Shown: positions 1-64,000 of the stretch, piece by piece
Layout of the letters: every line of letters begins with the position of its first letter
Position numbering within the stretch: position 1 is the stretch's first letter
NCBI GenBank assembly: GCA_902537215.1
Contig: CACBAM010000006.1
Location: forward strand, 1 to 64,000
Direction of reading: 5' to 3'
DNA from: an uncultured Alphaproteobacteria bacterium
GTDB lineage: Bacteria > Pseudomonadota > Alphaproteobacteria > Rhodobacterales > Rhodobacteraceae
Length of the DNA stretch: 64,000 bases
Made by a program: the position numbers and the translations under genes
The notes under the pieces: generated by a model
Databases searched by the model: none
Seen by the model: only the letters and a program-made list of their open reading frames with translations
Told to the model about the DNA's origin: nothing

Positions 1-1941
1 GTATATGATGGAGCCATTATTCCTTGGGCAAGGAGTTCTAACCCATACTATAGACAGACAATTGAAGCCTTATCGAAACATTATAATTTTAACCCTAACG
101 CGCCTTGGCAGCAACTTGATGAAAAAATTAAAAAGATTCTGCTACACGGCAATGAGGGAGAGAAAATCAACTTTAGATTTGATGATGGAGGTCGAGTTTA
201 TAATACTAAAAAATCATTTGAAGGAGTAATCTCTAATTTAAAGCGTAGATTTGATGAAACTGTTGAACCTTGGTTGTTAGAAGAGTTTAAAAGGTACAGA
301 AGTGATAAACCTTGCCCAAAATGTAACGGCTACAGGCTAAGACAAGAGGCTCTCTGCGTAAGGGTAGCGGAACAAAACATCGGAGAGTGTTGCGACCAGT
401 CGATTAAGCAGTTGCTTGAATGGATAGCATTACTGCCAAAAACGCTCTCTAAGTCGCATCTGCAAATTGGCAGCGCTATAATAAAAGAGATCTCCAGCAG
501 GCTAACTTTTTTAGATAATGTTGGTCTAGAATATTTAACTTTAAGTCGAGCCTCAGGTACGTTGTCAGGGGGAGAAAGTCAGCGAATAAGACTAGCAAGT
601 CAAATAGGTTCTGGCTTAACGGGAGTACTTTATGTTTTAGACGAGCCTTCAATTGGATTACACCAGAGAGATAATAGAAGGCTAATCAAAACGCTCAAAG
701 ATTTAAAAGCACAAGGTAATTCGGTTTTAGTGGTTGAGCATGATGAAGAAGCAATAAGAGAAGCTGATTATGTTATTGATCTTGGTCCTGGTGCGGGAGT
801 TCAGGGTGGATATATCGTTGCAGAAGGCACGCCTCTAGATGTTATAAAAAGTGAGAAGTCACTTACTGGTCTTTATCTTTCTGGAAAAAAGAGCATACCT
901 GTGCCCGCAAAAAGAAGAACTAATTCAAAATCCGAGGTAAAATTAACAGGAGCAAATGGCAATAATCTCAAAAACGTAAATATTTCTTTCCCAACGGAAT
1001 TATTTATATGCGTAACGGGTGTATCAGGGGGAGGAAAGTCGACCTTAATAATTGAAACTCTTTTTAAAGCGGCAGCTTCGAAACTTAATGGCTCTAGACA
1101 AACTCCCGCAAAGTTCGAAAAAATAGAAGGTTTAGAGTATTTTGAGAAGGTTATAGATATAGATCAATCTCCAATAGGAAGAACTCCAAGATCTAATCCC
1201 GCTACTTACACAGGAGCTTTTACGCATATAAGGGATTGGTTTACGGGCTTGCCAGAGTCGAAAGCTAGAGGGTACATGCCTGGACGTTTTTCTTTTAACG
1301 TAAAAGGTGGCCGTTGTGAGGCTTGCCAAGGTGATGGATTAATTAAGATAGAAATGCATTTTCTTGCTGATGTTTATGTGGAATGCGACCAATGTCTTGG
1401 CAAGAGATATAATAGGGAAACGCTTGAAATAAAATTTAAGGATAAAAACATTTCAGATGTCTTGGAAATGACAGTAAACGAGGCTGAAGATTTTTTCAAA
1501 GCAGTGCCTTCGATAAGAGAAAAAATGGCAACCCTTAAAAGAGTTGGACTAGGTTATATTAAAGTTGGTCAACAGGCGACAACCTTGTCAGGTGGAGAGG
1601 CCCAGAGGGTAAAGCTTGCAAAAGAACTTGCAAGAAGAAGCTCGGGATCGACTTTGTACATATTAGACGAGCCTACAACTGGGTTACACTTTCATGATAT
1701 TAAAAAACTTCTTGAAATTCTGCATGAGCTTGTAGAGAAAGGTAACACTGTTATTGTTATTGAACACAACTTGGATGTGATCAAAACAGCTGACTATGTA
1801 ATTGATATTGGACCGGAAGGTGGAGATAAAGGTGGTGAAGTAGTGTGTTATGGTACACCTGAAGATATAGCGACTGTGAAAGAAAGTTTTACAGGAGCGT
1901 TTTTAAGTCCTATTGTTTGGAAATCGTCTGAAAATAGCTGA
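1..1941 (+). CDS. uvrA: UvrABC excinuclease subunit A (5' end outside window)
   Basis: This is the damage-recognition ATPase of nucleotide excision repair. The frame is open from base 1, so about 646 C-terminal residues are present and roughly 300 N-terminal ones lie outside the window. Visible are the first zinc-binding CPKC, the first ABC signature [11 protein letters not shown] with LDEPSIGLH, the second Walker [10 protein letters not shown] (bases 1018-1044), the second zinc module [17 protein letters not shown], the second signature [11 protein letters not shown] and the Walker [11 protein letters not shown]. The gene ends with TGA 18 bases before coaD, in the same direction. No lesion is seen; both nucleotide-binding halves look intact. 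Confidence 0.97.
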
Positions 1942-1959
1942 AGAAAGAAGGAAAATATA

Positions 1960-2463
1960 ATGCGAGTAGGATTGTACCCAGGTACTTTTGACCCATTAAC
2001 ACTTGGACATATAGATATAATAAGCAGGGCTTCGACACTCGTTGATAAGTTAGTAATAGGAGTTGCTATAAATAATGATAAGAGTCCTTTATTTTCATTA
2101 GAAGAAAGAGTGCAGCTTGTAGAAAAAGAAATAGCTAATTTAAAGTCATTGAAAGTCGATATTGTGGTACATCCATTTAAAAATTTACTAATAGAGTGCG
2201 CAAAAGACGTAGGTGCCTCAATTTTGATAAGAGGGTTACGGGCAGTATCAGATTTTGAGTATGAATTCCAGATGGTTGGAATGAATAGAGTTTTAGATAA
2301 TAAAATAGAGACAGTTTTTTTGATGGCAGATGCAGGTTGTCAAGCCATTGCATCTAGATTGGTGAAAGAAATTGCTAAGCTAGGTGGTAACATAGACAAA
2401 TTTGTAACTGAAGACATTGCGTTTGCAATTAATAATAAATATCAAAACAAAAAAAAGGATTAG
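1960..2463 (+). CDS. coaD: Pantetheine-phosphate adenylyltransferase
   Basis: The 167-residue product catalyses the penultimate step of coenzyme A synthesis, joining ATP and 4'-phosphopantetheine to give dephospho-CoA. The nucleotidyltransferase fold is shown by GTFDPLTLGH near residues 8-17, which contains the T/HxGH nucleotide motif, by the central IRGLRAVSDFEYEFQ segment, and by the SRLVKEIA stretch near the C-terminus. Length matches the family (about 160). It follows uvrA and is 2 bases before the cyclophilin gene, so it is probably co-transcribed with it. Confidence 0.97.
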   Translation: MRVGLYPGTFDPLTLGHIDIISRASTLVDKLVIGVAINNDKSPLFSLEERVQLVEKEIANLKSLKVDIVVHPFKNLLIECAKDVGASILIRGLRAVSDFEYEFQMVGMNRVLDNKIETVFLMADAGCQAIASRLVKEIAKLGGNIDKFVTEDIAFAINNKYQNKKKD

Positions 2464-2465
2464 AA

Positions 2466-2996
2466 ATGGCATTAAAGAAAAAGAAAGCAACAAAAAAAAG
2501 TGCCAAACAAAATATAGTTTTAGAGACAAATAAAGGAAATATTACAATAGAACTGCTAAATGATCTTGCTCCAAATCATTGCAAGAGAATTTTAAAGCTG
2601 TCAAAAGATAAATTTTTTGATGATGTCGTGTTTCACAGAGTGATTGATGGCTTTATGGCTCAAACGGGTGATGGCCAGTATGGTTCTTTGAAAAATGGGT
2701 TCCAAAGTGATCGTGTCGGAATGGGAGGTTCAGACTTGCCTGATCTAGAAGCCGAATTCACTTCTGAGCCGTTTGTCAGGGGTATTGTGGGTATGGCTCG
2801 ATCACAAAACCCAAATTCTGCTAATAGCCAGTTTTTTATTATGCTTGAAGATAGTATGCATTTAAACAATCAGTATACGGTCTGGGGAAAAGTTATGAAA
2901 GGTATGGACGTAGTAGATAAAATAAAAAAAGGGGATCAATTGGATAATGGAAAAGTTGATGACCCAGATTTCATAAAGACAATTAAAAATGCTTAG
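2466..2996 (+). CDS. ppiB: Cytoplasmic cyclophilin-type peptidyl-prolyl isomerase
   Basis: The 176-residue product is a cyclophilin that speeds cis-trans isomerisation at proline bonds. The core carries FHRVIDGFMAQTGD with the catalytic arginine, NSANSQFFIML and NNQYTVWGKV. There is no signal peptide; instead there is a lysine-rich N-terminus (about 15 residues), so it should act in the cytoplasm. The ATG follows an AGGA-like ribosome site, and the 3' end overlaps the next cyclophilin by 8 bases. The pair looks like an old duplication divided between compartments. Confidence 0.93.
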   Translation: MALKKKKATKKSAKQNIVLETNKGNITIELLNDLAPNHCKRILKLSKDKFFDDVVFHRVIDGFMAQTGDGQYGSLKNGFQSDRVGMGGSDLPDLEAEFTSEPFVRGIVGMARSQNPNSANSQFFIMLEDSMHLNNQYTVWGKVMKGMDVVDKIKKGDQLDNGKVDDPDFIKTIKNA

Positions 2997-3573
2997 ATAT
3001 CTTTTTTCTAAAAAAATTCCTATAAATATATTTTTTTTCATATTTATCTTTAAGTGTGCTTTTGCAGAAAATAATCTTGTAATTGAAGTAGGAGGTGAAG
3101 CTAGTGGAAAAATTGAAATAACACTGCTGCCAGATTTAGCTCCATTGCATGTCGAAAGAATAAAAACCTTGGTTAATTTAGGCGCATATGATGGCGTGGT
3201 ATTCCATAGAGTAATTGAAGGCTTTATGGCACAGACGGGTGATGTGAAGTTTGGCAAAACTCAAGCATTTAACCCCGAGCTAGTTGGTAGAGGAGGCTCG
3301 TCATTGCCGGACTTGCCATCTGAATTTTCTGATATGGCCTTTGTCGCAGGCACTGTTGGCATGGCACGATCAAACAATCCGGATTCTGCTAATAGTCAAT
3401 TTTTTATCATGTTCCAGCCTGCTCCTCATTTAGATAATAATTATACAGTTTTTGGCGCGGTTAGTTCTGGAATGGACGTGTTATCAAAAATAAAGAAAGG
3501 TGATTTGAAAAGAAATGGTGCTGTCGACAAGCCGGACTTTATGAAAAAGGTTTACCTTAAAAAACAAGATTAG
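2989..3573 (+). CDS. ppiA: Exported cyclophilin-type peptidyl-prolyl isomerase
   Basis: The 194-residue protein is a second cyclophilin, here with an N-terminal signal peptide: a basic start (MLRYLFSKK), a hydrophobic stretch and a likely cleavage after CAFA near residue 26. The core repeats the same motifs as its upstream neighbour (FHRVIEGFMAQTGD, NSANSQFFIMF, DNNYTVFGAV). It should help fold periplasmic proteins. The start codon lies within the end of ppiB, suggesting translational coupling, and the stop overlaps the convergent tyrS stop by 4 bases. Confidence 0.92.
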   Translation: MLRYLFSKKIPINIFFFIFIFKCAFAENNLVIEVGGEASGKIEITLLPDLAPLHVERIKTLVNLGAYDGVVFHRVIEGFMAQTGDVKFGKTQAFNPELVGRGGSSLPDLPSEFSDMAFVAGTVGMARSNNPDSANSQFFIMFQPAPHLDNNYTVFGAVSSGMDVLSKIKKGDLKRNGAVDKPDFMKKVYLKKQD

Positions 3574-4811
3574 AAAATGACGATGTTGACATGTTTCTTT
3601 TTCCCAATAGAAAGTTGCTGAGGATCGGAAAAATTATTTTTCTCAAACTTTTCAGTAATGTCTTTTACCATCCTTCCTTCTAGCTTTACTGCGTTTTCAT
3701 TTACCAAACGCTTCGCTTCTTTCCCAGACTTCACCATTCCTGAAAGTGTCATTATTTGAGTGATAGAAATACGTTCGGGACAATCTTTAGCATTGATCTC
3801 AATTGTAGGTAGTTTAGAAGACCCAGTATTTTCACTAAATACTGCTTTTGAAGTTTTAAACGCTTCATCGGCTTTCATTTTTCCATGGCAAAGTGAGGTA
3901 ACCTCGTTTGCTAAAACTATTTTTGCTTCATTAAGGTGATGACCCTTTCTAGAGGTTAGTTCTTTAATTTTGTCAATCGAAAATTCAGTAAAAAGAAGAA
4001 GGAATTTCTCTATATCATCATCATCACAATTCCGCCAAAACTGCCAAAATTCATAAGGAGAAAGATTTTCTTCGTTTAGCCAGACAGCGCCATTAGATGA
4101 TTTTCCCATCTTTTGACCAGAAGAGTTTGTTAATAAAGGCGAAGTCAAACCAAAAAGTTTATTGCTGTTCATACGCCTAGTTAACTCAATGCCATTAACT
4201 ATGTTACCCCATTGATCAGATCCGCCCATTTGAAGAATGCATTGATAGTCATGGTTCAGTTTGTAAAAGTCGTAGCCTTGTAATATCATGTAATTAAACT
4301 CTAGAAAGCTTAAAGGGTCATTTTTTTGCAGCCTGCTTTTAACTGATTCAAAGCTAAGCATTCTGTTAATTGAAAAATGTTTTCCAGTATCTCTCAGAAA
4401 ATCCAAGTAGTTTAGCTTGCTTAACCACTCATCATTATTCAGCATAAGCGCACCGGGGTAATCAGACGAAAAATTTAGGTATTTGGAAAATATCGATTTG
4501 AGACTAAGTAGATTAGCATTAATTGTTTCGTCGGTTATCAATGGTCTCTCTGTTTTCCTAAAGGAAGGGTCTCCTATTTTTGTTGTACCGCCTCCTAATA
4601 AAGTAATTACCCTATGTCCATCTTTTTGGAACCATCTTAGCATCATTATATTCATAAGATGGCCTACATGAAGGGAGGAAGCAGTAGCGTCATACCCAAT
4701 ATAACAGGTAACTTTTGAATTGCTCAATAAGTTGTCGAGGCCCATTAAATCAGTACAGTCATTAATAAAACCACGGGTTCTTAAATTATTCAGAATATTA
4801 CTTTTTAACAT
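3570..4811 (-). CDS. tyrS: Tyrosyl-tRNA synthetase
   Basis: The 413-residue class I aminoacyl-tRNA synthetase charges tRNA-Tyr. HVGH near residue 51 is the HIGH motif, QMGGSDQWGNI lies in the tyrosine pocket, and KMGKS is the KMSKS loop. A C-terminal S4-like RNA-binding domain (from about residue 345) contains SGKEAKRLVNENAVKLEG. Length agrees with the bacterial family. It is on the minus strand, 14 bases downstream of the hydrolase gene in the same direction. Confidence 0.97.
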   Translation of the reverse strand: MLKSNILNNLRTRGFINDCTDLMGLDNLLSNSKVTCYIGYDATASSLHVGHLMNIMMLRWFQKDGHRVITLLGGGTTKIGDPSFRKTERPLITDETINANLLSLKSIFSKYLNFSSDYPGALMLNNDEWLSKLNYLDFLRDTGKHFSINRMLSFESVKSRLQKNDPLSFLEFNYMILQGYDFYKLNHDYQCILQMGGSDQWGNIVNGIELTRRMNSNKLFGLTSPLLTNSSGQKMGKSSNGAVWLNEENLSPYEFWQFWRNCDDDDIEKFLLLFTEFSIDKIKELTSRKGHHLNEAKIVLANEVTSLCHGKMKADEAFKTSKAVFSENTGSSKLPTIEINAKDCPERISITQIMTLSGMVKSGKEAKRLVNENAVKLEGRMVKDITEKFEKNNFSDPQQLSIGKKKHVNIVIF

Positions 4812-4825
4812 CGACCCACAATAAT

Positions 4826-5467
4826 TTATAAATCTGACCTAGAAGCAAGATACTCATTAACTGCTTTTGTCATTTCTTCTTCAAAGTTGGTAAAAAAATG
4901 ATCAGCACCTTCAACCTCTTTGTGAGAAACCTTGATCCCTTTTTGTAGTTTCAATCTATCTGATAAATCCTTTATTTCAGATGGGGGTACGAGGCGATCT
5001 AAACTACCATTTATAATCAGCCCTGACGATGGGCAGGGAGCTAAGAAGCTAAAGTCATATGTATTGGCGGGAGGTGATACTGAAATAAACCCACTTATTT
5101 CTGGTCTTCTCATCAACAGCTGCATACCTATCCAAGAGCCAAAAGAAAAACCAACTACCCAGCAACCGCTTGAATTTGGTGAATTTGCTTGTAGAAAATC
5201 GAGAGCTGATGCTGCATCTGCCAATTCTCCTAATCCATCATCAAATTCACCTTCGCTCTTGCCAACACCTCTAAAATTGAACCTTAAACATGAAAACCCA
5301 AGATTAAAGAAACAGTAGTGAAGATTGTAAACAACTCTGTTATTCATAGTGCCGCCAAACTTTGGATGCGGGTGTAATATTATAGCTACGGGAGCATTTG
5401 TATTTTTTTGAGGGTGGAATCGACCTTCGAGCCTACCGCTCGGACCAGATATGTTTACTTCGGGCAT
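4826..5467 (-). CDS. Alpha/beta hydrolase of the COG2945 type
   Basis: The 213-residue product is a small cytoplasmic alpha/beta hydrolase whose substrate cannot be read from sequence. HPHPKFGGTMNN and FNFRGVGKSEG are typical of COG2945 proteins. The catalytic triad appears to be Ser in GFSFGSW, Asp in GSLDRLVP and His in GADHFF. An ATG nine codons upstream (5494) is also open, but the start MPEVNI at 5467 is preferred because AAAGGA lies six bases before it and relatives begin with MPEV. It is divergent from iscR. Confidence 0.85.
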   Translation of the reverse strand: MPEVNISGPSGRLEGRFHPQKNTNAPVAIILHPHPKFGGTMNNRVVYNLHYCFFNLGFSCLRFNFRGVGKSEGEFDDGLGELADAASALDFLQANSPNSSGCWVVGFSFGSWIGMQLLMRRPEISGFISVSPPANTYDFSFLAPCPSSGLIINGSLDRLVPPSEIKDLSDRLKLQKGIKVSHKEVEGADHFFTNFEEEMTKAVNEYLASRSDL

Positions 5468-5507
5468 TGAAGTTCCTTTATCAATCAATGACATACAGTT
5501 ACTAATT

Positions 5508-5527
5508 GCTTGACCTCTAAGTCAAGC
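5508..5527. promoter_or_regulatory. Palindromic operator upstream of iscR (probable IscR/Rrf2 site)
   Basis: A perfect inverted repeat GCTTGAC-N6-GTCAAGC lies 39 bases before the iscR start, between the divergent hydrolase and SUF operon genes. Its TTGAC half overlaps a -35-like element, with AT-rich -10 candidates downstream. The TTGAC-N6-GTCAA layout resembles IscR-type sites. Autoregulation of the SUF operon is inferred from position, not shown. Confidence 0.65.
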
Positions 5528-5566
5528 TATTTTAAATATAATTTAAATTTATTTGTTATTTTAAGC

Positions 5567-6019
5567 ATGAGACTAAGCACAAAAGGTAAATACGCTTTGA
5601 TAGCGATGGCATATATCGCTAGAAAAGACTTCAACTCAACTGTATCTGTGGCTGAGATTTCCAATAGAACCGGTATTTCACTCACTTACCTTGAACAACT
5701 TTTTATGAAATTGCGTAAAGCAAGTTTAGTGAAAGCTGTTAGAGGGGCATCAGGCGGATTTAGCTTAAATTATCATCCTAAAAATATAAGGGTCCATGAC
5801 ATTATGGAAGCCGTTGATGAAAATTTTGCCGCAGTCTCTATTAACGATAAAATTGAAACAAAGATTTTACCAAAACCTTTTGAGCTAGTTTTAACAGAAA
5901 AATTTTGGGAACAGTTTTCATCTCAAGTTTACCTATTTTTACATAATATTTCATTAGAAGACGTTGCCTCTGATTCTATGGAGCCATGTCAAGCAGTATC
6001 AAGCTTTGCACAAGCTTAA
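5567..6019 (+). CDS. iscR: Rrf2-family iron-sulfur regulator, single-cysteine IscR type
   Basis: The 150-residue protein begins MRLSTKGKYALIAM, the hallmark of Rrf2/IscR repressors, followed by a winged helix-turn-helix (about residues 25-65, with GISLTYLEQLF and VRGASGGF). Classic IscR uses three cysteines near residues 92-104 to bind a 2Fe-2S cluster; this protein has only Cys141. From family knowledge, Rhodobacteraceae IscR also has one cysteine. It is the first gene of the SUF operon behind a palindrome and probably represses it. The ATG at 5567 is chosen because the in-frame TTG at 5510 lies inside the palindrome. Confidence 0.88.
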   Translation: MRLSTKGKYALIAMAYIARKDFNSTVSVAEISNRTGISLTYLEQLFMKLRKASLVKAVRGASGGFSLNYHPKNIRVHDIMEAVDENFAAVSINDKIETKILPKPFELVLTEKFWEQFSSQVYLFLHNISLEDVASDSMEPCQAVSSFAQA

Positions 6020-7086
6020 TGACGCTCTTACAAAATGGCAGACGTTACTTTGATTGGAATGCAAGCGCCTTATTGTGCGAAAATTCTCGGAAAAGCCTAA
6101 TTTCAAATCTGGATTTGATAGGTAATGCGAGCTCAGTTCACTTTGAAGGAAGAGAGGCGCGAAATATAATTGAACGTTCAAGAGATAATGTGATGGACCT
6201 TCTGGGTCTCGATAGAGGTACAATAATCTTTACATCCGGCGCATCGGAGTCTGCGGCGCTATTTTTACATAATAAAAGATTAGAATGTTCTGCTATTGAA
6301 CACGATTGTGTAAAAAGATGGTGTGATGTGTCTATACCGGTGAAGAAAAATGGCTTAGTTTATTCAAATACTTCTAAAAACAATATGGCTTTGCAAATTG
6401 CTAACTCTGAGACCGGTATATTGCAAAATGTTCCGAAAGACATAGCTTGCACTGATGCAGTTCAAGCTATTGGAAAAATAGATTTAAAATTTAACGATAT
6501 CCAGCCTCAAGCTTTTTTCTTGGCCTCGCACAAAGTTTGTGGACCAAAAGGGGTAGGGGTACTTTTCGTAAAACATGAGGATTTAATTGAATCCGCAATT
6601 TTAGGTGGAAATCAAGAATTTGGATTAAGAGCAGGTACTGAAAATTTTATGCTTATTGCTGCATTTTCTGAAGCCTTAGCCTACTCTATTAAACTAGTTA
6701 AAGATGGTGTATGGCAAGAAATTGAGATTTTAAGAGATATGTTAGAGAATGAAGTAAGAGAAATCTCAAAACACTCGATAATAGTTGGCGAAAAAGAAAG
6801 GAGGCTACCGAATACATCCTGCATTATAACTCCTGGTTGGAAAGGCGAAAGTCAAGTAATTGCTTTAGACCTTGAAGGTTTCAGTGTTTCATCGGGTACT
6901 GCATGTTCGTCAGGAAAATTAAGTGAAATAAGTCTATTAAAGGAGATGAAATATAGTGAGGATCTTGCAAGCTCCTCAATAAGGGTCTCGTTGGGACCCA
7001 ATACAAAAAAAAGTGATATTGAAGCCTTTATTTTCTCATGGAAACAACTATATTCAAGACATAAGATACACAGGGATTCTACATAA
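6019..7086 (+). CDS. iscS: Cysteine desulfurase (IscS/NifS-like) of the SUF operon
   Basis: This 355-residue PLP enzyme removes sulfur from cysteine as a persulfide for iron-sulfur cluster assembly. Evidence: TSGASESAAL, the PLP lysine in ASHKVCGPKGVG (Lys172) and the persulfide cysteine in SSGTACSSGK (Cys296). It is slightly shorter than housekeeping IscS (about 390-400). The ATG overlaps the iscR stop (TAATG), so translation is coupled, and an upstream in-frame ATG would add 11 residues inside iscR. The operon carries a second desulfurase, sufS, at its end. The symbol is by family resemblance. Confidence 0.9.
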   Translation: MTLLQNGRRYFDWNASALLCENSRKSLISNLDLIGNASSVHFEGREARNIIERSRDNVMDLLGLDRGTIIFTSGASESAALFLHNKRLECSAIEHDCVKRWCDVSIPVKKNGLVYSNTSKNNMALQIANSETGILQNVPKDIACTDAVQAIGKIDLKFNDIQPQAFFLASHKVCGPKGVGVLFVKHEDLIESAILGGNQEFGLRAGTENFMLIAAFSEALAYSIKLVKDGVWQEIEILRDMLENEVREISKHSIIVGEKERRLPNTSCIITPGWKGESQVIALDLEGFSVSSGTACSSGKLSEISLLKEMKYSEDLASSSIRVSLGPNTKKSDIEAFIFSWKQLYSRHKIHRDST

Positions 7087-8607
7087 ATGGCAGATAATTA
7101 TCAGGTAAGAGACGTAATCGATAAGGAAACCCTATCCACGGTTAGATCCGTTGGAGGTAACTATAAATACGGGTTCTCAACAGATATAGAAACGGAGTAT
7201 GCTCCTTTAGGTTTAAATGAAGATATCGTTAAGCTTATATCAAAAAAGAATGACGAACCTGAGTGGATGCTTGATTGGAGACTAAAGGCGTTTAATAGAT
7301 GGAAGAAACTTAAACAGCCCGAATGGGCGCTATTAAAAATTCCTGAAATCGACTTTCAAGATCAGTATTATTATGCTCGGCCTGCCAATATGAAAGAAAA
7401 GCCAAAAAGCTTAGATGAAGTAGATCCAAAACTTCTTGAAACCTACTCAAAGCTAGGAATTCCGCTAACCGAGCAAAAGAAACTCGCTGGTGTAATTGAA
7501 GAAAATCCTGAAGATAAGTCAGAAAATCGCAAGGTTGCCGTTGATGCGGTTTTTGATAGTGTTTCGGTTGGGACAACCTTTAAAGAAGAGTTAAAATCTG
7601 CCGGGGTTATATTTTGTTCAATATCAGAAGCCATAAAGGAATATCCTGACTTAGTTAAGAAATACCTAGGATCTGTTGTACCAATATCAGATAACTTTTT
7701 TGCTTGCCTCAATGCTGCTGTTTTTTCTGATGGATCATTTGTATACATTCCTAAAGGAGTAAGATGTCCTATGGAGTTGTCGACCTATTTCAGAATAAAC
7801 GCTGAAAACACTGGACAATTCGAGCGCACTTTGATTATAGCAGACAAAAACTCATACGTAAGTTATTTGGAAGGGTGTACTGCGCCTCAAAGGGATGAGA
7901 GCCAGTTGCATGCTGCCGTTGTAGAGCTAGTAATACTTGACGATGCGGAAATTAAATATTCTACAGTACAAAATTGGTTTCCAGGCGATGAGAACGGGGT
8001 TGGCGGTATTTACAACTTTGTTACTAAACGTGCTGATTGTAGGGGTAGAAATTCCAAAGTCATGTGGACACAGGTAGAGACAGGGTCTGCAATAACCTGG
8101 AAATACCCATCTTGTGTTTTAAAAGGTGATAACTCGTCTGGCGAGTTCTACTCGATAGCTATCACCAATAACATGCAACAGGCCGATACCGGCACTAAGA
8201 TGATACATCTTGGAAAAAATACAAATAGTAGAATTGTATCCAAGGGAATTAGTGCTGGAAAAGCTCAAAACACCTATAGAGGACTCGTGCAAATTGGGGG
8301 TAGATCACATAATTCAAGAAATTTTACCCAATGTGATAGTCTACTCATCGGCAATAAATGTGGAGCGCACACTGTTCCCTATATTGAGGTAAATAATAGT
8401 AGCGCGAGAGCGGAACATGAAGCCACAACGTCAAAGGTAGACGAAGATCAACTCTTTTATTGTATGCAAAGAGGGATTGGAGAAGAAGATGCTGTAGCAT
8501 TGATCGTAAATGGGTTTTGTAAGGAGGTATTACAAGCACTCCCAATGGAGTTTGCAATGGAGGCACAAAAATTAGTTGCAATCTCTTTAGAGGGTTCCGT
8601 TGGCTAA
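7087..8607 (+). CDS. sufB: Fe-S cluster scaffold protein SufB
   Basis: The 506-residue core scaffold of the SufBCD complex assembles Fe-S clusters in the cytoplasm. Diagnostic stretches are [39 protein letters not shown], and [16 protein letters not shown] with the conserved cluster-related cysteine. Length fits SufB (about 470-510). The start abuts the iscS stop directly, and sufC follows within two bases of its stop. No defect is seen. Confidence 0.97.
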
Positions 8608-8608
8608 T

Positions 8609-9373
8609 ATGTTAAACATCGATGATTTAAAAGTTTCTTTGGAAGAAGAAGAAAAACAGATAATTAAGGGTTTATCACTTTCCATTAACCCAGGCGAAGT
8701 TCATGCTATAATGGGACCAAATGGGTCCGGGAAATCGACACTATCGAGTGTTCTGGCAGGGAAAGATGGATACATTATTGATAGCGGTACTGTTAATTTT
8801 GACGGAAGTGATTTGTTGGAGGCTGAGGTAGAGGCACGAGCGGCGCTTGGAATTTTTATGGCATTTCAATATCCAATAGAAATACCTGGAGTTGGGAATA
8901 TGAATTTTCTCAGAACCGCTCTAAATTCACAAAGAAAAACAAGAGGTCAAGAGGAACTTAATGCCGCAGACTTTTTGAAGCTTGTACGTGGCATAGCAAA
9001 AGATTTAGAAATAAGTGACGAAATGATGAAACGGCCGGTCAACGTTGGTGCATCGGGAGGAGAAAAAAAACGCAATGAAATTTTACAAATGTGTTTACTC
9101 GAGCCCAGATTTGTAATACTCGATGAAACAGATAGCGGGCTGGACGTTGACGCTATGAAGTTAGTCTCTAAAGGAGTAAATAACTTTTCATCATCTTCCC
9201 GTTCGTTTCTGGTTATTACCCATTATCAAAGACTTCTGAATTATATAGTGCCTGATTTTGTTCACATCATGGTAGATGGAAGAATAGTAAAAACTGGTGA
9301 CAAATCTCTTGCTCTTCATGTTGAAGAGACAGGATATAAAGATTTCTTACAATTAGGTAAGGGAAAACATTGA
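8609..9373 (+). CDS. sufC: SUF complex ATPase SufC
   Basis: This 254-residue ABC-type ATPase powers the SufBCD scaffold. It has Walker A GPNGSGKST (residues 36-44), the signature SGGEKKR and Walker B VILDETDSGLD. The ATG at 8609 gives the usual family N-terminus (MLNIDDLKV). An in-frame TTG at 8600, overlapping the sufB stop and spaced better from GAGGG, would add three residues and cannot be excluded. The stop overlaps the TTG start of sufD. Confidence 0.95.
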   Translation: MLNIDDLKVSLEEEEKQIIKGLSLSINPGEVHAIMGPNGSGKSTLSSVLAGKDGYIIDSGTVNFDGSDLLEAEVEARAALGIFMAFQYPIEIPGVGNMNFLRTALNSQRKTRGQEELNAADFLKLVRGIAKDLEISDEMMKRPVNVGASGGEKKRNEILQMCLLEPRFVILDETDSGLDVDAMKLVSKGVNNFSSSSRSFLVITHYQRLLNYIVPDFVHIMVDGRIVKTGDKSLALHVEETGYKDFLQLGKGKH

Positions 9374-10590
9374 ACCATGCAAATATAAGTAGTTGGTATG
9401 ATTCTTTAAGCCAAGAATTAAAACGTAGTAGTGCAAGTATTGAGAAAGTAAATCGTAGATCAGAATATTGGAGAAAGAGTAACTTAGATATAGTTTCCGA
9501 TCTTGATCAAGAAATTTCTGAAACAGACCTAATTAATCTGAAAGGAACCCATCTGTATGAACCTGAACTGACTATTGATGGTGATATCATGAAATTAGCT
9601 AGTGACAAAAGCTATGAAATTTCAAGCATTATGGACGAAATTGCTGATGAAGATTCCTTTACAAAAAACTATTTTGGTAAGCTTGAAGAAAAGTCCCAAA
9701 AACTTGTTCCCAGACCTTTGGCCAGAGATAATAGTCTCAATCTCAAAGTTGGTTATGCTCTCAGTTTGTCAGAGAGTTCTAAAAAGCCGCTTGTAATACA
9801 CAATAAAGCTAATAAGTCCGCACGCAATTGCTTCCAAAGAAACCTAATTATTGTTGAAAAAGGCGTAGAAGCTACCATTATAGAAACAGGAAATAATCTT
9901 TCTGTTTTTAATTCAGTAACCGAAATTTATTTAGATGAAGATGCTAAGTTAAATTACCTAGATTTAACTGGAGAAAATAATATTTTTCCTAAAATTTCTC
10001 ATAAATTTTGTGATATGGCTGAAAAATCAACCTTTAATCATTTTGGACTGAGATTAAATACTAAGTCGACAAGAAATGAAATTGAATTGCATCTAAATGG
10101 GCCAGGTATAAACACTTCAATTGCGAACGTCAGTCTAATAAATAAAAAACATCATTTTAGTGACGAAAATGTGTTAATAAATCATAATGCTTATGAATGT
10201 AAAAGTAGGCAAGTTTTTAAATCAGTGCTAGAAAATGATTGCACTTCAATAGTTCGAGGCAAAATCTATGTTGCGCCGGAAGCACAAAAGACCGACGGCT
10301 ATCAATCTAGTAGGTCTCTTTTGCTTAACGAAAACTCAAAATTTTTATGTAAGCCAGAACTCGAGATTTATGCCGATGATGTAATTTGCTCTCATGGATC
10401 GACGTCCAGTTCCCTAGATAGAGAAAGCCTATTTTATTTACTGAGTAGAGGTGTACATAGGAATAAAGCTAAAGAGATGCTTATAACTGCGTTTATTTCG
10501 GAAGCCTTAGATGAGATTGAAGATGAAAGCATTAAATCAGAGCTGAGTAACTATATTGATATTTGGACCTCAAGCTTTTTTCATGAATAA
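9370..10590 (+). CDS. sufD: Fe-S cluster assembly protein SufD
   Basis: The 406-residue protein partners SufB in the scaffold. The C-terminal beta-helix domain carries ENDCTSIVRGKIYVAPEAQKTDGYQSSRS in two parts and the SufD histidine region CSHGSTSSSLDRESLFYLLSRG. Its N-terminal 130 residues are divergent, as is usual. The only suitable start is TTG at 9370, whose last two bases begin the sufC stop codon; a TAAGGG ribosome site lies about 8 bases upstream. The 3' end overlaps the next gene by 8 bases. Confidence 0.93.
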   Translation: MNHANISSWYDSLSQELKRSSASIEKVNRRSEYWRKSNLDIVSDLDQEISETDLINLKGTHLYEPELTIDGDIMKLASDKSYEISSIMDEIADEDSFTKNYFGKLEEKSQKLVPRPLARDNSLNLKVGYALSLSESSKKPLVIHNKANKSARNCFQRNLIIVEKGVEATIIETGNNLSVFNSVTEIYLDEDAKLNYLDLTGENNIFPKISHKFCDMAEKSTFNHFGLRLNTKSTRNEIELHLNGPGINTSIANVSLINKKHHFSDENVLINHNAYECKSRQVFKSVLENDCTSIVRGKIYVAPEAQKTDGYQSSRSLLLNENSKFLCKPELEIYADDVICSHGSTSSSLDRESLFYLLSRGVHRNKAKEMLITAFISEALDEIEDESIKSELSNYIDIWTSSFFHE

Positions 10591-11158
10591 ACAGTTAAAA
10601 ATTAATAAAGGTTTCTTTACAGCTATAATCTCAGCATTCAGTGACCTTGATGCTTCTATCGATCAGCAATTTGAACTACGCGATAAAGAAAGCCAATTGC
10701 TACCCCTTCTGTATTTTACTTGTTTAATGTTGCTACTGTCACAATTAATAGAAGTCACCAGTCAAGTTCAGGAGGATCCTTACCTATCTGTTATAACAGC
10801 TGTGGTTGTCTCCTACCTTTTTTTTCTTCCTATATTTATGTATCTCTTGGGCTTTATTCTTCACTTGATATTGAAAATGTTTGGATCTGATTCTTCGGGG
10901 TTTCAAACTAGATTAGCTTTATTTTGGTCTCTTTCTGTATCAACTTTAGTAATTCTAGTTGCTAGCATTGCCAAAATATTCACAACTGGAGCTATAGAGC
11001 TTGTGCTTGTCATTCTTTCAGAGCTAATTATAGTGTATATTTTTTCGCGAATTGTCAGTTTTGTTTCAAATTTTAAGGATAGAAACCTTTTCACTTTGAT
11101 TATGACCAGTTTGTATTTTGTACCCGTTGTTCTTACAAATTTTAGCTCAGGAACTTGA
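10583..11158 (+). CDS. Yip1-like membrane protein in the SUF operon (first copy)
   Basis: The 191-residue product is mostly hydrophobic, with about five predicted membrane segments between residues 35 and 185. It resembles the Yip1-domain proteins that sit next to sufD/sufS in many alphaproteobacteria. No enzymatic motif is visible. The ATG (MNKQLKINKGFF) is inside the sufD 3' end, so it is translationally coupled to the scaffold genes. A role in membrane placement or support of cluster assembly is only a guess from context. Confidence 0.7.
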   Translation: MNKQLKINKGFFTAIISAFSDLDASIDQQFELRDKESQLLPLLYFTCLMLLLSQLIEVTSQVQEDPYLSVITAVVVSYLFFLPIFMYLLGFILHLILKMFGSDSSGFQTRLALFWSLSVSTLVILVASIAKIFTTGAIELVLVILSELIIVYIFSRIVSFVSNFKDRNLFTLIMTSLYFVPVVLTNFSSGT

Positions 11159-11164
11159 AAGCTA

Positions 11165-11776
11165 ATGGACTTGAAACATAAACTCAAGATAGCTCTCAGA
11201 AGGCCGGCAGATTTGCCAGACGCATTGAGCCCAATAAAATTAAAATTTAGTTCTGTACTAGAGGGCGCTGTTTTTATTGCAGCCATAACCTCTCTCTTAA
11301 ACTCCTTGTTAGAAAGACTATTCTTTAAGTCATCTGAGAATGCCTCAAAGTTACTTGAGAATAATTCATTATCGTTCATCTTCAATCCCTTAAGTATGTT
11401 CGCCTTTGAATTAATTTTTATAATAACGGTGATGGCCTCTATTTTATTTTTTAGTAACTTTTCTAATAAAAAAATAGGCATCGAAGAATTAGGAAAAAAT
11501 GTCTTGTTTTTGTTTTTAGTAACATTCGTCTTCAAATTTATGCAGGTATTATTTCTATTTATTTCATTTGACTTATACTATATCTGCAGGTTTTTTGAAT
11601 TGGTGTGGTTTATCTGGGCATTGTCTTCTGCAGTGTCAACACTATATAAATTCAAAAGCGTCCTATTAACAGCATTTTTGGGTGCGATTACTGTATCATT
11701 AACCATGGGATTTTTATTTATGATATTTGTATCAATTATACAATTTTTATTAGTCGGTGATTTGCCGAATGTTTGA
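11165..11776 (+). CDS. Second Yip1-like membrane protein in the SUF operon
   Basis: The 203-residue hydrophobic protein has a short cytoplasmic N-terminus (MDLKHKLKIALRRPADLPDA) and about five membrane segments. Size, position and topology are like the preceding gene, from which it is separated by 6 bases, suggesting an old tandem duplication, although direct residue identity is low by eye. Its stop overlaps the sufS start by 8 bases. Function unknown; it belongs to the SUF operon by layout. Confidence 0.62.
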   Translation: MDLKHKLKIALRRPADLPDALSPIKLKFSSVLEGAVFIAAITSLLNSLLERLFFKSSENASKLLENNSLSFIFNPLSMFAFELIFIITVMASILFFSNFSNKKIGIEELGKNVLFLFLVTFVFKFMQVLFLFISFDLYYICRFFELVWFIWALSSAVSTLYKFKSVLLTAFLGAITVSLTMGFLFMIFVSIIQFLLVGDLPNV

Positions 11777-12989
11777 TGTTTTAGAATTTAGAAAAGAATT
11801 TCCAATACTTTCTAAGAAAGTAAACAATAAGCCTTTGGTTTACTTAGATAACGGAGCTTCATCACAAAAACCGATTAAAGTCATAGAAGCTGTAAAAAAA
11901 TGCTATGAAAGCGAGTATTCAAATGTTCACAGAGGGTTACATTACTTATCAAACCTCGCGACAGAAAAATATGAAGCAGTAAGAGACAAGGTCGTTGCTT
12001 TCTTAGGAGCTTCTTTTCAAGAAGAAATTATATTCACATCGGGTTCTACTGAGGCATTAAACCTTGTTTCATACGGGTGGGCTAACCAAAACCTTGTGTC
12101 TGGAGATGAGATTATCTTATCAACGTTGGAGCATCATGCCAACATTGTGCCCTGGCATTTTTTAAGATCTAGAAGAGGCATTAAGCTTATTTGGGTTGAT
12201 CCAGATGAGAACGGTCAAATATCATTAGATATGATCGAAAAAAAGATTTCTTCAAAAACGAAAATGGTGTGCATAACACACATGTCCAATGTTTTTGGCT
12301 CCATTCTTGATGTTAAGAAAATTTGTAAAGCACTCAAAGAAAAAGGAATTGTGACTGTATTGGATGGTTCTCAAGCTATTGTTCACTTGGAAATAAATGT
12401 TGAGGATATTGGGTGTGATTTTTATACATTTACAGGACATAAGCTTTTTGGGCCAACTGGCACTGGCGTACTTTACGTTAATAAAAAAAGAATAAATGAA
12501 ATGGTTCCATTTAATGGTGGAGGAGAGATGATAAGAAGTGTCACGAAAGACGATGTGATCTATAATAAATCTCCATTTTTATTTGAGGCTGGTACACCAG
12601 GGATTGCTGAAATAATTGGCCTTGGCGCTGCGATAGATTTTGTTCAAAATCTAGACAGAAAATCAGTTTTAGAGTACGAAAAGTCAATTTCAGATTATAC
12701 ACGAACCGAGTTAGAGAAGTTAGATTGGTTGGTTAGACACTGTTTTCATAAGAATAATCTCGCTATATTTTCTTTTTCTATGGAGGGAAGCGCCCATGCT
12801 CACGATATGGCTACAATATTAGACGCAAATGGTGTTGCAGTTAGGTCCGGCCACCATTGCGCCCAACCTTTAATGGACTTTATTGGAGTGCCTGCTACCT
12901 GCAGAGCAAGTCTTGCCCTTTACAACACTGAACACGAAATTAATGCTCTTATTGGATCATTAATGAAATGTAAAAAACTATTCGATTGA
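11769..12989 (+). CDS. sufS: Cysteine desulfurase SufS
   Basis: This 406-residue group II cysteine desulfurase supplies sulfur to SufBCD. The PLP lysine is Lys225 in TFTGHKLFGPTG, and the catalytic cysteine is Cys364 in RSGHHCAQPLM, the same number as in the Escherichia coli enzyme. The ATG at 11769 (MFDVLEFRKEFP) is preferred over an in-frame ATG four codons upstream. It is the last gene of the operon; no sufE, sufA or sufT follows in this window. The 3' end overlaps the convergent acylase gene by 12 bases. Confidence 0.95.
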   Translation: MFDVLEFRKEFPILSKKVNNKPLVYLDNGASSQKPIKVIEAVKKCYESEYSNVHRGLHYLSNLATEKYEAVRDKVVAFLGASFQEEIIFTSGSTEALNLVSYGWANQNLVSGDEIILSTLEHHANIVPWHFLRSRRGIKLIWVDPDENGQISLDMIEKKISSKTKMVCITHMSNVFGSILDVKKICKALKEKGIVTVLDGSQAIVHLEINVEDIGCDFYTFTGHKLFGPTGTGVLYVNKKRINEMVPFNGGGEMIRSVTKDDVIYNKSPFLFEAGTPGIAEIIGLGAAIDFVQNLDRKSVLEYEKSISDYTRTELEKLDWLVRHCFHKNNLAIFSFSMEGSAHAHDMATILDANGVAVRSGHHCAQPLMDFIGVPATCRASLALYNTEHEINALIGSLMKCKKLFD

Positions 12990-15440
12990 CAAAGGATGGA
13001 TAATAATCTCGCCCTTAGCCCCGCCTAATATTAAATCCCTCACCCCAGACAAGTATATATAATTTCCACTTTTCCAAAGACTTGTTTGATCATCATAATG
13101 CTTCGATATTAAATGGCCACTTTGCCCAGAAGGAATAATAAACATATTTTTAGTTGGTGAAGAAAAGTCAATTATCATTTTGAACGAGCTACCCTTTGCT
13201 ACTTTATAATTAGATAAACCCCTTAACATTATTGAATTTAAAGTGTGTTCGCTTCCCGAAATCTCAGACGATATTTCTTGCAAGAACTTTGGGATTAGAA
13301 CGCCATTAACTGAAAAAGAAGGATGGTTTATTCGTCTCTTATCACCCCATCTCCAATTGTCTACATCGGATCCATATATTTCTTTTAATTTTCGTAGACT
13401 TTTTGTTAGTGATTTTTTAGATAACTCTACACATGTTTCAATTTTATCGGAATGTTTTATATCACACCATGCTTCAGCATTTTTGTAGTTTCTAAGTACT
13501 TTTTCCAAAAATAGTGGGTTGGCCATATTAGCAGATGAAGGATTGAAACTTAGTTCATCTTCGAGAAGCATTTTTATAAATGTTTCAACCCACGTTGCAT
13601 AAATAAGTGGCTCTGGTGAGCCAGCCATCATATTTCCATTCCAATTTGTCAGAAGTTCTAGACTACGGGTTTTGATTTCATTGATGTCATCTGGATCTAT
13701 ATTATCATACTGAAACCAAAGTTCTTTGCCCATAAGTGGTAATAAAGTACGAGCAGGCTCTGAAATAAAGTCATTTTGTAGTTCTTTAAAGCTTTCAATG
13801 CTATGAAACTCTCTTTTGCTAACCATTTTTGTTGCTCTAAGTAGTCTTTGTTCATCACCCCAATTGAAACTCATATGATCTGGGAAAGGGCTTTCTGAAA
13901 AGCTATTGTTTGTATTTAGAATGAGTCCGTTCTCTTTAGAACCAGCAAAAGGTTTGGGGTCCTCTTTTTCATCTAAGCGCCATTGATTTTCAATCTTCCA
14001 GCCAGGCGTAATTACTTGCCCCTTTGTCTCATTTTCCGTTTTTCTTTTAGGCGAATTCCCAATAAATACAGAATCAATTTCCGTTTCATCAGCAACTACT
14101 AAAATCAAATTGAAGCTATTGCTTTGTAATGCACTAGTTTTAACTTCATCTAAGCTTTTTGCCGACATTAATTTTACGAAAGTTTCAAGGGTCTTATCGT
14201 TATTTTTAAACCCCGTCCAAGCCAAAGAAACAAGAAAACCATCAGGAACGATAGATTGCATTTCATATAGTTCGTGAGGTATTATAACGCGATTTTCAGT
14301 TCGCTTAATTGCGAAACTGATAGTGGCACTATCTTTTACCTTAATTAACTTTTTCTGATTTAAAAATGGTTTATATCCTGTAGGTGAAAGATACTCGTTT
14401 TTGTTTGCCGAGTTTATTTTTTCAAAATAAAGATCTTGATCATCAACAAATGCAAAAGACGACCCCCATGCCAGTTTACGGTTTTTTCCAGAAAAAATAA
14501 TTGGTATACCAGGAACTGTTGCCCCTACTACTGAAGTTTTATTTAGGTTAAGTTGGGCAAGCATCCATATTGATGGTGAAGACAGGGGAAGAAACAAATT
14601 TGTTGATAATAGCGATTTTTTCGAGGCCGTCCGGCTACCATCGGCTGCAAATACGTTTGAATAAAATCCAGCATTTGGAGGTGTAAAAACGCCATTGTAG
14701 CTTCTGTATTCATCTTTTTTGCGCTCATCAAATTGTTGTTTTCTTAAATTTAAGATAACTTCATCAAGTTTGGAACGAAGAATGCCTGAATCGCTAATCA
14801 AATGCTTTATTTTATCATCTATTACACTCGAAAATATTAAAGATGTGAGCTCTATTTCCTTTAAAGCTTTGTTAGATGACATAAACTCTATAAATTTAAG
14901 TATCGTCAAACTGTCTACAGGGCTCCATGGGGTGACCTCTGGAGATTGGAAAAAAAATTCAGGAGATCCACGACCTAAACCCTGATCTTGTATTTCTTTC
15001 AACCTGAAATTAACACCTTTGGAATAAAATGATAAAATATTCTTTAAGTCTGGTGATAAATTTCGAAAAATCTGCTTTGCTAGAGTTTGTAGATCTAGAG
15101 ATTTCATAAATGAGTCTAGTAGCACTGTTCCTGGTCCACTAATTTCAGATAAGCGACCTTGGGATATGCGTTTAAGATAAGTCATTTGCCATAGGCGTTC
15201 TTGTGCATGAACATATCCTAAACCAAAAAAAGATTCTTCATCGCTTTGTCCTGTGATGTGTGGAACCGCGTATAAATCTGTTTTTATAGAGACCTTTGAT
15301 TGAATATCAGAAGAGAATATGTCCTTTTTATATTTTGGCAAGGATTGATAACTTAAATAAAAGAAAAATCCTGAGGTTATCAGCGAAAATAAGATCAATG
15401 CCATGAAAATATAAGGCACTGTTTTTAATAGTATTTTCAT
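12978..15440 (-). CDS. Penicillin acylase family (Ntn-hydrolase) protein
   Basis: The 820-residue protein is exported or membrane-anchored through one hydrophobic segment (residues 8-30). GYVHAQERLWQM (residues 75-86) is the typical alpha-subunit signature. The N-terminal nucleophile of the beta subunit is probably Ser261 in GFYSNVFAADGSRTAS, exposed by self-cleavage after Tyr260. Family members cleave amide bonds of beta-lactams or acyl-homoserine lactones; the substrate cannot be assigned. The segment before Ser261 is shorter than usual, and the downstream part (SFNWGDEQR, RWGDKRRINH) is conserved. Confidence 0.88.
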   Translation of the reverse strand: MKILLKTVPYIFMALILFSLITSGFFFYLSYQSLPKYKKDIFSSDIQSKVSIKTDLYAVPHITGQSDEESFFGLGYVHAQERLWQMTYLKRISQGRLSEISGPGTVLLDSFMKSLDLQTLAKQIFRNLSPDLKNILSFYSKGVNFRLKEIQDQGLGRGSPEFFFQSPEVTPWSPVDSLTILKFIEFMSSNKALKEIELTSLIFSSVIDDKIKHLISDSGILRSKLDEVILNLRKQQFDERKKDEYRSYNGVFTPPNAGFYSNVFAADGSRTASKKSLLSTNLFLPLSSPSIWMLAQLNLNKTSVVGATVPGIPIIFSGKNRKLAWGSSFAFVDDQDLYFEKINSANKNEYLSPTGYKPFLNQKKLIKVKDSATISFAIKRTENRVIIPHELYEMQSIVPDGFLVSLAWTGFKNNDKTLETFVKLMSAKSLDEVKTSALQSNSFNLILVVADETEIDSVFIGNSPKRKTENETKGQVITPGWKIENQWRLDEKEDPKPFAGSKENGLILNTNNSFSESPFPDHMSFNWGDEQRLLRATKMVSKREFHSIESFKELQNDFISEPARTLLPLMGKELWFQYDNIDPDDINEIKTRSLELLTNWNGNMMAGSPEPLIYATWVETFIKMLLEDELSFNPSSANMANPLFLEKVLRNYKNAEAWCDIKHSDKIETCVELSKKSLTKSLRKLKEIYGSDVDNWRWGDKRRINHPSFSVNGVLIPKFLQEISSEISGSEHTLNSIMLRGLSNYKVAKGSSFKMIIDFSSPTKNMFIIPSGQSGHLISKHYDDQTSLWKSGNYIYLSGVRDLILGGAKGEIIIHPLSIE

Positions 15441-15511
15441 TATATCAACTATTTTTTAAAAATCAGATTATATTATACTAACAAGATTGTTCAATTATTT
15501 AGGATTAAGTT

Positions 15512-16378
15512 ATGAAAAAAATTACCTTTATTGGATTAGGCGTGATGGGCTTCCCAATGGCAGGGCATCTTTCAAAAGAGGGTTACAATGTGATTGTTTA
15601 CAATAGGTCAGAAGAAAAATCAAAATTGTGGATTAAACACCATAATGGAACTTATTCCACCTCAATAAAAGAAGCTGTTTCAGAAAGCGATGTTGTCTTT
15701 AGTTGTGTTGGTAATGATACGGATTTGAGAGAAATAACTTTAGGAACAGATAAAGCCTTTTCTTCTATGAAACCTGGTAGCGTTTTTATCGATCACACTA
15801 CGACATCGTCTGACATTGCTGTTGAGCTTTCCAAAAAAGCTAAAGAGCTAAATATAGATTTTTTAGATGCTCCCGTCTCAGGAGGAGAAGTTGGTGCTGT
15901 AAAAGGGGAGTTAACTGTGATGATTGGTGGTGAAAATTCAATTTTTGAAAAAACAAAATCAATAATTGCAGCCTATGCAAAAAATATCACTTTAATTGGA
16001 GGTCCTGGAAAAGGGCAAATAGCAAAAATGGTAAATCAAATTTGTATCGCAGGACTTATCCAAGCCCTTTCAGAAGCAATCTCATTTTCTGAAAAAAGCG
16101 GGTTGGATACAAAGAAAGTTTTAGATGCAATTTCTCAAGGCGCAGCTGGTAGTTGGCAACTCACTAATAGAGGCGAGACGATGGTTGATCGTAAATTTGA
16201 TTTCGGTTTCGCAGTAAAATTGATGAGAAAAGATCTTGGTATATGCCTTGATCATGCGGGCAATAATAATATTTCACTACCGATAACCTCAATAGTCAAC
16301 CAATTCTATGCAGAGATCCAAAGAAATGGGGGCTCAAAATTTGATACTTCTAGTCTGTTAACAAGGTTTGATAACTGA
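15512..16378 (+). CDS. Beta-hydroxyacid dehydrogenase (3-hydroxyisobutyrate dehydrogenase family)
   Basis: The 288-residue NAD(P)-dependent enzyme has the dinucleotide motif GLGVMGFPMAGHL at residues 8-20, the substrate segment DAPVSGGEVGAVKGEL, and the catalytic lysine in GQIAKMVNQ. It could be 3-hydroxyisobutyrate dehydrogenase, tartronate semialdehyde reductase or a glyoxylate/succinic semialdehyde reductase; sequence alone does not decide. It is transcribed alone, divergent from the acylase gene, with an AT-rich promoter region of 71 bases between them. Confidence 0.88.
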   Translation: MKKITFIGLGVMGFPMAGHLSKEGYNVIVYNRSEEKSKLWIKHHNGTYSTSIKEAVSESDVVFSCVGNDTDLREITLGTDKAFSSMKPGSVFIDHTTTSSDIAVELSKKAKELNIDFLDAPVSGGEVGAVKGELTVMIGGENSIFEKTKSIIAAYAKNITLIGGPGKGQIAKMVNQICIAGLIQALSEAISFSEKSGLDTKKVLDAISQGAAGSWQLTNRGETMVDRKFDFGFAVKLMRKDLGICLDHAGNNNISLPITSIVNQFYAEIQRNGGSKFDTSSLLTRFDN

Positions 16379-16383
16379 ATGGG

Positions 16384-16959
16384 CTACCTTATTAATCTCG
16401 AATACTTCGCACCGACTAAAGACGTCCCCGCTAATAGACCTTTTTGATCAAAAACTACAGCATAGACGGGTTTAGAAATTGTTTTTGAACTGACACCTAT
16501 TGAATAGCCTTTATCTCTAAAAACCACTTCTGCGTCAGCTCCCAGCTCCCAGCCATCTGTCACTCTGAATTTTTGTAATGCTTCTTCTGTCATAAAAAAA
16601 ATGATATTTGAATATTGTTGAGCTCCTACCTGTAATCCATATGAGGCAGATGCCAATGAATAATAATCAACAGGTGCTTCATTTATTCTTAACACGCCCT
16701 CTCCATATGCTCCACCTAGCATTAGTCCCGCTTTAGTGATTCTTGGAATAATAAGAGTTGCTGGAGCATTTTTGTATATGCTTACTGTGTCCGGATCAAT
16801 CTCGAATAAATTTTGTAAAACTAGCTCTGCATCTCTGTTGATCACGCTGCCGCTATTCCTCTGGCCTACATTCTGACATGATAAGAGGAGGAAAGTAATT
16901 ATAGATAGAAAAATACAATTTTTTATTCCTTTAAATGGTAAAATTAACCACATTTTCAA
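16384..16959 (-). CDS. SYLF-domain (YSC84-like) lipoprotein
   Basis: The 191-residue product has a signal peptide ending in a lipobox (LLLSC, Cys28), so it is probably a lipoprotein. The rest is a SYLF domain with ITKAGLMLGGAYGEGVL, YYSLASASYGLQVGAQ and FFMTEEALQKF, a fold linked to lipid binding. Its start overlaps the hemB stop by 4 bases, so the two are co-transcribed, but no functional link is evident. Confidence 0.88.
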   Translation of the reverse strand: MKMWLILPFKGIKNCIFLSIITFLLLSCQNVGQRNSGSVINRDAELVLQNLFEIDPDTVSIYKNAPATLIIPRITKAGLMLGGAYGEGVLRINEAPVDYYSLASASYGLQVGAQQYSNIIFFMTEEALQKFRVTDGWELGADAEVVFRDKGYSIGVSSKTISKPVYAVVFDQKGLLAGTSLVGAKYSRLIR

Positions 16960-17957
16960 CCACCACTTCCCTTATCTAATATATCTGCAGCTTCAGGTGC
17001 AAAGTATGTTAAAATTCCGTCACATCCAGCTCTTTTAAAGCAAGTAAGGCTTTCGATTATTGTAATATCTTTTTCTAGCCAATTATTTTCAATCGCTCCT
17101 CTTATCATCGAGTATTCTCCCGAAACTTGGTAAGCAAAAGTTGGAAAACTAAACTTTCGTTTTACTTCCGAAATAATGTCAAGATAAGGCATTCCAGGCT
17201 TTACCATAACCATATCTGCCCCTTCATTTATATCCTCTTCAACTTCCCTAATTGCTTCTTGAATGTTAGGAGGATCAATTTGATAAGTTTTTTTATCGCC
17301 TTTTAGTAATCCTTGTGCTCCAACCGCTTCCCGAAATGGCCCATAATAAGCTGACGCAAATTTTGCTGCGTATGACATAATCAGCGTATCTTTAAAACCT
17401 TTTTCTTCAAGGGCAACTCTTATTTTTTTAATTCTGCCGTCCATCATATCAGACGGACCAAGTATATCCGCTCCCGATTCAGCTTGAACCAATGCCTGTC
17501 TTTCTAAAGCTACCAAAGTTTCGTCATTAATTATTTTTCCATTTACTAAAAGACCATCATGTCCATCGATGTTATAGGGATCCAGCGCCACATCGAGCAT
17601 TACAATCAGTTCAGGAAAATTTTTTTTCAATTGCCTCGTAGCGATATTCACTAAGTTTTCTGGATTCCAAGCTTCCTCACAATCAGAGGATTTTTTATTG
17701 GAAGGTGTTAATGGGAATAAAGCTACTGTCAATATACCTGAACTGATTAACTTCTCTACATAGGGAATTAGTGTATCTATTGAATACCTATTTACTCCAG
17801 GCATAGAAGGAATATTTTCAATAATCTTTGTACCTTCTCGCAAGAATATAGGGCAAATCAAATCAGATTTACTTAGGATCGTTTCTCTAACTAAGGCTCT
17901 TATACCTCTGTTCTGCCTTAATCTTCTTCCCCTTCTGTTGGGAAAGCTACTAAACAT
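16956..17957 (-). CDS. hemB: Delta-aminolevulinic acid dehydratase (porphobilinogen synthase)
   Basis: The 333-residue enzyme condenses two 5-aminolevulinate molecules into porphobilinogen for haem. The two Schiff-base lysines are in MSYAAKFASAYYGPFREA (split here: SYAAKFAS and YYGPFREA) and VMVKPGMPYLD. The metal region reads MLDVALDPYNIDGHDG without the three-cysteine cluster of zinc enzymes, so it should be the magnesium-dependent type usual in alphaproteobacteria. It is divergent from mfd. Confidence 0.97.
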   Translation of the reverse strand: MFSSFPNRRGRRLRQNRGIRALVRETILSKSDLICPIFLREGTKIIENIPSMPGVNRYSIDTLIPYVEKLISSGILTVALFPLTPSNKKSSDCEEAWNPENLVNIATRQLKKNFPELIVMLDVALDPYNIDGHDGLLVNGKIINDETLVALERQALVQAESGADILGPSDMMDGRIKKIRVALEEKGFKDTLIMSYAAKFASAYYGPFREAVGAQGLLKGDKKTYQIDPPNIQEAIREVEEDINEGADMVMVKPGMPYLDIISEVKRKFSFPTFAYQVSGEYSMIRGAIENNWLEKDITIIESLTCFKRAGCDGILTYFAPEAADILDKGSGG

Positions 17958-18043
17958 CGTAATTATCCTAACTGTTAATAAAAATATAATTTATTCTAGT
18001 TTTTATTAATTTAATCAGCAATAACTTTGTTAGAGAAATTTGC

Positions 18044-21000
18044 ATGAAAAAAAACTTTACAGAACATTATAACAAAGAATTTAGAGCTTTTGCTTTGTCA
18101 AAGATATTTGAAAGCTCTGATAAATCGACCCATATACACATCCTTACGCGTGAAGGAGAACTCAAACAGTTTTCGGATATGCTTAAATTTTTTAACGATA
18201 AAGTTGAAGTGATTGTTTATCCTGCATGGGACTGCTTGCCTTATAGTAATATTTCTCCAAGAAAAGAGATCATATCTAAAAGATATAGTGCTCTAAGGGC
18301 ATTAGAAGGAGTTAGTAAATCTTATAAAATTATTTTGCTATCGGTTGACAGTGTTATTCAAAAAATTGTTCCTATTAAAGAAATCCTTCAAAAGAGCTTT
18401 TCTCTTAAAATGAATCAAAAAGTAATTTTGTCTAACCTAATTGAATGGCTTGAAAAAATGGGTTATTCAAGACAAACAAATGTATATTCAATAGGCGAAT
18501 ATGCTCTGAGAGGTGGTATATTGGATGTTTTTGTTCCTGAAATAAAATATCCTATCAGACTAGATTTTTTCGGTACCAAATTAGAAAAAATAAGAACCTT
18601 TGATCCATCAAGTCAAAGGTCAAATGGGTCTATAAAAGCTGTGAACATATTTCCTGTATCTGAAATAATATTAGATGAAGAAGCTATAAATATATTCAGA
18701 CAGAATTATCGAAGAACTATTGGGACGGTTAAGACTGACGATAGAGTTTATAACTCAATATCAGAAAAAATATTGATTGAAGGAATAGAGCACTGGTTAC
18801 CTTTATTTAATCCAAAACTTGTGCCTATATTTTCATTTTTAAAAAGAGCTTCTCTTTCATATGATAGTGATTTGCAAGTAATGATTGAGAATAAATGGGA
18901 GCAGATTGTTGAGAGTAGAAGCTTTGATTTAAAGAATGTCTCTAACAATCCAAATAAACTTTCTTTATTGGCGGCCTCCTCGCATTATTTGTCACCGTCA
19001 GAATTTACTAAAACTATTAGTATTTATGATATTAAGAAAATTGATCAGCTTTTTACCAATAAAATAAAAACAACATATTCTTCTACGAAAGATTTTGCAG
19101 TAGAACGAAATAAAGAAGACATCTCTCTTTTTAACGAAGTAGCCAAGTACTTGAAGCAGAGAGTAAAAAAGCGCCCAATAGTCTTGTCTGGTCATTCTGA
19201 GGGGTCAATAAAAAGACTTATTCATGTCTTGAAAGAACACGACTTAACTGTTGTAAGAAGAATAGAAAACATTAACCAGATAAATGATGCTCCTAGGCAA
19301 CTCTATTATGCAGTAACTCGCTTAGATGTAGGGTTTTCAACTCCTTCCTTTGAGATCATAACCGAAAAATCAATTTTTGGAGGCAACCTGAGAAGTAGCA
19401 AAGCAGCAAAGCTCCGTAACCTTACTGCTGTTTTTGAGGATCTAAATTCATTAAGTATAAAAGATCTCGTTGTTCACATAGACTATGGAATTGGAATGTT
19501 TATGGGGCTAAAGAGTTTTGAAATAAACGGAGTAAACAATGATTTTCTTCAAATTGATTATGCTGGCTCCGATAAAATATTTCTACCTGTAGAAAATATA
19601 GAGCTTATATCGCCACTAGGTTTTTCTGATGCAAAGCTAGATAGGCTCGGTTCTTCGAATTGGCAGATGAGAAAAGCGACAGTCAAAAATAAAATCAAGT
19701 TGATCGCTGAGAAGCTGATTAAGGTTGCCGCGGAGAGAAAACTTATAAATACAAAAAAGATTAATCTGCAAAAAGATCTTTTCCAGGATTTTTGTGATCG
19801 TTTTCCCTATGAAGAAACTCCTGATCAAATGCAAGCAATAAATGACGTTATCAAAGATTTGTCTACCGGAAACCCCATGGACAGGCTGATTTGTGGTGAT
19901 ATAGGGTTTGGAAAAACGGAGGTTGCAATTAGAGCGGCTTTTATAATGGTAACGGAGAATAGACAAGTTGTCTTAGCGGCGCCTACAACGCTTTTAGCAA
20001 AACAGCATACCGAAATTTTTAAAAAACGCTTTGACGGTTACCCCATCAAAATAAAAATGCTTTCTCGATTAACTAAGCCAACAGAGATTGATCAAATAAA
20101 ATATGATCTCTCAATTGGCGATGTTAACATACTGATTGGAACACATAGTGTTATTAATAGAAATCTAAAGTTTAATGATCTCAGTTTAGTAATAGTAGAT
20201 GAGGAGCAAAGCTTTGGTGTAGATCAAAAGGAGCAGCTTAAATTCATATTTCCCAACGTTCATGTGTTAACATTATCGGCTACACCTATACCAAGGACCT
20301 TACAAATGGCTTTTTCAGGAATTAGAGATCTTTCATTGATTAATACACCTCCAAAAAATAGAATGCCTATTGAAACAAGTGTTATTGAGTTTGATCAGGG
20401 CACCATAAGATCTGCGATAATTCGTGAGATCAAGAGAGATGGCCAAGTATTTTTTGTTGTTCCAAGAATAAAAGATATTCGTGCGATAGAAGAATTTCTT
20501 AACAATTTTTTACCTGAAGTTAAATATATGGTTGCCACTGGCAAAACTAGCAATAAAGAATTAGAAAAAACTATTTCAGCTTTTTACTATGGTGAGTTAG
20601 ATCTTCTTGTTTCGACAAATATAGTTGGGAGTGGTCTTGATGTGCAAAGAGCGAATACAATAATAATATACAGAGCAGAGTTATTCGGTCTAAGTCAATT
20701 GTATCAAATAAGAGGTAGAGTTGGCCGTTCTAATAAGAGAGCCTTCGCATATTTGATTACTAAAGAAAATGCGTTGCTAACAGAAACTGCCAAGAAACGG
20801 CTCGATTTAATTAAAGAGTTGAACTCATTAGTATCTGGTTTCACCTTATCTTCTCAAGATCTTGAAATGAGGGGGTCTGGAAATATTTTAGGGGAGGAAC
20901 AAACTGGTCAAGCCAACGAAATAGGGACTTCGTTATACCAGGAAATGTTACAGAAAACTATTAATTCTTTAAAGTTAAATAAGAATGATACCAATAATTC

Positions 21001-21484
21001 CAATCTTGAAGAAAATTGGTCTCCGGTGATAAGAATTCCGGTCACAGCAAGAATCCCCGAAAACTACATAAAGGATTCAGCTTTAAGATTAAGTTTTTAC
21101 CGTAGACTCTCAAATTTTGAAAGCCAAATGCATTTAGAGTCTCTTCTTGCAGAATTGATAGATCGATTTGGAAAAATACCTAAGGATATTATTAACTTAG
21201 CAAACATTCTTAAAATAAAAGAGAAGTGTAAGTCGCTAGAAATAGAGTCTCTAGAGGTTGGAACTAAAGGTATAACTTTTAAATTCAGGGAAGGAAAAGT
21301 TGAAAATATCTCTGGTTTAATAGCTTTTATAGAATCAGACAAGAACAACATAAAGCCTTCTAATGAAAAATTATTCATTAAAACGAATAAAGGAAATGAT
21401 TTAAACTCATCTTATAATGTGTTGAAAAATATGGAAAAATTTCTGAAAAAAAAAGCGCCTTCGAAAGAAGGCGCTAGTTATTGA
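18044..21484 (+). CDS. mfd: Transcription-repair coupling factor
   Basis: The 1146-residue translocase removes RNA polymerase stalled at lesions and recruits UvrA. Features: UvrB-like N-terminal domains, the RNA-polymerase interaction region with VHIDYGIGMF, Walker A GDIGFGKTE near residue 617, DEEQ near 719, TLSATPIPRTL, and the RecG-like TRG region with QLYQIRGRVGRS. Length is normal. The last twelve codons (KKKAPSKEGASY) coincide with a strong hairpin that is a terminator for the opposite strand, so the C-terminus may be constrained by it. Confidence 0.97.
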   Translation: MKKNFTEHYNKEFRAFALSKIFESSDKSTHIHILTREGELKQFSDMLKFFNDKVEVIVYPAWDCLPYSNISPRKEIISKRYSALRALEGVSKSYKIILLSVDSVIQKIVPIKEILQKSFSLKMNQKVILSNLIEWLEKMGYSRQTNVYSIGEYALRGGILDVFVPEIKYPIRLDFFGTKLEKIRTFDPSSQRSNGSIKAVNIFPVSEIILDEEAINIFRQNYRRTIGTVKTDDRVYNSISEKILIEGIEHWLPLFNPKLVPIFSFLKRASLSYDSDLQVMIENKWEQIVESRSFDLKNVSNNPNKLSLLAASSHYLSPSEFTKTISIYDIKKIDQLFTNKIKTTYSSTKDFAVERNKEDISLFNEVAKYLKQRVKKRPIVLSGHSEGSIKRLIHVLKEHDLTVVRRIENINQINDAPRQLYYAVTRLDVGFSTPSFEIITEKSIFGGNLRSSKAAKLRNLTAVFEDLNSLSIKDLVVHIDYGIGMFMGLKSFEINGVNNDFLQIDYAGSDKIFLPVENIELISPLGFSDAKLDRLGSSNWQMRKATVKNKIKLIAEKLIKVAAERKLINTKKINLQKDLFQDFCDRFPYEETPDQMQAINDVIKDLSTGNPMDRLICGDIGFGKTEVAIRAAFIMVTENRQVVLAAPTTLLAKQHTEIFKKRFDGYPIKIKMLSRLTKPTEIDQIKYDLSIGDVNILIGTHSVINRNLKFNDLSLVIVDEEQSFGVDQKEQLKFIFPNVHVLTLSATPIPRTLQMAFSGIRDLSLINTPPKNRMPIETSVIEFDQGTIRSAIIREIKRDGQVFFVVPRIKDIRAIEEFLNNFLPEVKYMVATGKTSNKELEKTISAFYYGELDLLVSTNIVGSGLDVQRANTIIIYRAELFGLSQLYQIRGRVGRSNKRAFAYLITKENALLTETAKKRLDLIKELNSLVSGFTLSSQDLEMRGSGNILGEEQTGQANEIGTSLYQEMLQKTINSLKLNKNDTNNSNLEENWSPVIRIPVTARIPENYIKDSALRLSFYRRLSNFESQMHLESLLAELIDRFGKIPKDIINLANILKIKEKCKSLEIESLEVGTKGITFKFREGKVENISGLIAFIESDKNNIKPSNEKLFIKTNKGNDLNSSYNVLKNMEKFLKKKAPSKEGASY
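21454..21475 (-). terminator. Intrinsic terminator for the minus strand inside the mfd 3' end
   Basis: A perfect 9-bp stem AGCGCCTTC/GAAGGCGCT with a 4-base loop is followed on the minus strand by a run of nine T. On the plus strand no T run follows, so it should stop transcription from the DUF502 gene, whose stop codon is about 90 bases away. It lies wholly within mfd coding sequence. Confidence 0.8.
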
Positions 21485-21565
21485 GGCAGGTTTCATACAG
21501 GCAAGAAACCTATCGAGCAGTACTTATTACTTTACTAAAAAGACAAAAAAAATCCAACTTTTTTT

Positions 21566-22186
21566 TTATTTTTTCTCTGGCATTACTAGTCCTGCTGAAA
21601 TTATAAGTTTAGCCGCGTCTTCAACTGACATATTCAGTATAATTATATCATCTCTGGGTACAAATAACATAAAGCCAGATGTTGGGTTTGGCGTGGTTGG
21701 TAAAAAAACTGTAACAAGAGAGCCTTTATTGATTTTTTTCTTAATTTCACCATATGTTTCCGTTGAGATAAAGGCTACCGCCCATATGCCTTTTCTGGGG
21801 TATTCAACGAGGCATGGCTGCTTGAAATTCGTACCATCAGGCTTGAAAACGGCTTGGATTATTTGTTTAATTGAGTTATACACTGTGTTTACTATAGGTG
21901 TTCGTGAAAGAATTTTTTCACCTAAATTAATGGCCTGTCTTCCTATAAACCCTGACGCCAGTGATCCAATGAAAGTAGTAACAATTAAGAATAAAAATAC
22001 ACCTAGCCCAGGAATATAAATTTCAAACAAGTCTAAGGGATTATATTTTGGTGGAATGATAGGAATTACGACTTTATCAATAAAGGTGATAACACTCCAA
22101 ACCAAATAAACTGTAAGAACGATAGGTATTAGAACGACTAATCCAGTTAGAAAATCCCGTCGTAATTTTTGAAAAAGTTTTCCCAT
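21566..22186 (-). CDS. DUF502 family inner-membrane protein
   Basis: The 206-residue protein has two N-terminal membrane segments (about residues 12-35 and 58-80), then a soluble domain with RTPIVNTVYNSIKQI and FLPTTPNPTSGFMLFVP, all typical of DUF502. Biochemical function is not established. It is convergent with mfd, and often sits near mfd or recG in alphaproteobacteria. It is 24 bases downstream of psuG in the same direction and likely shares its transcript. Confidence 0.88.
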   Translation of the reverse strand: MGKLFQKLRRDFLTGLVVLIPIVLTVYLVWSVITFIDKVVIPIIPPKYNPLDLFEIYIPGLGVFLFLIVTTFIGSLASGFIGRQAINLGEKILSRTPIVNTVYNSIKQIIQAVFKPDGTNFKQPCLVEYPRKGIWAVAFISTETYGEIKKKINKGSLVTVFLPTTPNPTSGFMLFVPRDDIIILNMSVEDAAKLIISAGLVMPEKK

Positions 22187-22210
22187 GTTGAAGCTCCCTT
22201 TAACTACTTA

Positions 22211-23143
22211 TCAATAATCCAGAGCTTTAGCAACTTTAGCACCAAGCATTGCATTATTTTTTATAAGTTCAATATTTGAAAGGAGCGTTTTCCCATTTGT
22301 TTTCTCAACCAAATACTCCAATAGACTCGGAGTAAGTTCTTTGCCGGTTATATTAGATTTTTTTAGTTCGTTAACCCCATTCAATATTAATGGTTCTAAG
22401 TACATTTGGTCCAGAGAATACTTTTTCGGAATTGGATTGCAAAGCAATAATCCATTACAACTATTTATACTCCTTGCAATTGAGTAAATTTTTGCGATTG
22501 CTTCTGGGCTCTCTACTCGGTGGGTAGATTGCAACTTAGTGTCTCTATACCAAAAAGCGGGTAAATTATTTTGTCTATATGAAAAAGCAGGGATTGATAG
22601 TGTTTCTAGTAACTCATAAGTTTTAGAGATGTCTAGAATTGTTTTTGGGCCCGCGCAAACAGTTATTATTTTGGACTCTTTAATAGCTTGGAGGTCTGAA
22701 GATACGTCCATGCTTTCAGAGACGTTTCTATGAACGCCTCCAATCCCGCCCGTAATGAATACGGAGATTGAGGCTAAATTACATATTCTAAGTGAGCCTG
22801 AAACGGTAGTTCCACCTGGCTTTTTCGAAAAAATCGTACTGTCTAGATTGATACTCGAGACTTTCTCTACATTTCGAAGCTTAGCAAAAGCGTCTAGAAT
22901 TTCAGGGTCCAGACCAATCTGAATTTTGCCATCTAGTATAGCCAGTGTCGCTGGCTGAACACCCTCATCTCTAATTATTCCTTCAATATCTTTCGCCATT
23001 TCTAGTGATTGGGGGTAAGGCATTCCATGGGAAATTATAGAACTCTCTAACGCAACCAGTGGAATTTTGTTATCAATCGCCTTTAATACTTCCCGAGAGC
23101 ATTTAATTAGGTGTTTATTCTTATTTATAAATTTTTTAATCAT
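22211..23143 (-). CDS. psuG: Pseudouridine-5'-phosphate glycosidase
   Basis: The 310-residue enzyme splits pseudouridine 5'-phosphate into uracil and ribose 5-phosphate. ALESSIISHGMPYPQSLEMA with the metal/acid residues, the catalytic ITGGIGGVHR loop and KTILDISKTYELLETL are diagnostic. It overlaps the PfkB kinase gene by 8 bases, and together they form the pseudouridine breakdown pair that recycles modified RNA nucleosides. Confidence 0.94.
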   Translation of the reverse strand: MIKKFINKNKHLIKCSREVLKAIDNKIPLVALESSIISHGMPYPQSLEMAKDIEGIIRDEGVQPATLAILDGKIQIGLDPEILDAFAKLRNVEKVSSINLDSTIFSKKPGGTTVSGSLRICNLASISVFITGGIGGVHRNVSESMDVSSDLQAIKESKIITVCAGPKTILDISKTYELLETLSIPAFSYRQNNLPAFWYRDTKLQSTHRVESPEAIAKIYSIARSINSCNGLLLCNPIPKKYSLDQMYLEPLILNGVNELKKSNITGKELTPSLLEYLVEKTNGKTLLSNIELIKNNAMLGAKVAKALDY

Positions 23144-24062
23144 TACTTTTTAAGTAGATCTGTGTTTTTCTATTTGCTACGTACAAGCTTTTCTTGAGGC
23201 TTGCTGACGGATGCAATTCTTTATAGGATAGAAAATAAGCAAAGAATGCATCTCCTGCTCCCAATCTTGAGTAAGTACCTCTAATGACTTCTGGTTGAAC
23301 TTTTGCAACTTCTTTATTTGAAACACCACATGCGATATTTGGACCATCTGTAACGATAGTCAAGCTGGTTTCAGTTCTTATTTTCTCGAAAATAGCAATT
23401 GACGCATCCATGGCATTTTCCAATGTTTTTGAATCTAATAAGATATTCGCTTCTTTAAGGTTAATAAAAAGATTAAACCCTTTGAAATAATTTGCATCAT
23501 TTTTAAATTCCGCCAGTTTTAAAAAATTAGCAGGGATGAAATATTTAGTAAAAATTTTTTCACTTGCCTCTTCTTTTACGTAGTCTAAAAACTCTCTTGT
23601 ACAATTGCCATCAAAAATAAAAATTGCATCACTATTTTCATTTTTGTGGGCTAAGCATATCTGATAGAAATGTTTGATTATATCATTTTGGCTCGATAAA
23701 AAAGTACTCGAGGAATTAATCGATCCAAATATTTCTCCGTTATTTGTTTCAATAGATAAATATTGGTCATTTTGATTTCCCTTTATTAAAAGATATTTTG
23801 TATTGATATTATGGTCTTCAAGAGCCTTTCGTATTAGTGTGGTTTTCTCATTTTTACCGATTGCGGAGACCAAATTTAATTCATAACTTTGTCTGTTAAG
23901 GATTTTTGAGAGACCTAAAGCTATATTGAAAGCTACTCCCCCTGGCCGCTCATTTATAAAACCGGAACAATCTTTCCCTTTACTTATTGGCTCTAAAGGC
24001 TTTCCTACGATATCCCACATTGTGCAGCCAAATATGTAAATTTTTTTCTTAGATAACGACAT
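23136..24062 (-). CDS. psuK: PfkB-family kinase, probable pseudouridine kinase
   Basis: The 308-residue ribokinase-like protein should phosphorylate pseudouridine for the glycosidase encoded next. The N-terminal substrate motif is RPGGVAFNIAL and the catalytic signature RLGAGDAFFAYFL contains the base aspartate. Assignment to pseudouridine rests mainly on the 8-base overlap with psuG; the domain alone would only support a sugar or nucleoside kinase. It starts 156 bases from the divergent rpsB. Confidence 0.82.
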   Translation of the reverse strand: MSLSKKKIYIFGCTMWDIVGKPLEPISKGKDCSGFINERPGGVAFNIALGLSKILNRQSYELNLVSAIGKNEKTTLIRKALEDHNINTKYLLIKGNQNDQYLSIETNNGEIFGSINSSSTFLSSQNDIIKHFYQICLAHKNENSDAIFIFDGNCTREFLDYVKEEASEKIFTKYFIPANFLKLAEFKNDANYFKGFNLFINLKEANILLDSKTLENAMDASIAIFEKIRTETSLTIVTDGPNIACGVSNKEVAKVQPEVIRGTYSRLGAGDAFFAYFLSYKELHPSASLKKSLYVANRKTQIYLKSND

Positions 24063-24151
24063 TCATTAATTGTAGAAAAAGTAGATTTAAAATAAATAAA
24101 TAAATTCTTGATCTTACCTTTATGATGCCTTAAAAAAAAAAAAAATTCGCA

Positions 24152-24192
24152 AACGCATAGAAAATTTCGGTCCACAATTTGGAACGTGCGTT
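24152..24192 (+). promoter_or_regulatory. Structured leader upstream of rpsB
   Basis: An outer stem AACGCA (24152-24157) pairs with TGCGTT (24187-24192), and inside it C-G-G-TCCA (24168-24174) pairs with TGGA-A-C-G (24180-24186) across a 5-base loop. The ribosome site AAAAGGA and the S2 start follow. Ribosomal protein S2 mRNAs often have autoregulatory leaders, so this could bind S2; that is inference from structure and place. Confidence 0.45.
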
Positions 24193-24218
24193 AAGGCAAA
24201 ACCGAAAAGGATAATAGA

Positions 24219-25181
24219 ATGAATCTACCAAGTTATAATATCAGGCAGCTGTTAGAGGCTGGAGTGCATTTCGGACATCAAACTCACCGATGGAACCCAT
24301 TAATGGATGAGTATATATACGGCTCAAGAAACGGAATACATATTTTAGATCTTACTCAAACGCTTACGATGCTGGATACTGCTCTCAGTGAGATACATAA
24401 GCTGGTTGCCAAAGGCGGTAGTATTTTATTTGTCGGAACGAAACGCCAAGCGCAACAGTCCATTGCAGAAGCTGCAACCAAGTGCGCCCAGTATTACATA
24501 AATTACAGATGGCTTGGAGGCACGTTGACAAATTGGAATACGGTATCAAATTCAATTCTTAGATTAAAGGACCTTGAGGCATTCGACGAAAGTCAGCTCT
24601 CCCTTTTCACAAAAAAGGAGAGGCTAAATATAGAAAAAGAACATCAAAAGTTAAACTTATCACTTGGTGGTATAAAGGATATGAAAAATATACCTGACAT
24701 GCTCTTTGTTATAGATACGAATAAAGAGGCGATAGCCATAAAAGAAGCAAAAAAAATCGGCATACCTGTTGTAGCAATATTAGATACGAACTCCTCCACT
24801 GATGGAGTTGATTTCCCAATACCTGGTAATGATGATGCTTCAAGAGCAATATCTCTGTATTGCGAATTAGTGAGCAAAACGATTTTAGATGGCATGGAGT
24901 CTCAGTTAGGCTCTGCTGGCATTGATTTAGGTGAAGCTCAAACGCCATTATCTGAAGACTTGCCTGAAGATAAAGTGTTAGAGCAAGAAGTTGCTGGCGA
25001 AGTTATACCAGAAGATATAAACGAGGCTGATGAGCCTAAAGCACAATCTGGCGAAGTGAAAGCAGAACAAAAAAGTTCCGATGGTACAGAAGACACAACG
25101 AAGGTTGGTGTTTCAGAAAAATTACAAGACATAGTCAAAGCCGACGTTAGTCCTAAGACTGAAACAGCCAAGGGAAAGTAA
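24219..25181 (+). CDS. rpsB: 30S ribosomal protein S2
   Basis: S2 binds the head-body junction of the small ribosomal subunit. Residues 1-235 show the family sequence ([42 protein letters not shown]). The 320-residue length exceeds the usual 240-260: from about residue 240 there is an acidic, low-complexity tail rich in Glu, Asp and Lys. Such tails occur in some alphaproteobacterial S2 proteins. It heads the rpsB-tsf-pyrH-frr group. Confidence 0.97.
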
Positions 25182-25215
25182 AAATGATGAGCAATAATAA
25201 TCAAAGGAGAACAAA

Positions 25216-26088
25216 TTGATATCAGCTTTATTGGTTAAAGAACTTAGAGAAAAGTCAGGAGCAGGTATGATGGATGCGAAAAAAGCTCTTCTCGAAACAG
25301 ATGGCGATTTAGAGGCTGCCCAAGATTGGCTAAGAACCAAAGGACTTCTTAAGGCAGAAAAAAAATCGTCAAGAGTTGCGGCGGATGGCTTGGTTGGAAT
25401 AAGAGTTCATGAAAATGAGGGTATGATGATTGAACTGAATTCCGAGACGGATTTTGTTGCAACAAATAAAGAGTTTACTGATCTAGTAGAACTTATTTTG
25501 GATGAAGGGTTCGGAATAACGGACAAGGATAAACTTTTGAATAAGAATGTTTCAGGAAAAGATATTCAAGAGATCATAAACAACAAAATAGCTACAATTG
25601 GAGAGAATATTAGTTTGAGACGAGTAATTAGTGTTAAAGGTTCGAATATCTATTCTTATTTACATAATTCAGTTTCAAAGGATTGTGGAAAAATAGGTGT
25701 TCTAGTTTCTCTAGAAGGAAATAAAGATGATGAATTTGGAAAAAAGTTAGCGATGCATATAGCTGCAACATCTCCATTGGCGATGTCTGAGAATGATCTA
25801 GATTCAGATCTAGTTGATAGAGAGAAAAAGATCATTAGTGAGCAGCTTATATCAGAGGGAAAGCCAGCCGATATTGCAGAAAAGATCCTGTCAGGAAAAC
25901 TAAAAAAATTCTATGAAGAAAATACTTTGCTAAACCAAAAATTTGTAATGGATCCAGACTGTTCTGTAAGAAATGTTTTAGAAAAAAATAAGCAAGTGTT
26001 AATAAATTTTGTGAGATTTAAGGTTGGAGAGGGTATTGATAAGAAAGAAAGTGATTTTGCTACCGAAGTTAAAGATATAGTTAATTAG
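25216..26088 (+). CDS. tsf: Translation elongation factor Ts
   Basis: EF-Ts is the guanine-nucleotide exchange factor for EF-Tu. LREKSGAGMMDAKKAL near residue 10 and ELNSETDFVATN near residue 75 are diagnostic; length is 290. The start is TTG at 25216, seven bases after a strong AAAGGAGA ribosome site, and no ATG gives the full N-terminus. It follows rpsB by 34 bases. Confidence 0.97.
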   Translation: MISALLVKELREKSGAGMMDAKKALLETDGDLEAAQDWLRTKGLLKAEKKSSRVAADGLVGIRVHENEGMMIELNSETDFVATNKEFTDLVELILDEGFGITDKDKLLNKNVSGKDIQEIINNKIATIGENISLRRVISVKGSNIYSYLHNSVSKDCGKIGVLVSLEGNKDDEFGKKLAMHIAATSPLAMSENDLDSDLVDREKKIISEQLISEGKPADIAEKILSGKLKKFYEENTLLNQKFVMDPDCSVRNVLEKNKQVLINFVRFKVGEGIDKKESDFATEVKDIVN

Positions 26089-26096
26089 CAGGCTAA

Positions 26097-26819
26097 TTGA
26101 GATTGACAAAAAAAAGTCGATATAAGCGAATATTACTTAAAATATCTGGTGAAGCTTTAATGGGAGAATTGAAGGTGGGTTTACATCCACCAACTGTAAA
26201 TAAAATAGCTTCTGAAATAAAAAAGGTTCACGAAAAGGGCATTGAGGTATGCCTTGTTATAGGTGGAGGTAACATTTTTCGCGGCCTACAAGGCAGTGCT
26301 CAAGGTATGGAACGAACAACTGCAGACTATATGGGCATGTTGGCTACTGTAATGAACTCTCTAGCTATGCAATCTGAGTTAGAAAAATTGAGTGTGCATA
26401 CGAGGGTAATATCAGCAATACCTATGGATCAAATTTGTGAGCCGTATATTCGAAGAAGAGCAGTTAGACATTTAGAAAAAAATAGAGTTTGTATATTTGC
26501 TGCTGGTACAGGAAATCCCTATTTTACAACTGACACGGCTGCAACTTTAAGAGCAATAGAAATGAAATGTGAAGCTATTTTTAAAGCGACTAAGGTTGAT
26601 GGTATATATGACAAAGATCCAATTTTAAACCCCGAAGCAAAATATATTGAAAAAATTACCTACGATACCGCATTGCAAGAGAATTTGAAAGTAATGGACG
26701 CAAGTGCAATAGCTTTAGCTAGAGATAACCGTATTCCTATTATTGTTTTTTCTTTGTTTGAAACTGATGATTTTTTGAGTATTGTTGGAGGTATAGGCCG
26801 GTTTTCATTGGTAAGTTAA
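26097..26819 (+). CDS. pyrH: Uridylate kinase
   Basis: The 240-residue UMP kinase makes UDP for pyrimidine nucleotide and cell-wall precursor synthesis. It has RILLKISGEALMG at the N-terminus, VIGGGNIFRG, the acidic ATP segment and VMDASAIALARDN near the end. The start is TTG at 26097 with an AGCAGG site; a second in-frame TTG at 26103 would remove only two residues. Co-directional with tsf and frr, with gaps of 8 and 4 bases. Confidence 0.96.
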   Translation: MRLTKKSRYKRILLKISGEALMGELKVGLHPPTVNKIASEIKKVHEKGIEVCLVIGGGNIFRGLQGSAQGMERTTADYMGMLATVMNSLAMQSELEKLSVHTRVISAIPMDQICEPYIRRRAVRHLEKNRVCIFAAGTGNPYFTTDTAATLRAIEMKCEAIFKATKVDGIYDKDPILNPEAKYIEKITYDTALQENLKVMDASAIALARDNRIPIIVFSLFETDDFLSIVGGIGRFSLVS

Positions 26820-26823
26820 CTAA

Positions 26824-27384
26824 ATGAATGAATTAAATTTAGACATTAGTGATATTGAAAAAAGAATGTCGGGAGCTTTAACTTCTTTAAAAAACGACTT
26901 TCTTTCTCTACGAACTGGTAGAGCATCTTCTTCAATGCTTGATCCCGTCGTGGTAGAAGTGTATGGGTCAAAGATTCCATTAAATCAATGTGCTACAATT
27001 ACTGTTCCGGAGTCAAGGGTCCTGTCAGTTAACGTTTGGGACGTCAACAATGTGAATATGGTTGAGAAAGCACTTATTAATTCGGGACTTGGGCTAACAC
27101 CTCAAACTGAAGGAAACTTTATTAGACTAATAATACCTGAATTAAACGAGGAAAGAAGGAAAGAACTTGCTAAACTTGCAGCAACGTATGCTGAGAATGC
27201 AAAAATAGCAATTAGAAATGTCAGAAAAGATGGTATGGATAAAATCAAAAGACTTCGTGCTGAAGGCATGTCTGAAGACGAGGCTCAAATTTGGAGTGAC
27301 GACATTCAAGAATTGACTAATAAAATGACCGTTTCCGTTGAGGAATTACAAAAAGAAAAACAATCAGAGATTGTAACGTTTTGA
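26824..27384 (+). CDS. frr: Ribosome recycling factor
   Basis: The 186-residue factor splits post-termination ribosomes with EF-G. LRTGRASSSMLDPVVVEVYGS, INIRLIIPELNEERRKEL-like text (present as FIRLIIPELNEERRKEL) and KIAIRNVRKDGMDKIK are characteristic. Length is typical. In most alphaproteobacteria uppS follows; here the next gene, cdsA, begins after only about 30 bases. Confidence 0.97.
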   Translation: MNELNLDISDIEKRMSGALTSLKNDFLSLRTGRASSSMLDPVVVEVYGSKIPLNQCATITVPESRVLSVNVWDVNNVNMVEKALINSGLGLTPQTEGNFIRLIIPELNEERRKELAKLAATYAENAKIAIRNVRKDGMDKIKRLRAEGMSEDEAQIWSDDIQELTNKMTVSVEELQKEKQSEIVTF

Positions 27385-27414
27385 ACTGTAAATTCATAGG
27401 CGTACATATTACAC

Positions 27415-28197
27415 GTGTGGTTTGTGTTTGAGGATCTGAAATTACGAACTGTATCTGCGTTGATATTGTTACTAATTCTTTTTCTATTTGCAGTAATTAC
27501 TCCATTTTTACTCACACCCTCTTTGTATATTTTAAATGTATTGTTTCTACAGGAGCTATTTAGGCTTTACAATTTTAAAAAAGAGCCAAATATTTTTAAT
27601 TTAAGTCTATTGGCTGTTTGTATTTTTCCTCTACTTTTCTCACAAGATTTTTTACTTATGACTTTTTTTTTGAATGGTTGTTTGTTTTTTTTAATCCTTT
27701 TTTTATCTAAATCGATGGGCCTAGGCTTTTTTATAGTTTATGTGAACTTATCAATATCCTTTTTATTAAATTTGCTTGTGTCATCGACAGAGATTGGTGG
27801 TGAGAGTTTTTTTGTCGTTTTAGTGCTAGTAGTCGCTTTTGCAGATATAGGGGGTTATTTTGGTGGCCGTATTATCGGAGGTCCAAAGGTTTTTGAGAGA
27901 ATTAGTCCCAACAAAACATGGGCAGGAGTAATTCTGGGATGGATAACAGTAATTACTTTTTATTATATACTGAAAACATATAATTTATTTGTCTCAGATT
28001 TCTTTGTTTTTGTTTTTTTTGGAATTGCATTGTCATCACAAGTAGGAGACTTTATCGAGAGCTACATTAAAAGAAATTTAGGCGTGAAGGATACTGGAAA
28101 TATAATACCTGGACACGGTGGATTGCTAGATAGATTTGATGGACTTATATGTGCAAGTTTTTTTGTTAAAATTATAGATTTTTTCCTGACAACATGA
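27415..28197 (+). CDS. cdsA: Phosphatidate cytidylyltransferase
   Basis: The 260-residue integral membrane enzyme makes CDP-diacylglycerol, the phospholipid precursor. It is very hydrophobic, with about eight segments, and ends with the CDP-diglyceride synthase signature VKDTGNIIPGHGGLLDRFDG. ISPNKTWAGVILGW is also conserved. The start is uncertain: GTG at 27415 is used here, but GTG at 27424 would give a family-like MFEDLKLR start. The stop overlaps the dxr start. Confidence 0.93.
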   Translation: MWFVFEDLKLRTVSALILLLILFLFAVITPFLLTPSLYILNVLFLQELFRLYNFKKEPNIFNLSLLAVCIFPLLFSQDFLLMTFFLNGCLFFLILFLSKSMGLGFFIVYVNLSISFLLNLLVSSTEIGGESFFVVLVLVVAFADIGGYFGGRIIGGPKVFERISPNKTWAGVILGWITVITFYYILKTYNLFVSDFFVFVFFGIALSSQVGDFIESYIKRNLGVKDTGNIIPGHGGLLDRFDGLICASFFVKIIDFFLTT

Positions 28198-29357
28198 CCA
28201 TGAAAAAGATTAACATTTTTGGGACTTCTGGATCAATAGGGCAAAGCACGCTGAATGTTCTGCGTGAACGTAAAGAGTTGTATGATTTTATTGCGTTTTC
28301 TGCATTTAATAACGTTGATCAGCTAATAGCTGATTGCCTTGAATTCAAACCTCGGTACGCAAATATTGGTAATGAAAAACATTTTTTGAAACTAAAAGAT
28401 GCACTTTTTGATACTGATATTATCTTAAGCTATGGAAAAAAATCTCTTTTAGATCTAGCCTGCATAGAAGTTGATTGGTCCATGTCAGCGATTATCGGCT
28501 TTGCTGGAGTAGAAGTTTCTCTCCGATGTGCGGAACATTCGAACGTTTTAGCCTTGGCAAACAAAGAAACGCTCGTTTGTGCAGGAAGTTTGCTATTGTC
28601 TACATGTAAAACAAATAATACTAAGCTAATACCAGTCGATAGTGAACATAGTGCCATATTCCAGTGCCTAGAGGGAGAGCGCAGGAAAGACTTAAAAAGC
28701 ATAACTCTAACTGCTAGTGGTGGTCCATTTAGAGATTGGAGCTTAAAAAAAATGAAGTCTGCAACACTTAAGCAAGCACTAAAACATCCGAACTGGAGTA
28801 TGGGGACTAGAATAACTATTGATAGCGCATCAATGTTCAATAAAGCACTAGAATTAATTGAAGCAATGCATTTATTTGAACTTAAATTTTCTGAAGTAGA
28901 CGTAATAATTCATCCCCAGTCAATAATTCATTCAATGGTTAATTTTAACGATGGAACTACATTGGCACAAATGTCCTTACCTGATATGAGAGGCCCAATT
29001 AGTTACTCACTCAATTATCCAAAAAGATTAAAAATTGATTTAGAAAGCATTGATTTTACAAAAATAAATGCTCTTGAATTTCATGAGCCTGATATTGAAA
29101 AGTTTCCTGCTTTAGATATTGTAGAAAAGGTTGGAAAAAATTTAGATCTAGGTGTTATATTTAATGCAGCAAAGGAAGTAGCTTTGGATAGGTTTATATC
29201 AGGAGAAATAGGTTTTTTAGACATGGCTAACTTGGTAGAAAAAACCCTTGAAGAAAGTTCATTGATAACTAGACTGATGGAAACACCCCAAAATGTTCCA
29301 AATATCTTAGAATTAAATAAACTTACAAGAGAATTTGCAAAAAAATTAGTGTTTTAG
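28194..29357 (+). CDS. dxr: 1-deoxy-D-xylulose 5-phosphate reductoisomerase
   Basis: The 387-residue NADPH enzyme makes 2-C-methyl-D-erythritol 4-phosphate, the committed step of the MEP isoprenoid pathway. It shows GTSGSIGQSTL, ALANKETLVCAG, PVDSEHSAIFQCL with the metal-binding acids, SGGPFRDW and the HPNWSMGTRITIDSASMFNKALE region (split at HPNWSMG). The ATG at 28194 overlaps the cdsA stop; an ATG two codons on is an alternative. Bases of its stop codon form part of the rseP ribosome site. Confidence 0.97.
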   Translation: MTMKKINIFGTSGSIGQSTLNVLRERKELYDFIAFSAFNNVDQLIADCLEFKPRYANIGNEKHFLKLKDALFDTDIILSYGKKSLLDLACIEVDWSMSAIIGFAGVEVSLRCAEHSNVLALANKETLVCAGSLLLSTCKTNNTKLIPVDSEHSAIFQCLEGERRKDLKSITLTASGGPFRDWSLKKMKSATLKQALKHPNWSMGTRITIDSASMFNKALELIEAMHLFELKFSEVDVIIHPQSIIHSMVNFNDGTTLAQMSLPDMRGPISYSLNYPKRLKIDLESIDFTKINALEFHEPDIEKFPALDIVEKVGKNLDLGVIFNAAKEVALDRFISGEIGFLDMANLVEKTLEESSLITRLMETPQNVPNILELNKLTREFAKKLVF

Positions 29358-29369
29358 GAGCAGGGCATT
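29356..29369 (+). promoter_or_regulatory. Ribosome site AGGAG with AUU start codon for rseP
   Basis: AGGAG at 29356-29360 is followed after six bases by ATT at 29367-29369. Between the dxr stop and the first GTG (29412) the rseP frame has no ATG, GTG, TTG or CTG, yet it encodes the first membrane helix expected of the family. AUU is therefore the most likely start. Confidence 0.7.
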
Positions 29370-30680
29370 TTTATTTTTCAGTTTTTATCAATAGTATTTG
29401 CATTCGGTATAGTGATTTTTGTACATGAGTTTGGGCACTTCATTGTTGCCCGTCTTAATAAGATTGATGTTGCTGTTTTTAGTATTGGATTTGGTCCTAG
29501 GATATTATCTTTTAGAGACAAAAAGGGAACTGAATGGCAGTTTGCTATTATTCCTCTAGGAGGATTTGTAAGATTTTCAGGTGATGATAATCTCGCTTCT
29601 ATAAAGACGCGAGTTGATGCAAATTTAGATCCTTCTAATTCTGCACTATTCAATGAAGCTCCGCTAATTAGTAGGTTTTCAACTGTATTAGCAGGACCAT
29701 TAGCAAATTTTATCTTTTCCATATTAGTTTTTTCATTGATTATACTTGTACAGGGAGTTTCTGTCAGTGACCCAGTAATTGGTAAAGTTAACAAGTTTTA
29801 TGGAGCTAATTACGACATTCAGGTAAACGACAAAATTTTGGAGGTTGAAGGTAAAAAAGTAAATTCATTTTCAGAAATTTTTTCTTATATAAATGAGTCT
29901 GGTGCAGAGACATCAAAGTTCACAATAAGAAGAGGTGCTCATGTAAAAGAAATTGAGATTCCATATCTCTTGCAACCAATAGTAGAAGCTATAGAGCCAC
30001 TCTCCGCTGCTTCGCTTGCAGGATTACAAATTGGCGATGTTTTTTTAACCGTTGAAGAAAAGAACCTCGCCAGCTTCAATGATTTAAGAGAACAAATTAT
30101 AAATTCTGAAGGAAGATCGTTAAGAGTTACCATTTTTCGTGATGGTCAAATTCTCCAGAAATCTATAAAGCCTTTGTTAAGTCCGATTGAGAACAAGAAC
30201 GGTGACTTTGACTCAATTTACAGGATTGGTGTAGCTGGCGGCCCGATATTTTATCCTCCTAGGGAAACACCAAACGTTTTGAATGCATTTATTTTAGGAG
30301 CAGACGCAACGGTAGGGGTAATTAGTGCATCCTTCAAGGGTATAAAGGGTATAGCTAGCGGTCAAGTTGATCCCAAACATCTTTCTGGGCCTATAGGAAT
30401 TGCTCATGCTGTATCTGATTCAGTTAATTCAGGGCTTTTAGCTTTATTATCTTTAGTTGCTATCATTTCAACTGGTATAGGATTTGTTAATTTGCTGCCT
30501 ATACCTATTTTAGATGGTGGTCATATAGTCATGATGATATATGAGTATTTTTCACGGAAAAAACCTAGCGAAGAAGTTTTAAGATTTTCTATGATATTTG
30601 GTTTAGTTTTGTTACTATCTCTGCTAATGTTTACGACATTCAATGATATTTCAAGACTAGTATTATTTTTTAAGTTTTAA
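29367..30680 (+). CDS. rseP: Site-2 zinc protease RseP (AUU start)
   Basis: The 437-residue intramembrane metalloprotease cleaves membrane-spanning anti-sigma or signal-peptide substrates. With the AUU start the zinc motif HEFGH falls at residues 20-24 inside the first helix (FIFQFLSIVFAFGIVIFV), as in relatives. Starting at GTG 29412 would leave HEFGH at residue 5 and delete that helix. Two PDZ-like domains lie between about residues 125 and 280, and the C-terminal NLLPIPILDGGH is the second zinc-ligand motif. It precedes bamA by 10 bases. Confidence 0.93.
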   Translation: MFIFQFLSIVFAFGIVIFVHEFGHFIVARLNKIDVAVFSIGFGPRILSFRDKKGTEWQFAIIPLGGFVRFSGDDNLASIKTRVDANLDPSNSALFNEAPLISRFSTVLAGPLANFIFSILVFSLIILVQGVSVSDPVIGKVNKFYGANYDIQVNDKILEVEGKKVNSFSEIFSYINESGAETSKFTIRRGAHVKEIEIPYLLQPIVEAIEPLSAASLAGLQIGDVFLTVEEKNLASFNDLREQIINSEGRSLRVTIFRDGQILQKSIKPLLSPIENKNGDFDSIYRIGVAGGPIFYPPRETPNVLNAFILGADATVGVISASFKGIKGIASGQVDPKHLSGPIGIAHAVSDSVNSGLLALLSLVAIISTGIGFVNLLPIPILDGGHIVMMIYEYFSRKKPSEEVLRFSMIFGLVLLLSLLMFTTFNDISRLVLFFKF

Positions 30681-30690
30681 GGAGACATAA

Positions 30691-32982
30691 GTGAAACAAT
30701 CTTTAAATAAGTTAATTCTTTTTTTCTTTTGTTTTTCTATATGTCATTCAACCCCCTCTTATTCGCAGTTCAAGTTCTCTCAGATTTTAGTACAGGGAAA
30801 TTCAAATACAGATGTCGAAACCATTAAATCTATATCCGGGTTAAAAAAAAACATATCTTTATCAGCAAGCGATATAAATTCAGCCTTAAAAAATTTATAT
30901 AACAGTAATCTTTTCGAAAGTGTTCAAGTCGTTCCTAAGGGTCAGACTGTTCTAATTAAAGTAAAAGAAAACAAGAGGATACGTCGCTTAGTTTTTGAAG
31001 GAAATAAGAAAATAGAGGATAAAGAGTTATTTCCTTTAATAAAATCTAAGGAAAGAAAGCCCTTTAGTAAAGCACAGGTTGTAAAAGACAGTAGAATAAT
31101 TTCAGACTTCTATCGATTTAAATCTAGATATTCTGCAAGGGTAGAACCAAAAATAATTGAGAGAGACAATGGATTTGTTGACTTAGTTTTTGAAATCGAT
31201 GAAGGAAGTATTTTACAGATTTCTCAAATTGATTTTGTTGGTAACCGATCCTTCTCCGACAGCAAACTTAGAAATATTATTAAGTCGAAAAGAGCAGGGA
31301 TCTTTTCATCTTTTTTTACAAGTGATAATTACTCTGAAGATAGTCAAGAAGCAGATAAATACCTTTTAGAAAAATTTTATAAAGACAATGGTTTTCCTGA
31401 TGCTAAAGTTGTAGCTTCGCTTGGCGGACTTAAAAATAATGGTGAGACAGCTTTTCTAACCTATTCTATTTACGAAGGACCATTTTTTAGATTTGGCAAC
31501 TTATCTATAAAATCAATGGTTAAAGGCATTTCTACATCTTTATATGAAAGCTCAATTGTTGCTTCTAAAGGAAATAACTTTAGTATATCCGAAATACAAA
31601 AAACTTTAGATAATATAAAGAAAGTATCTGTTAATAATGGATACCCATTTTTAATCGGAACAGTAGACCAAGTTAGGAGATTCAAAGAAAAAGAAATAGA
31701 GCTGCTTTTTAAGGTTATAGAAGGTCCAAAGCTTTTTGTTGAGCAGATAGAGATTAGTGGTAATACCCACACCCGCGATAATGTGATTAGGCGTGAATTT
31801 CAAGTTGAAGAAGGAGACGCTTTCGACCCATCTATGCTTAAAAGATCGGAAGAGAAATTGAAGTCTTTGGGTTATTTTGATGATGTAAAGGTCAAAGTAC
31901 GACAAGGTTCAAGCTCTCAGAATGCGATTGTAGATATAGCTGTGAAGGAAGCGCCAACAGGTTCACTCTCGTTGGGTTTAGGATATTCCACCGATACAGA
32001 TGTTTCCGCTCAGTTTGCATTTAGCGAATCAAATTTTAGGGGTGCTGGTCAAGGTATTCGGTTGAGTGTTTCTGGATCAAAAGATAACTCTTCTATTGGA
32101 CTAGGTTTTAAAGAGCGCGGGTTTCTTGGAAGAGATGTTCTTGTTTCGATGGATATTGATTATACAAATTCAAAGCCACGAGCCACTGGGTATACAGCAA
32201 ATCTCTTAGCTATAAAACCCTCGGTGGGCTTCAACCTTTCATCAGATACAAGGGTTAAACTTACTTATAAACTTGAAAATATAGATGTGACTGGAGTAGG
32301 GACATCTGAAGTTTTAAAACAAGATCTTGGTAAATCTACCAGATCCTTAATAGACTTCTCTTTAAGTCATGACAAAAGAAACTCTATTATTAAACCGACT
32401 AAAGGGTATATGATTAAATTTGGTTCTGAAATAGCTGGCTTAGGTGGAGATGAGCAGTTCGTAAAATCAAAAGCAAGTGGTAAAATATACCAAGGAATTT
32501 ATGAAAATAACATTATCTTTTCAACTGAATTAGAAGGTGGAATTTTGACAATGAATAAAGGCTATTCAAAAGTAGTCGATAGATTTCTTTTAGGTGGTCG
32601 TTCATTTCGAGGCTTCAAATATAGTGGGATAGGGCCTAGAGAGTTAGCTGGAGGGCAGTATACTATTCCGTTAGGAGGTGAAAAGTATGCAATAGCAAGA
32701 TTTGCAGCTTCTTTTCCTCTTGGTTTACCTAGAGAATTAGGTTTATATGGTAGCGTTTTTGCTGAAGCTGGAAGTCTATGGGACATAAAAACGGACCCAA
32801 CTGTTGCAGGGCTTTCAGATAAGATTGCATTAAGGGATAGAGCTTTAAGAACTTCTATAGGCTTTGCAATGAACTGGGAGACTCCGATTGGGCCACTTCA
32901 GTTTAATTGGTCGAGGCCACAAAAATATTTAGATGCCGATAGCCTTGAATATTTTAGTCTAAACCTTGCTACAAGATTTTGA
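30691..32982 (+). CDS. bamA: Outer-membrane protein assembly factor BamA
   Basis: BamA inserts beta-barrel proteins into the outer membrane. The 763-residue precursor starts at GTG behind AAGGAG, has a signal peptide (about residues 1-25), five POTRA-like repeats (about 26-420) and an Omp85 barrel. The barrel contains the lid-loop VRGF-type motif as FRGF in LGGRSFRGFKYSGIGPRE and ends in a C-terminal phenylalanine (LATRF). The stop overlaps the start of the Skp-like gene. Confidence 0.97.
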   Translation: MKQSLNKLILFFFCFSICHSTPSYSQFKFSQILVQGNSNTDVETIKSISGLKKNISLSASDINSALKNLYNSNLFESVQVVPKGQTVLIKVKENKRIRRLVFEGNKKIEDKELFPLIKSKERKPFSKAQVVKDSRIISDFYRFKSRYSARVEPKIIERDNGFVDLVFEIDEGSILQISQIDFVGNRSFSDSKLRNIIKSKRAGIFSSFFTSDNYSEDSQEADKYLLEKFYKDNGFPDAKVVASLGGLKNNGETAFLTYSIYEGPFFRFGNLSIKSMVKGISTSLYESSIVASKGNNFSISEIQKTLDNIKKVSVNNGYPFLIGTVDQVRRFKEKEIELLFKVIEGPKLFVEQIEISGNTHTRDNVIRREFQVEEGDAFDPSMLKRSEEKLKSLGYFDDVKVKVRQGSSSQNAIVDIAVKEAPTGSLSLGLGYSTDTDVSAQFAFSESNFRGAGQGIRLSVSGSKDNSSIGLGFKERGFLGRDVLVSMDIDYTNSKPRATGYTANLLAIKPSVGFNLSSDTRVKLTYKLENIDVTGVGTSEVLKQDLGKSTRSLIDFSLSHDKRNSIIKPTKGYMIKFGSEIAGLGGDEQFVKSKASGKIYQGIYENNIIFSTELEGGILTMNKGYSKVVDRFLLGGRSFRGFKYSGIGPRELAGGQYTIPLGGEKYAIARFAASFPLGLPRELGLYGSVFAEAGSLWDIKTDPTVAGLSDKIALRDRALRTSIGFAMNWETPIGPLQFNWSRPQKYLDADSLEYFSLNLATRF

Positions 32983-33560
32983 CCTTTCTTCATAAGAATA
33001 TTGTGGGGCTTACAGCGTGTACTATTTTGCTATTATTATTATTATGTTATCCTATTTCCTCTCAGCAAAAAAATATAAGCACTTCGGTCCTTGTTATAAA
33101 TAGTATAAATGTTTTTGAGAAATCGAAGCTAGGTAAAGATATCTTATTTGCCTTTCAAGATGCTGCGCTTGAGTTAAAAAAAGAGGCTGATCTAAACGCT
33201 AAAAAATTTGAAGATGAAGAATTAGAATTAACTCAAAAAAGGGATGTGTTAGCAAAAAAGGACTTTAATGAATTGGCTGATGACTTTGATAAAAGAGTTC
33301 AAAAGACTCGAAATTTTTACGATTTAAAAGATAGTCAGTTAAGAGATAGCTTAGAAAAATGGAAGAAAAACTTTATTGAGTTATCAGGTAGAATTATCCA
33401 GCCTATAATGTTAGATTATCGAGCATTTATTGTTTTAGATTCATCTCAAATTGATCTATTTTTCGATAATAGAATAGATATAACTGAACAGGTGATATTG
33501 GAACTAGATGAACTTTATAAGAGTGATCCAAAATACTTAGAGGTTATACTAGGTAAATAA
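32979..33560 (+). CDS. skp: OmpH/Skp-like periplasmic chaperone
   Basis: The 193-residue product has a hydrophobic signal peptide (TACTILLLLLLCYPISS) and then a charged, helical, coiled-coil-prone middle (about residues 60-130) typical of Skp/OmpH chaperones that carry unfolded outer-membrane proteins to BamA. Sequence identity to Skp is low, so the call rests on shape and position after bamA. The start is probably TTG at 32979; GTG at 33003 is possible. lpxD, usually next, is absent. Confidence 0.8.
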   Translation: MTFLHKNIVGLTACTILLLLLLCYPISSQQKNISTSVLVINSINVFEKSKLGKDILFAFQDAALELKKEADLNAKKFEDEELELTQKRDVLAKKDFNELADDFDKRVQKTRNFYDLKDSQLRDSLEKWKKNFIELSGRIIQPIMLDYRAFIVLDSSQIDLFFDNRIDITEQVILELDELYKSDPKYLEVILGK

Positions 33561-33573
33561 TTAGGAGAATTTT

Positions 33574-34017
33574 ATGAATAAGGAGTGCTGTAATATTGAT
33601 GAAATTAAAAGATTGATTCCCCACAGATACCCATTTTTATTAATAGATAAAGTTATAGATATAGTTCAAAATGTGTCGGCTACTGGAATAAAGAATGTTA
33701 CAGTAAATGAGCCATACTTTCCAGGTCATTTCCCCTTATCTCCTGTGGTTCCTGGCGTTTTGCAAATAGAATCTATGGCCCAAACTGCTGCAGTTTTGGT
33801 GGCAAAAAGCCTAGACATTTCGGACTCCAGTGCTTTAGTACTTTTGACTACATTAGATAATGCAAAGTTTAGAAGGCCAGTCACCCCTGGCGATGTGATG
33901 TCACTTTCTATAACTGTCAAAAAAATTAGAAATAAACTTTGGAAATTCGAGGGTGAAGTGATTGTAAATTCTCAAAAAATGTCGGAGTGCGAGTTCTCTG
34001 CGATGATGAGAATTTAA
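33574..34017 (+). CDS. fabZ: 3-hydroxyacyl-ACP dehydratase FabZ
   Basis: The 147-residue hot-dog fold enzyme dehydrates beta-hydroxyacyl-ACP in fatty acid elongation. LIPHRYPFLLIDKV and FPGHFPLSPVVPGVLQIESMAQ contain the catalytic histidine and glutamate. The ATG follows AGGAGAA. It lies 14 bases after the Skp-like gene, so no lpxD gene fits between them. Confidence 0.97.
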   Translation: MNKECCNIDEIKRLIPHRYPFLLIDKVIDIVQNVSATGIKNVTVNEPYFPGHFPLSPVVPGVLQIESMAQTAAVLVAKSLDISDSSALVLLTTLDNAKFRRPVTPGDVMSLSITVKKIRNKLWKFEGEVIVNSQKMSECEFSAMMRI

Positions 34018-34104
34018 AATGAGTTCTCTTGAAGTCATTTTCAAACATAGTCAAATGGGTTCAATTTTTTTAATTTTTGTTAGCAATAATAATGGTGAAC
34101 TATA

Positions 34105-34914
34105 ATGGCTAAGCCTTTCTCAATTATTCATCCAACAGCGATTGTAGAAGATGGTGCGATAATAGGTAATTCTTGTAAAATTGGCCCCTATTGTTGTATT
34201 GGATCAGCAGTCACGTTGGATGATAATGTTATTTTAGAAAGTCATGTAGTAATTTCTGGAAAAACATTTATTGGAAAGGGAACTAAAGTTTGGCCTTTTG
34301 CCTCTATTGGAAGCGATCCACAAGACCTAAAGTATTCTGGTGAAAAAACTACACTTACAATTGGACGGAATAATTTTATCAGGGAATGTGTAAGTATCAG
34401 CATTGGTACTGCTGGAGGTGGGGGTAATACCATTATTGGGGATAATTGCCTTTTTATGTTAGGGAGTCATGTTGGACATGACTGTAACTTAGGTAGTAAT
34501 ATTGTAATTGCAAATAATTCTGCAATAGCCGGCCATGTGGTGATAGAAGATAATGTGAATATTGGTGGTTTGGTTGGAGTTCATCAATTTTGTAGGTTAG
34601 GAGAGGGATCAATGATAGGGGCGCATGCTATGGTTTCTAAAGATGTAATCCCGTACTCAATGATTATAGGCATGAGACCTGTTCTATCAGGTGTAAACTT
34701 AGTAGGCTTAAAAAGACGAGGTTCAAAGAAGGAAAACATAAAAAAGCTGGTTGAAGTATTTTCAAAAATTTTTGACAGAAAAGGGACTCAGAATTTTCAG
34801 GACCGAATAAAAGCATTGGACAAAGATGAAATGACTGAAATTACAGAAGTTCAAAAGGTCCTAGAATTTATAAAGAAGGAAAGCACAAGATCATTTGTTG
34901 CTCCAAAAAGTTAA
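34105..34914 (+). CDS. lpxA: UDP-N-acetylglucosamine acyltransferase LpxA
   Basis: The 269-residue left-handed beta-helix enzyme adds the first 3-hydroxyacyl chain in lipid A synthesis. Hexapeptide repeats run from about residue 8 to 185 (IIGNSCKIGPYC, VIEDNVNIGGLV), the catalytic histidine is in GSHVGHDCNLG, and VHQFCRLGEGSMIGAHAMV is characteristic. The C-terminal helical domain is normal. It is separated from fabZ by 87 bases with no gene. Confidence 0.96.
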   Translation: MAKPFSIIHPTAIVEDGAIIGNSCKIGPYCCIGSAVTLDDNVILESHVVISGKTFIGKGTKVWPFASIGSDPQDLKYSGEKTTLTIGRNNFIRECVSISIGTAGGGGNTIIGDNCLFMLGSHVGHDCNLGSNIVIANNSAIAGHVVIEDNVNIGGLVGVHQFCRLGEGSMIGAHAMVSKDVIPYSMIIGMRPVLSGVNLVGLKRRGSKKENIKKLVEVFSKIFDRKGTQNFQDRIKALDKDEMTEITEVQKVLEFIKKESTRSFVAPKS

Positions 34915-34921
34915 CGACCAT

Positions 34922-35782
34922 ATGGTAAAAAAAATCGGATTAATTATAGGAAGTGGCGAATTAGCTACTTACTGTATGGAGCAATTAGTTCTTTTAGGTT
35001 ATGAAACAACAATAGTCCGTTTGCCATGTAGCAAAGTAAAAATAAAAAAAAATCTAGATCGTATTGACTTAAAGTATGAAGAAATCAGTGAGACATTTTC
35101 CCTTCTAAAACAGAGACAGATAAATGAGATAGCTTTAATAGGGTATATGGAAAGGCCCGACATTGATTTTTCAAAAGTAAATCACGTTTCACAAATACTT
35201 TTATCTAAAGTATTTTCAAATCTTAACAAAGGGGATGGAGAAATTTTTTCCACTGTAAAGCAAATGTTTGCCGATCAACACTTTACATTAGTAAAAGTTC
35301 AAGACCTCTTACCTGAACTAATATTAGACTCGGGAATATACGGATCTTCTCCTAATGGTGAAAAAGTACTTAAGGAAATAGAGGCAGGAGTAAAAATTTT
35401 TCTTAATTATGCAAGGCTTGATATTGGTCAATCCTTAGTCTTTCAAAATGGACATTGCTTAGGTCTGGAGACGATTTCCGGAACCGATGAAATGATAAGG
35501 GCTGTAATCAACTTTAGAGAAAGAAATAATAAAAAGTCAAAAGAAATTCTTTCTGGTGGAATACTAATAAAGGGATCGAAGCCAGACCAAGTTCTAGATA
35601 TCGATACCCCAGTAATTGGTCCCGATACTATAAATTTAGCAAAAAATGCAAAATTAAATGGGATAGTAATTGAAAGCAACAGGGTTATTCTAGTAAATAG
35701 GGACTTAATTATTGATACTCTACAAAGTTATAATATGTTTCTTGCTTCGCTCAATTTTCTGGATAAAGACTTTAAATGTTAA
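34922..35782 (+). CDS. lpxI: UDP-2,3-diacylglucosamine pyrophosphatase LpxI
   Basis: The 286-residue enzyme makes lipid X (2,3-diacylglucosamine 1-phosphate); LpxI replaces LpxH in many alphaproteobacteria. IGLIIGSGELATYCMEQL at the N-terminus, DQHFTLVKVQDLLPELI in the middle and AVINFRERNNKK with IDTPVIGPDTI toward the end match the family. The ATG at 34922 is chosen; an upstream codon at 34895 lies in lpxA. The 3' end overlaps lpxB by 7 bases. Confidence 0.92.
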   Translation: MVKKIGLIIGSGELATYCMEQLVLLGYETTIVRLPCSKVKIKKNLDRIDLKYEEISETFSLLKQRQINEIALIGYMERPDIDFSKVNHVSQILLSKVFSNLNKGDGEIFSTVKQMFADQHFTLVKVQDLLPELILDSGIYGSSPNGEKVLKEIEAGVKIFLNYARLDIGQSLVFQNGHCLGLETISGTDEMIRAVINFRERNNKKSKEILSGGILIKGSKPDQVLDIDTPVIGPDTINLAKNAKLNGIVIESNRVILVNRDLIIDTLQSYNMFLASLNFLDKDFKC

Positions 35783-36963
35783 AAATTTTTATAAGTGCAG
35801 GAGAACATTCTGGCGATCTACTAGGTGCATACTTGATCCGAGCGTTAAAAAATGAATTAGGCACCCAAAATCATATTGACTTTCAAGGTGTGGGCGGTCC
35901 TTTAATGGAGCGTGAAGGTTTTAAAAATCTATTTAATTTTTCATTACTTTCTGTGATGGGAATAAAGGATATTTTAATTAACCTTTTCTCTATTTTTAAA
36001 ATTTTGAGACAAGCTTATAAATATAATATCGCATGGGAACCTGACCTTATAATTACTATCGATGCCCCCGAATTCAACTTACGTCTAGCCTCTTTGATTA
36101 AAAAAAAATGGAAAAATGCAAAAATTGTTCATTACGTTTTGCCATCTGTTTGGGCATGGCGTCAGGGAAGAGTTAAAATTTTAAAAAAGAATTTTGATCT
36201 TATTTTGTCGATCTTGCCCTTTGAAAATGAGTTCTTGCAAAAATTTCACATAAGATGTGATTTTGTTGGACATCCGATATCTACTAATGTATTGCCAAAA
36301 ACAAGGGATGTCGTTTCTTTTAAAAGAAGTTTAAATATAAAGGATTCAACGAAAATAGTAACCCTACTACCTGGATCGAGGATCAGCGAGGTAAGAAGAA
36401 TGCTTCCAATTTTTTTGAATACCGCTTATTTATTATCTGAAAAGTTTTCTGACATAATTTTTATATGTCCGACTCCAAGTATCGTTTCAAAAATCTTTAA
36501 AGAAATAGCTAAAGAAAGTATTGTAAATGTAAAGCAGATTGATGCCAAAACAATGTCCAGTGCCGAATTCGAAAGAGACAAAATGTCTCTTTATGCATGT
36601 TCAGATTTAGCACTTGTAACATCAGGCACTGTAGTTTTGGAATTGGCGAAATCCAGTGTGCCTATGATTGTTGGATATCGTACCGGCTTTTTAACTCAAA
36701 TAATTTATAGACTTTTCGTGAATGTTTCATCGGCAAATTTGGTAAACCTGATAACAAAGAGTAACAATATTCCAGAGTTTCTTTTTCACCGATGTAATTC
36801 TAAGAATTTATACAGTGAAGCAAAAATGATTCTAGTTAAAAAGAGATATGCACAGGCTCAGCTAATTTCATCAAAACAAGCAATCAGAGAACTTGGATAT
36901 GGCTCCAAAGATCCTTCGATACGAGCAGCAAAATCAATTAAAAATTATTTCAAATTACATTAA
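35776..36963 (+). CDS. lpxB: Lipid-A-disaccharide synthase LpxB
   Basis: The 395-residue glycosyltransferase joins lipid X and UDP-diacylglucosamine. ISAGEHSGDLLGAYLIRAL, GGPLMEREGF, LPSVWAWRQGRVK and LLPGSRISEVRRM are diagnostic, along with SGTVVLELA near residue 278. It is the last plus-strand gene of this block, and its stop is 6 bases from the convergent gltA stop. Confidence 0.97.
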   Translation: MLKIFISAGEHSGDLLGAYLIRALKNELGTQNHIDFQGVGGPLMEREGFKNLFNFSLLSVMGIKDILINLFSIFKILRQAYKYNIAWEPDLIITIDAPEFNLRLASLIKKKWKNAKIVHYVLPSVWAWRQGRVKILKKNFDLILSILPFENEFLQKFHIRCDFVGHPISTNVLPKTRDVVSFKRSLNIKDSTKIVTLLPGSRISEVRRMLPIFLNTAYLLSEKFSDIIFICPTPSIVSKIFKEIAKESIVNVKQIDAKTMSSAEFERDKMSLYACSDLALVTSGTVVLELAKSSVPMIVGYRTGFLTQIIYRLFVNVSSANLVNLITKSNNIPEFLFHRCNSKNLYSEAKMILVKKRYAQAQLISSKQAIRELGYGSKDPSIRAAKSIKNYFKLH

Positions 36964-36969
36964 GATCCT

Positions 36970-38268
36970 TTACCGTTTATCAAAAGCCTTATAGGCTCTA
37001 TGAGTTGCTCCGGTAAAAAGTTGTCTTGGGCGACCGATCTTAATATTAGGGTCTGAAATCATTTCTTGCCATTGAGCAAGCCACCCTACAGTTCTCGCCA
37101 ATGCAAAAATTGGGGTGAACATGGAAGTTGGAAAGTCCATAGCCTCAAGAATTATTCCAGAATAAAAGTCGACGTTTGGATACAATTTTTTTTCAATAAA
37201 ATATTCATCTTCCAAAGCAATTTTTTCTAGCTCTTTTGCTACTTGAAGTATTGGGTTGTTTTTGACTCCTAACAATTCAAGAACTTCATCTGCACTTTGC
37301 TTCATAACCCTCGATCTTGGATCAAAGTTTTTATAAACCCTGTGTCCAAAGCCCATTAGTCGAAATGGGTCATTTTTATCTTTTGCCCTTAAGATGTATT
37401 CAGGTATTCGGTCGGGAGTCCCAATTTCTTTCAACATATTTAACGCAGCTTCATTGGCACCTCCATGAGCAGGGCCCCAAAGGCAAGCTATACCTGCCGC
37501 TATACAGGCAAATGGATTTGCTCCAGAGGAAGCAGCAAGCCTAACAGTAGAAGTTGAAGCATTTTGTTCATGATCAGCATGAAGAATGAATATCCTATCC
37601 ATAGCTTTACTCAAAATTGGATCACTTACATATTCTTCAGCAGGAACTGAAAAGCACATTTGTAAAAAATTGGGGGCATATTGAAGATTATTCTTGGGAT
37701 AAGCAAATGGTTGCCCAATGGAATATTTATATGCCCAAGCAACGATTGTTGGAAGTTTTGCAATCATTCTGATCGTCGCAACCTCTCTCTGCCATGGATC
37801 GTTTATGTCTGTGCTGTCATGATAAAAAGCTGACATAGCTGCTTGAACACCACAAACAATCGCCATAGGATGGGCGTCTCTTCTGAAACCACGAAAAAAA
37901 TTTAACATTTGTTCGTGAAGCATTGTATGTCTTGTTACTCTGCTGCAAAAGTCGTCATATTGTGGCTTCGTCGGCAATTCACCTCTTAAAAGTAGGTAGG
38001 CCACTTCCAAAAAATTAGACTTTTCGGCTAACTCCTCTATTGGATACCCTCGGTAAAGAAGCTCACCCTTATCACCATCAATAAAAGTTATATTGCTGTC
38101 GCAGGATGCTGTGGAAGTGAAACCAGGATCGTATGTAAACAAGCCTGTTTCTTTATACAAACTCCTTATGTCTAAAACATCAGGCCCCAACGTTCCTTTA
38201 CTTACAGGTACCTTTATACTCTTTTCATCTATTTTAAGTTCGGCATACTTTTGTGTTTTATCTAGCAA
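36970..38268 (-). CDS. gltA: Citrate synthase
   Basis: The 432-residue type II citrate synthase condenses oxaloacetate and acetyl-CoA. Catalytic residues are seen in [19 protein letters not shown] and [14 protein letters not shown]. The start is TTG at 38268 with a weak purine-rich site; no ATG gives the full N-terminus. A good sigma-70 promoter lies directly upstream, so it can be expressed independently of gltX. Confidence 0.97.
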
Positions 38269-38298
38269 TATTATCCAGTCCCTAAATTTATATAGAGT

Positions 38299-38326
38299 AT
38301 TATAATTGATAATAGATATTAATCAA
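38299..38326 (-). promoter_or_regulatory. Sigma-70 promoter of gltA
   Basis: On the minus strand TTGATT (-35, 38321-38326) and a perfect TATAAT (-10, 38299-38304) are separated by 16 bases. Transcription would begin about 25 bases before the gltA TTG. It sits in the 66-base gap between gltX and gltA. Confidence 0.7.
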
Positions 38327-38334
38327 TTTTTGAT

Positions 38335-39732
38335 TCAATCAACATTAATATTTAATCTATCAAGTGTTTGATGTTCCCCTAATATTTCCATAATATGAAC
38401 TATGCTTGGCGATGAAGTCGATCCAGTTAAAGCTATTCTTAACGGAATACCAATATCACGGAACTTTAAGCTACTTTCTTCGCAATAAGTATTTATGAAC
38501 TCGTTTAAAAGTTTCGAATTCCAGGCAAAATTTGCTGATTTAATTAAATTTACGAAATCTGAAAGTATCTTTCGAGATTTATCATCTAACAGTGCTAACG
38601 CTTTTTTGTCTCTAACTTCATCTGCTTCAAATAAAAATGAGGAGGCGTCAAATATTTCTCCAAGCGAAGCACATCTTTCAACTACCAGAGGTAAATACTG
38701 CCTCAATTTTTCTGAAATACTTTCTGATAAATTTATACCTTTATAACTTTTTATATATTGTAAAAGTAATTTATGAATTTCATCTGATGGTTTTGATATG
38801 AGGTGCTTTTTAGAAATGTTCAAAAGTTTTTTTATATCAAACCTAGAAGGACTTTTTCCTATTCCATCTAGTGTAAACCAGGCAATTGCTTGCTTTAAAT
38901 TGAAAAACTCCTCATCTTTATAGCTCCAACCAAGCCTAGCAAGATAATTTAACATTGCATCTGGTAATAAACCTTCTTGCTTAAAGTCTAGCAAGCTACT
39001 GTTTCCATCTCTTTTTGATAGTTTTTCGCCTCTCTCATTGTGGATAAGGGGAATGTGTGCAAATTCTGGAGTTACCCAATTTAATGCTTTGTATAAAAGT
39101 AATTGCTTAACTGTGTTTGTAAGATGATCTTCTCCTCTTATCACATGACTGATGTCCATGTTATGATCATCTACAACAACTGCTAGATTATATGTTGAGC
39201 TACCATCACTTCGCGCTATTACAAAATCTTCTATTGTGCTTAAATCCCATGATAGTTTTCCTCTTACTTTATCAGTGAAATTTATTCGAGAAGGATCACT
39301 TGGGACTTTAAATCGCACCACATATTGTTTATTGGGTTGGATATTTTGACTAAGATTTCTCCAAGGTGATCTGAATGCAGGTTCTTGTGAGCCAATTTTT
39401 TCAATATTACTTTCCGAATGATTTTCCTTCTCAGAAAAGCACCTAAAGGCTAATCCTTTTTTTAATAAATAATCAATAATTTGTTTATGTTTGTTTTGGT
39501 TTTGACGTTGAAAAACTATTTCTTCATCCCAAAGGATATTTAACCACTTAATATCATTTATGATTTTTTCCGTTAAAGAACTATCAGATCTTTTTAAATC
39601 AGTGTCTTCAATACGTAGAAGAAACTTTCCTTTCATGCTTTTTGCAAAAAGATAGTTAAAAAGTGCTGTTCTAGCCCCTCCAATATGTAGTTCTCCTGTT
39701 GGAGAAGGAGCAAATCTTGTTCTTATTTCCAT
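38335..39732 (-). CDS. gltX: Glutamyl-tRNA synthetase
   Basis: The 465-residue class I synthetase charges tRNA-Glu. RFAPSPTGELHIGGARTALF holds the HIGH-type motif, DVAV-type VVDDHNMDISHVIRGEDH is conserved, and KLSKRDG is the KMSKS loop. Length is typical. Alphaproteobacteria often carry two such genes (one acting on tRNA-Gln); which one this is cannot be told. It lies 19 bases downstream of lexA. comEC, often between lexA and gltX in relatives, is absent. Confidence 0.96.
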   Translation of the reverse strand: MEIRTRFAPSPTGELHIGGARTALFNYLFAKSMKGKFLLRIEDTDLKRSDSSLTEKIINDIKWLNILWDEEIVFQRQNQNKHKQIIDYLLKKGLAFRCFSEKENHSESNIEKIGSQEPAFRSPWRNLSQNIQPNKQYVVRFKVPSDPSRINFTDKVRGKLSWDLSTIEDFVIARSDGSSTYNLAVVVDDHNMDISHVIRGEDHLTNTVKQLLLYKALNWVTPEFAHIPLIHNERGEKLSKRDGNSSLLDFKQEGLLPDAMLNYLARLGWSYKDEEFFNLKQAIAWFTLDGIGKSPSRFDIKKLLNISKKHLISKPSDEIHKLLLQYIKSYKGINLSESISEKLRQYLPLVVERCASLGEIFDASSFLFEADEVRDKKALALLDDKSRKILSDFVNLIKSANFAWNSKLLNEFINTYCEESSLKFRDIGIPLRIALTGSTSSPSIVHIMEILGEHQTLDRLNINVD

Positions 39733-39751
39733 AAGTAAGACTTATAGGCTA

Positions 39752-40393
39752 TTAGTATTGCCTAATCAAGCCGATCAGAATCCCTTGAATACTAATTTGC
39801 CCAGCTGAATATATTCTGGTTTCAAACAATTCATTTGCAGCCTCTAAAGCAATTGTATCACCTCGTTTTCTAAACCTTTTCAATGTAGCTTCATTTTCAT
39901 CTGTTAAAGCCACTACGATTTCGCCGTTATTTGCTGAGCTCTGCTTTTTTATAATTGCATAGTCTCCATCGTTTATACCAGCGTCAATCATTGATTCTCC
40001 TTTTATTTCGAGAATGAAACTATCTGATCCTTTTGTTAAAAACTTTGATACGAATAATGAGCTCTCTCCTGCCTCAATCGCCTCTATAGGCAGGCCAGCT
40101 GCAATTCTCCCAACTACTGGCAACTCAACGATATGCTTTTCAACTGTATCATCTTTCTTGTCTGAAGACTTTGACCTTATATTCGGTGATTTTAGGATCT
40201 CTATTGCTCTCGCTTTAAAAGGTAATTTTTTAATGAACCCTCTGTCTTCGAGAGCGGAAATAAGCCGGTGAATTCCTGACTTTGATTTAAGGCCCACTTT
40301 ATTTTTCATTTCTTCGAAAGATGGAGTCACACCAGACTTAGCTATTTTTTCTTCAAGAAACAATAAAAGTTCATGTTGTTTTTTTGTTAACAT
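39752..40393 (-). CDS. lexA: SOS repressor LexA
   Basis: The 213-residue repressor controls the DNA-damage response. An N-terminal winged helix (residues 1-65) is followed by the self-cleavage site Ala99-Gly100 in GRIAAGLP and the Ser134/Lys172 dyad in KGESMIDAG and ATLKRFRK. An SOS box overlapping the -10 of its own promoter indicates autoregulation. It is downstream of moeA but separately promoted. Confidence 0.97.
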   Translation of the reverse strand: MLTKKQHELLLFLEEKIAKSGVTPSFEEMKNKVGLKSKSGIHRLISALEDRGFIKKLPFKARAIEILKSPNIRSKSSDKKDDTVEKHIVELPVVGRIAAGLPIEAIEAGESSLFVSKFLTKGSDSFILEIKGESMIDAGINDGDYAIIKKQSSANNGEIVVALTDENEATLKRFRKRGDTIALEAANELFETRIYSAGQISIQGILIGLIRQY

Positions 40394-40409
40394 CGATACC
40401 TCATACTAT

Positions 40410-40440
40410 GTTCTATATATGTTCTTTTAAAAGGTGTCAA
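40410..40440 (-). promoter_or_regulatory. lexA promoter with overlapping SOS box
   Basis: On the minus strand the promoter is TTGACA (-35, 40435-40440), a 17-base spacer and TATAGA (-10, 40412-40417). GAAC-N7-GAAC (40410-40424), the alphaproteobacterial LexA box, covers the -10. The box ends 17 bases before the lexA start. Confidence 0.9.
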
Positions 40441-40441
40441 T

Positions 40442-41626
40442 TTAAAAATCAATTATATCTACAATTTGACCCTTAATTTTTGAAGATGTTCCTGGAGGAA
40501 TAATTAAAAGACAGTTTGATTTTATTAGCACAGAATGCAATGAGCTGTCTTGTTTTGAAAATGGTTTTACATATTGTGTTGTTGCCTCTTGGTATGTAAA
40601 TGCTCTCATGTAGTGTTCTCTTTGCGAAATTGGAATTTCAATGTCTTTGGACAACAAAGCTTTTCGTGTAATTATTTTTTCAAGCTTTTTCCCCAGCATT
40701 TTTTTAATTAACGCTACAATAAATAACTTGCTACATACAATACTTGATATCGGATTTCCTGGAAGACAAAAAATAATTTTACCATCCAATTTCCCTATAA
40801 TTATTGGCTTTCCTGGTTTTATCGGTATCCCATCCACTAGAATTTTTATACCCAGGTTCCTATAATTCTTACGTATAAGGTCATAATTACCCTTTGATAC
40901 TCCTCCTAGCGTTATGATTATTTGACATTGTTTGGTGTTTTCGAGGGCACAGATTATCTCATCGAGGTTATCTCGACATATCGGAGCGATAGTTACCTTT
41001 GCTCCCTCACTTTCAAGCATAGATTTAATGCCATATGGGCTAGATGAATAAATACTGTTTTTTTTTGCTTTGCTTCCTAAAGCTAAAATCTCATTTCCGG
41101 TTGGAATAATACAAACCTTCGGTTTTTTAATAACGGAAACTTTTTCTAAATTAAGGGAAGCTAAAGCAGAAATAAGCTTGAAGTCAATAAACATGGGGTT
41201 AGAGATTATTTGGCCCTTCTTAAAATCTAATCCTGTTTTTCTTACATATGAGCTTTTTTTATCATAATCATTGACGTACATGAAGTTTCCTTGGCTCCAA
41301 GTATTCTCTTGAATTACAACAAAATCAGCATTTTTAGGCATTCTAGATCCAGTATAAACTTTGACACACTCATTGGGCTTTATCGTATAGCACGTTCTGG
41401 AGCCAGCGGGTGTCTCGCCTAATATTGTAAACTTACCAATCTTTCCTAAAGATGACTTTTTGACGGCAAATCCGTCCATAGAGGATGTATCAAATTCAGG
41501 GATACTTTTGTTTATGGTAACTGGTTTTGAAAGAGTTCTGCCATACGATTCTTTTAAGTATATATTTTCAGTTAAACTTGAAAAATCTTGTTTAAATATT
41601 TCCTTTAGTACTCTGGAAACATTCAT
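40442..41626 (-). CDS. moeA: Molybdopterin molybdenumtransferase
   Basis: The 394-residue protein inserts molybdate into adenylated molybdopterin. PEFDTSSMDGFAVK, the YTGSRMPKNAD loop, IIPTGNEIL, TLGGVSKGNYD and LPGNPISS are MoeA motifs. It overlaps moaC by 4 bases and is part of the trpC-moaC-moeA arrangement common in alphaproteobacteria. No molybdoenzyme gene is in the window. Confidence 0.95.
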   Translation of the reverse strand: MNVSRVLKEIFKQDFSSLTENIYLKESYGRTLSKPVTINKSIPEFDTSSMDGFAVKKSSLGKIGKFTILGETPAGSRTCYTIKPNECVKVYTGSRMPKNADFVVIQENTWSQGNFMYVNDYDKKSSYVRKTGLDFKKGQIISNPMFIDFKLISALASLNLEKVSVIKKPKVCIIPTGNEILALGSKAKKNSIYSSSPYGIKSMLESEGAKVTIAPICRDNLDEIICALENTKQCQIIITLGGVSKGNYDLIRKNYRNLGIKILVDGIPIKPGKPIIIGKLDGKIIFCLPGNPISSIVCSKLFIVALIKKMLGKKLEKIITRKALLSKDIEIPISQREHYMRAFTYQEATTQYVKPFSKQDSSLHSVLIKSNCLLIIPPGTSSKIKGQIVDIIDF

Positions 41627-42111
41627 TTTTTAATACTTTCTTTTTTGATATAGTCACCTGTTTCTCCACCTTTTTTCTCTAAAAGCGATATATCTTTAAT
41701 GTAAACAGACTTATCTACTCCTTTGACCATATCATAAATTGTAAGAGCGGAAACGGATACAGCAGTTAGTGCTTCCATCTCTACTCCAGTTTTCTCTTCA
41801 GATTTTACAGTGCTTACTATCTCAAGTTCTTCTTCTAGAAATCTAAAACTAATATCACTACTATCTAGATTAATGTTGTGACATAAAGGGATCAAACTTG
41901 ACGTTTGCTTTGCTCCCATAATACCAGCTATTTTAGCGACATTAATAACGTTGCCTTTTTTAAGTTTATCATCTTCTATCATTTTAAGTATTTTTTTAGA
42001 AAGGCAAACAGTAGCCTTTGCCCTTGCATACCTTGATGATTTTTTCTTTTTTGAAATGTCAACAATTCTTGCATTGCCTTTATTATCAAGATGACTAAAT
42101 TTTTTATCCAT
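41623..42111 (-). CDS. moaC: Cyclic pyranopterin monophosphate synthase MoaC
   Basis: The 162-residue enzyme acts with MoaA to make cyclic pyranopterin monophosphate, the first molybdenum cofactor intermediate. SLIPLCHNINLD with the active-site histidine, KTGVEMEALTAVS and YDMVKGVDKSVYIKDI are diagnostic. It lies 2 bases after trpC and overlaps moeA. Confidence 0.97.
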   Translation of the reverse strand: MDKKFSHLDNKGNARIVDISKKKKSSRYARAKATVCLSKKILKMIEDDKLKKGNVINVAKIAGIMGAKQTSSLIPLCHNINLDSSDISFRFLEEELEIVSTVKSEEKTGVEMEALTAVSVSALTIYDMVKGVDKSVYIKDISLLEKKGGETGDYIKKESIKK

Positions 42112-42113
42112 TA

Positions 42114-42896
42114 TTAATTCATCAGCAATTTTGTTGCTTTTTCAGGATCTTCTTGTCTCATTAAACTCTCTCCAACAAGAAATGATGATACCCCAAGCTT
42201 GGCTAGCCTTTCCAAATCACTCTTTTTTGACAAGCCAGATTCAGATATTACAGTTTTATGTTTAGGTACATTGGGCAATAGCTTGACTGTGGTTTCGATA
42301 TCAGTGTTAAAGGTATTAAGGTCTCTATTATTTATACCAATTATATTTGACGAGAAATGCTTCGTTGCTTCGAGTTCTTCAAGAGAATGCACCTCTAAAA
42401 TACATTCTAATCCAATGTCTAAAGCCATAGATTCAATTATTTTATTGTCTTCAATTGAGTTCATGCCGATTATAATTAGGATGCAATCTGCGCCAAGGTT
42501 TTTTGACTCTATTACCTGCAGAGGGTCAATCATAAAATCTTTTCTAAGAATGGGTAGAGACACAATATCCTTAATTTGAGTGATATAGTCATTTGAACCT
42601 TTAAAATATGTTACATCTGTTAAAACAGACAGACACGATGCGCCACCTTTTTCATAAGATATCGCTAATTCCGTTGGGTTAAATTCTTTCCTAATAATCC
42701 CTTTTGATGGAGATGCTCTTTTAATTTCAGTTATTAATGTATAACCATTCCTTCCCAATTTCTTTAGGGAGTTTTCAAATCTCTCATTGTTTTGAGAGGA
42801 CTTAAGGAAGTTTAGTTTATCGTATTCTAGTTTTTTTTTGTCTAATTTACTTACTTCTTCCAATTTTGTAAGCTTTATTTTGTCTAATATACTCAT
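42114..42896 (-). CDS. trpC: Indole-3-glycerol phosphate synthase
   Basis: The 260-residue TIM-barrel enzyme closes the indole ring in tryptophan synthesis. ITEIKRASPSKGIIR, LRKDFMIDPLQV, GINNRDLNTFNTD and ISESGL are characteristic and include the catalytic lysines and glutamate. It overlaps trpD by 4 bases, so the two are coupled. Confidence 0.97.
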   Translation of the reverse strand: MSILDKIKLTKLEEVSKLDKKKLEYDKLNFLKSSQNNERFENSLKKLGRNGYTLITEIKRASPSKGIIRKEFNPTELAISYEKGGASCLSVLTDVTYFKGSNDYITQIKDIVSLPILRKDFMIDPLQVIESKNLGADCILIIIGMNSIEDNKIIESMALDIGLECILEVHSLEELEATKHFSSNIIGINNRDLNTFNTDIETTVKLLPNVPKHKTVISESGLSKKSDLERLAKLGVSSFLVGESLMRQEDPEKATKLLMN

Positions 42897-43912
42897 TGCA
42901 ACGAAGTTTTCGCAACCCTTAAGTTTTCAATTAGCTTCTTTGTTTTCCCAGAAAGTAATGTATCGGAAGCCAATCTAACTCCATCTTGGATGTTTTTTAC
43001 TTTTTCACTGATATTCAACGCAACAGCACTGTTAAAAATAACTGAATAAAAAAAACCACTCTTCTCTCCATTTACTAATTGCTCAATTTTTTGCGCATTG
43101 AATTCAGGGGATCCTCCCAAAATTTCTGAAAAATCACATGATTGCAAATTAGCATCTTCAGGATTAATTTTGAACTCTTTGATTTTACCCCTATCAAGTT
43201 CAACCACATAAGTTTCACCTGTGATAGAAATTTCATCAGTCCCATCTGATCCGTGAACGACCCATGCTCTTTTAGTATTTAAATTTCTAAGAACCTCTAT
43301 CATTTTTATAGCTAATGATTTTTCATAGACACCAATAAGTTGATATTTAACAGAAGCCGGATTAGTTAGTGGACCTAGTATATTAAATACCGTTCTGTAG
43401 CCAAGCTCTTGCCTAACAGGCATTACATTTTTCATAGCAGGATGATAAATAGGGGCCAACATAAAACAATAGTTGAATTGTTCTAAGGATTTTTGTGCAA
43501 CTTTTGGTTCCATGGAAGTATTTATGCCAAGTGTCTCAAGAGTATCAGAGGCTCCAGCGAGTGAGGAAATTTTTCTATTACCATGTTTGGCTACTTTCAT
43601 ACCAGTAGAAGCAACAAGTAGTGAGCTCGCCGTCGAAATATTTAGCGTATTCATTCCATCTCCACCTGTTCCTACAATATCTACAGCATTCTCACCGTTT
43701 AAAACTTTTAGAGATTTTTTCCTCATAATAGAGGCAGCAGCCGTAAGCTCATCTATGCTTTCACCGCGCACTTTTAAAGATGTAAGAAATGAAGATATTT
43801 CGACCTCAGACAAATTACCATCCATTATGTTTTCAAAAACTACCTCTGCGTCTTTAAATGATATGGGTCCTTGTGTTGCTTCTGCTAATAATACTTTAAC
43901 CTTTTCATGCAT
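42893..43912 (-). CDS. trpD: Anthranilate phosphoribosyltransferase
   Basis: The 339-residue enzyme adds phosphoribosyl pyrophosphate to anthranilate. DIVGTGGDGMNTLNISTAS is the PRPP loop, AKHGNRKISSLAGASD follows, and RQELGYRTVFNILGPLTNP is conserved. It overlaps trpG by 8 bases. Trp genes here are E-G-D-C in order, as in many alphaproteobacteria. Confidence 0.97.
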   Translation of the reverse strand: MHEKVKVLLAEATQGPISFKDAEVVFENIMDGNLSEVEISSFLTSLKVRGESIDELTAAASIMRKKSLKVLNGENAVDIVGTGGDGMNTLNISTASSLLVASTGMKVAKHGNRKISSLAGASDTLETLGINTSMEPKVAQKSLEQFNYCFMLAPIYHPAMKNVMPVRQELGYRTVFNILGPLTNPASVKYQLIGVYEKSLAIKMIEVLRNLNTKRAWVVHGSDGTDEISITGETYVVELDRGKIKEFKINPEDANLQSCDFSEILGGSPEFNAQKIEQLVNGEKSGFFYSVIFNSAVALNISEKVKNIQDGVRLASDTLLSGKTKKLIENLRVAKTSLQ

Positions 43913-44495
43913 TATTTGATTCCAAAATACTTAAAAAGTTATGAAGAATTTGTTTTCCACCTGTTGTCTTAATTGACTCTGGGTGAAATTGTAGACCAAA
44001 TATAGGTAACTCACGGTGCATAATAGCCATAATAGTCTCATCTTTAGACTTTGCAATGGCTGCTACCGAAGGGGGTAGGGTTTTAGGATCTACACAAAGA
44101 GAGTGATATCTTGTGGCTTCAAAAGGCGATGACAAGTTCTTAAAAATCATGTGTTTCTGAGAGTGATAAACCATATCTACTTTTCCATGCATTATCTCGG
44201 GAGCACTAATTATTTTTGCACCAAAAGCTGCACCTATAGCTTGATGGCCTAGACAAACGCCTAACAGAGGTATTTTCTGGTTGTCTGCAACTGCCTTTAC
44301 TAGGTCAACCGATATTCCAGCCTTTTCCGGACCACATGGACCCGGTGAAATTACGATTCCTTTCGGTTTTAAATTAATAATATGATTAACTGCAATTTCG
44401 TCATTTCTGTGAACTTGAGCTTTATAACCTAATTCACCAAAGTAATGATACAGGTTATAGGTAAAACTATCGTAATTATCTATAATCAAAAGCAT
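43905..44495 (-). CDS. trpG: Anthranilate synthase glutamine amidotransferase subunit
   Basis: The 196-residue class I amidotransferase feeds ammonia to TrpE. IIDNYDSFTYNLYHY starts the protein, the nucleophile cysteine is in LGVCLGHQAIG, and the His-Glu pair is in FGLQFHPES. The ATG at 44495 (MLLIIDNYDSF), one base after the trpE stop, is preferred over an in-frame TTG four codons upstream within trpE. Confidence 0.96.
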   Translation of the reverse strand: MLLIIDNYDSFTYNLYHYFGELGYKAQVHRNDEIAVNHIINLKPKGIVISPGPCGPEKAGISVDLVKAVADNQKIPLLGVCLGHQAIGAAFGAKIISAPEIMHGKVDMVYHSQKHMIFKNLSSPFEATRYHSLCVDPKTLPPSVAAIAKSKDETIMAIMHRELPIFGLQFHPESIKTTGGKQILHNFLSILESNNA

Positions 44496-44496
44496 A

Positions 44497-46005
44497 TTAA
44501 TCCCCAAAAAAATGTATTGAGTCTTCTGCTGCTTTAATCAAAGCTTTAGATTTGTTCACTGTTTCTTGAAATTCGTTTTCTGCATCACTATCAAAAACTA
44601 CTCCACCTCCAGCCTGAAGATATAAATCCTGATTTTTGAGTATAGCAGTTCTTATAGCTATGCAGAAATCCATTTGACCCGATGCTCCAAAATAACCAAC
44701 TCCTCCACCAAATATACTTCTTTTTTCATTTTCTAATTCATCAATTATTTCCATAGCTCTAATTTTGGGTGCACCAGAAACTGTTCCCGCTGGTAAACCT
44801 GAGAGAAGAGCGCGAATATTATTAACATTTTTAGAAAGCTTTCCCTTAACATTTGAAACTATATGCATGACGTGACTATATCGTTCAATGACAAAACTTT
44901 CTGTAATTTTGACTGATCCTATTTTTGAAACCCTGCCTATATCATTTCGTCCAAGATCAAGAAGCATAAGGTGCTCTGCAAGCTCCTTTTTGTCATTCAA
45001 TAAATCGTTTTCCAATGCCTTATCTTCGCTTTGATTAAGACCTCTAGGTCTTGTGCCAGCTATTGGTCGAATTGTAACATCGTCATCATTTTCGACCTTA
45101 ACAAGTATTTCTGGGCTAGACCCTATTATGCTGAAATCATTAAAATTAAAATAAAACATGTAAGGAGATGGGTTTGTCCTTCTTAGAGACCTATACAATG
45201 AAAAACCTGGTAATAAGTACTTCATTTTCCACCTTTGACTTGGTACCACTTGGAAGATATCCCCACTTTTAATATACTCTTTAGCCCTATTAACTATTTT
45301 TAAATAGGCTGTTTTGGTGAAATTAGATACTGGTTCCCCTAGGTAATTTTTAGGTTTTTTCTTTGCCTTTGTTTTTTTTCTTGGTAGTGCAACTTGCATG
45401 ACCGTTTCCTCAATTAGTCTTACAGAGTTTTTATAGGTTTTTTGTAAAGATCGCTTCTCGTTTGCCCAAGCTGGTGATGCAACAATTAATTCATTTTTTA
45501 TTGCATCTAACACAATAAGAACAGTCGGTCTGATTAATCGTATATCAGGAACACCTAGTTCGTCATAATTTACATTAGGTAAGTTTTCTATAAGCCTTAT
45601 CACATCATAGCTTACATAACCAAATAGACCTGCAATCATAGGAGGAAGTTCCACAGGTATTTCAATTTTGCACCCCTCTATGGTGTCTTTAAGCTCCTCT
45701 AAGGGATTATTATTTAATGTTCTAAACCTTGGTCTACTAGATTCCTGTAAGTTTTCTGCAATTTTGCATCCACCCATCTTACTTTCCCAAACTAGGTCAG
45801 GTTTCATTCCTATGATTGAATAACGAGCTTTATTTTCTCCACCGGTCACAGATTCAAATAAAAAGCAATTATTTTGACTTTTACAAACTTTTTCAAAAAT
45901 TGAAACTGGCGTCTCTTTATCAGCAATTATTTTTTTAAAAATTAATTGATTGCGGTTACCAATTTTTTTGAATTTTTGGAAGCTTGGGAAGATCTCATTA
46001 ATCAT
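44497..46005 (-). CDS. trpE: Anthranilate synthase component I
   Basis: The 502-residue chorismate-using subunit makes anthranilate with TrpG. RTNPSPYMFYFNF, IIGSSPEILVKV, RPIAGTRPRG, LMLLDLGRNDIGRV and GLPAGTVSGAPKIRAMEII are conserved. The N-terminal region should contain the tryptophan feedback site. A lysine-rich loop (RKKTKAKKKPKN, about residue 220) is less common. It begins 1 base after ppiD, and no trp leader peptide is visible. Confidence 0.97.
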   Translation of the reverse strand: MINEIFPSFQKFKKIGNRNQLIFKKIIADKETPVSIFEKVCKSQNNCFLFESVTGGENKARYSIIGMKPDLVWESKMGGCKIAENLQESSRPRFRTLNNNPLEELKDTIEGCKIEIPVELPPMIAGLFGYVSYDVIRLIENLPNVNYDELGVPDIRLIRPTVLIVLDAIKNELIVASPAWANEKRSLQKTYKNSVRLIEETVMQVALPRKKTKAKKKPKNYLGEPVSNFTKTAYLKIVNRAKEYIKSGDIFQVVPSQRWKMKYLLPGFSLYRSLRRTNPSPYMFYFNFNDFSIIGSSPEILVKVENDDDVTIRPIAGTRPRGLNQSEDKALENDLLNDKKELAEHLMLLDLGRNDIGRVSKIGSVKITESFVIERYSHVMHIVSNVKGKLSKNVNNIRALLSGLPAGTVSGAPKIRAMEIIDELENEKRSIFGGGVGYFGASGQMDFCIAIRTAILKNQDLYLQAGGGVVFDSDAENEFQETVNKSKALIKAAEDSIHFFGD

Positions 46006-46006
46006 T

Positions 46007-47899
46007 TCAGCTAGTTCTTCGCAGATTTAATAAGGTGCTTTCTATTAACCTTTCGTTAACTTTTATTTCAGTATTCTGCTTTATAAAGTTTAAATAATTA
46101 TTTATAAAATTTTGCCGTAAGCTTCTTTTGAAAAATTCTTTTCGTTGTGCTGTTAGTGTGCTCTTTAACTCATTGTCGATATCGTTAGGTGTTATAGTTT
46201 CAACAAATGCTAGAAACAGTTTAGAGTCATCATAGAAGAGTAAAAATTCTTTTTCTTCTAAAGAAAATATTCCCTCCATAAGTTCTGGAGTCATTTTAGT
46301 GTCTAGATTAAACCTAAAAACTTTTTTATTCTTTATCTCTACAAATATCTCTTCACGACTATTCATTTCAAATAATTGGTTTAGAAAGCTTTTGTTCTTT
46401 GCATTTAGTTTTGTATCGAAGTAAGCTTTTGCCGCAATAAGTATATTTTCTTTTTGCAAAATCTTCGCTATGTCTTCTGACACTTCTGTCAAATCTAAAC
46501 TTCTCGATTTTATTTCTTTGTCTAGTTTTACGGCAAGTAATGAATTATCAGTTAATACTGTGAATTCAGTAATTTGATCACTTGCATTGTCGAATAATGG
46601 TTTCGCGTTCGCATCCCTTTTAAACCTATCCGGTAATTCATCGTTTTCGATTTCTAATAACTCTATTGAAATTGAAAATCTTGATACTAAATCTTCTAAA
46701 GTCTGCCCAGCAGCAACTTCATTATTGAGATTTTCTAGGATTTTAAAAGTTTCATTTTTAGCCTTCTCAGAAGCAAGTAGATTTCTTATTTCACTTTCAG
46801 CATCAGAAAAAGTTGTCTCACTCTCCGCCACAATCTCTCTTATTCTATAAATTGCCGAGCCTAAATCTGTCTTATAAGGACCATAAGTCCCGATATTTTC
46901 TTTATCAAATAGTTCCCTGAGGTTGTCATTGTCCATAGAGCTTGACTTATTAAGATAGCCTAAAGTAACGTCATCTGTTTTTAAGCCTCTGGCGGAAATC
47001 TCCTCGTTGAATAGTTTTGGGTTGGATTTTAAATCTTGGATACGTTTATCGCTTTCATTGTCTGTATTGGAAAAATATAGAATGTCAATAAGACGCTTCT
47101 CTTCTGTTCGAAAACTAGCCATATTTTCGTTATAGTAGTCTTTAATTAACTTGGTATCTATGTTCTGTTGGTCAGCAAATTTTTTAAAATCTATATATCC
47201 AATTTGGAATATTTTCTTAGTTGGAGACTTAAATTGATCTTTTCTCTCTTCAAAATATTTCGAAATATCTGTACTGTTGGGTTTCTTTGATGCTTTCCTA
47301 AAGGTGTTTGCTTGAAGTTCTATGAACGAGACATATCTGCTTTGGAAATAATGAGCTATAGATTTCTCGATCATTATAGTATCAATTTTTGTGGGTGCTT
47401 CGAAAACGTCAAGTATAAGCTCTCTGACAAGATCATCCTTTAAAGTTTCTTCGAACTCCTTAATATCTTCTCCAGTTGCAGTTACATATCGCTTGTATTT
47501 TTCGACATCAAAATCTCCACTTATATTTTTGAAGGTATCAACTGTTTTTATATATTCTGCAATACTTGTATCCTCTCTAGAGATTTCGTTATCTTTTAAA
47601 AGATCATCAAAAATTTTTTTTGCTATAAGATCGTTTAAAGCTTTATTTATTAAGCCATAATTTTTTGCTTCTTCTATGGTTAAATTTACGTTGTTTTCTT
47701 TAGAAAAATTAACAATCTCATTTTCTACACTTCTTAAAAATTCATTGATAGATATTTTTTCTTTTCCTACAGTAGCTATGTTTCGTCCGGTAGAGCCCAA
47801 AATCACATCTTGAATTCCAAATCCTGCTAAGCTTATTATTACGATGGATACCATTATCCATGCAAAAAACTTACTGATATTTCCTTTGAGGCTAGCCAC
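46007..47899 (-). CDS. ppiD: SurA/PpiD-type periplasmic folding factor
   Basis: The 630-residue product has one N-terminal membrane helix (residues 12-32) and a large periplasmic part with a SurA-like N-terminal domain (TVGKEKISINEFLRSVENEI), a diverged parvulin region (about residues 240-370) and helical C-terminus. Such anchored chaperones help outer-membrane proteins leave the translocon. Parvulin catalytic residues are not obvious, so isomerase activity is uncertain. GTG start behind AGGAGAAA. The position before trpE is typical of alphaproteobacteria. Confidence 0.88.
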   Translation of the reverse strand: MASLKGNISKFFAWIMVSIVIISLAGFGIQDVILGSTGRNIATVGKEKISINEFLRSVENEIVNFSKENNVNLTIEEAKNYGLINKALNDLIAKKIFDDLLKDNEISREDTSIAEYIKTVDTFKNISGDFDVEKYKRYVTATGEDIKEFEETLKDDLVRELILDVFEAPTKIDTIMIEKSIAHYFQSRYVSFIELQANTFRKASKKPNSTDISKYFEERKDQFKSPTKKIFQIGYIDFKKFADQQNIDTKLIKDYYNENMASFRTEEKRLIDILYFSNTDNESDKRIQDLKSNPKLFNEEISARGLKTDDVTLGYLNKSSSMDNDNLRELFDKENIGTYGPYKTDLGSAIYRIREIVAESETTFSDAESEIRNLLASEKAKNETFKILENLNNEVAAGQTLEDLVSRFSISIELLEIENDELPDRFKRDANAKPLFDNASDQITEFTVLTDNSLLAVKLDKEIKSRSLDLTEVSEDIAKILQKENILIAAKAYFDTKLNAKNKSFLNQLFEMNSREEIFVEIKNKKVFRFNLDTKMTPELMEGIFSLEEKEFLLFYDDSKLFLAFVETITPNDIDNELKSTLTAQRKEFFKRSLRQNFINNYLNFIKQNTEIKVNERLIESTLLNLRRTS

Positions 47900-47923
47900 A
47901 CTTTCTCCTATTAAACTTTACTT

Positions 47924-49096
47924 TTATAAAACAAAATTTCTGAGTCTTTTGAACAGATCAATTATTTCTTCATATGTAGAATTTGCAAACGCAATTCTAA
48001 TTGAGCGTTTCTCTTTTATAAAGAGGTTTTTTGACTTAGGAAAAAACATGTCGCCTGGTATCGAAAGTATGTTTTGTTCAGTTAAAAGTTTTTTGGCGAT
48101 TGATATAGAGTCCATTTTTGAATTATAACCTAGATACGCAAAATAACCGCCGATACCCAACAGTGACCAGTTTTCAATATTTTTTAGCTCTTTTTCAAAA
48201 GTATCTTTGAGTTTTTCTATCTTTAACTTTTCTTTTACTATAAACTCTCGCAAGTTAAGCAAGCCAAAATATGCTGCCTTTTGAGCCAATCTATTTGGAC
48301 AAATAGTAGTGGTATCAAGAAATTTTTCTACTTGCTTTATAAATGACTCGGACGCAACCATTAGACCCACGCGGTGTCCTGTCAATCTATATACCTTTGA
48401 AAAAGAATAAAGTTGTATTATGTGTTCATCCCATTTTCCTTTATAAAGAATGTTACTTTGTTTATTACCAAAGTTCTTATAGGTTTCATCAATTACCAAT
48501 TTCAAATTATTTTCCCTAGCTAGATTGCTAATATTTCTAACTAGTTTAGAAGGATATTCAACACCTGTTGGGTTATTAGGGGTAACTATAACAATCGCTT
48601 TTGTTTTTTTGTCTATAAGTTTCTTGGCTGTCTGAATATCAGGAAGCATATTTATATCACAGGGTATAGGTATGATATTTATGCCTTGTATTGCTAACCA
48701 CATTTCATGATTAAAATACCAAGGAACGGGTACAAGAATAGAGTCTCCTGCAGTGGCAATTGTAGATATCGCAGCGCAAAAAGCCTGATTGCAACCAGAA
48801 GTTATAGCCACGTTATTAACGCAAATCGAAGAGCTATACTCTTCATTCCATAAATTAACTATCTCCTCTCTTAAAGGAATATCACCAAGAACATTTCCAT
48901 ATAAATGATTTTCTGTTAAAAGAGATTGTTCGGAAAGATATTTCAGTAAGTTGTCAGGAGGTGGAGACATCGGAGCAGCTTGGCTAAGATTCAAGAGCGG
49001 TTTTTTAGATTTCCTATGAAGTTTTAGCCACTCTCTCACCTCCATAACTGGTGGATTTTGAGTTGCTAACACAAACTTATTTAGTTGTTCATCCAA
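47924..49096 (-). CDS. Class I/II pyridoxal-phosphate aminotransferase
   Basis: The 390-residue fold-type I enzyme has TSGCNQAFCAAI, TPNNPTGVEYP, the PLP lysine in YSFSKVYRLTGHRVG and SIRIAFANS with the carboxylate-binding arginine. It belongs to the aspartate/aromatic aminotransferase group; the amino donor cannot be assigned. The start is TTG at 49096, 8 bases after the parE stop, with only a weak ribosome site. 24 bases separate it from ppiD downstream. Confidence 0.88.
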   Translation of the reverse strand: MDEQLNKFVLATQNPPVMEVREWLKLHRKSKKPLLNLSQAAPMSPPPDNLLKYLSEQSLLTENHLYGNVLGDIPLREEIVNLWNEEYSSSICVNNVAITSGCNQAFCAAISTIATAGDSILVPVPWYFNHEMWLAIQGINIIPIPCDINMLPDIQTAKKLIDKKTKAIVIVTPNNPTGVEYPSKLVRNISNLARENNLKLVIDETYKNFGNKQSNILYKGKWDEHIIQLYSFSKVYRLTGHRVGLMVASESFIKQVEKFLDTTTICPNRLAQKAAYFGLLNLREFIVKEKLKIEKLKDTFEKELKNIENWSLLGIGGYFAYLGYNSKMDSISIAKKLLTEQNILSIPGDMFFPKSKNLFIKEKRSIRIAFANSTYEEIIDLFKRLRNFVL

Positions 49097-49104
49097 GGTA
49101 TAAA

Positions 49105-51066
49105 CTACAGTATTAAAGACTCATCTAATGACTTAGCATTTTTTGATATAAAGTTAAATCTATATTCAGGGTTTTTGCCCATCAGATTGTCAACAAGTTC
49201 ATTTGTCTCTTTTAGGAATCTTAGATTCAAGCTTATTTGTATCAAGCGTCTTGTTTTAATGTCCATAGTTGTCTCTTTGAGTTGCGAGGGGTTCATTTCT
49301 CCTAAACCTTTAAATCTGCTTATTTGGATTTTATCCATTGATGAACTCAACTTCTCTAATAATGCTTCTTTTTCTTCATCACTATTTGCATAATATATTA
49401 CATCTTTGTATGAAATTTTGTAGAGAGGAGGTACCGCGACAAATAGGTGGCCATCTTCGATAATTTTTGGAAGTCTCGTATGGAAAAGCGCTATTAGAAG
49501 AGAAGCAATATGTGCCCCGTCAACATCAGCATCAGTCATTATAATAATTTTTTCATACCGTAGATTGCTTATGTCATGCGGGGAACTTAATTTTACACCC
49601 AATGCTTTGCAAAGATCATCAATCTCTTGATTTTCCGAGATTTTTTTGTTGCTGGAGCCTACAACATTTAAAATTTTTCCTTTTAAAGGGAGAATGGCTT
49701 GGGTAGCCCTATTTCTTGCCTGCTTGGCACTCCCACCAGCGCTATCTCCCTCAACTAGAAAAAGTTCCGTTCCATCTTTGTCTGATATAGAACAGTCTGC
49801 AAGTTTTCCTGGAAGCATAAGCCTTTTTAATGGTGTTTTTCTAAGAGTCTCTTTTTTTTGTCTAGTCTTTATTCTCTCTTCTGCCCTCATTCGAAGATTT
49901 TCAAGTAACAACAGTGTTCTAGATTTATCATTTGCCAACCAATTTTCGAACCGATCCTTTATTATGCTTTCAACTTTTTTTTGTACTTCCAAATTTGATA
50001 GTTTGTCTTTTGTCTGTCCAACAAATTGAGGTTGCTCAACAAAGACTGATATTGAGCTAGATAAAATTTCTAGTACGTCGTCTTTATTTATCGCAGAAAA
50101 TTTTTTATCTCCTATAATCTCAACGTACGACTTAAATCCCTTAGCAATTGCATTTAGAAAGCCAGTCTGGTGTGTCCCTCCCTCGCTAGTTGGAATTGTA
50201 TTACAAAATGACTTGATAACGGGGTTATAGGAATTGAAGCAAGCACACCAGTGAATGGACCCTTTTTCATCTAAATCAAATTTTTCTTTGAAATCTACCT
50301 CCCCAACAAAATAATCATTTGTAATATTGTATTCTACCGCCGTATTGGATCTAACTAGATCCATCAGTCCATTTTCAAAGTGAAACCTCTCTGATTTTGG
50401 TATTTTATTTAGATTATTTTCTCCAATATTTGGCGCCTTCCAGTCAATCGTTACCCCAGAAAATAGATAAGCCTTAGATTTAGCTAGTTCATATATTTTC
50501 TCTGGATTAAAAAATTTGTTACCACTAAATACTGTTTTATCTGGAGAAAATGTAATTTTCGTACCAGATTTAATTTTTTTTTCTCCTACTTTTAGGAGCT
50601 TACCTACTGGCATGCCTTTTGAGAAACTCTGAGAATAACAAACTCTGTTTTTTACCACCTCTACGGTTAGCTTTTCTGATAGAGCATTAACAACAGAAAT
50701 TCCTACACCATGCAACCCACCGGAAGTCAAATAATTTTTGTCGGAAAACTTTCCTCCCGCATGTAAAGTGCAAAAAATAACCTCAAGGGCAGTTTTGTCT
50801 GGAAATTTTGGATGAAAATCTATTGGTATTCCTCTGCCATTATCAGAAATAGATATTTCTTCTTCAGATATAAACTCGATATCAATTTTTGTCGCGAAGC
50901 CAGCCACGGCTTCATCCATGGAGTTGTCTAACACTTCAGATACAAGGTGGTGAAGACCTTTGCTATCCGTGCCCCCAATATACATACCCGGGCGTTTCCT
51001 GACTGGCTCTAGTCCTTCAAGAACCTCTATTGAAGAAGCGTCATATGCTTGCTTTGAATTAGTAAT
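49105..51066 (-). CDS. parE: DNA topoisomerase IV subunit B (probable AUU start)
   Basis: The ATPase subunit of topoisomerase IV, which unlinks daughter chromosomes. GHKL motifs (EVLDNSMDEA, DNGRGIP, GGLHGVGISVVNAL), TOPRIM EGDSAGGSAKQARNR and TDADVDGAHI are present; NRATQAILPLKGKILNV favours ParE over GyrB. The first ATG (50985) would remove the conserved IEVLEGLEPVRKRPG. Upstream the frame is open to a TAG at 51079-51081 with no ATG, GTG or TTG; an ATT at 51064-51066 lies 9 bases after AGAGG and gives a 653-residue, family-length protein. Confidence 0.93.
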   Translation of the reverse strand: MTNSKQAYDASSIEVLEGLEPVRKRPGMYIGGTDSKGLHHLVSEVLDNSMDEAVAGFATKIDIEFISEEEISISDNGRGIPIDFHPKFPDKTALEVIFCTLHAGGKFSDKNYLTSGGLHGVGISVVNALSEKLTVEVVKNRVCYSQSFSKGMPVGKLLKVGEKKIKSGTKITFSPDKTVFSGNKFFNPEKIYELAKSKAYLFSGVTIDWKAPNIGENNLNKIPKSERFHFENGLMDLVRSNTAVEYNITNDYFVGEVDFKEKFDLDEKGSIHWCACFNSYNPVIKSFCNTIPTSEGGTHQTGFLNAIAKGFKSYVEIIGDKKFSAINKDDVLEILSSSISVFVEQPQFVGQTKDKLSNLEVQKKVESIIKDRFENWLANDKSRTLLLLENLRMRAEERIKTRQKKETLRKTPLKRLMLPGKLADCSISDKDGTELFLVEGDSAGGSAKQARNRATQAILPLKGKILNVVGSSNKKISENQEIDDLCKALGVKLSSPHDISNLRYEKIIIMTDADVDGAHIASLLIALFHTRLPKIIEDGHLFVAVPPLYKISYKDVIYYANSDEEKEALLEKLSSSMDKIQISRFKGLGEMNPSQLKETTMDIKTRRLIQISLNLRFLKETNELVDNLMGKNPEYRFNFISKNAKSLDESLIL

Positions 51067-51146
51067 AGTATAAGGCCTCTAAGATACAACGGGACAACGT
51101 TACATCAATCATTTCAAAATTAATAGTAAAACGTGCAAGAAGCTTT

Positions 51147-51172
51147 AAGGCGTAAGAGCTTGCTTACGCCTT
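51147..51172 (-). terminator. Hairpin downstream of glnA, probable terminator
   Basis: A perfect 10-bp stem AAGGCGTAAG/CTTACGCCTT with a 6-base loop lies 19 bases after the glnA stop and before parE on the same strand. No strong T run follows on either strand, so termination efficiency is uncertain, but position suggests it ends the glnB-glnA transcript. Confidence 0.55.
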
Positions 51173-51190
51173 TCTAAGTGTTTAAAAACT

Positions 51191-52597
51191 TTAAAGCGAA
51201 TAATATAGCCCATACTCGACTGGATGAGGTGTATGTTCGACAGCATATACTTCTTCCCATTTAAGATCCATGTATCCTTCAAGCTGATCTACGTTAAAGA
51301 CATCTCCTTGAAGAAGAAATTCGTGGTCATTTTCCAAGCTATTCAAAGCTTCCCTGAGGCTACCACAAACTGTGGGAATAGAAGCTAATTCGTCTGGAGG
51401 TAGGTCATATAAATCTTTGGTTGCAGCCTCCCCTGGATCAATTTTGTTCTTTATTCCGTCCAATCCAGCCATTAACAATGCTGCAAACGAAAGATATGGA
51501 TTGGCCGTTGGATCTGGGAATCTAGCCTCTACTCTAGTTGCTTTAGATGACTCTACGTAGGGAATTCTGATACTAGCAGATCTATTCTTGGCTGAATAGG
51601 CGAGTAAGACGGGAGCTTCAAACCCAGGTATTAGTCTCTTATACGAGTTTGTAGAGGGGTTTGTGAAAGCGTTCAATGCCTTCGCGTGCTTCAGTATTCC
51701 GCCTATATAGTATAGCGCATTTTTTGATAAGCCTGCATATTCTTTACCAGCGAAAATAGGGCTGTTTCCATCCCATATTGACATGTTTGTATGCATCCCA
51801 GTCCCATTGTCATTGGCAACTGGCTTAGGCATAAAAGTAGCCGATTTACCGTAAGAGTGAGCTACATTTTGGATTACGTACTTATATTTTTGAAGATTAT
51901 CTCCCTGTGCTTTCAATGAATCAAAGACAAGACCAAGCTCATGCTGGCATGAAGCTACTTCGTGATGATGTTTATCAACTTTCATTCCCATTCTTTTCAT
52001 CGTAGACAACATCTCCGATCTAATATCTTGACCGGCATCGGTTGGATTTACTGGAAAGTATCCACCTTTAACGCCTGGTCTATGACCCATATTACCCATA
52101 TCATAACTTGTATCTGTATTCCATGATGCATCCATAGCATCAACTTCGAAACTAACCTTATTCATTGAGTTTGAAAACTTAACGTCATCGAAAAGAAAGA
52201 ATTCCGCTTCGGGTCCAAAAAATGCCTTTGTTCCGATTTTAGTTTTCTTTAGGAAATCCTCTGCCTTTACGGCTGTACTTCTCGGGTCTCTTCCGTATAG
52301 TTTTCCGCTTTCCGGTTCCACGACATTGCAGTGCAAGCAGTATGTTTTTTCAGAATAAAATGGATCAAGGTAACCGGAATCAAGGTCTGGCATTAGTTTC
52401 ATATCAGACTCGTTAATTGACTTCCAGCCAGCTATGGAGGATCCATCGAACATCCATCCACTTTTCAGGAAACCTTCGTCTACTTCGGAAGCCATTACTG
52501 TAACGTGTTGAAGCTTTCCTCTAGGGTCGGTAAACCTCATATCAACGTATTCATAATCGCCTTTCTTAATTTCATTTAGTACTTTTTTAATAGTCAT
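51191..52597 (-). CDS. glnA: Glutamine synthetase type I
   Basis: The 468-residue dodecameric enzyme makes glutamine from glutamate and ammonia. DGSSIAGWKSINESDM, GPEAEFFLFD, KHHHEVASCQHELG and NRSASIRIPYVESSKATRVE are conserved metal and substrate motifs. KDLYDLPPDE contains the tyrosine that is adenylylated in enterobacteria, so covalent control is likely. It is 36 bases after glnB, the PII regulator that informs that control. Confidence 0.97.
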   Translation of the reverse strand: MTIKKVLNEIKKGDYEYVDMRFTDPRGKLQHVTVMASEVDEGFLKSGWMFDGSSIAGWKSINESDMKLMPDLDSGYLDPFYSEKTYCLHCNVVEPESGKLYGRDPRSTAVKAEDFLKKTKIGTKAFFGPEAEFFLFDDVKFSNSMNKVSFEVDAMDASWNTDTSYDMGNMGHRPGVKGGYFPVNPTDAGQDIRSEMLSTMKRMGMKVDKHHHEVASCQHELGLVFDSLKAQGDNLQKYKYVIQNVAHSYGKSATFMPKPVANDNGTGMHTNMSIWDGNSPIFAGKEYAGLSKNALYYIGGILKHAKALNAFTNPSTNSYKRLIPGFEAPVLLAYSAKNRSASIRIPYVESSKATRVEARFPDPTANPYLSFAALLMAGLDGIKNKIDPGEAATKDLYDLPPDELASIPTVCGSLREALNSLENDHEFLLQGDVFNVDQLEGYMDLKWEEVYAVEHTPHPVEYGLYYSL

Positions 52598-52633
52598 AAA
52601 TAACCCCTTTTAAAGTTTGAATTAAAGTTCTTA

Positions 52634-53017
<384 letters not shown>

Positions 53018-53088
53018 TCAATTAACAAAATCTGTCTCGAATAAAAAAACTGAATTTTTGCAGGAAACTGATTAATATTTCTCCATAT

Positions 53089-53103
53089 GCCTAAAAATTA
53101 GGC
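53089..53103. repeat. Short perfect palindrome upstream of glnB
   Basis: GCCTAA-AAA-TTAGGC is a perfect inverted repeat about 117 bases upstream of the glnB start. It does not match the NtrC consensus and has no T tail. It may be a regulator site; nothing else is recognised in the 237 bases between glnB and the tRNA. Confidence 0.35.
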
Positions 53104-53209
53104 TAAATGAAATCATATTTTAGTGTGTCTTGTCTTACACTGTAAAAAATAATGAAAGTAGTTTTTTTTATTTTAATTTTCATTATTGTTGCTATTAATT
53201 ATTTAATAC

Positions 53210-53294
53210 GCGGGTGTGGCGAAATTGGTAGACGCACCAGATTTAGGTTCTGGCGCCTTAGGGCGTGTAGGTTCAAGTCCTATCACCCGCACCA
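53210..53294 (+). tRNA. tRNA-Leu (anticodon UAG)
   Basis: The 85-base gene folds with acceptor stem GCGGGTG/CACCCGC, anticodon stem CCAGA/TCTGG and anticodon TAG at 53244-53246. A class II variable arm (GCC-TTAG-GGC) and the T arm with GTTCAAGTC follow, and CCA is encoded. It reads CUN leucine codons. Its 3' end is the attachment core of the adjoining island. Confidence 0.97.
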
Positions 53295-53375
53295 TAATCA
53301 TGATCTTATTAGACCTAAAGCACTGATTTATAAACATTTAATGATGTTTGTTCAATTAGGTATGAAACAAAATGA
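53281..53375 (+). repeat. Inverted repeat 1, left arm (attL plus left end)
   Basis: These 95 bases start with the tRNA 3' end and reach the integrase ATG. The reverse complement occurs at 54902-54996 with 6 mismatches and no gaps. The arm contains the whole upstream region of the integrase, so the promoter and ribosome site are duplicated with it. Confidence 0.92.
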
Positions 53376-54551
53376 GAAACAATTATGGTATTAATCACAT
53401 TATGAACCGTAATGGTGTGTACTATTACATTAGACGAGTGCCATGCGATCTTAGTGATTTCTATGCAATCAAAAGACTTTGCTTTAGCTTAAAAACCAAA
53501 TCCATCAATACTGCTAGATGACTCTCAAGATCAATTGAGCAGAAGCTAGTAGATTATTGGTTGGAGTTGAGACTTCAGAATTTAGACATTCCTCAAATAA
53601 AAGTATAGTCACAGCCAAGTAGTTCATCTTATCATGAAGGTGTGTGCTTAACTGAAGCTCTTGAGCTTTATCTTAAATTGAAAGGGCAGGGTAAAGATCA
53701 AGTATTTTTTAGGACAGCAAAAAGAAATATCAGATATGTAACGAGTTTGTTAGGAGACAAACCTTTGTCTGCTTATTCCTCTAAAGAAGCAGGACAGTTT
53801 CGTGATTGGTTATCAGAGAAGGGTATGGGAGTGAATACTGTTAAGAGAGTATTTTCAACAATCAGATCAATTATTAATATCTGTATAACTGAAATGGGGT
53901 TGGAGTGTTCCAACGCTTTCTCTAAGACCTTTATGCCTAGTGTTTTCAATGGTGAGGGTAGACAACCTATTCCCCAAAAAAAATATAGAAATAATAAAAG
54001 CAGAATGTCATCGGTTAGATGATGACATGCGTTGGTTGGTAGCGTTACTCTGCGATAGTGGTTTGCGATTAGGTGAAGCAACTGGGCTTGCTAAAGACGA
54101 TCTAGTACTTGATCACTCAATTCCCCATATAAAAGTCAAACCTCACCCATTGAGAAGCTTAAAGACTGTAGGTAGCGAAAAAGAAGTTCCTTTGATAGGT
54201 ATGTCACTATGGGCAGCAAACAGAATTAAAAACAATGGAAGTCCGTTTAAGTTTGCTTTTCCAAGATATACTGATGATCACTTTTCAAATGCTAATTCTG
54301 CATCAGCAGCTTTAAACAAATGGCTTAAGCCATTTGTTCCAGAAAACTGTGTCATTCATTCATTTAGGCATAGCTTTAGAGATAGACTGCGTAATGTTGA
54401 ATGTCCTTTTGACATTATTGATAGGTTAGGGGGGTGGATTACTTCTGGAATAGGGCAGACATATGGCAAAGGTTATGATTTAAATGTACTTAGTAAGTGG
54501 ATTTTAAAAGTAGATAGCAACATACTGAACAAAATTGAGAAGTCCAACTAA
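53372..54551 (+). pseudogene. Tyrosine recombinase (island integrase), disrupted
   Basis: A phage-type integrase with an N-terminal domain like DUF6538 (RNGVYYYIRRVPCDLSDFY), a SAM-like core and a catalytic domain with SGLRLGEATGL, HSFRHSFRDRLR and a terminal YGKGY tyrosine. It is broken by an in-frame TGA (53519-53521), an in-frame TAG (53606-53608) and a frameshift at an eight-A run (53976-53983), after which the frame from about 53986 carries the catalytic part. It lies directly after tRNA-Leu, its presumed target. The expected catalytic His/Trp before the tyrosine reads GWITSG. Confidence 0.9.
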
Positions 54552-54905
54552 CCCAAGTGCCAACATTGTAAGAAATATACCTCCCCCTCGGAGAATAATG
54601 CTTTTCCTTAACATGAAAGAAAATAGGATACCGTGCATTAATCGTCCAATCATGAACATAATAGCTAGACTATGAAGTATATGATTATGCGTTCCAGCTT
54701 CCTCAGCAAGATAAAGTAAGATAAAAAATAATGGAGCATACTCAATAAAGTTGCCATGACCTCTCACAACTCTATGGACTATTTCTTCATCATCTTTTCC
54801 ATAACTTATAAAGTTGAATAGTGGGTTTCCTCTAATGGCGAATATTCTTACTGTAAGAAGAAGAAAGAAACCAGTCGCCAAAGATGCATAAAGTTGAGTT
54901 ATCAT
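54504..54905 (-). CDS. MAPEG-family membrane protein
   Basis: The 133-residue protein has four membrane segments and the MAPEG signature RVVRGHGNFIEYAPLFFILL near residue 45. Such proteins relate to microsomal glutathione S-transferases; bacterial substrates are mostly unknown. Its ATG is exactly at the inner edge of inverted repeat 1, so it has nearly the same 90 bases upstream as the integrase. Its 3' end overlaps the convergent integrase remnant by 48 bases. Confidence 0.85.
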   Translation of the reverse strand: MITQLYASLATGFFLLLTVRIFAIRGNPLFNFISYGKDDEEIVHRVVRGHGNFIEYAPLFFILLYLAEEAGTHNHILHSLAIMFMIGRLMHGILFSFMLRKSIILRGGGIFLTMLALGLVGLLNFVQYVAIYF

Positions 54906-54996
54906 TTTGTTTCACACCTAATTGCATAAATATCATTAAATGCCTATAAATCAGTGCTTTAGGTCTAATAAGATCATGATTATGGTGCGGGTGATA
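54902..54996 (-). repeat. Inverted repeat 1, right arm (internal core plus left-end copy)
   Basis: Read on the minus strand this is the tRNA core TATCACCCGCACCA (54996-54983) followed by a copy of the island left end, 89 of 95 bases identical to 53281-53375. It is joined on its other side to a copy of the island right end, giving an attP-like junction. Confidence 0.92.
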
Positions 54997-55200
54997 TACA
55001 GTTAAATGCCCTTTTAATGCACCACTAGCAAATGAAATACAGCAATAACAGTAACTTAGGTATCTCCGTATTCATGTCAATAGGCACGATTTGTTTCACA
55101 GTTTGTTTTACAGTTTAAGTGACACCTTCCACGCATGGGACAGTGGGGGTACTTACGTAGTATGTTCTTGGAGGATGCAGCAGATGGGGTGTTTTTTATA
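54983..55200 (+). repeat. Inverted repeat 2, left arm (copy of island right end)
   Basis: About 218 bases whose reverse complement matches 60839-61050 with small gaps and an identity I estimate by eye at roughly three quarters. Shared blocks include GTGATATACA, ATGCACCACTAGC, TGAAATACAG, CTTAGGTAT, TCAATAGG and the 56-base motif. No coding capacity is evident. Confidence 0.82.
55134..55189 (+). repeat. 56-base dispersed repeat, copy A
   Basis: This copy runs from CATGGGACA to GCAGCAGATGGGG. Between these ends lie GGGGGTACTTACGTAGT and TGTTCTTGGAGGATGC. It is part of inverted repeat 2 and is in plus orientation like copy B, while copies C and D are on the minus strand. Confidence 0.85.
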
Positions 55201-55277
55201 CAAAAGCTAACTTAATCTCTTTGACAAATAGTTAAACGAACTTAATTGCTCTGCATGCAAATGAAAAAGGATTTCAG

Positions 55278-55526
55278 ATGGAAGAAAATAATGATGGCTT
55301 TGGCATAGCATTCGTAACGATAATATTTGTTGCATTTATTTTACCTTCGATTGTACTTTTATCGGTTGGAGATACATGGGACCGATTTACCGATAAGTAT
55401 GGTTCTGCTGTCACAGCCGAATGTTGGGAAAATAGCAAGCATGAAAAGGTTTGTCGAAGTGATAGCAAGTGTAGATTTGGGCGTTTATTTTGTATAGATG
55501 AAGGTTTCAGATGGCAAGCCGATTAG
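55278..55526 (+). CDS. Small single-pass protein with cysteine-rich tail
   Basis: The 82-residue product has one membrane segment (residues 10-29) and then about 50 residues with four cysteines (AECWENSKHEKVC, SKCRFGRLFC), suggesting disulfides or metal binding outside the membrane. I do not recognise the family. The ATG follows AAGGATTTC, a good ribosome site, and the end overlaps the next gene by 16 bases, which supports both as real. Confidence 0.55.
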   Translation: MEENNDGFGIAFVTIIFVAFILPSIVLLSVGDTWDRFTDKYGSAVTAECWENSKHEKVCRSDSKCRFGRLFCIDEGFRWQAD

Positions 55527-55786
55527 AATCTATTTTTAAAAATATATTTGGGAAGGAATTTTATTCTAATCTTTGGATTGCTATTTCCTTTGGATTACTT
55601 TCCCAAGTAATTGGTTATACAAAATACGAGGGATATTTTGATCTTTATTGGATAGTTATGAAGGATGGTTATCTTTACCTTAATTTATATCCTAGCTTTG
55701 ATGAGCTAAGTGTTATTTTATTCATTAGAGTATTTCTAGCTATATTTGTCTTTCTAACCGTTAAAGATAAACTAAAAGGTAACTAA
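55511..55786 (+). CDS. Small two-pass membrane protein, unknown
   Basis: The 91-residue product has two likely membrane segments (about residues 20-38 and 66-83) and no known motif. The ATG follows GAAGGTTTC at good spacing and overlaps the preceding small gene, so the two probably form a unit. Function unknown. Confidence 0.5.
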   Translation: MASRLESIFKNIFGKEFYSNLWIAISFGLLSQVIGYTKYEGYFDLYWIVMKDGYLYLNLYPSFDELSVILFIRVFLAIFVFLTVKDKLKGN

Positions 55787-55787
55787 T

Positions 55788-55946
55788 ATTACAGAAGAAT
55801 TTTCGGGAAATGTAATGGATTACGTTAAATACAAATTAACCGTAGCCTGAATAGCAGCATATAATGGTGGAGATGGAAGTGGCTACTGAAAAAGCTGTCG
55901 AGATTATAGATATATAAACACACAATGTGGCGGAGAGATTAAATAG
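55788..55946 (+). pseudogene. Remnant of a lysozyme/transglycosylase-like protein
   Basis: The frame encodes VMDYVKYKLTVA, a TGA (55848-55850), IAAYNGGDGSGY, a second TGA (55887-55889), then KSCRDYRYINTQCGGEIK and a TAG. AAYNGG resembles the end of lytic transglycosylase domains. Trp would fit both TGA positions, consistent with TGG-to-TGA decay. The N-terminal part is missing. The call is tentative. Confidence 0.4.
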
Positions 55947-56047
55947 CTAGGAACTTACTTGCGCTCTATCCGTAAAAACTTTATTTTTAATATTGCATGT
56001 TACTACGTGCTTAGATTGTCTTCTTGTTTTATTTTAGCTATGGTAGG

Positions 56048-56103
56048 CATGGGACACTAAAAGGTACTCACGTTGTAGTTTTTTGGAGTGTGCAGCAGAT
56101 GGG
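56048..56103 (+). repeat. 56-base dispersed repeat, copy B
   Basis: CATGGGACA, AAGGTACTCACGT and TTGGAGTGTGCAGCAGATGGG place this in the same family as copy A. It ends 4 bases before the cyclase stop codon and, with inverted copy C, brackets the two cyclase genes. Confidence 0.8.
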
Positions 56104-56107
56104 TTAG

Positions 56108-57412
56108 TCAGTCGTAAATCTTTACTAAGTCTATCCCTTTTTTCCGTCCTCTTATTTTAAAATTTTTTATATTTTTATACTTTTTCGGTAAAATTATTTT
56201 GTCTGCAAATTCTTTACTTACTACAAAATTTGTATCGAATTCTTTACAAGAGTCACATATTCTGCTCGCCACATTTACAGGATCTCCAATAACAGCAAAT
56301 TCTGTCCGCAATTTACTTCCAATATTTCCAAAAACACACCTGCCATAGTGGATACCAATTCTGTGCGATAGTTGTTGCAGTCCTTTCTCTTTTCTTAGCT
56401 GATTCCAGTTCTTTAGCCTTTCATTCATATCCAATGCGCAATTGAAAGCATTTTGGGCATCATTTCCTGAAGACTTAGGTGTTCCGAAGTTTGCCATAAC
56501 TGCATCACCAATAAACTTATCGACTGTGCCTTTATGCGCAAAGATAGAATCTACCATCATTGTTTGATATTCAGATAGCAAAAGTAAAACATCTTTTGGA
56601 TCCATTTTTTCAGAAAGCTTTGTGAAACCCACAATATCGGTAAACATTATTGCAATATCTAGATCTTTTGAACTCTGGTTTTCAAAAGTACTTGCTGTTT
56701 TTTCTATCTCGTCTTTTATATCCGGAGAAAAATAACGCCCCAAAACTATATTAGCCCTTTCTGTTTTCTTTACCGATGCAATGACAGCCTGGAAAAAGAA
56801 AAAGATAATAAAAAGTCCAATCGTAAAAAAGCTCAAGATTGTAATATTATCCATCAAAATAAATGAATTAATTGCCATGGGATCAATCACAAGAACATTA
56901 AAATAATCTTCTGATAAAAAAGTTTTTGGGTGACTGATGTGAATAGTCAGGTAAAAAAATAGTGGGAGTATAGTTAATATTACATTTAACACAACAGCCC
57001 ATAGCCTTAAAAAAAATAGTGATATTAATAGAAAAATTGGAACATTTATAAAAACATAATCGGTCCATTTCCCCATACCGGCAAAGGCGCTCTCCTTGTC
57101 TGCATACACCATGTTGTAAATGTAGCCTTGAAAATCATTGCGAATAAACATAGAAATATGGACTAGCAATAGAAAATATATGAGAAAGATGGCGTAGTTT
57201 CTATTAGTAACGTACTTATAGCCGATGAAAGATAAGATCAGCCAGAAAAAAGGAAAGAAAACTGTAAATGCTTTTATCAAAGGAACCCGAGCATTTGCTA
57301 TGTCATAGCTCTGATTGAGGAGGCTATAAACAGCAACTAATGCTAAAAAGACACTACCACCTTTTAATGCTTTTAATTCCCATTCAGTACCTTCAGTGAG
57401 AAATTTCATCAT
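56108..57412 (-). CDS. Membrane-bound class III adenylate/guanylate cyclase
   Basis: The 434-residue protein has six likely membrane helices (residues 17-225) and a C-terminal class III cyclase domain. Metal aspartates are in FTDIVGFTKL and FIGDAVMANF, and the transition-state residues are in IGDPVNVASRI. The lysine in VDKFIGD and the aspartate in VIGD suggest ATP as substrate. It lies 7 bases downstream of the second cyclase gene, so the two are probably co-transcribed. No effector gene is adjacent. Confidence 0.9.
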   Translation of the reverse strand: MMKFLTEGTEWELKALKGGSVFLALVAVYSLLNQSYDIANARVPLIKAFTVFFPFFWLILSFIGYKYVTNRNYAIFLIYFLLLVHISMFIRNDFQGYIYNMVYADKESAFAGMGKWTDYVFINVPIFLLISLFFLRLWAVVLNVILTILPLFFYLTIHISHPKTFLSEDYFNVLVIDPMAINSFILMDNITILSFFTIGLFIIFFFFQAVIASVKKTERANIVLGRYFSPDIKDEIEKTASTFENQSSKDLDIAIMFTDIVGFTKLSEKMDPKDVLLLLSEYQTMMVDSIFAHKGTVDKFIGDAVMANFGTPKSSGNDAQNAFNCALDMNERLKNWNQLRKEKGLQQLSHRIGIHYGRCVFGNIGSKLRTEFAVIGDPVNVASRICDSCKEFDTNFVVSKEFADKIILPKKYKNIKNFKIRGRKKGIDLVKIYD

Positions 57413-57419
57413 TTAAATA

Positions 57420-59249
57420 TTATTTAAGGCCGGCTTTTCTCATTCCATCCAAAAGAATATCTTTAATTTGTTGGTTAAGCTCCGGAATAACCTTTTCATA
57501 GTCTTCTATAGTTTTGATTTCAGGTCTATTTTCTTGATATTTTTTAAGCCACTTTCTGCTTTCTTCGATTTTACCCTCATTAGCCAAAACAACAGCTTTA
57601 AATGCATGATATCTGCTGTGATCATTTTCTCTCATGCTTCTATCAACAGACTGATTAGCATTCAGCCAATCATTCTTTCCTAGATAACAGAATAAAAGCA
57701 TTGTTTCATAAAATGGCACTGCCTTACGATTACTTTCATTTGCTCTATTAAATAAATCAATTGCATTATCGTAATCACACTCTTTTAAGTAAAGCATGCC
57801 TTTAGCTTGAAGTGATCTCGAATGGTGAGGATTTATTTCAACAGCTTTGCTAACAAATTCTCTATATTTTGTTTCATCATTTGAAATCCTAAACAGAAAT
57901 GCAAGATTCAACACAGAGTCAGGATTATTAGGATCAAGACTATAACTTTTTTCTGCTACCTCTCTGTATCGAGCTTCATTTTTCTCACGATCGTGTTGAA
58001 GAGAAGATTCTAACCGAAGAAAGACTAAGCACGAAGCAAGAACATTATATGCATCCGTTAAATTTCTATTTAAAGCAATTGATTTCTCTGCATGCTCAAT
58101 TGCTTCGTAAAGATATTTAATTTTCTTTTCAACATTTTTAGCTTCACTACTTTTATCATAAGAATTCAATGAATGAAGATACTCATCCCAAGCACTAAAA
58201 ATTTTCAAGTCCTTATTATTTAGTTTGTTTTGTTCGTTTAATATAATTGCAGGTAAAGCTAAAGCTGAAACCTTTTGAGATACCTCATCCTGCACTTCAA
58301 AAATATCGTCTAAAGATCTATCCCAAGTTTGAGACCAAATTTGAACATCGTTTAAAGCATCTGTAAGCTTAGCCGATATTCTTACTTTATTTCCACCTTT
58401 TCGAATACTCCCTTGCACTAGATAATTAGCATTCAAACCATTTGCTATGTCTTTAGTTGCTTCTTTAGAGTTTTTATATTTCATCACCGAATTTAATGAA
58501 ACAATAGGAAATGTCTTTGATTTTGAAAAATAAGAAATTGTATCTTCTGTTATACCATCAGCAAAAAATTCTTGTTCTTGATCCGTACTAAGATTAGCAA
58601 ATGGCAAAACAGCTACAGTTGGAGGAACACTACCTTCATTTATTTTTGCAGAGGCAGCTGCCGTAACTTTTTCATCTATATTAGAACGCTTTTCAAGATC
58701 AGGGATATCTAAGTCATATGCATGAACAAATGTATTTTTTACTTGTTGTTCCCCAAGATCATTAAAAAGTAGTTCTGTCTTTTTATTTACAAAATCCATT
58801 ATGCTTTTAGATAAACAAACACCACTAGGCTGTGATAATGCTTCCAATCTTGCGGCAACATTAACTCCATCACCGTATAGATTTTCACCTTCAACTATAA
58901 CATCACCCATATTAAGACCAATTCTGAAGTGCATTTTTGCGTCATCAGAAACTGAATTATTTCTCTCTTTTAAAAGTTTTTGAAATTCATTAGCACAAAT
59001 TACTGCTGAGACGGCACTTTGAAATTCAGCTAAAACAGAATCTCCGGCAGTATTGAAAATTCTTCCACCATGTTCAGTAAATAATTTATCTAATATATCC
59101 TTACAAACTCTAAAACTTCTTAAAGTCTCATCTTCGTTTTTCTCCATTGACTTGCTAAAACCTACAACGTCAGTAACAAAGATAACTGCAATTTTTCTTT
59201 CTATAACTTGATTAAAATCATTTTCTAATTTCACTACATTTTCACTCAT
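57420..59249 (-). CDS. Cyclase domain fused to TolB-like and TPR domains
   Basis: The 609-residue soluble protein starts with a class III cyclase domain (residues 15-180; VTDVVGFSKSM, NTAGDSVLAEF, YGDGVNVAARLEAL). A TolB-like/FlgO segment follows (about 205-335; VAVLPFANLSTDQEQEFFAD), then TPR-like helical repeats (about 360-590). This architecture is frequent in alphaproteobacteria. The usual lysine for base recognition is replaced by Asn/Thr. It is the promoter-proximal gene of the cyclase pair. Confidence 0.9.
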   Translation of the reverse strand: MSENVVKLENDFNQVIERKIAVIFVTDVVGFSKSMEKNEDETLRSFRVCKDILDKLFTEHGGRIFNTAGDSVLAEFQSAVSAVICANEFQKLLKERNNSVSDDAKMHFRIGLNMGDVIVEGENLYGDGVNVAARLEALSQPSGVCLSKSIMDFVNKKTELLFNDLGEQQVKNTFVHAYDLDIPDLEKRSNIDEKVTAAASAKINEGSVPPTVAVLPFANLSTDQEQEFFADGITEDTISYFSKSKTFPIVSLNSVMKYKNSKEATKDIANGLNANYLVQGSIRKGGNKVRISAKLTDALNDVQIWSQTWDRSLDDIFEVQDEVSQKVSALALPAIILNEQNKLNNKDLKIFSAWDEYLHSLNSYDKSSEAKNVEKKIKYLYEAIEHAEKSIALNRNLTDAYNVLASCLVFLRLESSLQHDREKNEARYREVAEKSYSLDPNNPDSVLNLAFLFRISNDETKYREFVSKAVEINPHHSRSLQAKGMLYLKECDYDNAIDLFNRANESNRKAVPFYETMLLFCYLGKNDWLNANQSVDRSMRENDHSRYHAFKAVVLANEGKIEESRKWLKKYQENRPEIKTIEDYEKVIPELNQQIKDILLDGMRKAGLK

Positions 59250-59703
59250 TTACGATCACTTTTTTATCAATTGTTAATCTAATTAAAAAACCCTAATCTC
59301 AAACGTTTCAAACAAAAATATTACTTAGAAACTACGGCTGTAAGTGAAGAGCCATATTTAAAACATCATTTTTTTTTTGACAAATTAACTTTAACCAAAT
59401 TTTATCCGAGTTACAAGTTTACCAAACATTCCATCTGCTGCACACTCCAAGAACATATCACCTGCACTCCCCGTGTGCTTCATACATTTGAGGGCATACC
59501 AAATGATAATCCGGAAATGGCTGTTAGTCTCTTGTCAAGTTACCGATCTATACTATCTCCAATATAGATCTGTTTCTGTAGTTAAATAGTAGAAAAGGTA
59601 TTATTAAAAAGCTTGGAGCAAGATCGAAGAACTGGGTTATTAAAGTTTAACATAATTTTTTCTTTCATTGGCTAAAATATGGCGGCCTAGATAGAAGATT
59701 TTT
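59250..59703. other. Intergenic stretch with repeat C and a hairpin
   Basis: These 454 bases separate the divergent cyclase and cytochrome genes. They hold repeat copy C and a perfect 8-bp stem GATCTATA/TATAGATC (59545-59570) with a 10-base loop. No reading frame with recognisable protein content is seen. Confidence 0.6.
59431..59480 (-). repeat. Dispersed repeat, copy C (inverted)
   Basis: Read on the minus strand it shows ATATGTTCTTGGAGTGTG and CAGCAGATGG, the best match to the core of copies A and B; the CATGGGACA side is degenerate. It brackets the cyclase pair together with copy B. Confidence 0.75.
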
Positions 59704-59739
59704 TTGGGATTTAAGAGTACTGTAAAAAAAGCGGGTGAA

Positions 59740-60249
59740 ATGAGATATTCTTTTGGAATAATAGTATTACACTGGACAACTGCCGTGCTAATGTTCGCTT
59801 TGGCCACTTCTGGACTGTTATATAGTTATAAAATTGTTGGTTCAAATGCATTGATCTTTCATCAGTGGGGCGGACAGCTCCTTTTAGTTCTTGTTTTTAT
59901 CTGGATCGCAGTAAGGCTAGTTTTCGGAGTTGGTCCACCTGATTCTGATCATGTATGGTGGGAAAAGATACTAGGAGCATTAGTTAAAATCACGCTATAT
60001 GCACTTCTTATTGCTTACGTCGTTACTGGCTACGTTACGGCGTCGGGCCTCAGAAACTCTGAGCTGTTGTTTCCCATTAATGTTGCCTTTGCCAGATCTG
60101 ACTCAGGGGACTTGTTCATGGAAGCTCACTTTGCATTAAAATGGGTCTTATTCATAGTTCTTGGTCTCCATGTCTTGGGCACGATTAAACATAGTTTTAT
60201 AGACCGTGACAAAACATTTAGAAACATATGGATAACAAAGAAAGGATAA
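59740..60249 (+). CDS. Cytochrome b561-family membrane protein
   Basis: The 169-residue protein has four membrane helices with histidines placed to bind two haems: LHWTTA in helix 1, FHQWGG in helix 2, AHFALKW in helix 3/4 and LHVLGTIKH in the last. It likely moves electrons between quinones and a periplasmic partner, here the Rieske-like protein encoded 7 bases downstream. The ATG at 59740 is preferred over an in-frame TTG at 59704. Confidence 0.87.
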   Translation: MRYSFGIIVLHWTTAVLMFALATSGLLYSYKIVGSNALIFHQWGGQLLLVLVFIWIAVRLVFGVGPPDSDHVWWEKILGALVKITLYALLIAYVVTGYVTASGLRNSELLFPINVAFARSDSGDLFMEAHFALKWVLFIVLGLHVLGTIKHSFIDRDKTFRNIWITKKG

Positions 60250-60256
60250 CCTGAAT

Positions 60257-60775
60257 ATGAAAAAAATTTCTCGTCGTCATGTAATTGTCAGTCTTGCGAG
60301 CACAGCCACATTTTTATGTCCAGCTGTGCTCAAAGCAGCAACGACTGCAGATTTAACTGGTTGGGCTAATATCCCAACTGATATTCCAATGGGGCTTAAA
60401 CAAGTTCTGCGACTTGGAAATGGTCCCGCGAGCATTGATATTTCACAACTTAAACCTGGAGATGTTAGTGTAATTGCCCGCCCGAATGATAGTGCAGACT
60501 ATGCAGGTACTGGACAGACGCAATTTGTTGCGGTAATGCGTAGAGATAAAGACTACCTGATTGTTGAATTGACCTGCCCTCATAAAGGAAAAGCCATCGG
60601 TCTAACAGGAGATCCTAAAGTGCCATTCGCCTGTACCAAACGTGGCAGGTACCACTCTAGTGAGTTTGACTCAAATGGTCTTGGAGTTGCAGGTAAATCA
60701 TCAGGAGATCTAATGATTGTTCCAGAGCATAAGTTGAACAGTTCTAACGGAAAAGTAGTACTTGAACTTGCCTAG
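60257..60775 (+). CDS. Tat-exported Rieske-like protein with altered cluster motif
   Basis: The 172-residue product begins with a twin-arginine signal (ISRRHVIVSLAS) and a likely cleavage near LKAA (residue 28). The C-terminal half is Rieske-like: the first pair is Cys107-Pro-His109 and the second region reads FACTKRGRYHSSEFD with Cys126 and His133. A normal second motif is Cys-x2-His; here Gly130 (GGC) stands where Cys (TGC) is expected. It probably pairs with cytochrome b561, but cluster binding is doubtful. Confidence 0.78.
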   Translation: MKKISRRHVIVSLASTATFLCPAVLKAATTADLTGWANIPTDIPMGLKQVLRLGNGPASIDISQLKPGDVSVIARPNDSADYAGTGQTQFVAVMRRDKDYLIVELTCPHKGKAIGLTGDPKVPFACTKRGRYHSSEFDSNGLGVAGKSSGDLMIVPEHKLNSSNGKVVLELA

Positions 60776-60855
60776 CCTCGATAATTTCTTGAGTATATCA
60801 ATACCAAAAAATAAAGTTATGCAGAGAAATATAGCAGCTATAAAAAATAATAGTT

Positions 60856-60910
60856 CCCTTCTGCTACATACTCCAGTAACACACTACGTTTATACCCCCT
60901 ATGTCCCATG
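60856..60910 (-). repeat. Dispersed repeat, copy D (inverted)
   Basis: On the minus strand it reads CATGGGACATAGGGGGTA, then ACGTAGTGTGTTACTGGAG and TATGTAGCAGAAGGG. It is the inverted partner of copy A inside inverted repeat 2. Confidence 0.82.
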
Positions 60911-61036
60911 AGTGGGAAGGGTCTCGTCAACCGTGAAACGTTTCCGTACCTATTGACTTGAGCATGGATATACCTAAGCTACTACTGTTACTGTATTTCA
61001 GTCGCTAGTGGTGCATCTAAAGGGCGTTTAAATGTA

Positions 61037-61050
61037 TATCACCCGCAACA
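61037..61050 (+). other. Probable attR: tRNA-Leu 3'-end copy
   Basis: TATCACCCGCAACA differs by one base from TATCACCCGCACCA at the tRNA 3' end (53281-53294) and is in the same orientation, 7.76 kb downstream. It marks the likely right boundary of the island. Confidence 0.7.
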
Positions 61051-61073
61051 TACTCCTAGGCACTTCTATTGTT

Positions 61074-61490
61074 TTAGCCAGCGAAGTTCTCTCCAGTTTT
61101 TTTAGGAGCCATTCTAATCAGTCTTGAGGTTTTGACTGCAATTTGTCTGTGTAGTACCGCCTTTTGATAAGTCTTGTCTCTTTGCATTAATACAAACGAT
61201 TCAACAGTTGGATACTCAGCAATAAAGCATATATCCCATTTCTCATCAGCTGGACCTATCAATCCAATTAACATATCTCCTCTCCATACAATCGATCCTC
61301 CCAATCTTTTAAAAACGGGTTCACTTTCTTCTCCATAACGCATGTATGCTTCAGAACCTGTTGTAATGAAGCCATCTGGGTAAATAGCTTCTTCCTTAAG
61401 CTTTATCAGGTTCAGCATGTGCAAACGTTTACTATCTTTAATATTCTTAAAAGATTTATATGTATCTCTATCAAATGCAACGTATTCCAT
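61074..61490 (-). CDS. DUF1330 family protein
   Basis: The 138-residue ferredoxin-like (alpha/beta barrel) protein contains LHMLNLIKLKEEA, TGSEAYMRYGEESEPVFKRLGG, WRGDMLIGLIGP and FIAEYPTVESFVLMQRD, typical of DUF1330. Biochemical role unknown. It lies just outside the proposed right attachment site, so it is probably the first chromosomal gene after the island. Confidence 0.85.
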   Translation of the reverse strand: MEYVAFDRDTYKSFKNIKDSKRLHMLNLIKLKEEAIYPDGFITTGSEAYMRYGEESEPVFKRLGGSIVWRGDMLIGLIGPADEKWDICFIAEYPTVESFVLMQRDKTYQKAVLHRQIAVKTSRLIRMAPKKTGENFAG

Positions 61491-61758
61491 ATTTTTTACC
61501 TTTGTAAAACGAATTATAAATATTTACATTTCATTATAATCTTTTAAGATCTCTCTACCATCCTTTTGAAGAGCTCTTCCAATCAGGTAACTATAATAGA
61601 TTTCATTCTTTTCGTATTTATAAGAACCAAGCCAAAAAGTTCTTTGTCAGATTATTCTAATTTGCTAAAATTTTGCCGTAACAATTTTCTATCTCACTGA
61701 TTTTTTGAAAAATTGGGTAAACACCAGTAGTTGAAAAATTTTAAAATTATGGATCTAA
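61491..61758. other. Intergenic stretch with a possible short gene remnant
   Basis: 268 bases lie between the divergent DUF1330 and acetoacetyl-CoA synthetase genes. On the minus strand 61524-61646 is an open run of about 40 codons (for example TFWLGSYKYEKNEIYYSYL) with protein-like composition but no usable start, possibly the tail of a decayed gene. Confidence 0.25.
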
Positions 61759-63723
61759 ATGAGTTCGAGAAAAATAATATGGAAACCCTCTGCTAAAAGA
61801 AAAAATTCATCAAGTATGAAATGTTTTATGGATTGGTTACGAGATGACCGTAATCTTTGTTTCGAAGATTTCAACGAACTATGGGAATGGAGCGTGAACG
61901 ATTTGGAAGGGTTTTGGAAAAGTATTTGGGATTATTTTGGTTTAAGGTCAAGCACTACATTTTCTAAAGTCCTTGATAAAGAAAAGATGCCTGGGGCCTC
62001 GTGGTTTAAAGGAGCAAATGTAAACATAGTTTACGAAATTTTTAATAATTATCAAGAGATTAGAGATAATACTGCCATTTCCTTTCGCTCTGAGACCCTA
62101 GGTGACGGAGTATTGACCTGGGAGGAGTTAATATCAAAGACAAATTCGCTTGTTGTAAAGTTTAAAGAACTTGGAGTCCAAAAAGGGGATCGCGTTGTCG
62201 CAATACTTCCAAACACGCCCCATTCCCTGATTTCTTTTTGTGCAACTGCAAGCATAGGTGCAATTTGGTCTCTCTGTGCTCCAGACATGGGCGAAAACGC
62301 AATTTTAGATCGATTCAAGCAAATAAAGCCCAAAGTGCTTATCTGTCAGGACAGCTATGTATATGCGGGTAAAATTATTAATAAAGTCAATAGTTTACGG
62401 AATATAATAAAAAAATTACCATCGCTATCTGATACAATTCTAGTTAAAATTAAGGATAATTCATTAACTAAAAAGCAATTAGAATGGAACAATATAATGC
62501 GTCTCAGGGGAGAAACCGAAATAGAGATGCTACCTTTTGATCATCCTCTTTGGATAGTATATTCCTCCGGTACTACTGGCAATCCAAAACCTATAGTTCA
62601 TGGTCACGGAGGGATATTGATAGAGATGACAAAGCAATCTCTCCACATGGACATCACTAAAAATGACCATTTTTGTTGGCTTACATCCTCAGGTTGGATA
62701 ATGTGGAATGTTCAGTTATTGGCTTTACTTAGAAAATGCTCAATTGCAATGTTTGACTTTGCTCCAAATTATCCAGATTTTTTAGAGGTATGGAGAAAAG
62801 TTGATGAAGAAAAACTCACTTATTTTGGTGCTGGAGCAGCTTTCTTTACGGCTTGCATGAAATCGAACATTGTACCGAAGAATAAGTTTAATTTTGATAA
62901 ACTTAGATCTTTGGGAGCAACTGGCTCGCCATTAAGTCAAGAAGGGTACAACTGGATATACCAGAAAGTTAAATCAGATATTTGGTTAGCACCTTTATCC
63001 GGAGGAACAGACTTCGCTGGCGCATTTGTAATCGGCAACCCGCTTTTAGATGTTAGAGAAGGAGAAATGCAATCGAAGTCCTTGGGTTGCTCAGTATATG
63101 CGTTTGATGACAATGGAAATTCTGTGGTAGGGAAGGTAGGAGAGTTAGTGTGCACAAAGCCTTTGCCTTCCATGCCACTCTATTTTTGGGGTGATAAACA
63201 AAATAAAAGATTAAAAGAAAGTTATTTTGAAACATTTCCAGGTGTCTGGAAACATGGAGATTGGATAGAATTCACTGATTACGGAGGGTCAGTAATATAT
63301 GGACGATCAGACGCAACAATAAATAGGAGAGGTCTTAGATTAGGGTCATCTGAGATTTATCGAGCTGTAGAAGCACTTTCAGAAGTAATGGATAGCGTTG
63401 TTGTTGACCTGGAATACTTAAACAGAGAAAGTAATATGACACTGTTTGTAGTTTTATATCCCGAAATCGCATTGTCTAACAGTTTAAAAGAAAAAATCAG
63501 TGGTGCGATAAAGAACTCCATATCAGCTAGGTTTATACCAGATAAAATCATAAAAATTAATGAAGTGCCAAGAACCTTATCTGGCAAAAAGTTGGAGGTT
63601 CCTATTAAAAAACTTCTACTTGGTTCAGACCCCAAAACTGTTGTAAACAGAGAATCTATGGCTAATCCTTCAAGTTTTGAGTTCTTTGTCACATATGCCA
63701 AAAACCAAACCTTTAAAGTTTAA
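61759..63723 (+). CDS. Acetoacetyl-CoA synthetase
   Basis: The 654-residue adenylate-forming ligase activates acetoacetate to acetoacetyl-CoA. The AMP/ATP motif is IVYSSGTTGNPKPIVHGHGG, followed by SGWIMWNVQL, LSGGTDFAGAFV and the hinge/core GRSDATINRRGLRLGSSEIY. The C-terminal lysine in RTLSGKKLEVP is the residue often controlled by acetylation. The N-terminal FWKSIWDYFG and overall length fit acetoacetate-CoA ligase rather than acetyl-CoA synthetase. Confidence 0.93.
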   Translation: MSSRKIIWKPSAKRKNSSSMKCFMDWLRDDRNLCFEDFNELWEWSVNDLEGFWKSIWDYFGLRSSTTFSKVLDKEKMPGASWFKGANVNIVYEIFNNYQEIRDNTAISFRSETLGDGVLTWEELISKTNSLVVKFKELGVQKGDRVVAILPNTPHSLISFCATASIGAIWSLCAPDMGENAILDRFKQIKPKVLICQDSYVYAGKIINKVNSLRNIIKKLPSLSDTILVKIKDNSLTKKQLEWNNIMRLRGETEIEMLPFDHPLWIVYSSGTTGNPKPIVHGHGGILIEMTKQSLHMDITKNDHFCWLTSSGWIMWNVQLLALLRKCSIAMFDFAPNYPDFLEVWRKVDEEKLTYFGAGAAFFTACMKSNIVPKNKFNFDKLRSLGATGSPLSQEGYNWIYQKVKSDIWLAPLSGGTDFAGAFVIGNPLLDVREGEMQSKSLGCSVYAFDDNGNSVVGKVGELVCTKPLPSMPLYFWGDKQNKRLKESYFETFPGVWKHGDWIEFTDYGGSVIYGRSDATINRRGLRLGSSEIYRAVEALSEVMDSVVVDLEYLNRESNMTLFVVLYPEIALSNSLKEKISGAIKNSISARFIPDKIIKINEVPRTLSGKKLEVPIKKLLLGSDPKTVVNRESMANPSSFEFFVTYAKNQTFKV

Positions 63724-63754
63724 AATTATTGTATTGTAGGTAGATGGGTTACTA

Positions 63755-64000
63755 TTACACTCTTAATATTGGTCTCGTTAAACAGGTAGGACCTCCTTCA
63801 CAACCAATGCACAAAGCGTCACCGTCGAACGTATAAACAGTAACTCCGTTTTTTTCTAGAGCCTTTTTTGTTCTAGGGCAGCCAGAGATCATCACACAAA
63901 TTCCAGGTTTAATAGCAAGCACATTAATATTTAGGCCTTCACTAGAAATGAACTCATCTTCTGGTGCTTCAATTAGCTCGTAACCTTTTTTCTCAAGTAA
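63755..64000 (-). CDS. Amidinotransferase/DDAH-family protein (5' end outside window)
   Basis: The last 81 residues of a minus-strand gene are present. SSEGLNINVLAIKPG, ISGCPRTKKALEKNGV and the C-terminal GCEGGPTCLTRPIL, with the catalytic cysteine in GGPTC, match the arginine deiminase/dimethylarginine dimethylaminohydrolase fold. Substrate cannot be fixed from this part. The stop is 31 bases from the convergent acetoacetyl-CoA synthetase stop. Confidence 0.82.
   Translation of the reverse strand, partial: LLEKKGYELIEAPEDEFISSEGLNINVLAIKPGICVMISGCPRTKKALEKNGVTVYTFDGDALCIGCEGGPTCLTRPILRV

Follow-up and report, generated by a model that had tools for sequence, protein, structure and literature searches.

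Introduction

In textbook accounts, bacteria gather and rearrange single genes by means of integrons, while in pdif modules short recombination sites flank genes, which are moved without a recombinase of their own. Repeats of an RNA gene's 3′ end that mark several insertions at that gene have been described for fGI-2 of Methylopumilus (PMC10872708) and for the ssrA islands of Dehalococcoides (PMC2764846), as far as the available portions of these two reports go. The locus considered here lies in a stretch of 64,000 nucleotides, hereafter the window, from an uncultured bacterium of the Rhodobacteraceae. Positions 53281–61050 are read as an integrated tRNA-Leu element with two levels of recombination, one at att cores and one in a cassette array joined by boxes, and the probability of this reading is put at roughly 0.7. 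The array is a more important feature than the inverted core, and it was not noticed in the preliminary description of this DNA.

Organization of the tRNA-Leu Island

The window shows both marks of a tRNA-targeted integrative element, namely an integrase adjacent to the tRNA and, at the opposite boundary, the tRNA 3′ end in direct repeat. The features of the island are as follows.

53210..53294, plus strand: tRNA-Leu (anticodon TAG in DNA), the integration target (ARAGORN, Rfam RF00005)
53281..53294, plus: core 1, the tRNA 3′ end (14/14)
53295..53378, plus: left arm L, with the ATG opening the integrase reading frame (alignment)
53372..54551, plus: pseudogene of a type A tyrosine integrase (stop codons within the frame plus a frameshift; intact copy in L051)
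54504..54905, minus: MAPEG-family gene, convergent with the integrase, start codon inside L′ (PF01124, E 9.7e-16)
54899..54982, minus: inverted left arm L′ (core plus arm against core plus L: 7 of 98 columns differ)
54983..54996, minus: core 2, inverted (14/14)
54997..55138, minus: inverted right arm R′, family A, with AAACTGTGAAACAAA-type repeats (aligned with the right end and other copies)
55139..55188, minus: HEAD repeat 1 (nhmmer 48.3 bits)
55189..56103, minus: cassette unit (d3,u2), including HEAD repeat 2 at 56052–56103
56104..59429, minus: block flanked by HEADs with boxes oriented towards each other, carrying two adenylate/guanylate-cyclase-domain genes
56108..57412 and 57420..59249, minus: the adenylate/guanylate-cyclase-domain genes (PF00211)
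59430..59477, plus: HEAD repeat 3 (profile and box pattern)
59478..60856, plus: cassette with a cytochrome b561 gene and a second ORF (PF01292)
59704..60249, plus: cytochrome b561 gene (PF01292)
60257..60775, plus: 172-aa protein without family match (ORF)
60857..60905, plus: HEAD repeat 4, which opens the right end (nhmmer 32.2 bits)
60906..61036, plus: right arm R (aligned with the middle copy)
61037..61050, plus: core 3, right boundary (attR) (13/14)

The preliminary description had reported three cores derived from the tRNA-Leu 3′ end, the middle one inverted, and the positions and match counts of TATCACCCGCACCA bear this out. At up to two mismatches, the core has three matches in the whole 64 kb; shuffled sequences give a mean of 0.06, and 0 of 100 shuffles reach three. 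Positions 53281–53378 resemble inverted 54899–54996 over 98 nt (93%), 54978–55088 can be aligned with inverted 60945–61055 over 111 nt (83%), and 55105–55188 with inverted 60856–60939 over 84 nt (76%). The likeness between core copies runs far past the 14-nt core into the arms. By alignment, the minus strand of the middle copy reads right end, core, left end, resembling a flipped attP, as had been proposed.

The integrase survives as two pieces, 87% and 88% identical to that of L051, with a TGA and a TAG in one of them; PF00589 scores above the cut-off on these pieces and PF13102 below it. A promoter scan of 53000–55300 found 6 sites against 8.8 expected from shuffles, and a scan of the same region found 4 terminator-like sites against 1.3 expected, 0 of the 4 lying between the tRNA and the integrase. 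In 50000–64000, the tRNA was the sole Rfam match, with no other known RNA motif; a reading as a known RNA motif was rejected on this ground.

Five relatives have the same gene downstream of tRNA-Leu(TAG), at distances of 0.28, 2.25, 5.6, 7.6 and 8.0 kb, compared with 10.5 kb in the window, and one relative has a near-empty locus. The constant length in related genomes that would have spoken against the preliminary description is therefore not what the comparison gives.

HEAD Repeat and Cassette Array

The right end opens with a repeat of about 50 bp, HEAD, which is also found between genes of this and other islands. The outermost 50 bp of the right end have two further copies within the island, at 56103 (minus) and 59431 (plus). 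The right-end copy (60857) is more diverged, being found by the profile but missed when the 23-base box pattern is allowed up to three mismatches. HEAD has 175 copies, in 20 of 22 genomes of the same genus and 59 of 70 stretches, most of which were picked for holding matches, so that these counts give no density estimate. Nested stretches (L099, L101, L104, L105), short loci within longer ones and one early set of loci drawn from the same genomes were dropped from HEAD-based counts. The genomes of the host genus are small (1.0–2.3 Mb as assembled).

Small head-to-tail cassettes shuffled at a shared site, a trait of the integron type, are found here. Neighbouring HEADs point in the same direction in 99 of 114 pairs (spacings below 60 or above 6000 bp omitted), and in 98 same-direction units of 200–6000 bp, 82 ORFs run with HEAD and 60 against it. 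HEAD is common to three right-arm families, is directly abutted by six small cassette-start families, and faces away from the integrase in six of the nine cases in which an integrase has a HEAD downstream. The cargo is mostly metabolic-looking (hydrolases, cyclases, a BioY-family protein, cytochrome b561, MAPEG). The flanks of HEAD are shuffled, with at least two downstream families for 27 of the 32 upstream families and at least two upstream families for 17 of the 22 downstream ones. Cassettes recur with near-constant length and ends and with changing neighbours. For instance, unit (d3,u2), whose ORFs of 82 and 91 aa have no Pfam match, measures 866 bp from HEAD to HEAD in the window and 886–894 bp in four other genomes, and all five pairs of outer neighbours differ among the five genomes. 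Similarly, a pair with sequences like those of the cytochrome b561 gene and the 172-aa ORF adjoins HEADs in other genomes. MITE or transposon copies were rejected as an explanation, since both flanks change independently and whole units move.

Borders of homology cluster at the box. In alignments of 250–12000 bp between different genomes, counting ends no closer than 150 bp to the end of a contig, 841 of 3945 block ends have a box centre within 40 bp, whereas shifted boxes give an expectation of 92 (sd 25, maximum 195 among 500); merging in 20-bp bins leaves 343 of 1790, with 41 expected (sd 9, maximum 81). A homology-block end is present at 145 of 169 boxes. Six cassette gains or losses at the box, aligned by script, comprise four single, one double and one triple; identity beside the inserts is 78–98% upstream and 80–91% downstream, and wrong-side controls give short alignments at 59–79%. 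Linkage between the flanks of HEAD changes near box positions 13–21, the shifts being small and read by eye. A chance origin of cores and boxes was rejected on the shuffle and shifted-box controls.

The box has 11 matches in the window's genome at up to three mismatches, and the 10 listed are all HEAD copies; no parent RNA gene is thus seen among the matches listed. Across 390 genomes from 140 genera of the order, an even sample of a larger group, a match was found in the window's genome and in one other, once, with three mismatches.

The HEAD repeat is close in length to the lower limit for RecA exchange. An exchange of HEADs solely by homologous recombination (RecA) at short repeats, with no dedicated cassette system, keeps a limited plausibility, because the repeat, about 50 bp long, is alike enough over some 20–25 bp for occasional exchange and searches of the genus genomes yielded no cassette recombinase. 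However, the concentration of block ends at boxes, seen from both sides of the count, and the confinement of the linkage shift, by eye, to about positions 13–21 argue against it, as does a repeat length so near the lower limit.

Inverted Attachment Module in Related Genomes

The module runs in the order tRNA, core, left arm, integrase, inverted left arm, core, right arm. It recurs at tRNA-Leu(GAG) in L051, where the integrase is intact and a 94-bp exact inverted repeat includes the GAG-type core, and at tRNA-Thr in G020, where a second integrase type is found with an 81-bp exact inverted repeat. The integrase–MAPEG–L′ junction is common to the window, L051 and L096, the last of which has L′ only; the tRNA beside this junction is TAG in the window and GAG in L051. 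Behind the second integrase type, G020 adds an inverted L′ in a fourth genome. Of the four genomes with L′, three keep core′ and R′, the L051 contig stopping within R′, and a single orientation is seen at these three loci. Type B integrases showed no inverted left arm behind them.

At all three loci having core′ and R′, the inner core fits the local tRNA, and L and L′ are highly similar, with 0–7 differences (L051, 2 of 98 columns, both outside the 94-bp exact repeat; window, 7 of 98). Between the window and L051, 13–17 of 98 left-arm columns differ, and the integrase (1050/1170) and MAPEG (330/391) have diverged. The fit of the inner core together with the near-alike arms points to exchange of sequence between L and L′ as inverted copies. 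The left arms of L051 and G005, both at tRNA-Leu(GAG), differ at only 3 of 98 columns, and 1 of 258 arm pairs between loci is identical; arm types therefore follow the tRNA target too and not the locus alone.

Two origins had been suggested for the middle core, an element retaining an inverted att site in its interior and repeated integration followed by inversion. The former gains support from the L′–MAPEG junction in three genomes and the inverted L′ of G020. The latter, as a chance event, may explain how the module first arose but leaves its recurrence unexplained. In its full form, with tandem integration at the tRNA, one later inversion and internal HEADs as truncated right ends of further copies, it is unlikely. 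Direct tandem junctions (R–core–L, in tRNA orientation) do exist (for example L042 9527; L053 5997, no tRNA on contig), and tandem accretion at one RNA gene has a precedent in the part of the Dehalococcoides report available (PMC2764846). However, the integrase–MAPEG–L′ junction lies next to differing tRNAs in two of its three genomes, L′–core′–R′ stands behind another integrase in the fourth, and the direct joining of six small cassette-start families to HEAD is unlike random truncation.

Recombinase Search and Remaining Alternatives

Among the recombinases searched in the 22 genus genomes, none was found tied to the box. XerC/XerD-like frames are the most widespread tyrosine recombinases of the genus, and phage-type integrases are scattered; a type A integrase query had no match in 11 of 20 HEAD-bearing genomes, which are incomplete. 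Serine recombinases, matched in 13 of 22 genomes, were rejected as the box enzyme on that distribution. A phage source of the ends and integrase was also rejected, since searches of phages and viral contigs gave no close match: the 316-bp middle junction has no DNA match in 50,697 phage records, the integrase has weak similarity (27–29% identity) to three phage records, the 22-base box has 0 exact matches in viral contigs, and tblastn with two integrase queries found no relatives there.

The possibility that XerC/XerD move the cassettes at dif-like sites, in the manner of pdif modules, is very slight. Besides the wide distribution of XerC/XerD-like frames, it can draw on two frames of the window's genome that match XerD/XerC-type models best and fall slightly below the XerD/XerC equivalog cut-offs; these two belong to the weaker TIGR02249 matches that 20 of 22 genomes give, mostly to frames of 309–328 aa. 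On the other side stands the presumed genus dif, CGCATAATATATATTATGTTATTT, which has one copy in 15 of 22 genomes by pattern search and lies three mismatches from what we take to be the dif consensus; by eye, its arms appear unlike the box around the linkage-change (crossover) zone. A partial likeness of the reversed HEAD to the XerD arm, seen by eye, has the wrong direction for this zone and was rejected.

Amplification chimeras are often inversions and are common in single-cell genomes. The relatives carry AG- isolate names, although some titles say MAG, and one AG- isolate is called a single-cell genome in the available part of PMC12416821. The relatives thus seem to be single-cell genomes, and arm copies are identical in G020 and L051, so that an amplification or assembly artefact has to be weighed for the inverted middle copy. 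It is highly improbable: in the window, L and L′ differ at seven columns with MAPEG between them, and other genomes carry the same junctions, which makes an artefact confined to this one assembly, a possibility the preliminary description had raised, unlikely.

An integron or CALIN (an attC array without integrase) is hardly tenable even with small head-to-tail cassettes, a shared site and one prevailing direction, because TIGR02249 is above the cut-off in 0 of 22 genus genomes (incomplete), the attC box pair RYYYAAC..GTTRRRY occurs at 0 of 172 HEADs (1.2 expected), HEAD folds no more than its mononucleotide shuffles do (mean z −0.47; of 40 copies sampled, 2 lie below −2) and genes run both ways. 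An internal hairpin in HEAD found no support in the same folding test.

Proposed Model and Its Meaning

In the two-level reading, a phage-type tyrosine integrase would act at the first level on the tRNA-derived cores, as its family and the anatomy of the island suggest. The integrase module combines a normal left end at the tRNA with a second complete att site (R′–core′–L′) in reverse, and the cores divide the island into an integrase segment between inverted left arms and a cargo segment between inverted right arms. A working integrase could then flip either segment and leave the tRNA and outer ends intact; a flip of the integrase segment would place the integrase or MAPEG behind the tRNA, which might, speculatively, serve as an expression switch. 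At the second level, one- or few-gene cassettes of an integron-like cargo array are joined at a box of 20–25 bp that opens each HEAD, where they enter, leave and are reshuffled, presumably by a dedicated recombinase and by way of circles. The right arms of three att families attach via the same box, so that cargo and integration specificity can be exchanged. The window's integrase gene is broken, and the island is therefore probably a relic at present.

A fuller claim is tentative and has somewhat less than an even chance: that this is an undescribed cassette system of a streamlined marine alphaproteobacterial genus, in which a double-stranded box of 20–25 bp, unlike attC or dif, serves as a universal joint for recombinase-driven gain, loss and reordering of cassettes and for right-end swaps, together with an inverted att site by which the integrase turns around both its gene and the cargo. 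No published account of the HEAD box or of such a system was found in the available portions of the literature searched. The linkage changes, small and read by eye, and the number of core′/R′ loci, three, weigh against the model. Further points against it are that no recombinase was found tied to the box, that neither another orientation nor a circle is seen, that type B integrases show no inverted left arm, that arm types follow the tRNA target as well as the locus, and that HEAD faces away from the integrase in only six of nine cases.

The logic here is integron-like, but neither an integron integrase nor attC accompanies it, and the marine genus concerned is uncultured and has small genomes. 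If confirmed, it would represent a second cassette economy beside integrons, help explain the flexible gene pool at a few tRNA genes in small marine genomes, and offer a short double-stranded site usable as a tool for recombination. With its inverted att module, the island also offers a means of testing whether an integrase can reverse its own orientation.

Comparison with Known Systems

Tycheposons share with this island a tRNA border, a tyrosine recombinase, cargo and aquatic bacterial hosts, and the features quoted for them (tRNA border, tyrosine recombinase, 4–200 kb of cargo) fit the island at 7.8 kb; HEAD arrays and an inverted att site are absent from their description in the available part of that report (PMC10872708). 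The additive RNA-gene islands of Methylopumilus and Dehalococcoides share multiple insertions with 3′-end repeats, in the parts of their descriptions available, whereas most cassette borders here are HEAD boxes and the integrase module contains an inverted full att site. The pdif (XerCD) modules of Acinetobacter are likewise gene modules between short sites, according to the available part of PMC12907356, but the HEAD box is unlike the presumed genus dif and HEAD sites lie mostly in one direction. Integrons (IntI, attI, attC) resemble this system in their small head-to-tail units with a shared site, shuffled between arrays and genomes. Unlike integrons, the island has no IntI over the cut-off and its box is conserved in sequence and non-folding; the genes of HEAD islands lie on both strands, the arrays adjoin tRNA genes, and the HEAD box also links cargo to integrase-specific right ends.

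Structure of the tRNA-Leu island

The preliminary description had placed copies of the 14-base tRNA-Leu 3' end (the core) at 54983-54996, inverted (14/14), and at 61037-61050, direct (13/14), with the middle copy reading right end, core, left end on the minus strand; the window search recovered both copies, and alignment confirmed the order. No further core match at ≤2 mismatches was found within the 64-kb window, shuffled sequence gives a mean of 0.06 such matches, and homology at the cores extends far beyond 14 bases on both flanks. The three-core pattern is therefore real and not a product of chance. The features are as follows:

53210-53294: tRNA-Leu, the integration site
directly after the left arm: tyrosine integrase gene, fragmented by internal stops and a frame break
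after the integrase, opposite strand to it: MAPEG gene
beyond the MAPEG gene, before the cargo: inverted left arm, core and right arm
cargo: two short ORFs that match no Pfam family; a pair of cyclase-domain genes; a cytochrome b561 gene and its 172-aa partner
end of the cargo: right arm and third core

The ATG opening the integrase frame sits in the left-arm end (53372-53378 in the window; 11254-11260 in L051, a stretch from a different genome of the same genus), and the ATG opening the MAPEG frame likewise sits in an arm end (54899-54905; 12780-12786 in L051), so the left arm may provide start signals for any gene placed behind it. Just beyond the island lies a DUF1330 gene (61074-61490); it is also present behind right ends in L044, L100 and G020 C8, and may therefore be an older cassette.

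Length variation at this locus among relatives, proposed earlier as a check, is seen: tRNA-Leu(TAG) and the downstream gene common to all lie 0.28 kb apart in G019, 2.25 kb in G004, 5.6 kb in G020, 7.6 kb in G002, 8.0 kb in G015 and 10.5 kb in the window; in two more genomes (L129, L130) the contig ends near the tRNA. The locus is thus variable.

Inverted att modules and exchange between left arms

The inverted middle copy is not unique to the window, as comparable modules occur in L051 and G020 and a partial one in L096. L051, at tRNA-Leu(GAG), has the same gene order, with an intact integrase of 389 aa and a convergent MAPEG gene; its core and left arm form an exact 94-bp inverted repeat, after which the right arm runs to the contig end. 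At tRNA-Thr in G020, a different integrase, 51% identical to the L051 protein, is followed in turn by an inverted left arm, a core, a right arm and HEAD (the ~50-bp repeat opening the right end), and the exact inverted repeat measures 81 bp. L096 has a split integrase and, of the rest of the module, only the MAPEG gene and inverted left arm; its type A integrase pieces (249-5452) lie ~5.2 kb apart, as though inserted DNA had split them. Behind type B integrases, the search found no inverted left arm. Judged by eye, L135 (2632-3105) carries two att sites back to back, joined at a common arm repeat with no gene between, and contains an apparent partial tRNA-Leu(CAA); L045 (7472-9243) holds a very small element of tRNA-Leu(GAG), left arm, one epimerase-like gene and right arm, with no integrase between the arms.

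The window, L051 and L096 share one MAPEG/inverted-left-arm junction, so the inverted arm is old. Over 98 columns of core and arm, the direct and inverted left arms of one locus differ at 2 positions in L051 (0 inside the 94-bp exact repeat) and at 7 in the window, versus 13 to 17 between window and L051 copies; the integrase (1050/1170 alike) and MAPEG (330/391 alike) have also diverged between the two. The inner core fits the local tRNA (TAG, GAG or Thr type) in all three loci that have one. Same-locus left-arm pairs in direct orientation are 78-87% alike (n = 4 pairs), and between-locus pairs have a median of 82% (n = 258 pairs). Against exchange, a single pair among the 258 between loci is identical, the left arms of L051 and G005, both at tRNA-Leu(GAG), differ in 3 of 98 columns, and the inverted arm of G005 is unlike every other (19-22 of 94 differ). 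Arm types thus also follow the tRNA target. Repeated exchange, through either inversion or gene conversion, is still the simplest route to an inner arm and core fitting the local target, as judged from three loci; the most diverged pair of the three is the one adjoining a dead integrase.

Distribution of HEAD

The opening ~50 bp of the right end also occurs at other places in the island and in clusters elsewhere. A 316-bp middle-junction query matched 20 of 22 same-genus genomes and 0 of 39 outside the genus. The box alone (20-25 bp at the HEAD start), searched at ≤3 mismatches in 390 genomes of the order, matched two: the source genome and another, which has one match with 3 mismatches. The exact 22-base box gave 22 stretches in the genome collection, every one of them titled uncultured Alphaproteobacteria and bearing an AG- isolate name. 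A profile search found 175 HEAD copies on 59 of 70 fetched stretches (915 kb, 21 genomes), in 20 genomes. A stretch at tRNA-Ser(GCT) (L010 5262-15290 and L134), whose integrase is of the Arm-DNA-bind_3 type (tested in L010), contains HEAD repeats as well, so HEAD is not bound to a single integrase class. One copy has the same flank families (u13 upstream, d9 downstream) in four genomes (L013, L157, L164, L165) and is probably a fixed relic.

HEAD as a joint between cassettes

HEAD behaves as a joint between cassettes, and the flank families on its two sides are freely combined. More than one downstream family is found with 27 of 32 upstream flank families of at least two members, and more than one upstream family with 17 of 22 downstream families, of which the largest, d0, pools related right arms. 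Within CCCATCTGCTGCACACTCCAAGAA, linkage to the upstream flank weakens around box position 13, and the downstream flank becomes linked from about position 21, these being small differences judged by eye. Adjacent HEADs share orientation in 99 of 114 cases. Units, the cassettes between HEADs, repeat across genomes with near-constant length and ends but changed neighbours: the unit at 55189-56103 in the window, with 866 bp between its HEADs, has relatives of 886-894 bp in four further genomes, and five stretches carry a cytochrome b561-like unit of 1380-1384 bp. Of 3945 ends of inter-genome homology blocks, 841 fall ≤40 bp from a box centre, whereas shifted boxes gave 92 (sd 25, maximum 195 of 500); pooled in 20-bp bins, the figures are 343 of 1790 versus 41 (sd 9, maximum 81), and 145 of 169 boxes have a block end.

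Extra cassettes in one array between equal outer flank families were seen in 61 comparisons, many resting on the broad right-arm families d0 and d1. Script alignment of six cases that have cassette-specific flanks gave shared flanks 78-98% (upstream) and 80-91% (downstream) alike, with the neighbour switch located in the box, whereas wrong-side controls gave short alignments alone (59-79%); each difference may be a gain or a loss.

Right-arm families A, B and C differ by eye, each with its own repeats, and the same HEAD opens all three; family A and B arms are attached to cores of different tRNAs, also by eye, and the family C arm includes part of a tRNA-Thr. Right ends are thus interchangeable as well, so that the box links cargo to integration specificity.

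Proposed mechanism and known systems

Parts, recombination products and the zone of linkage change are observed directly. In the likeliest mechanism, the integrase would insert and excise the whole element at the tRNA and, through the inverted att site, would also flip both its own segment and that of the cargo, and a site-specific recombinase would act at the box; RecA exchange at short repeats is a possible alternative for the box. The genus carries XerC/XerD-like frames and scattered phage-type integrases. An integron integrase above the cut-off was found in 0 of 22 genus genomes, attC boxes were not found at HEADs, HEAD folding did not exceed that of shuffles, and the presumed dif (XerC/XerD site) of the genus has no likeness to the box.

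The array works similarly to integrons, but lacks tested defining features (integrase, attC and gene direction). It is partly alike in working to pdif modules, gene modules moved by XerC/XerD, but has a different site. Islands at RNA genes that have received many insertions are described for Dehalococcoides (PMC2764846) and Methylopumilus (PMC10872708); as described there, the repeats derive from the RNA gene itself, unlike those of the array here.
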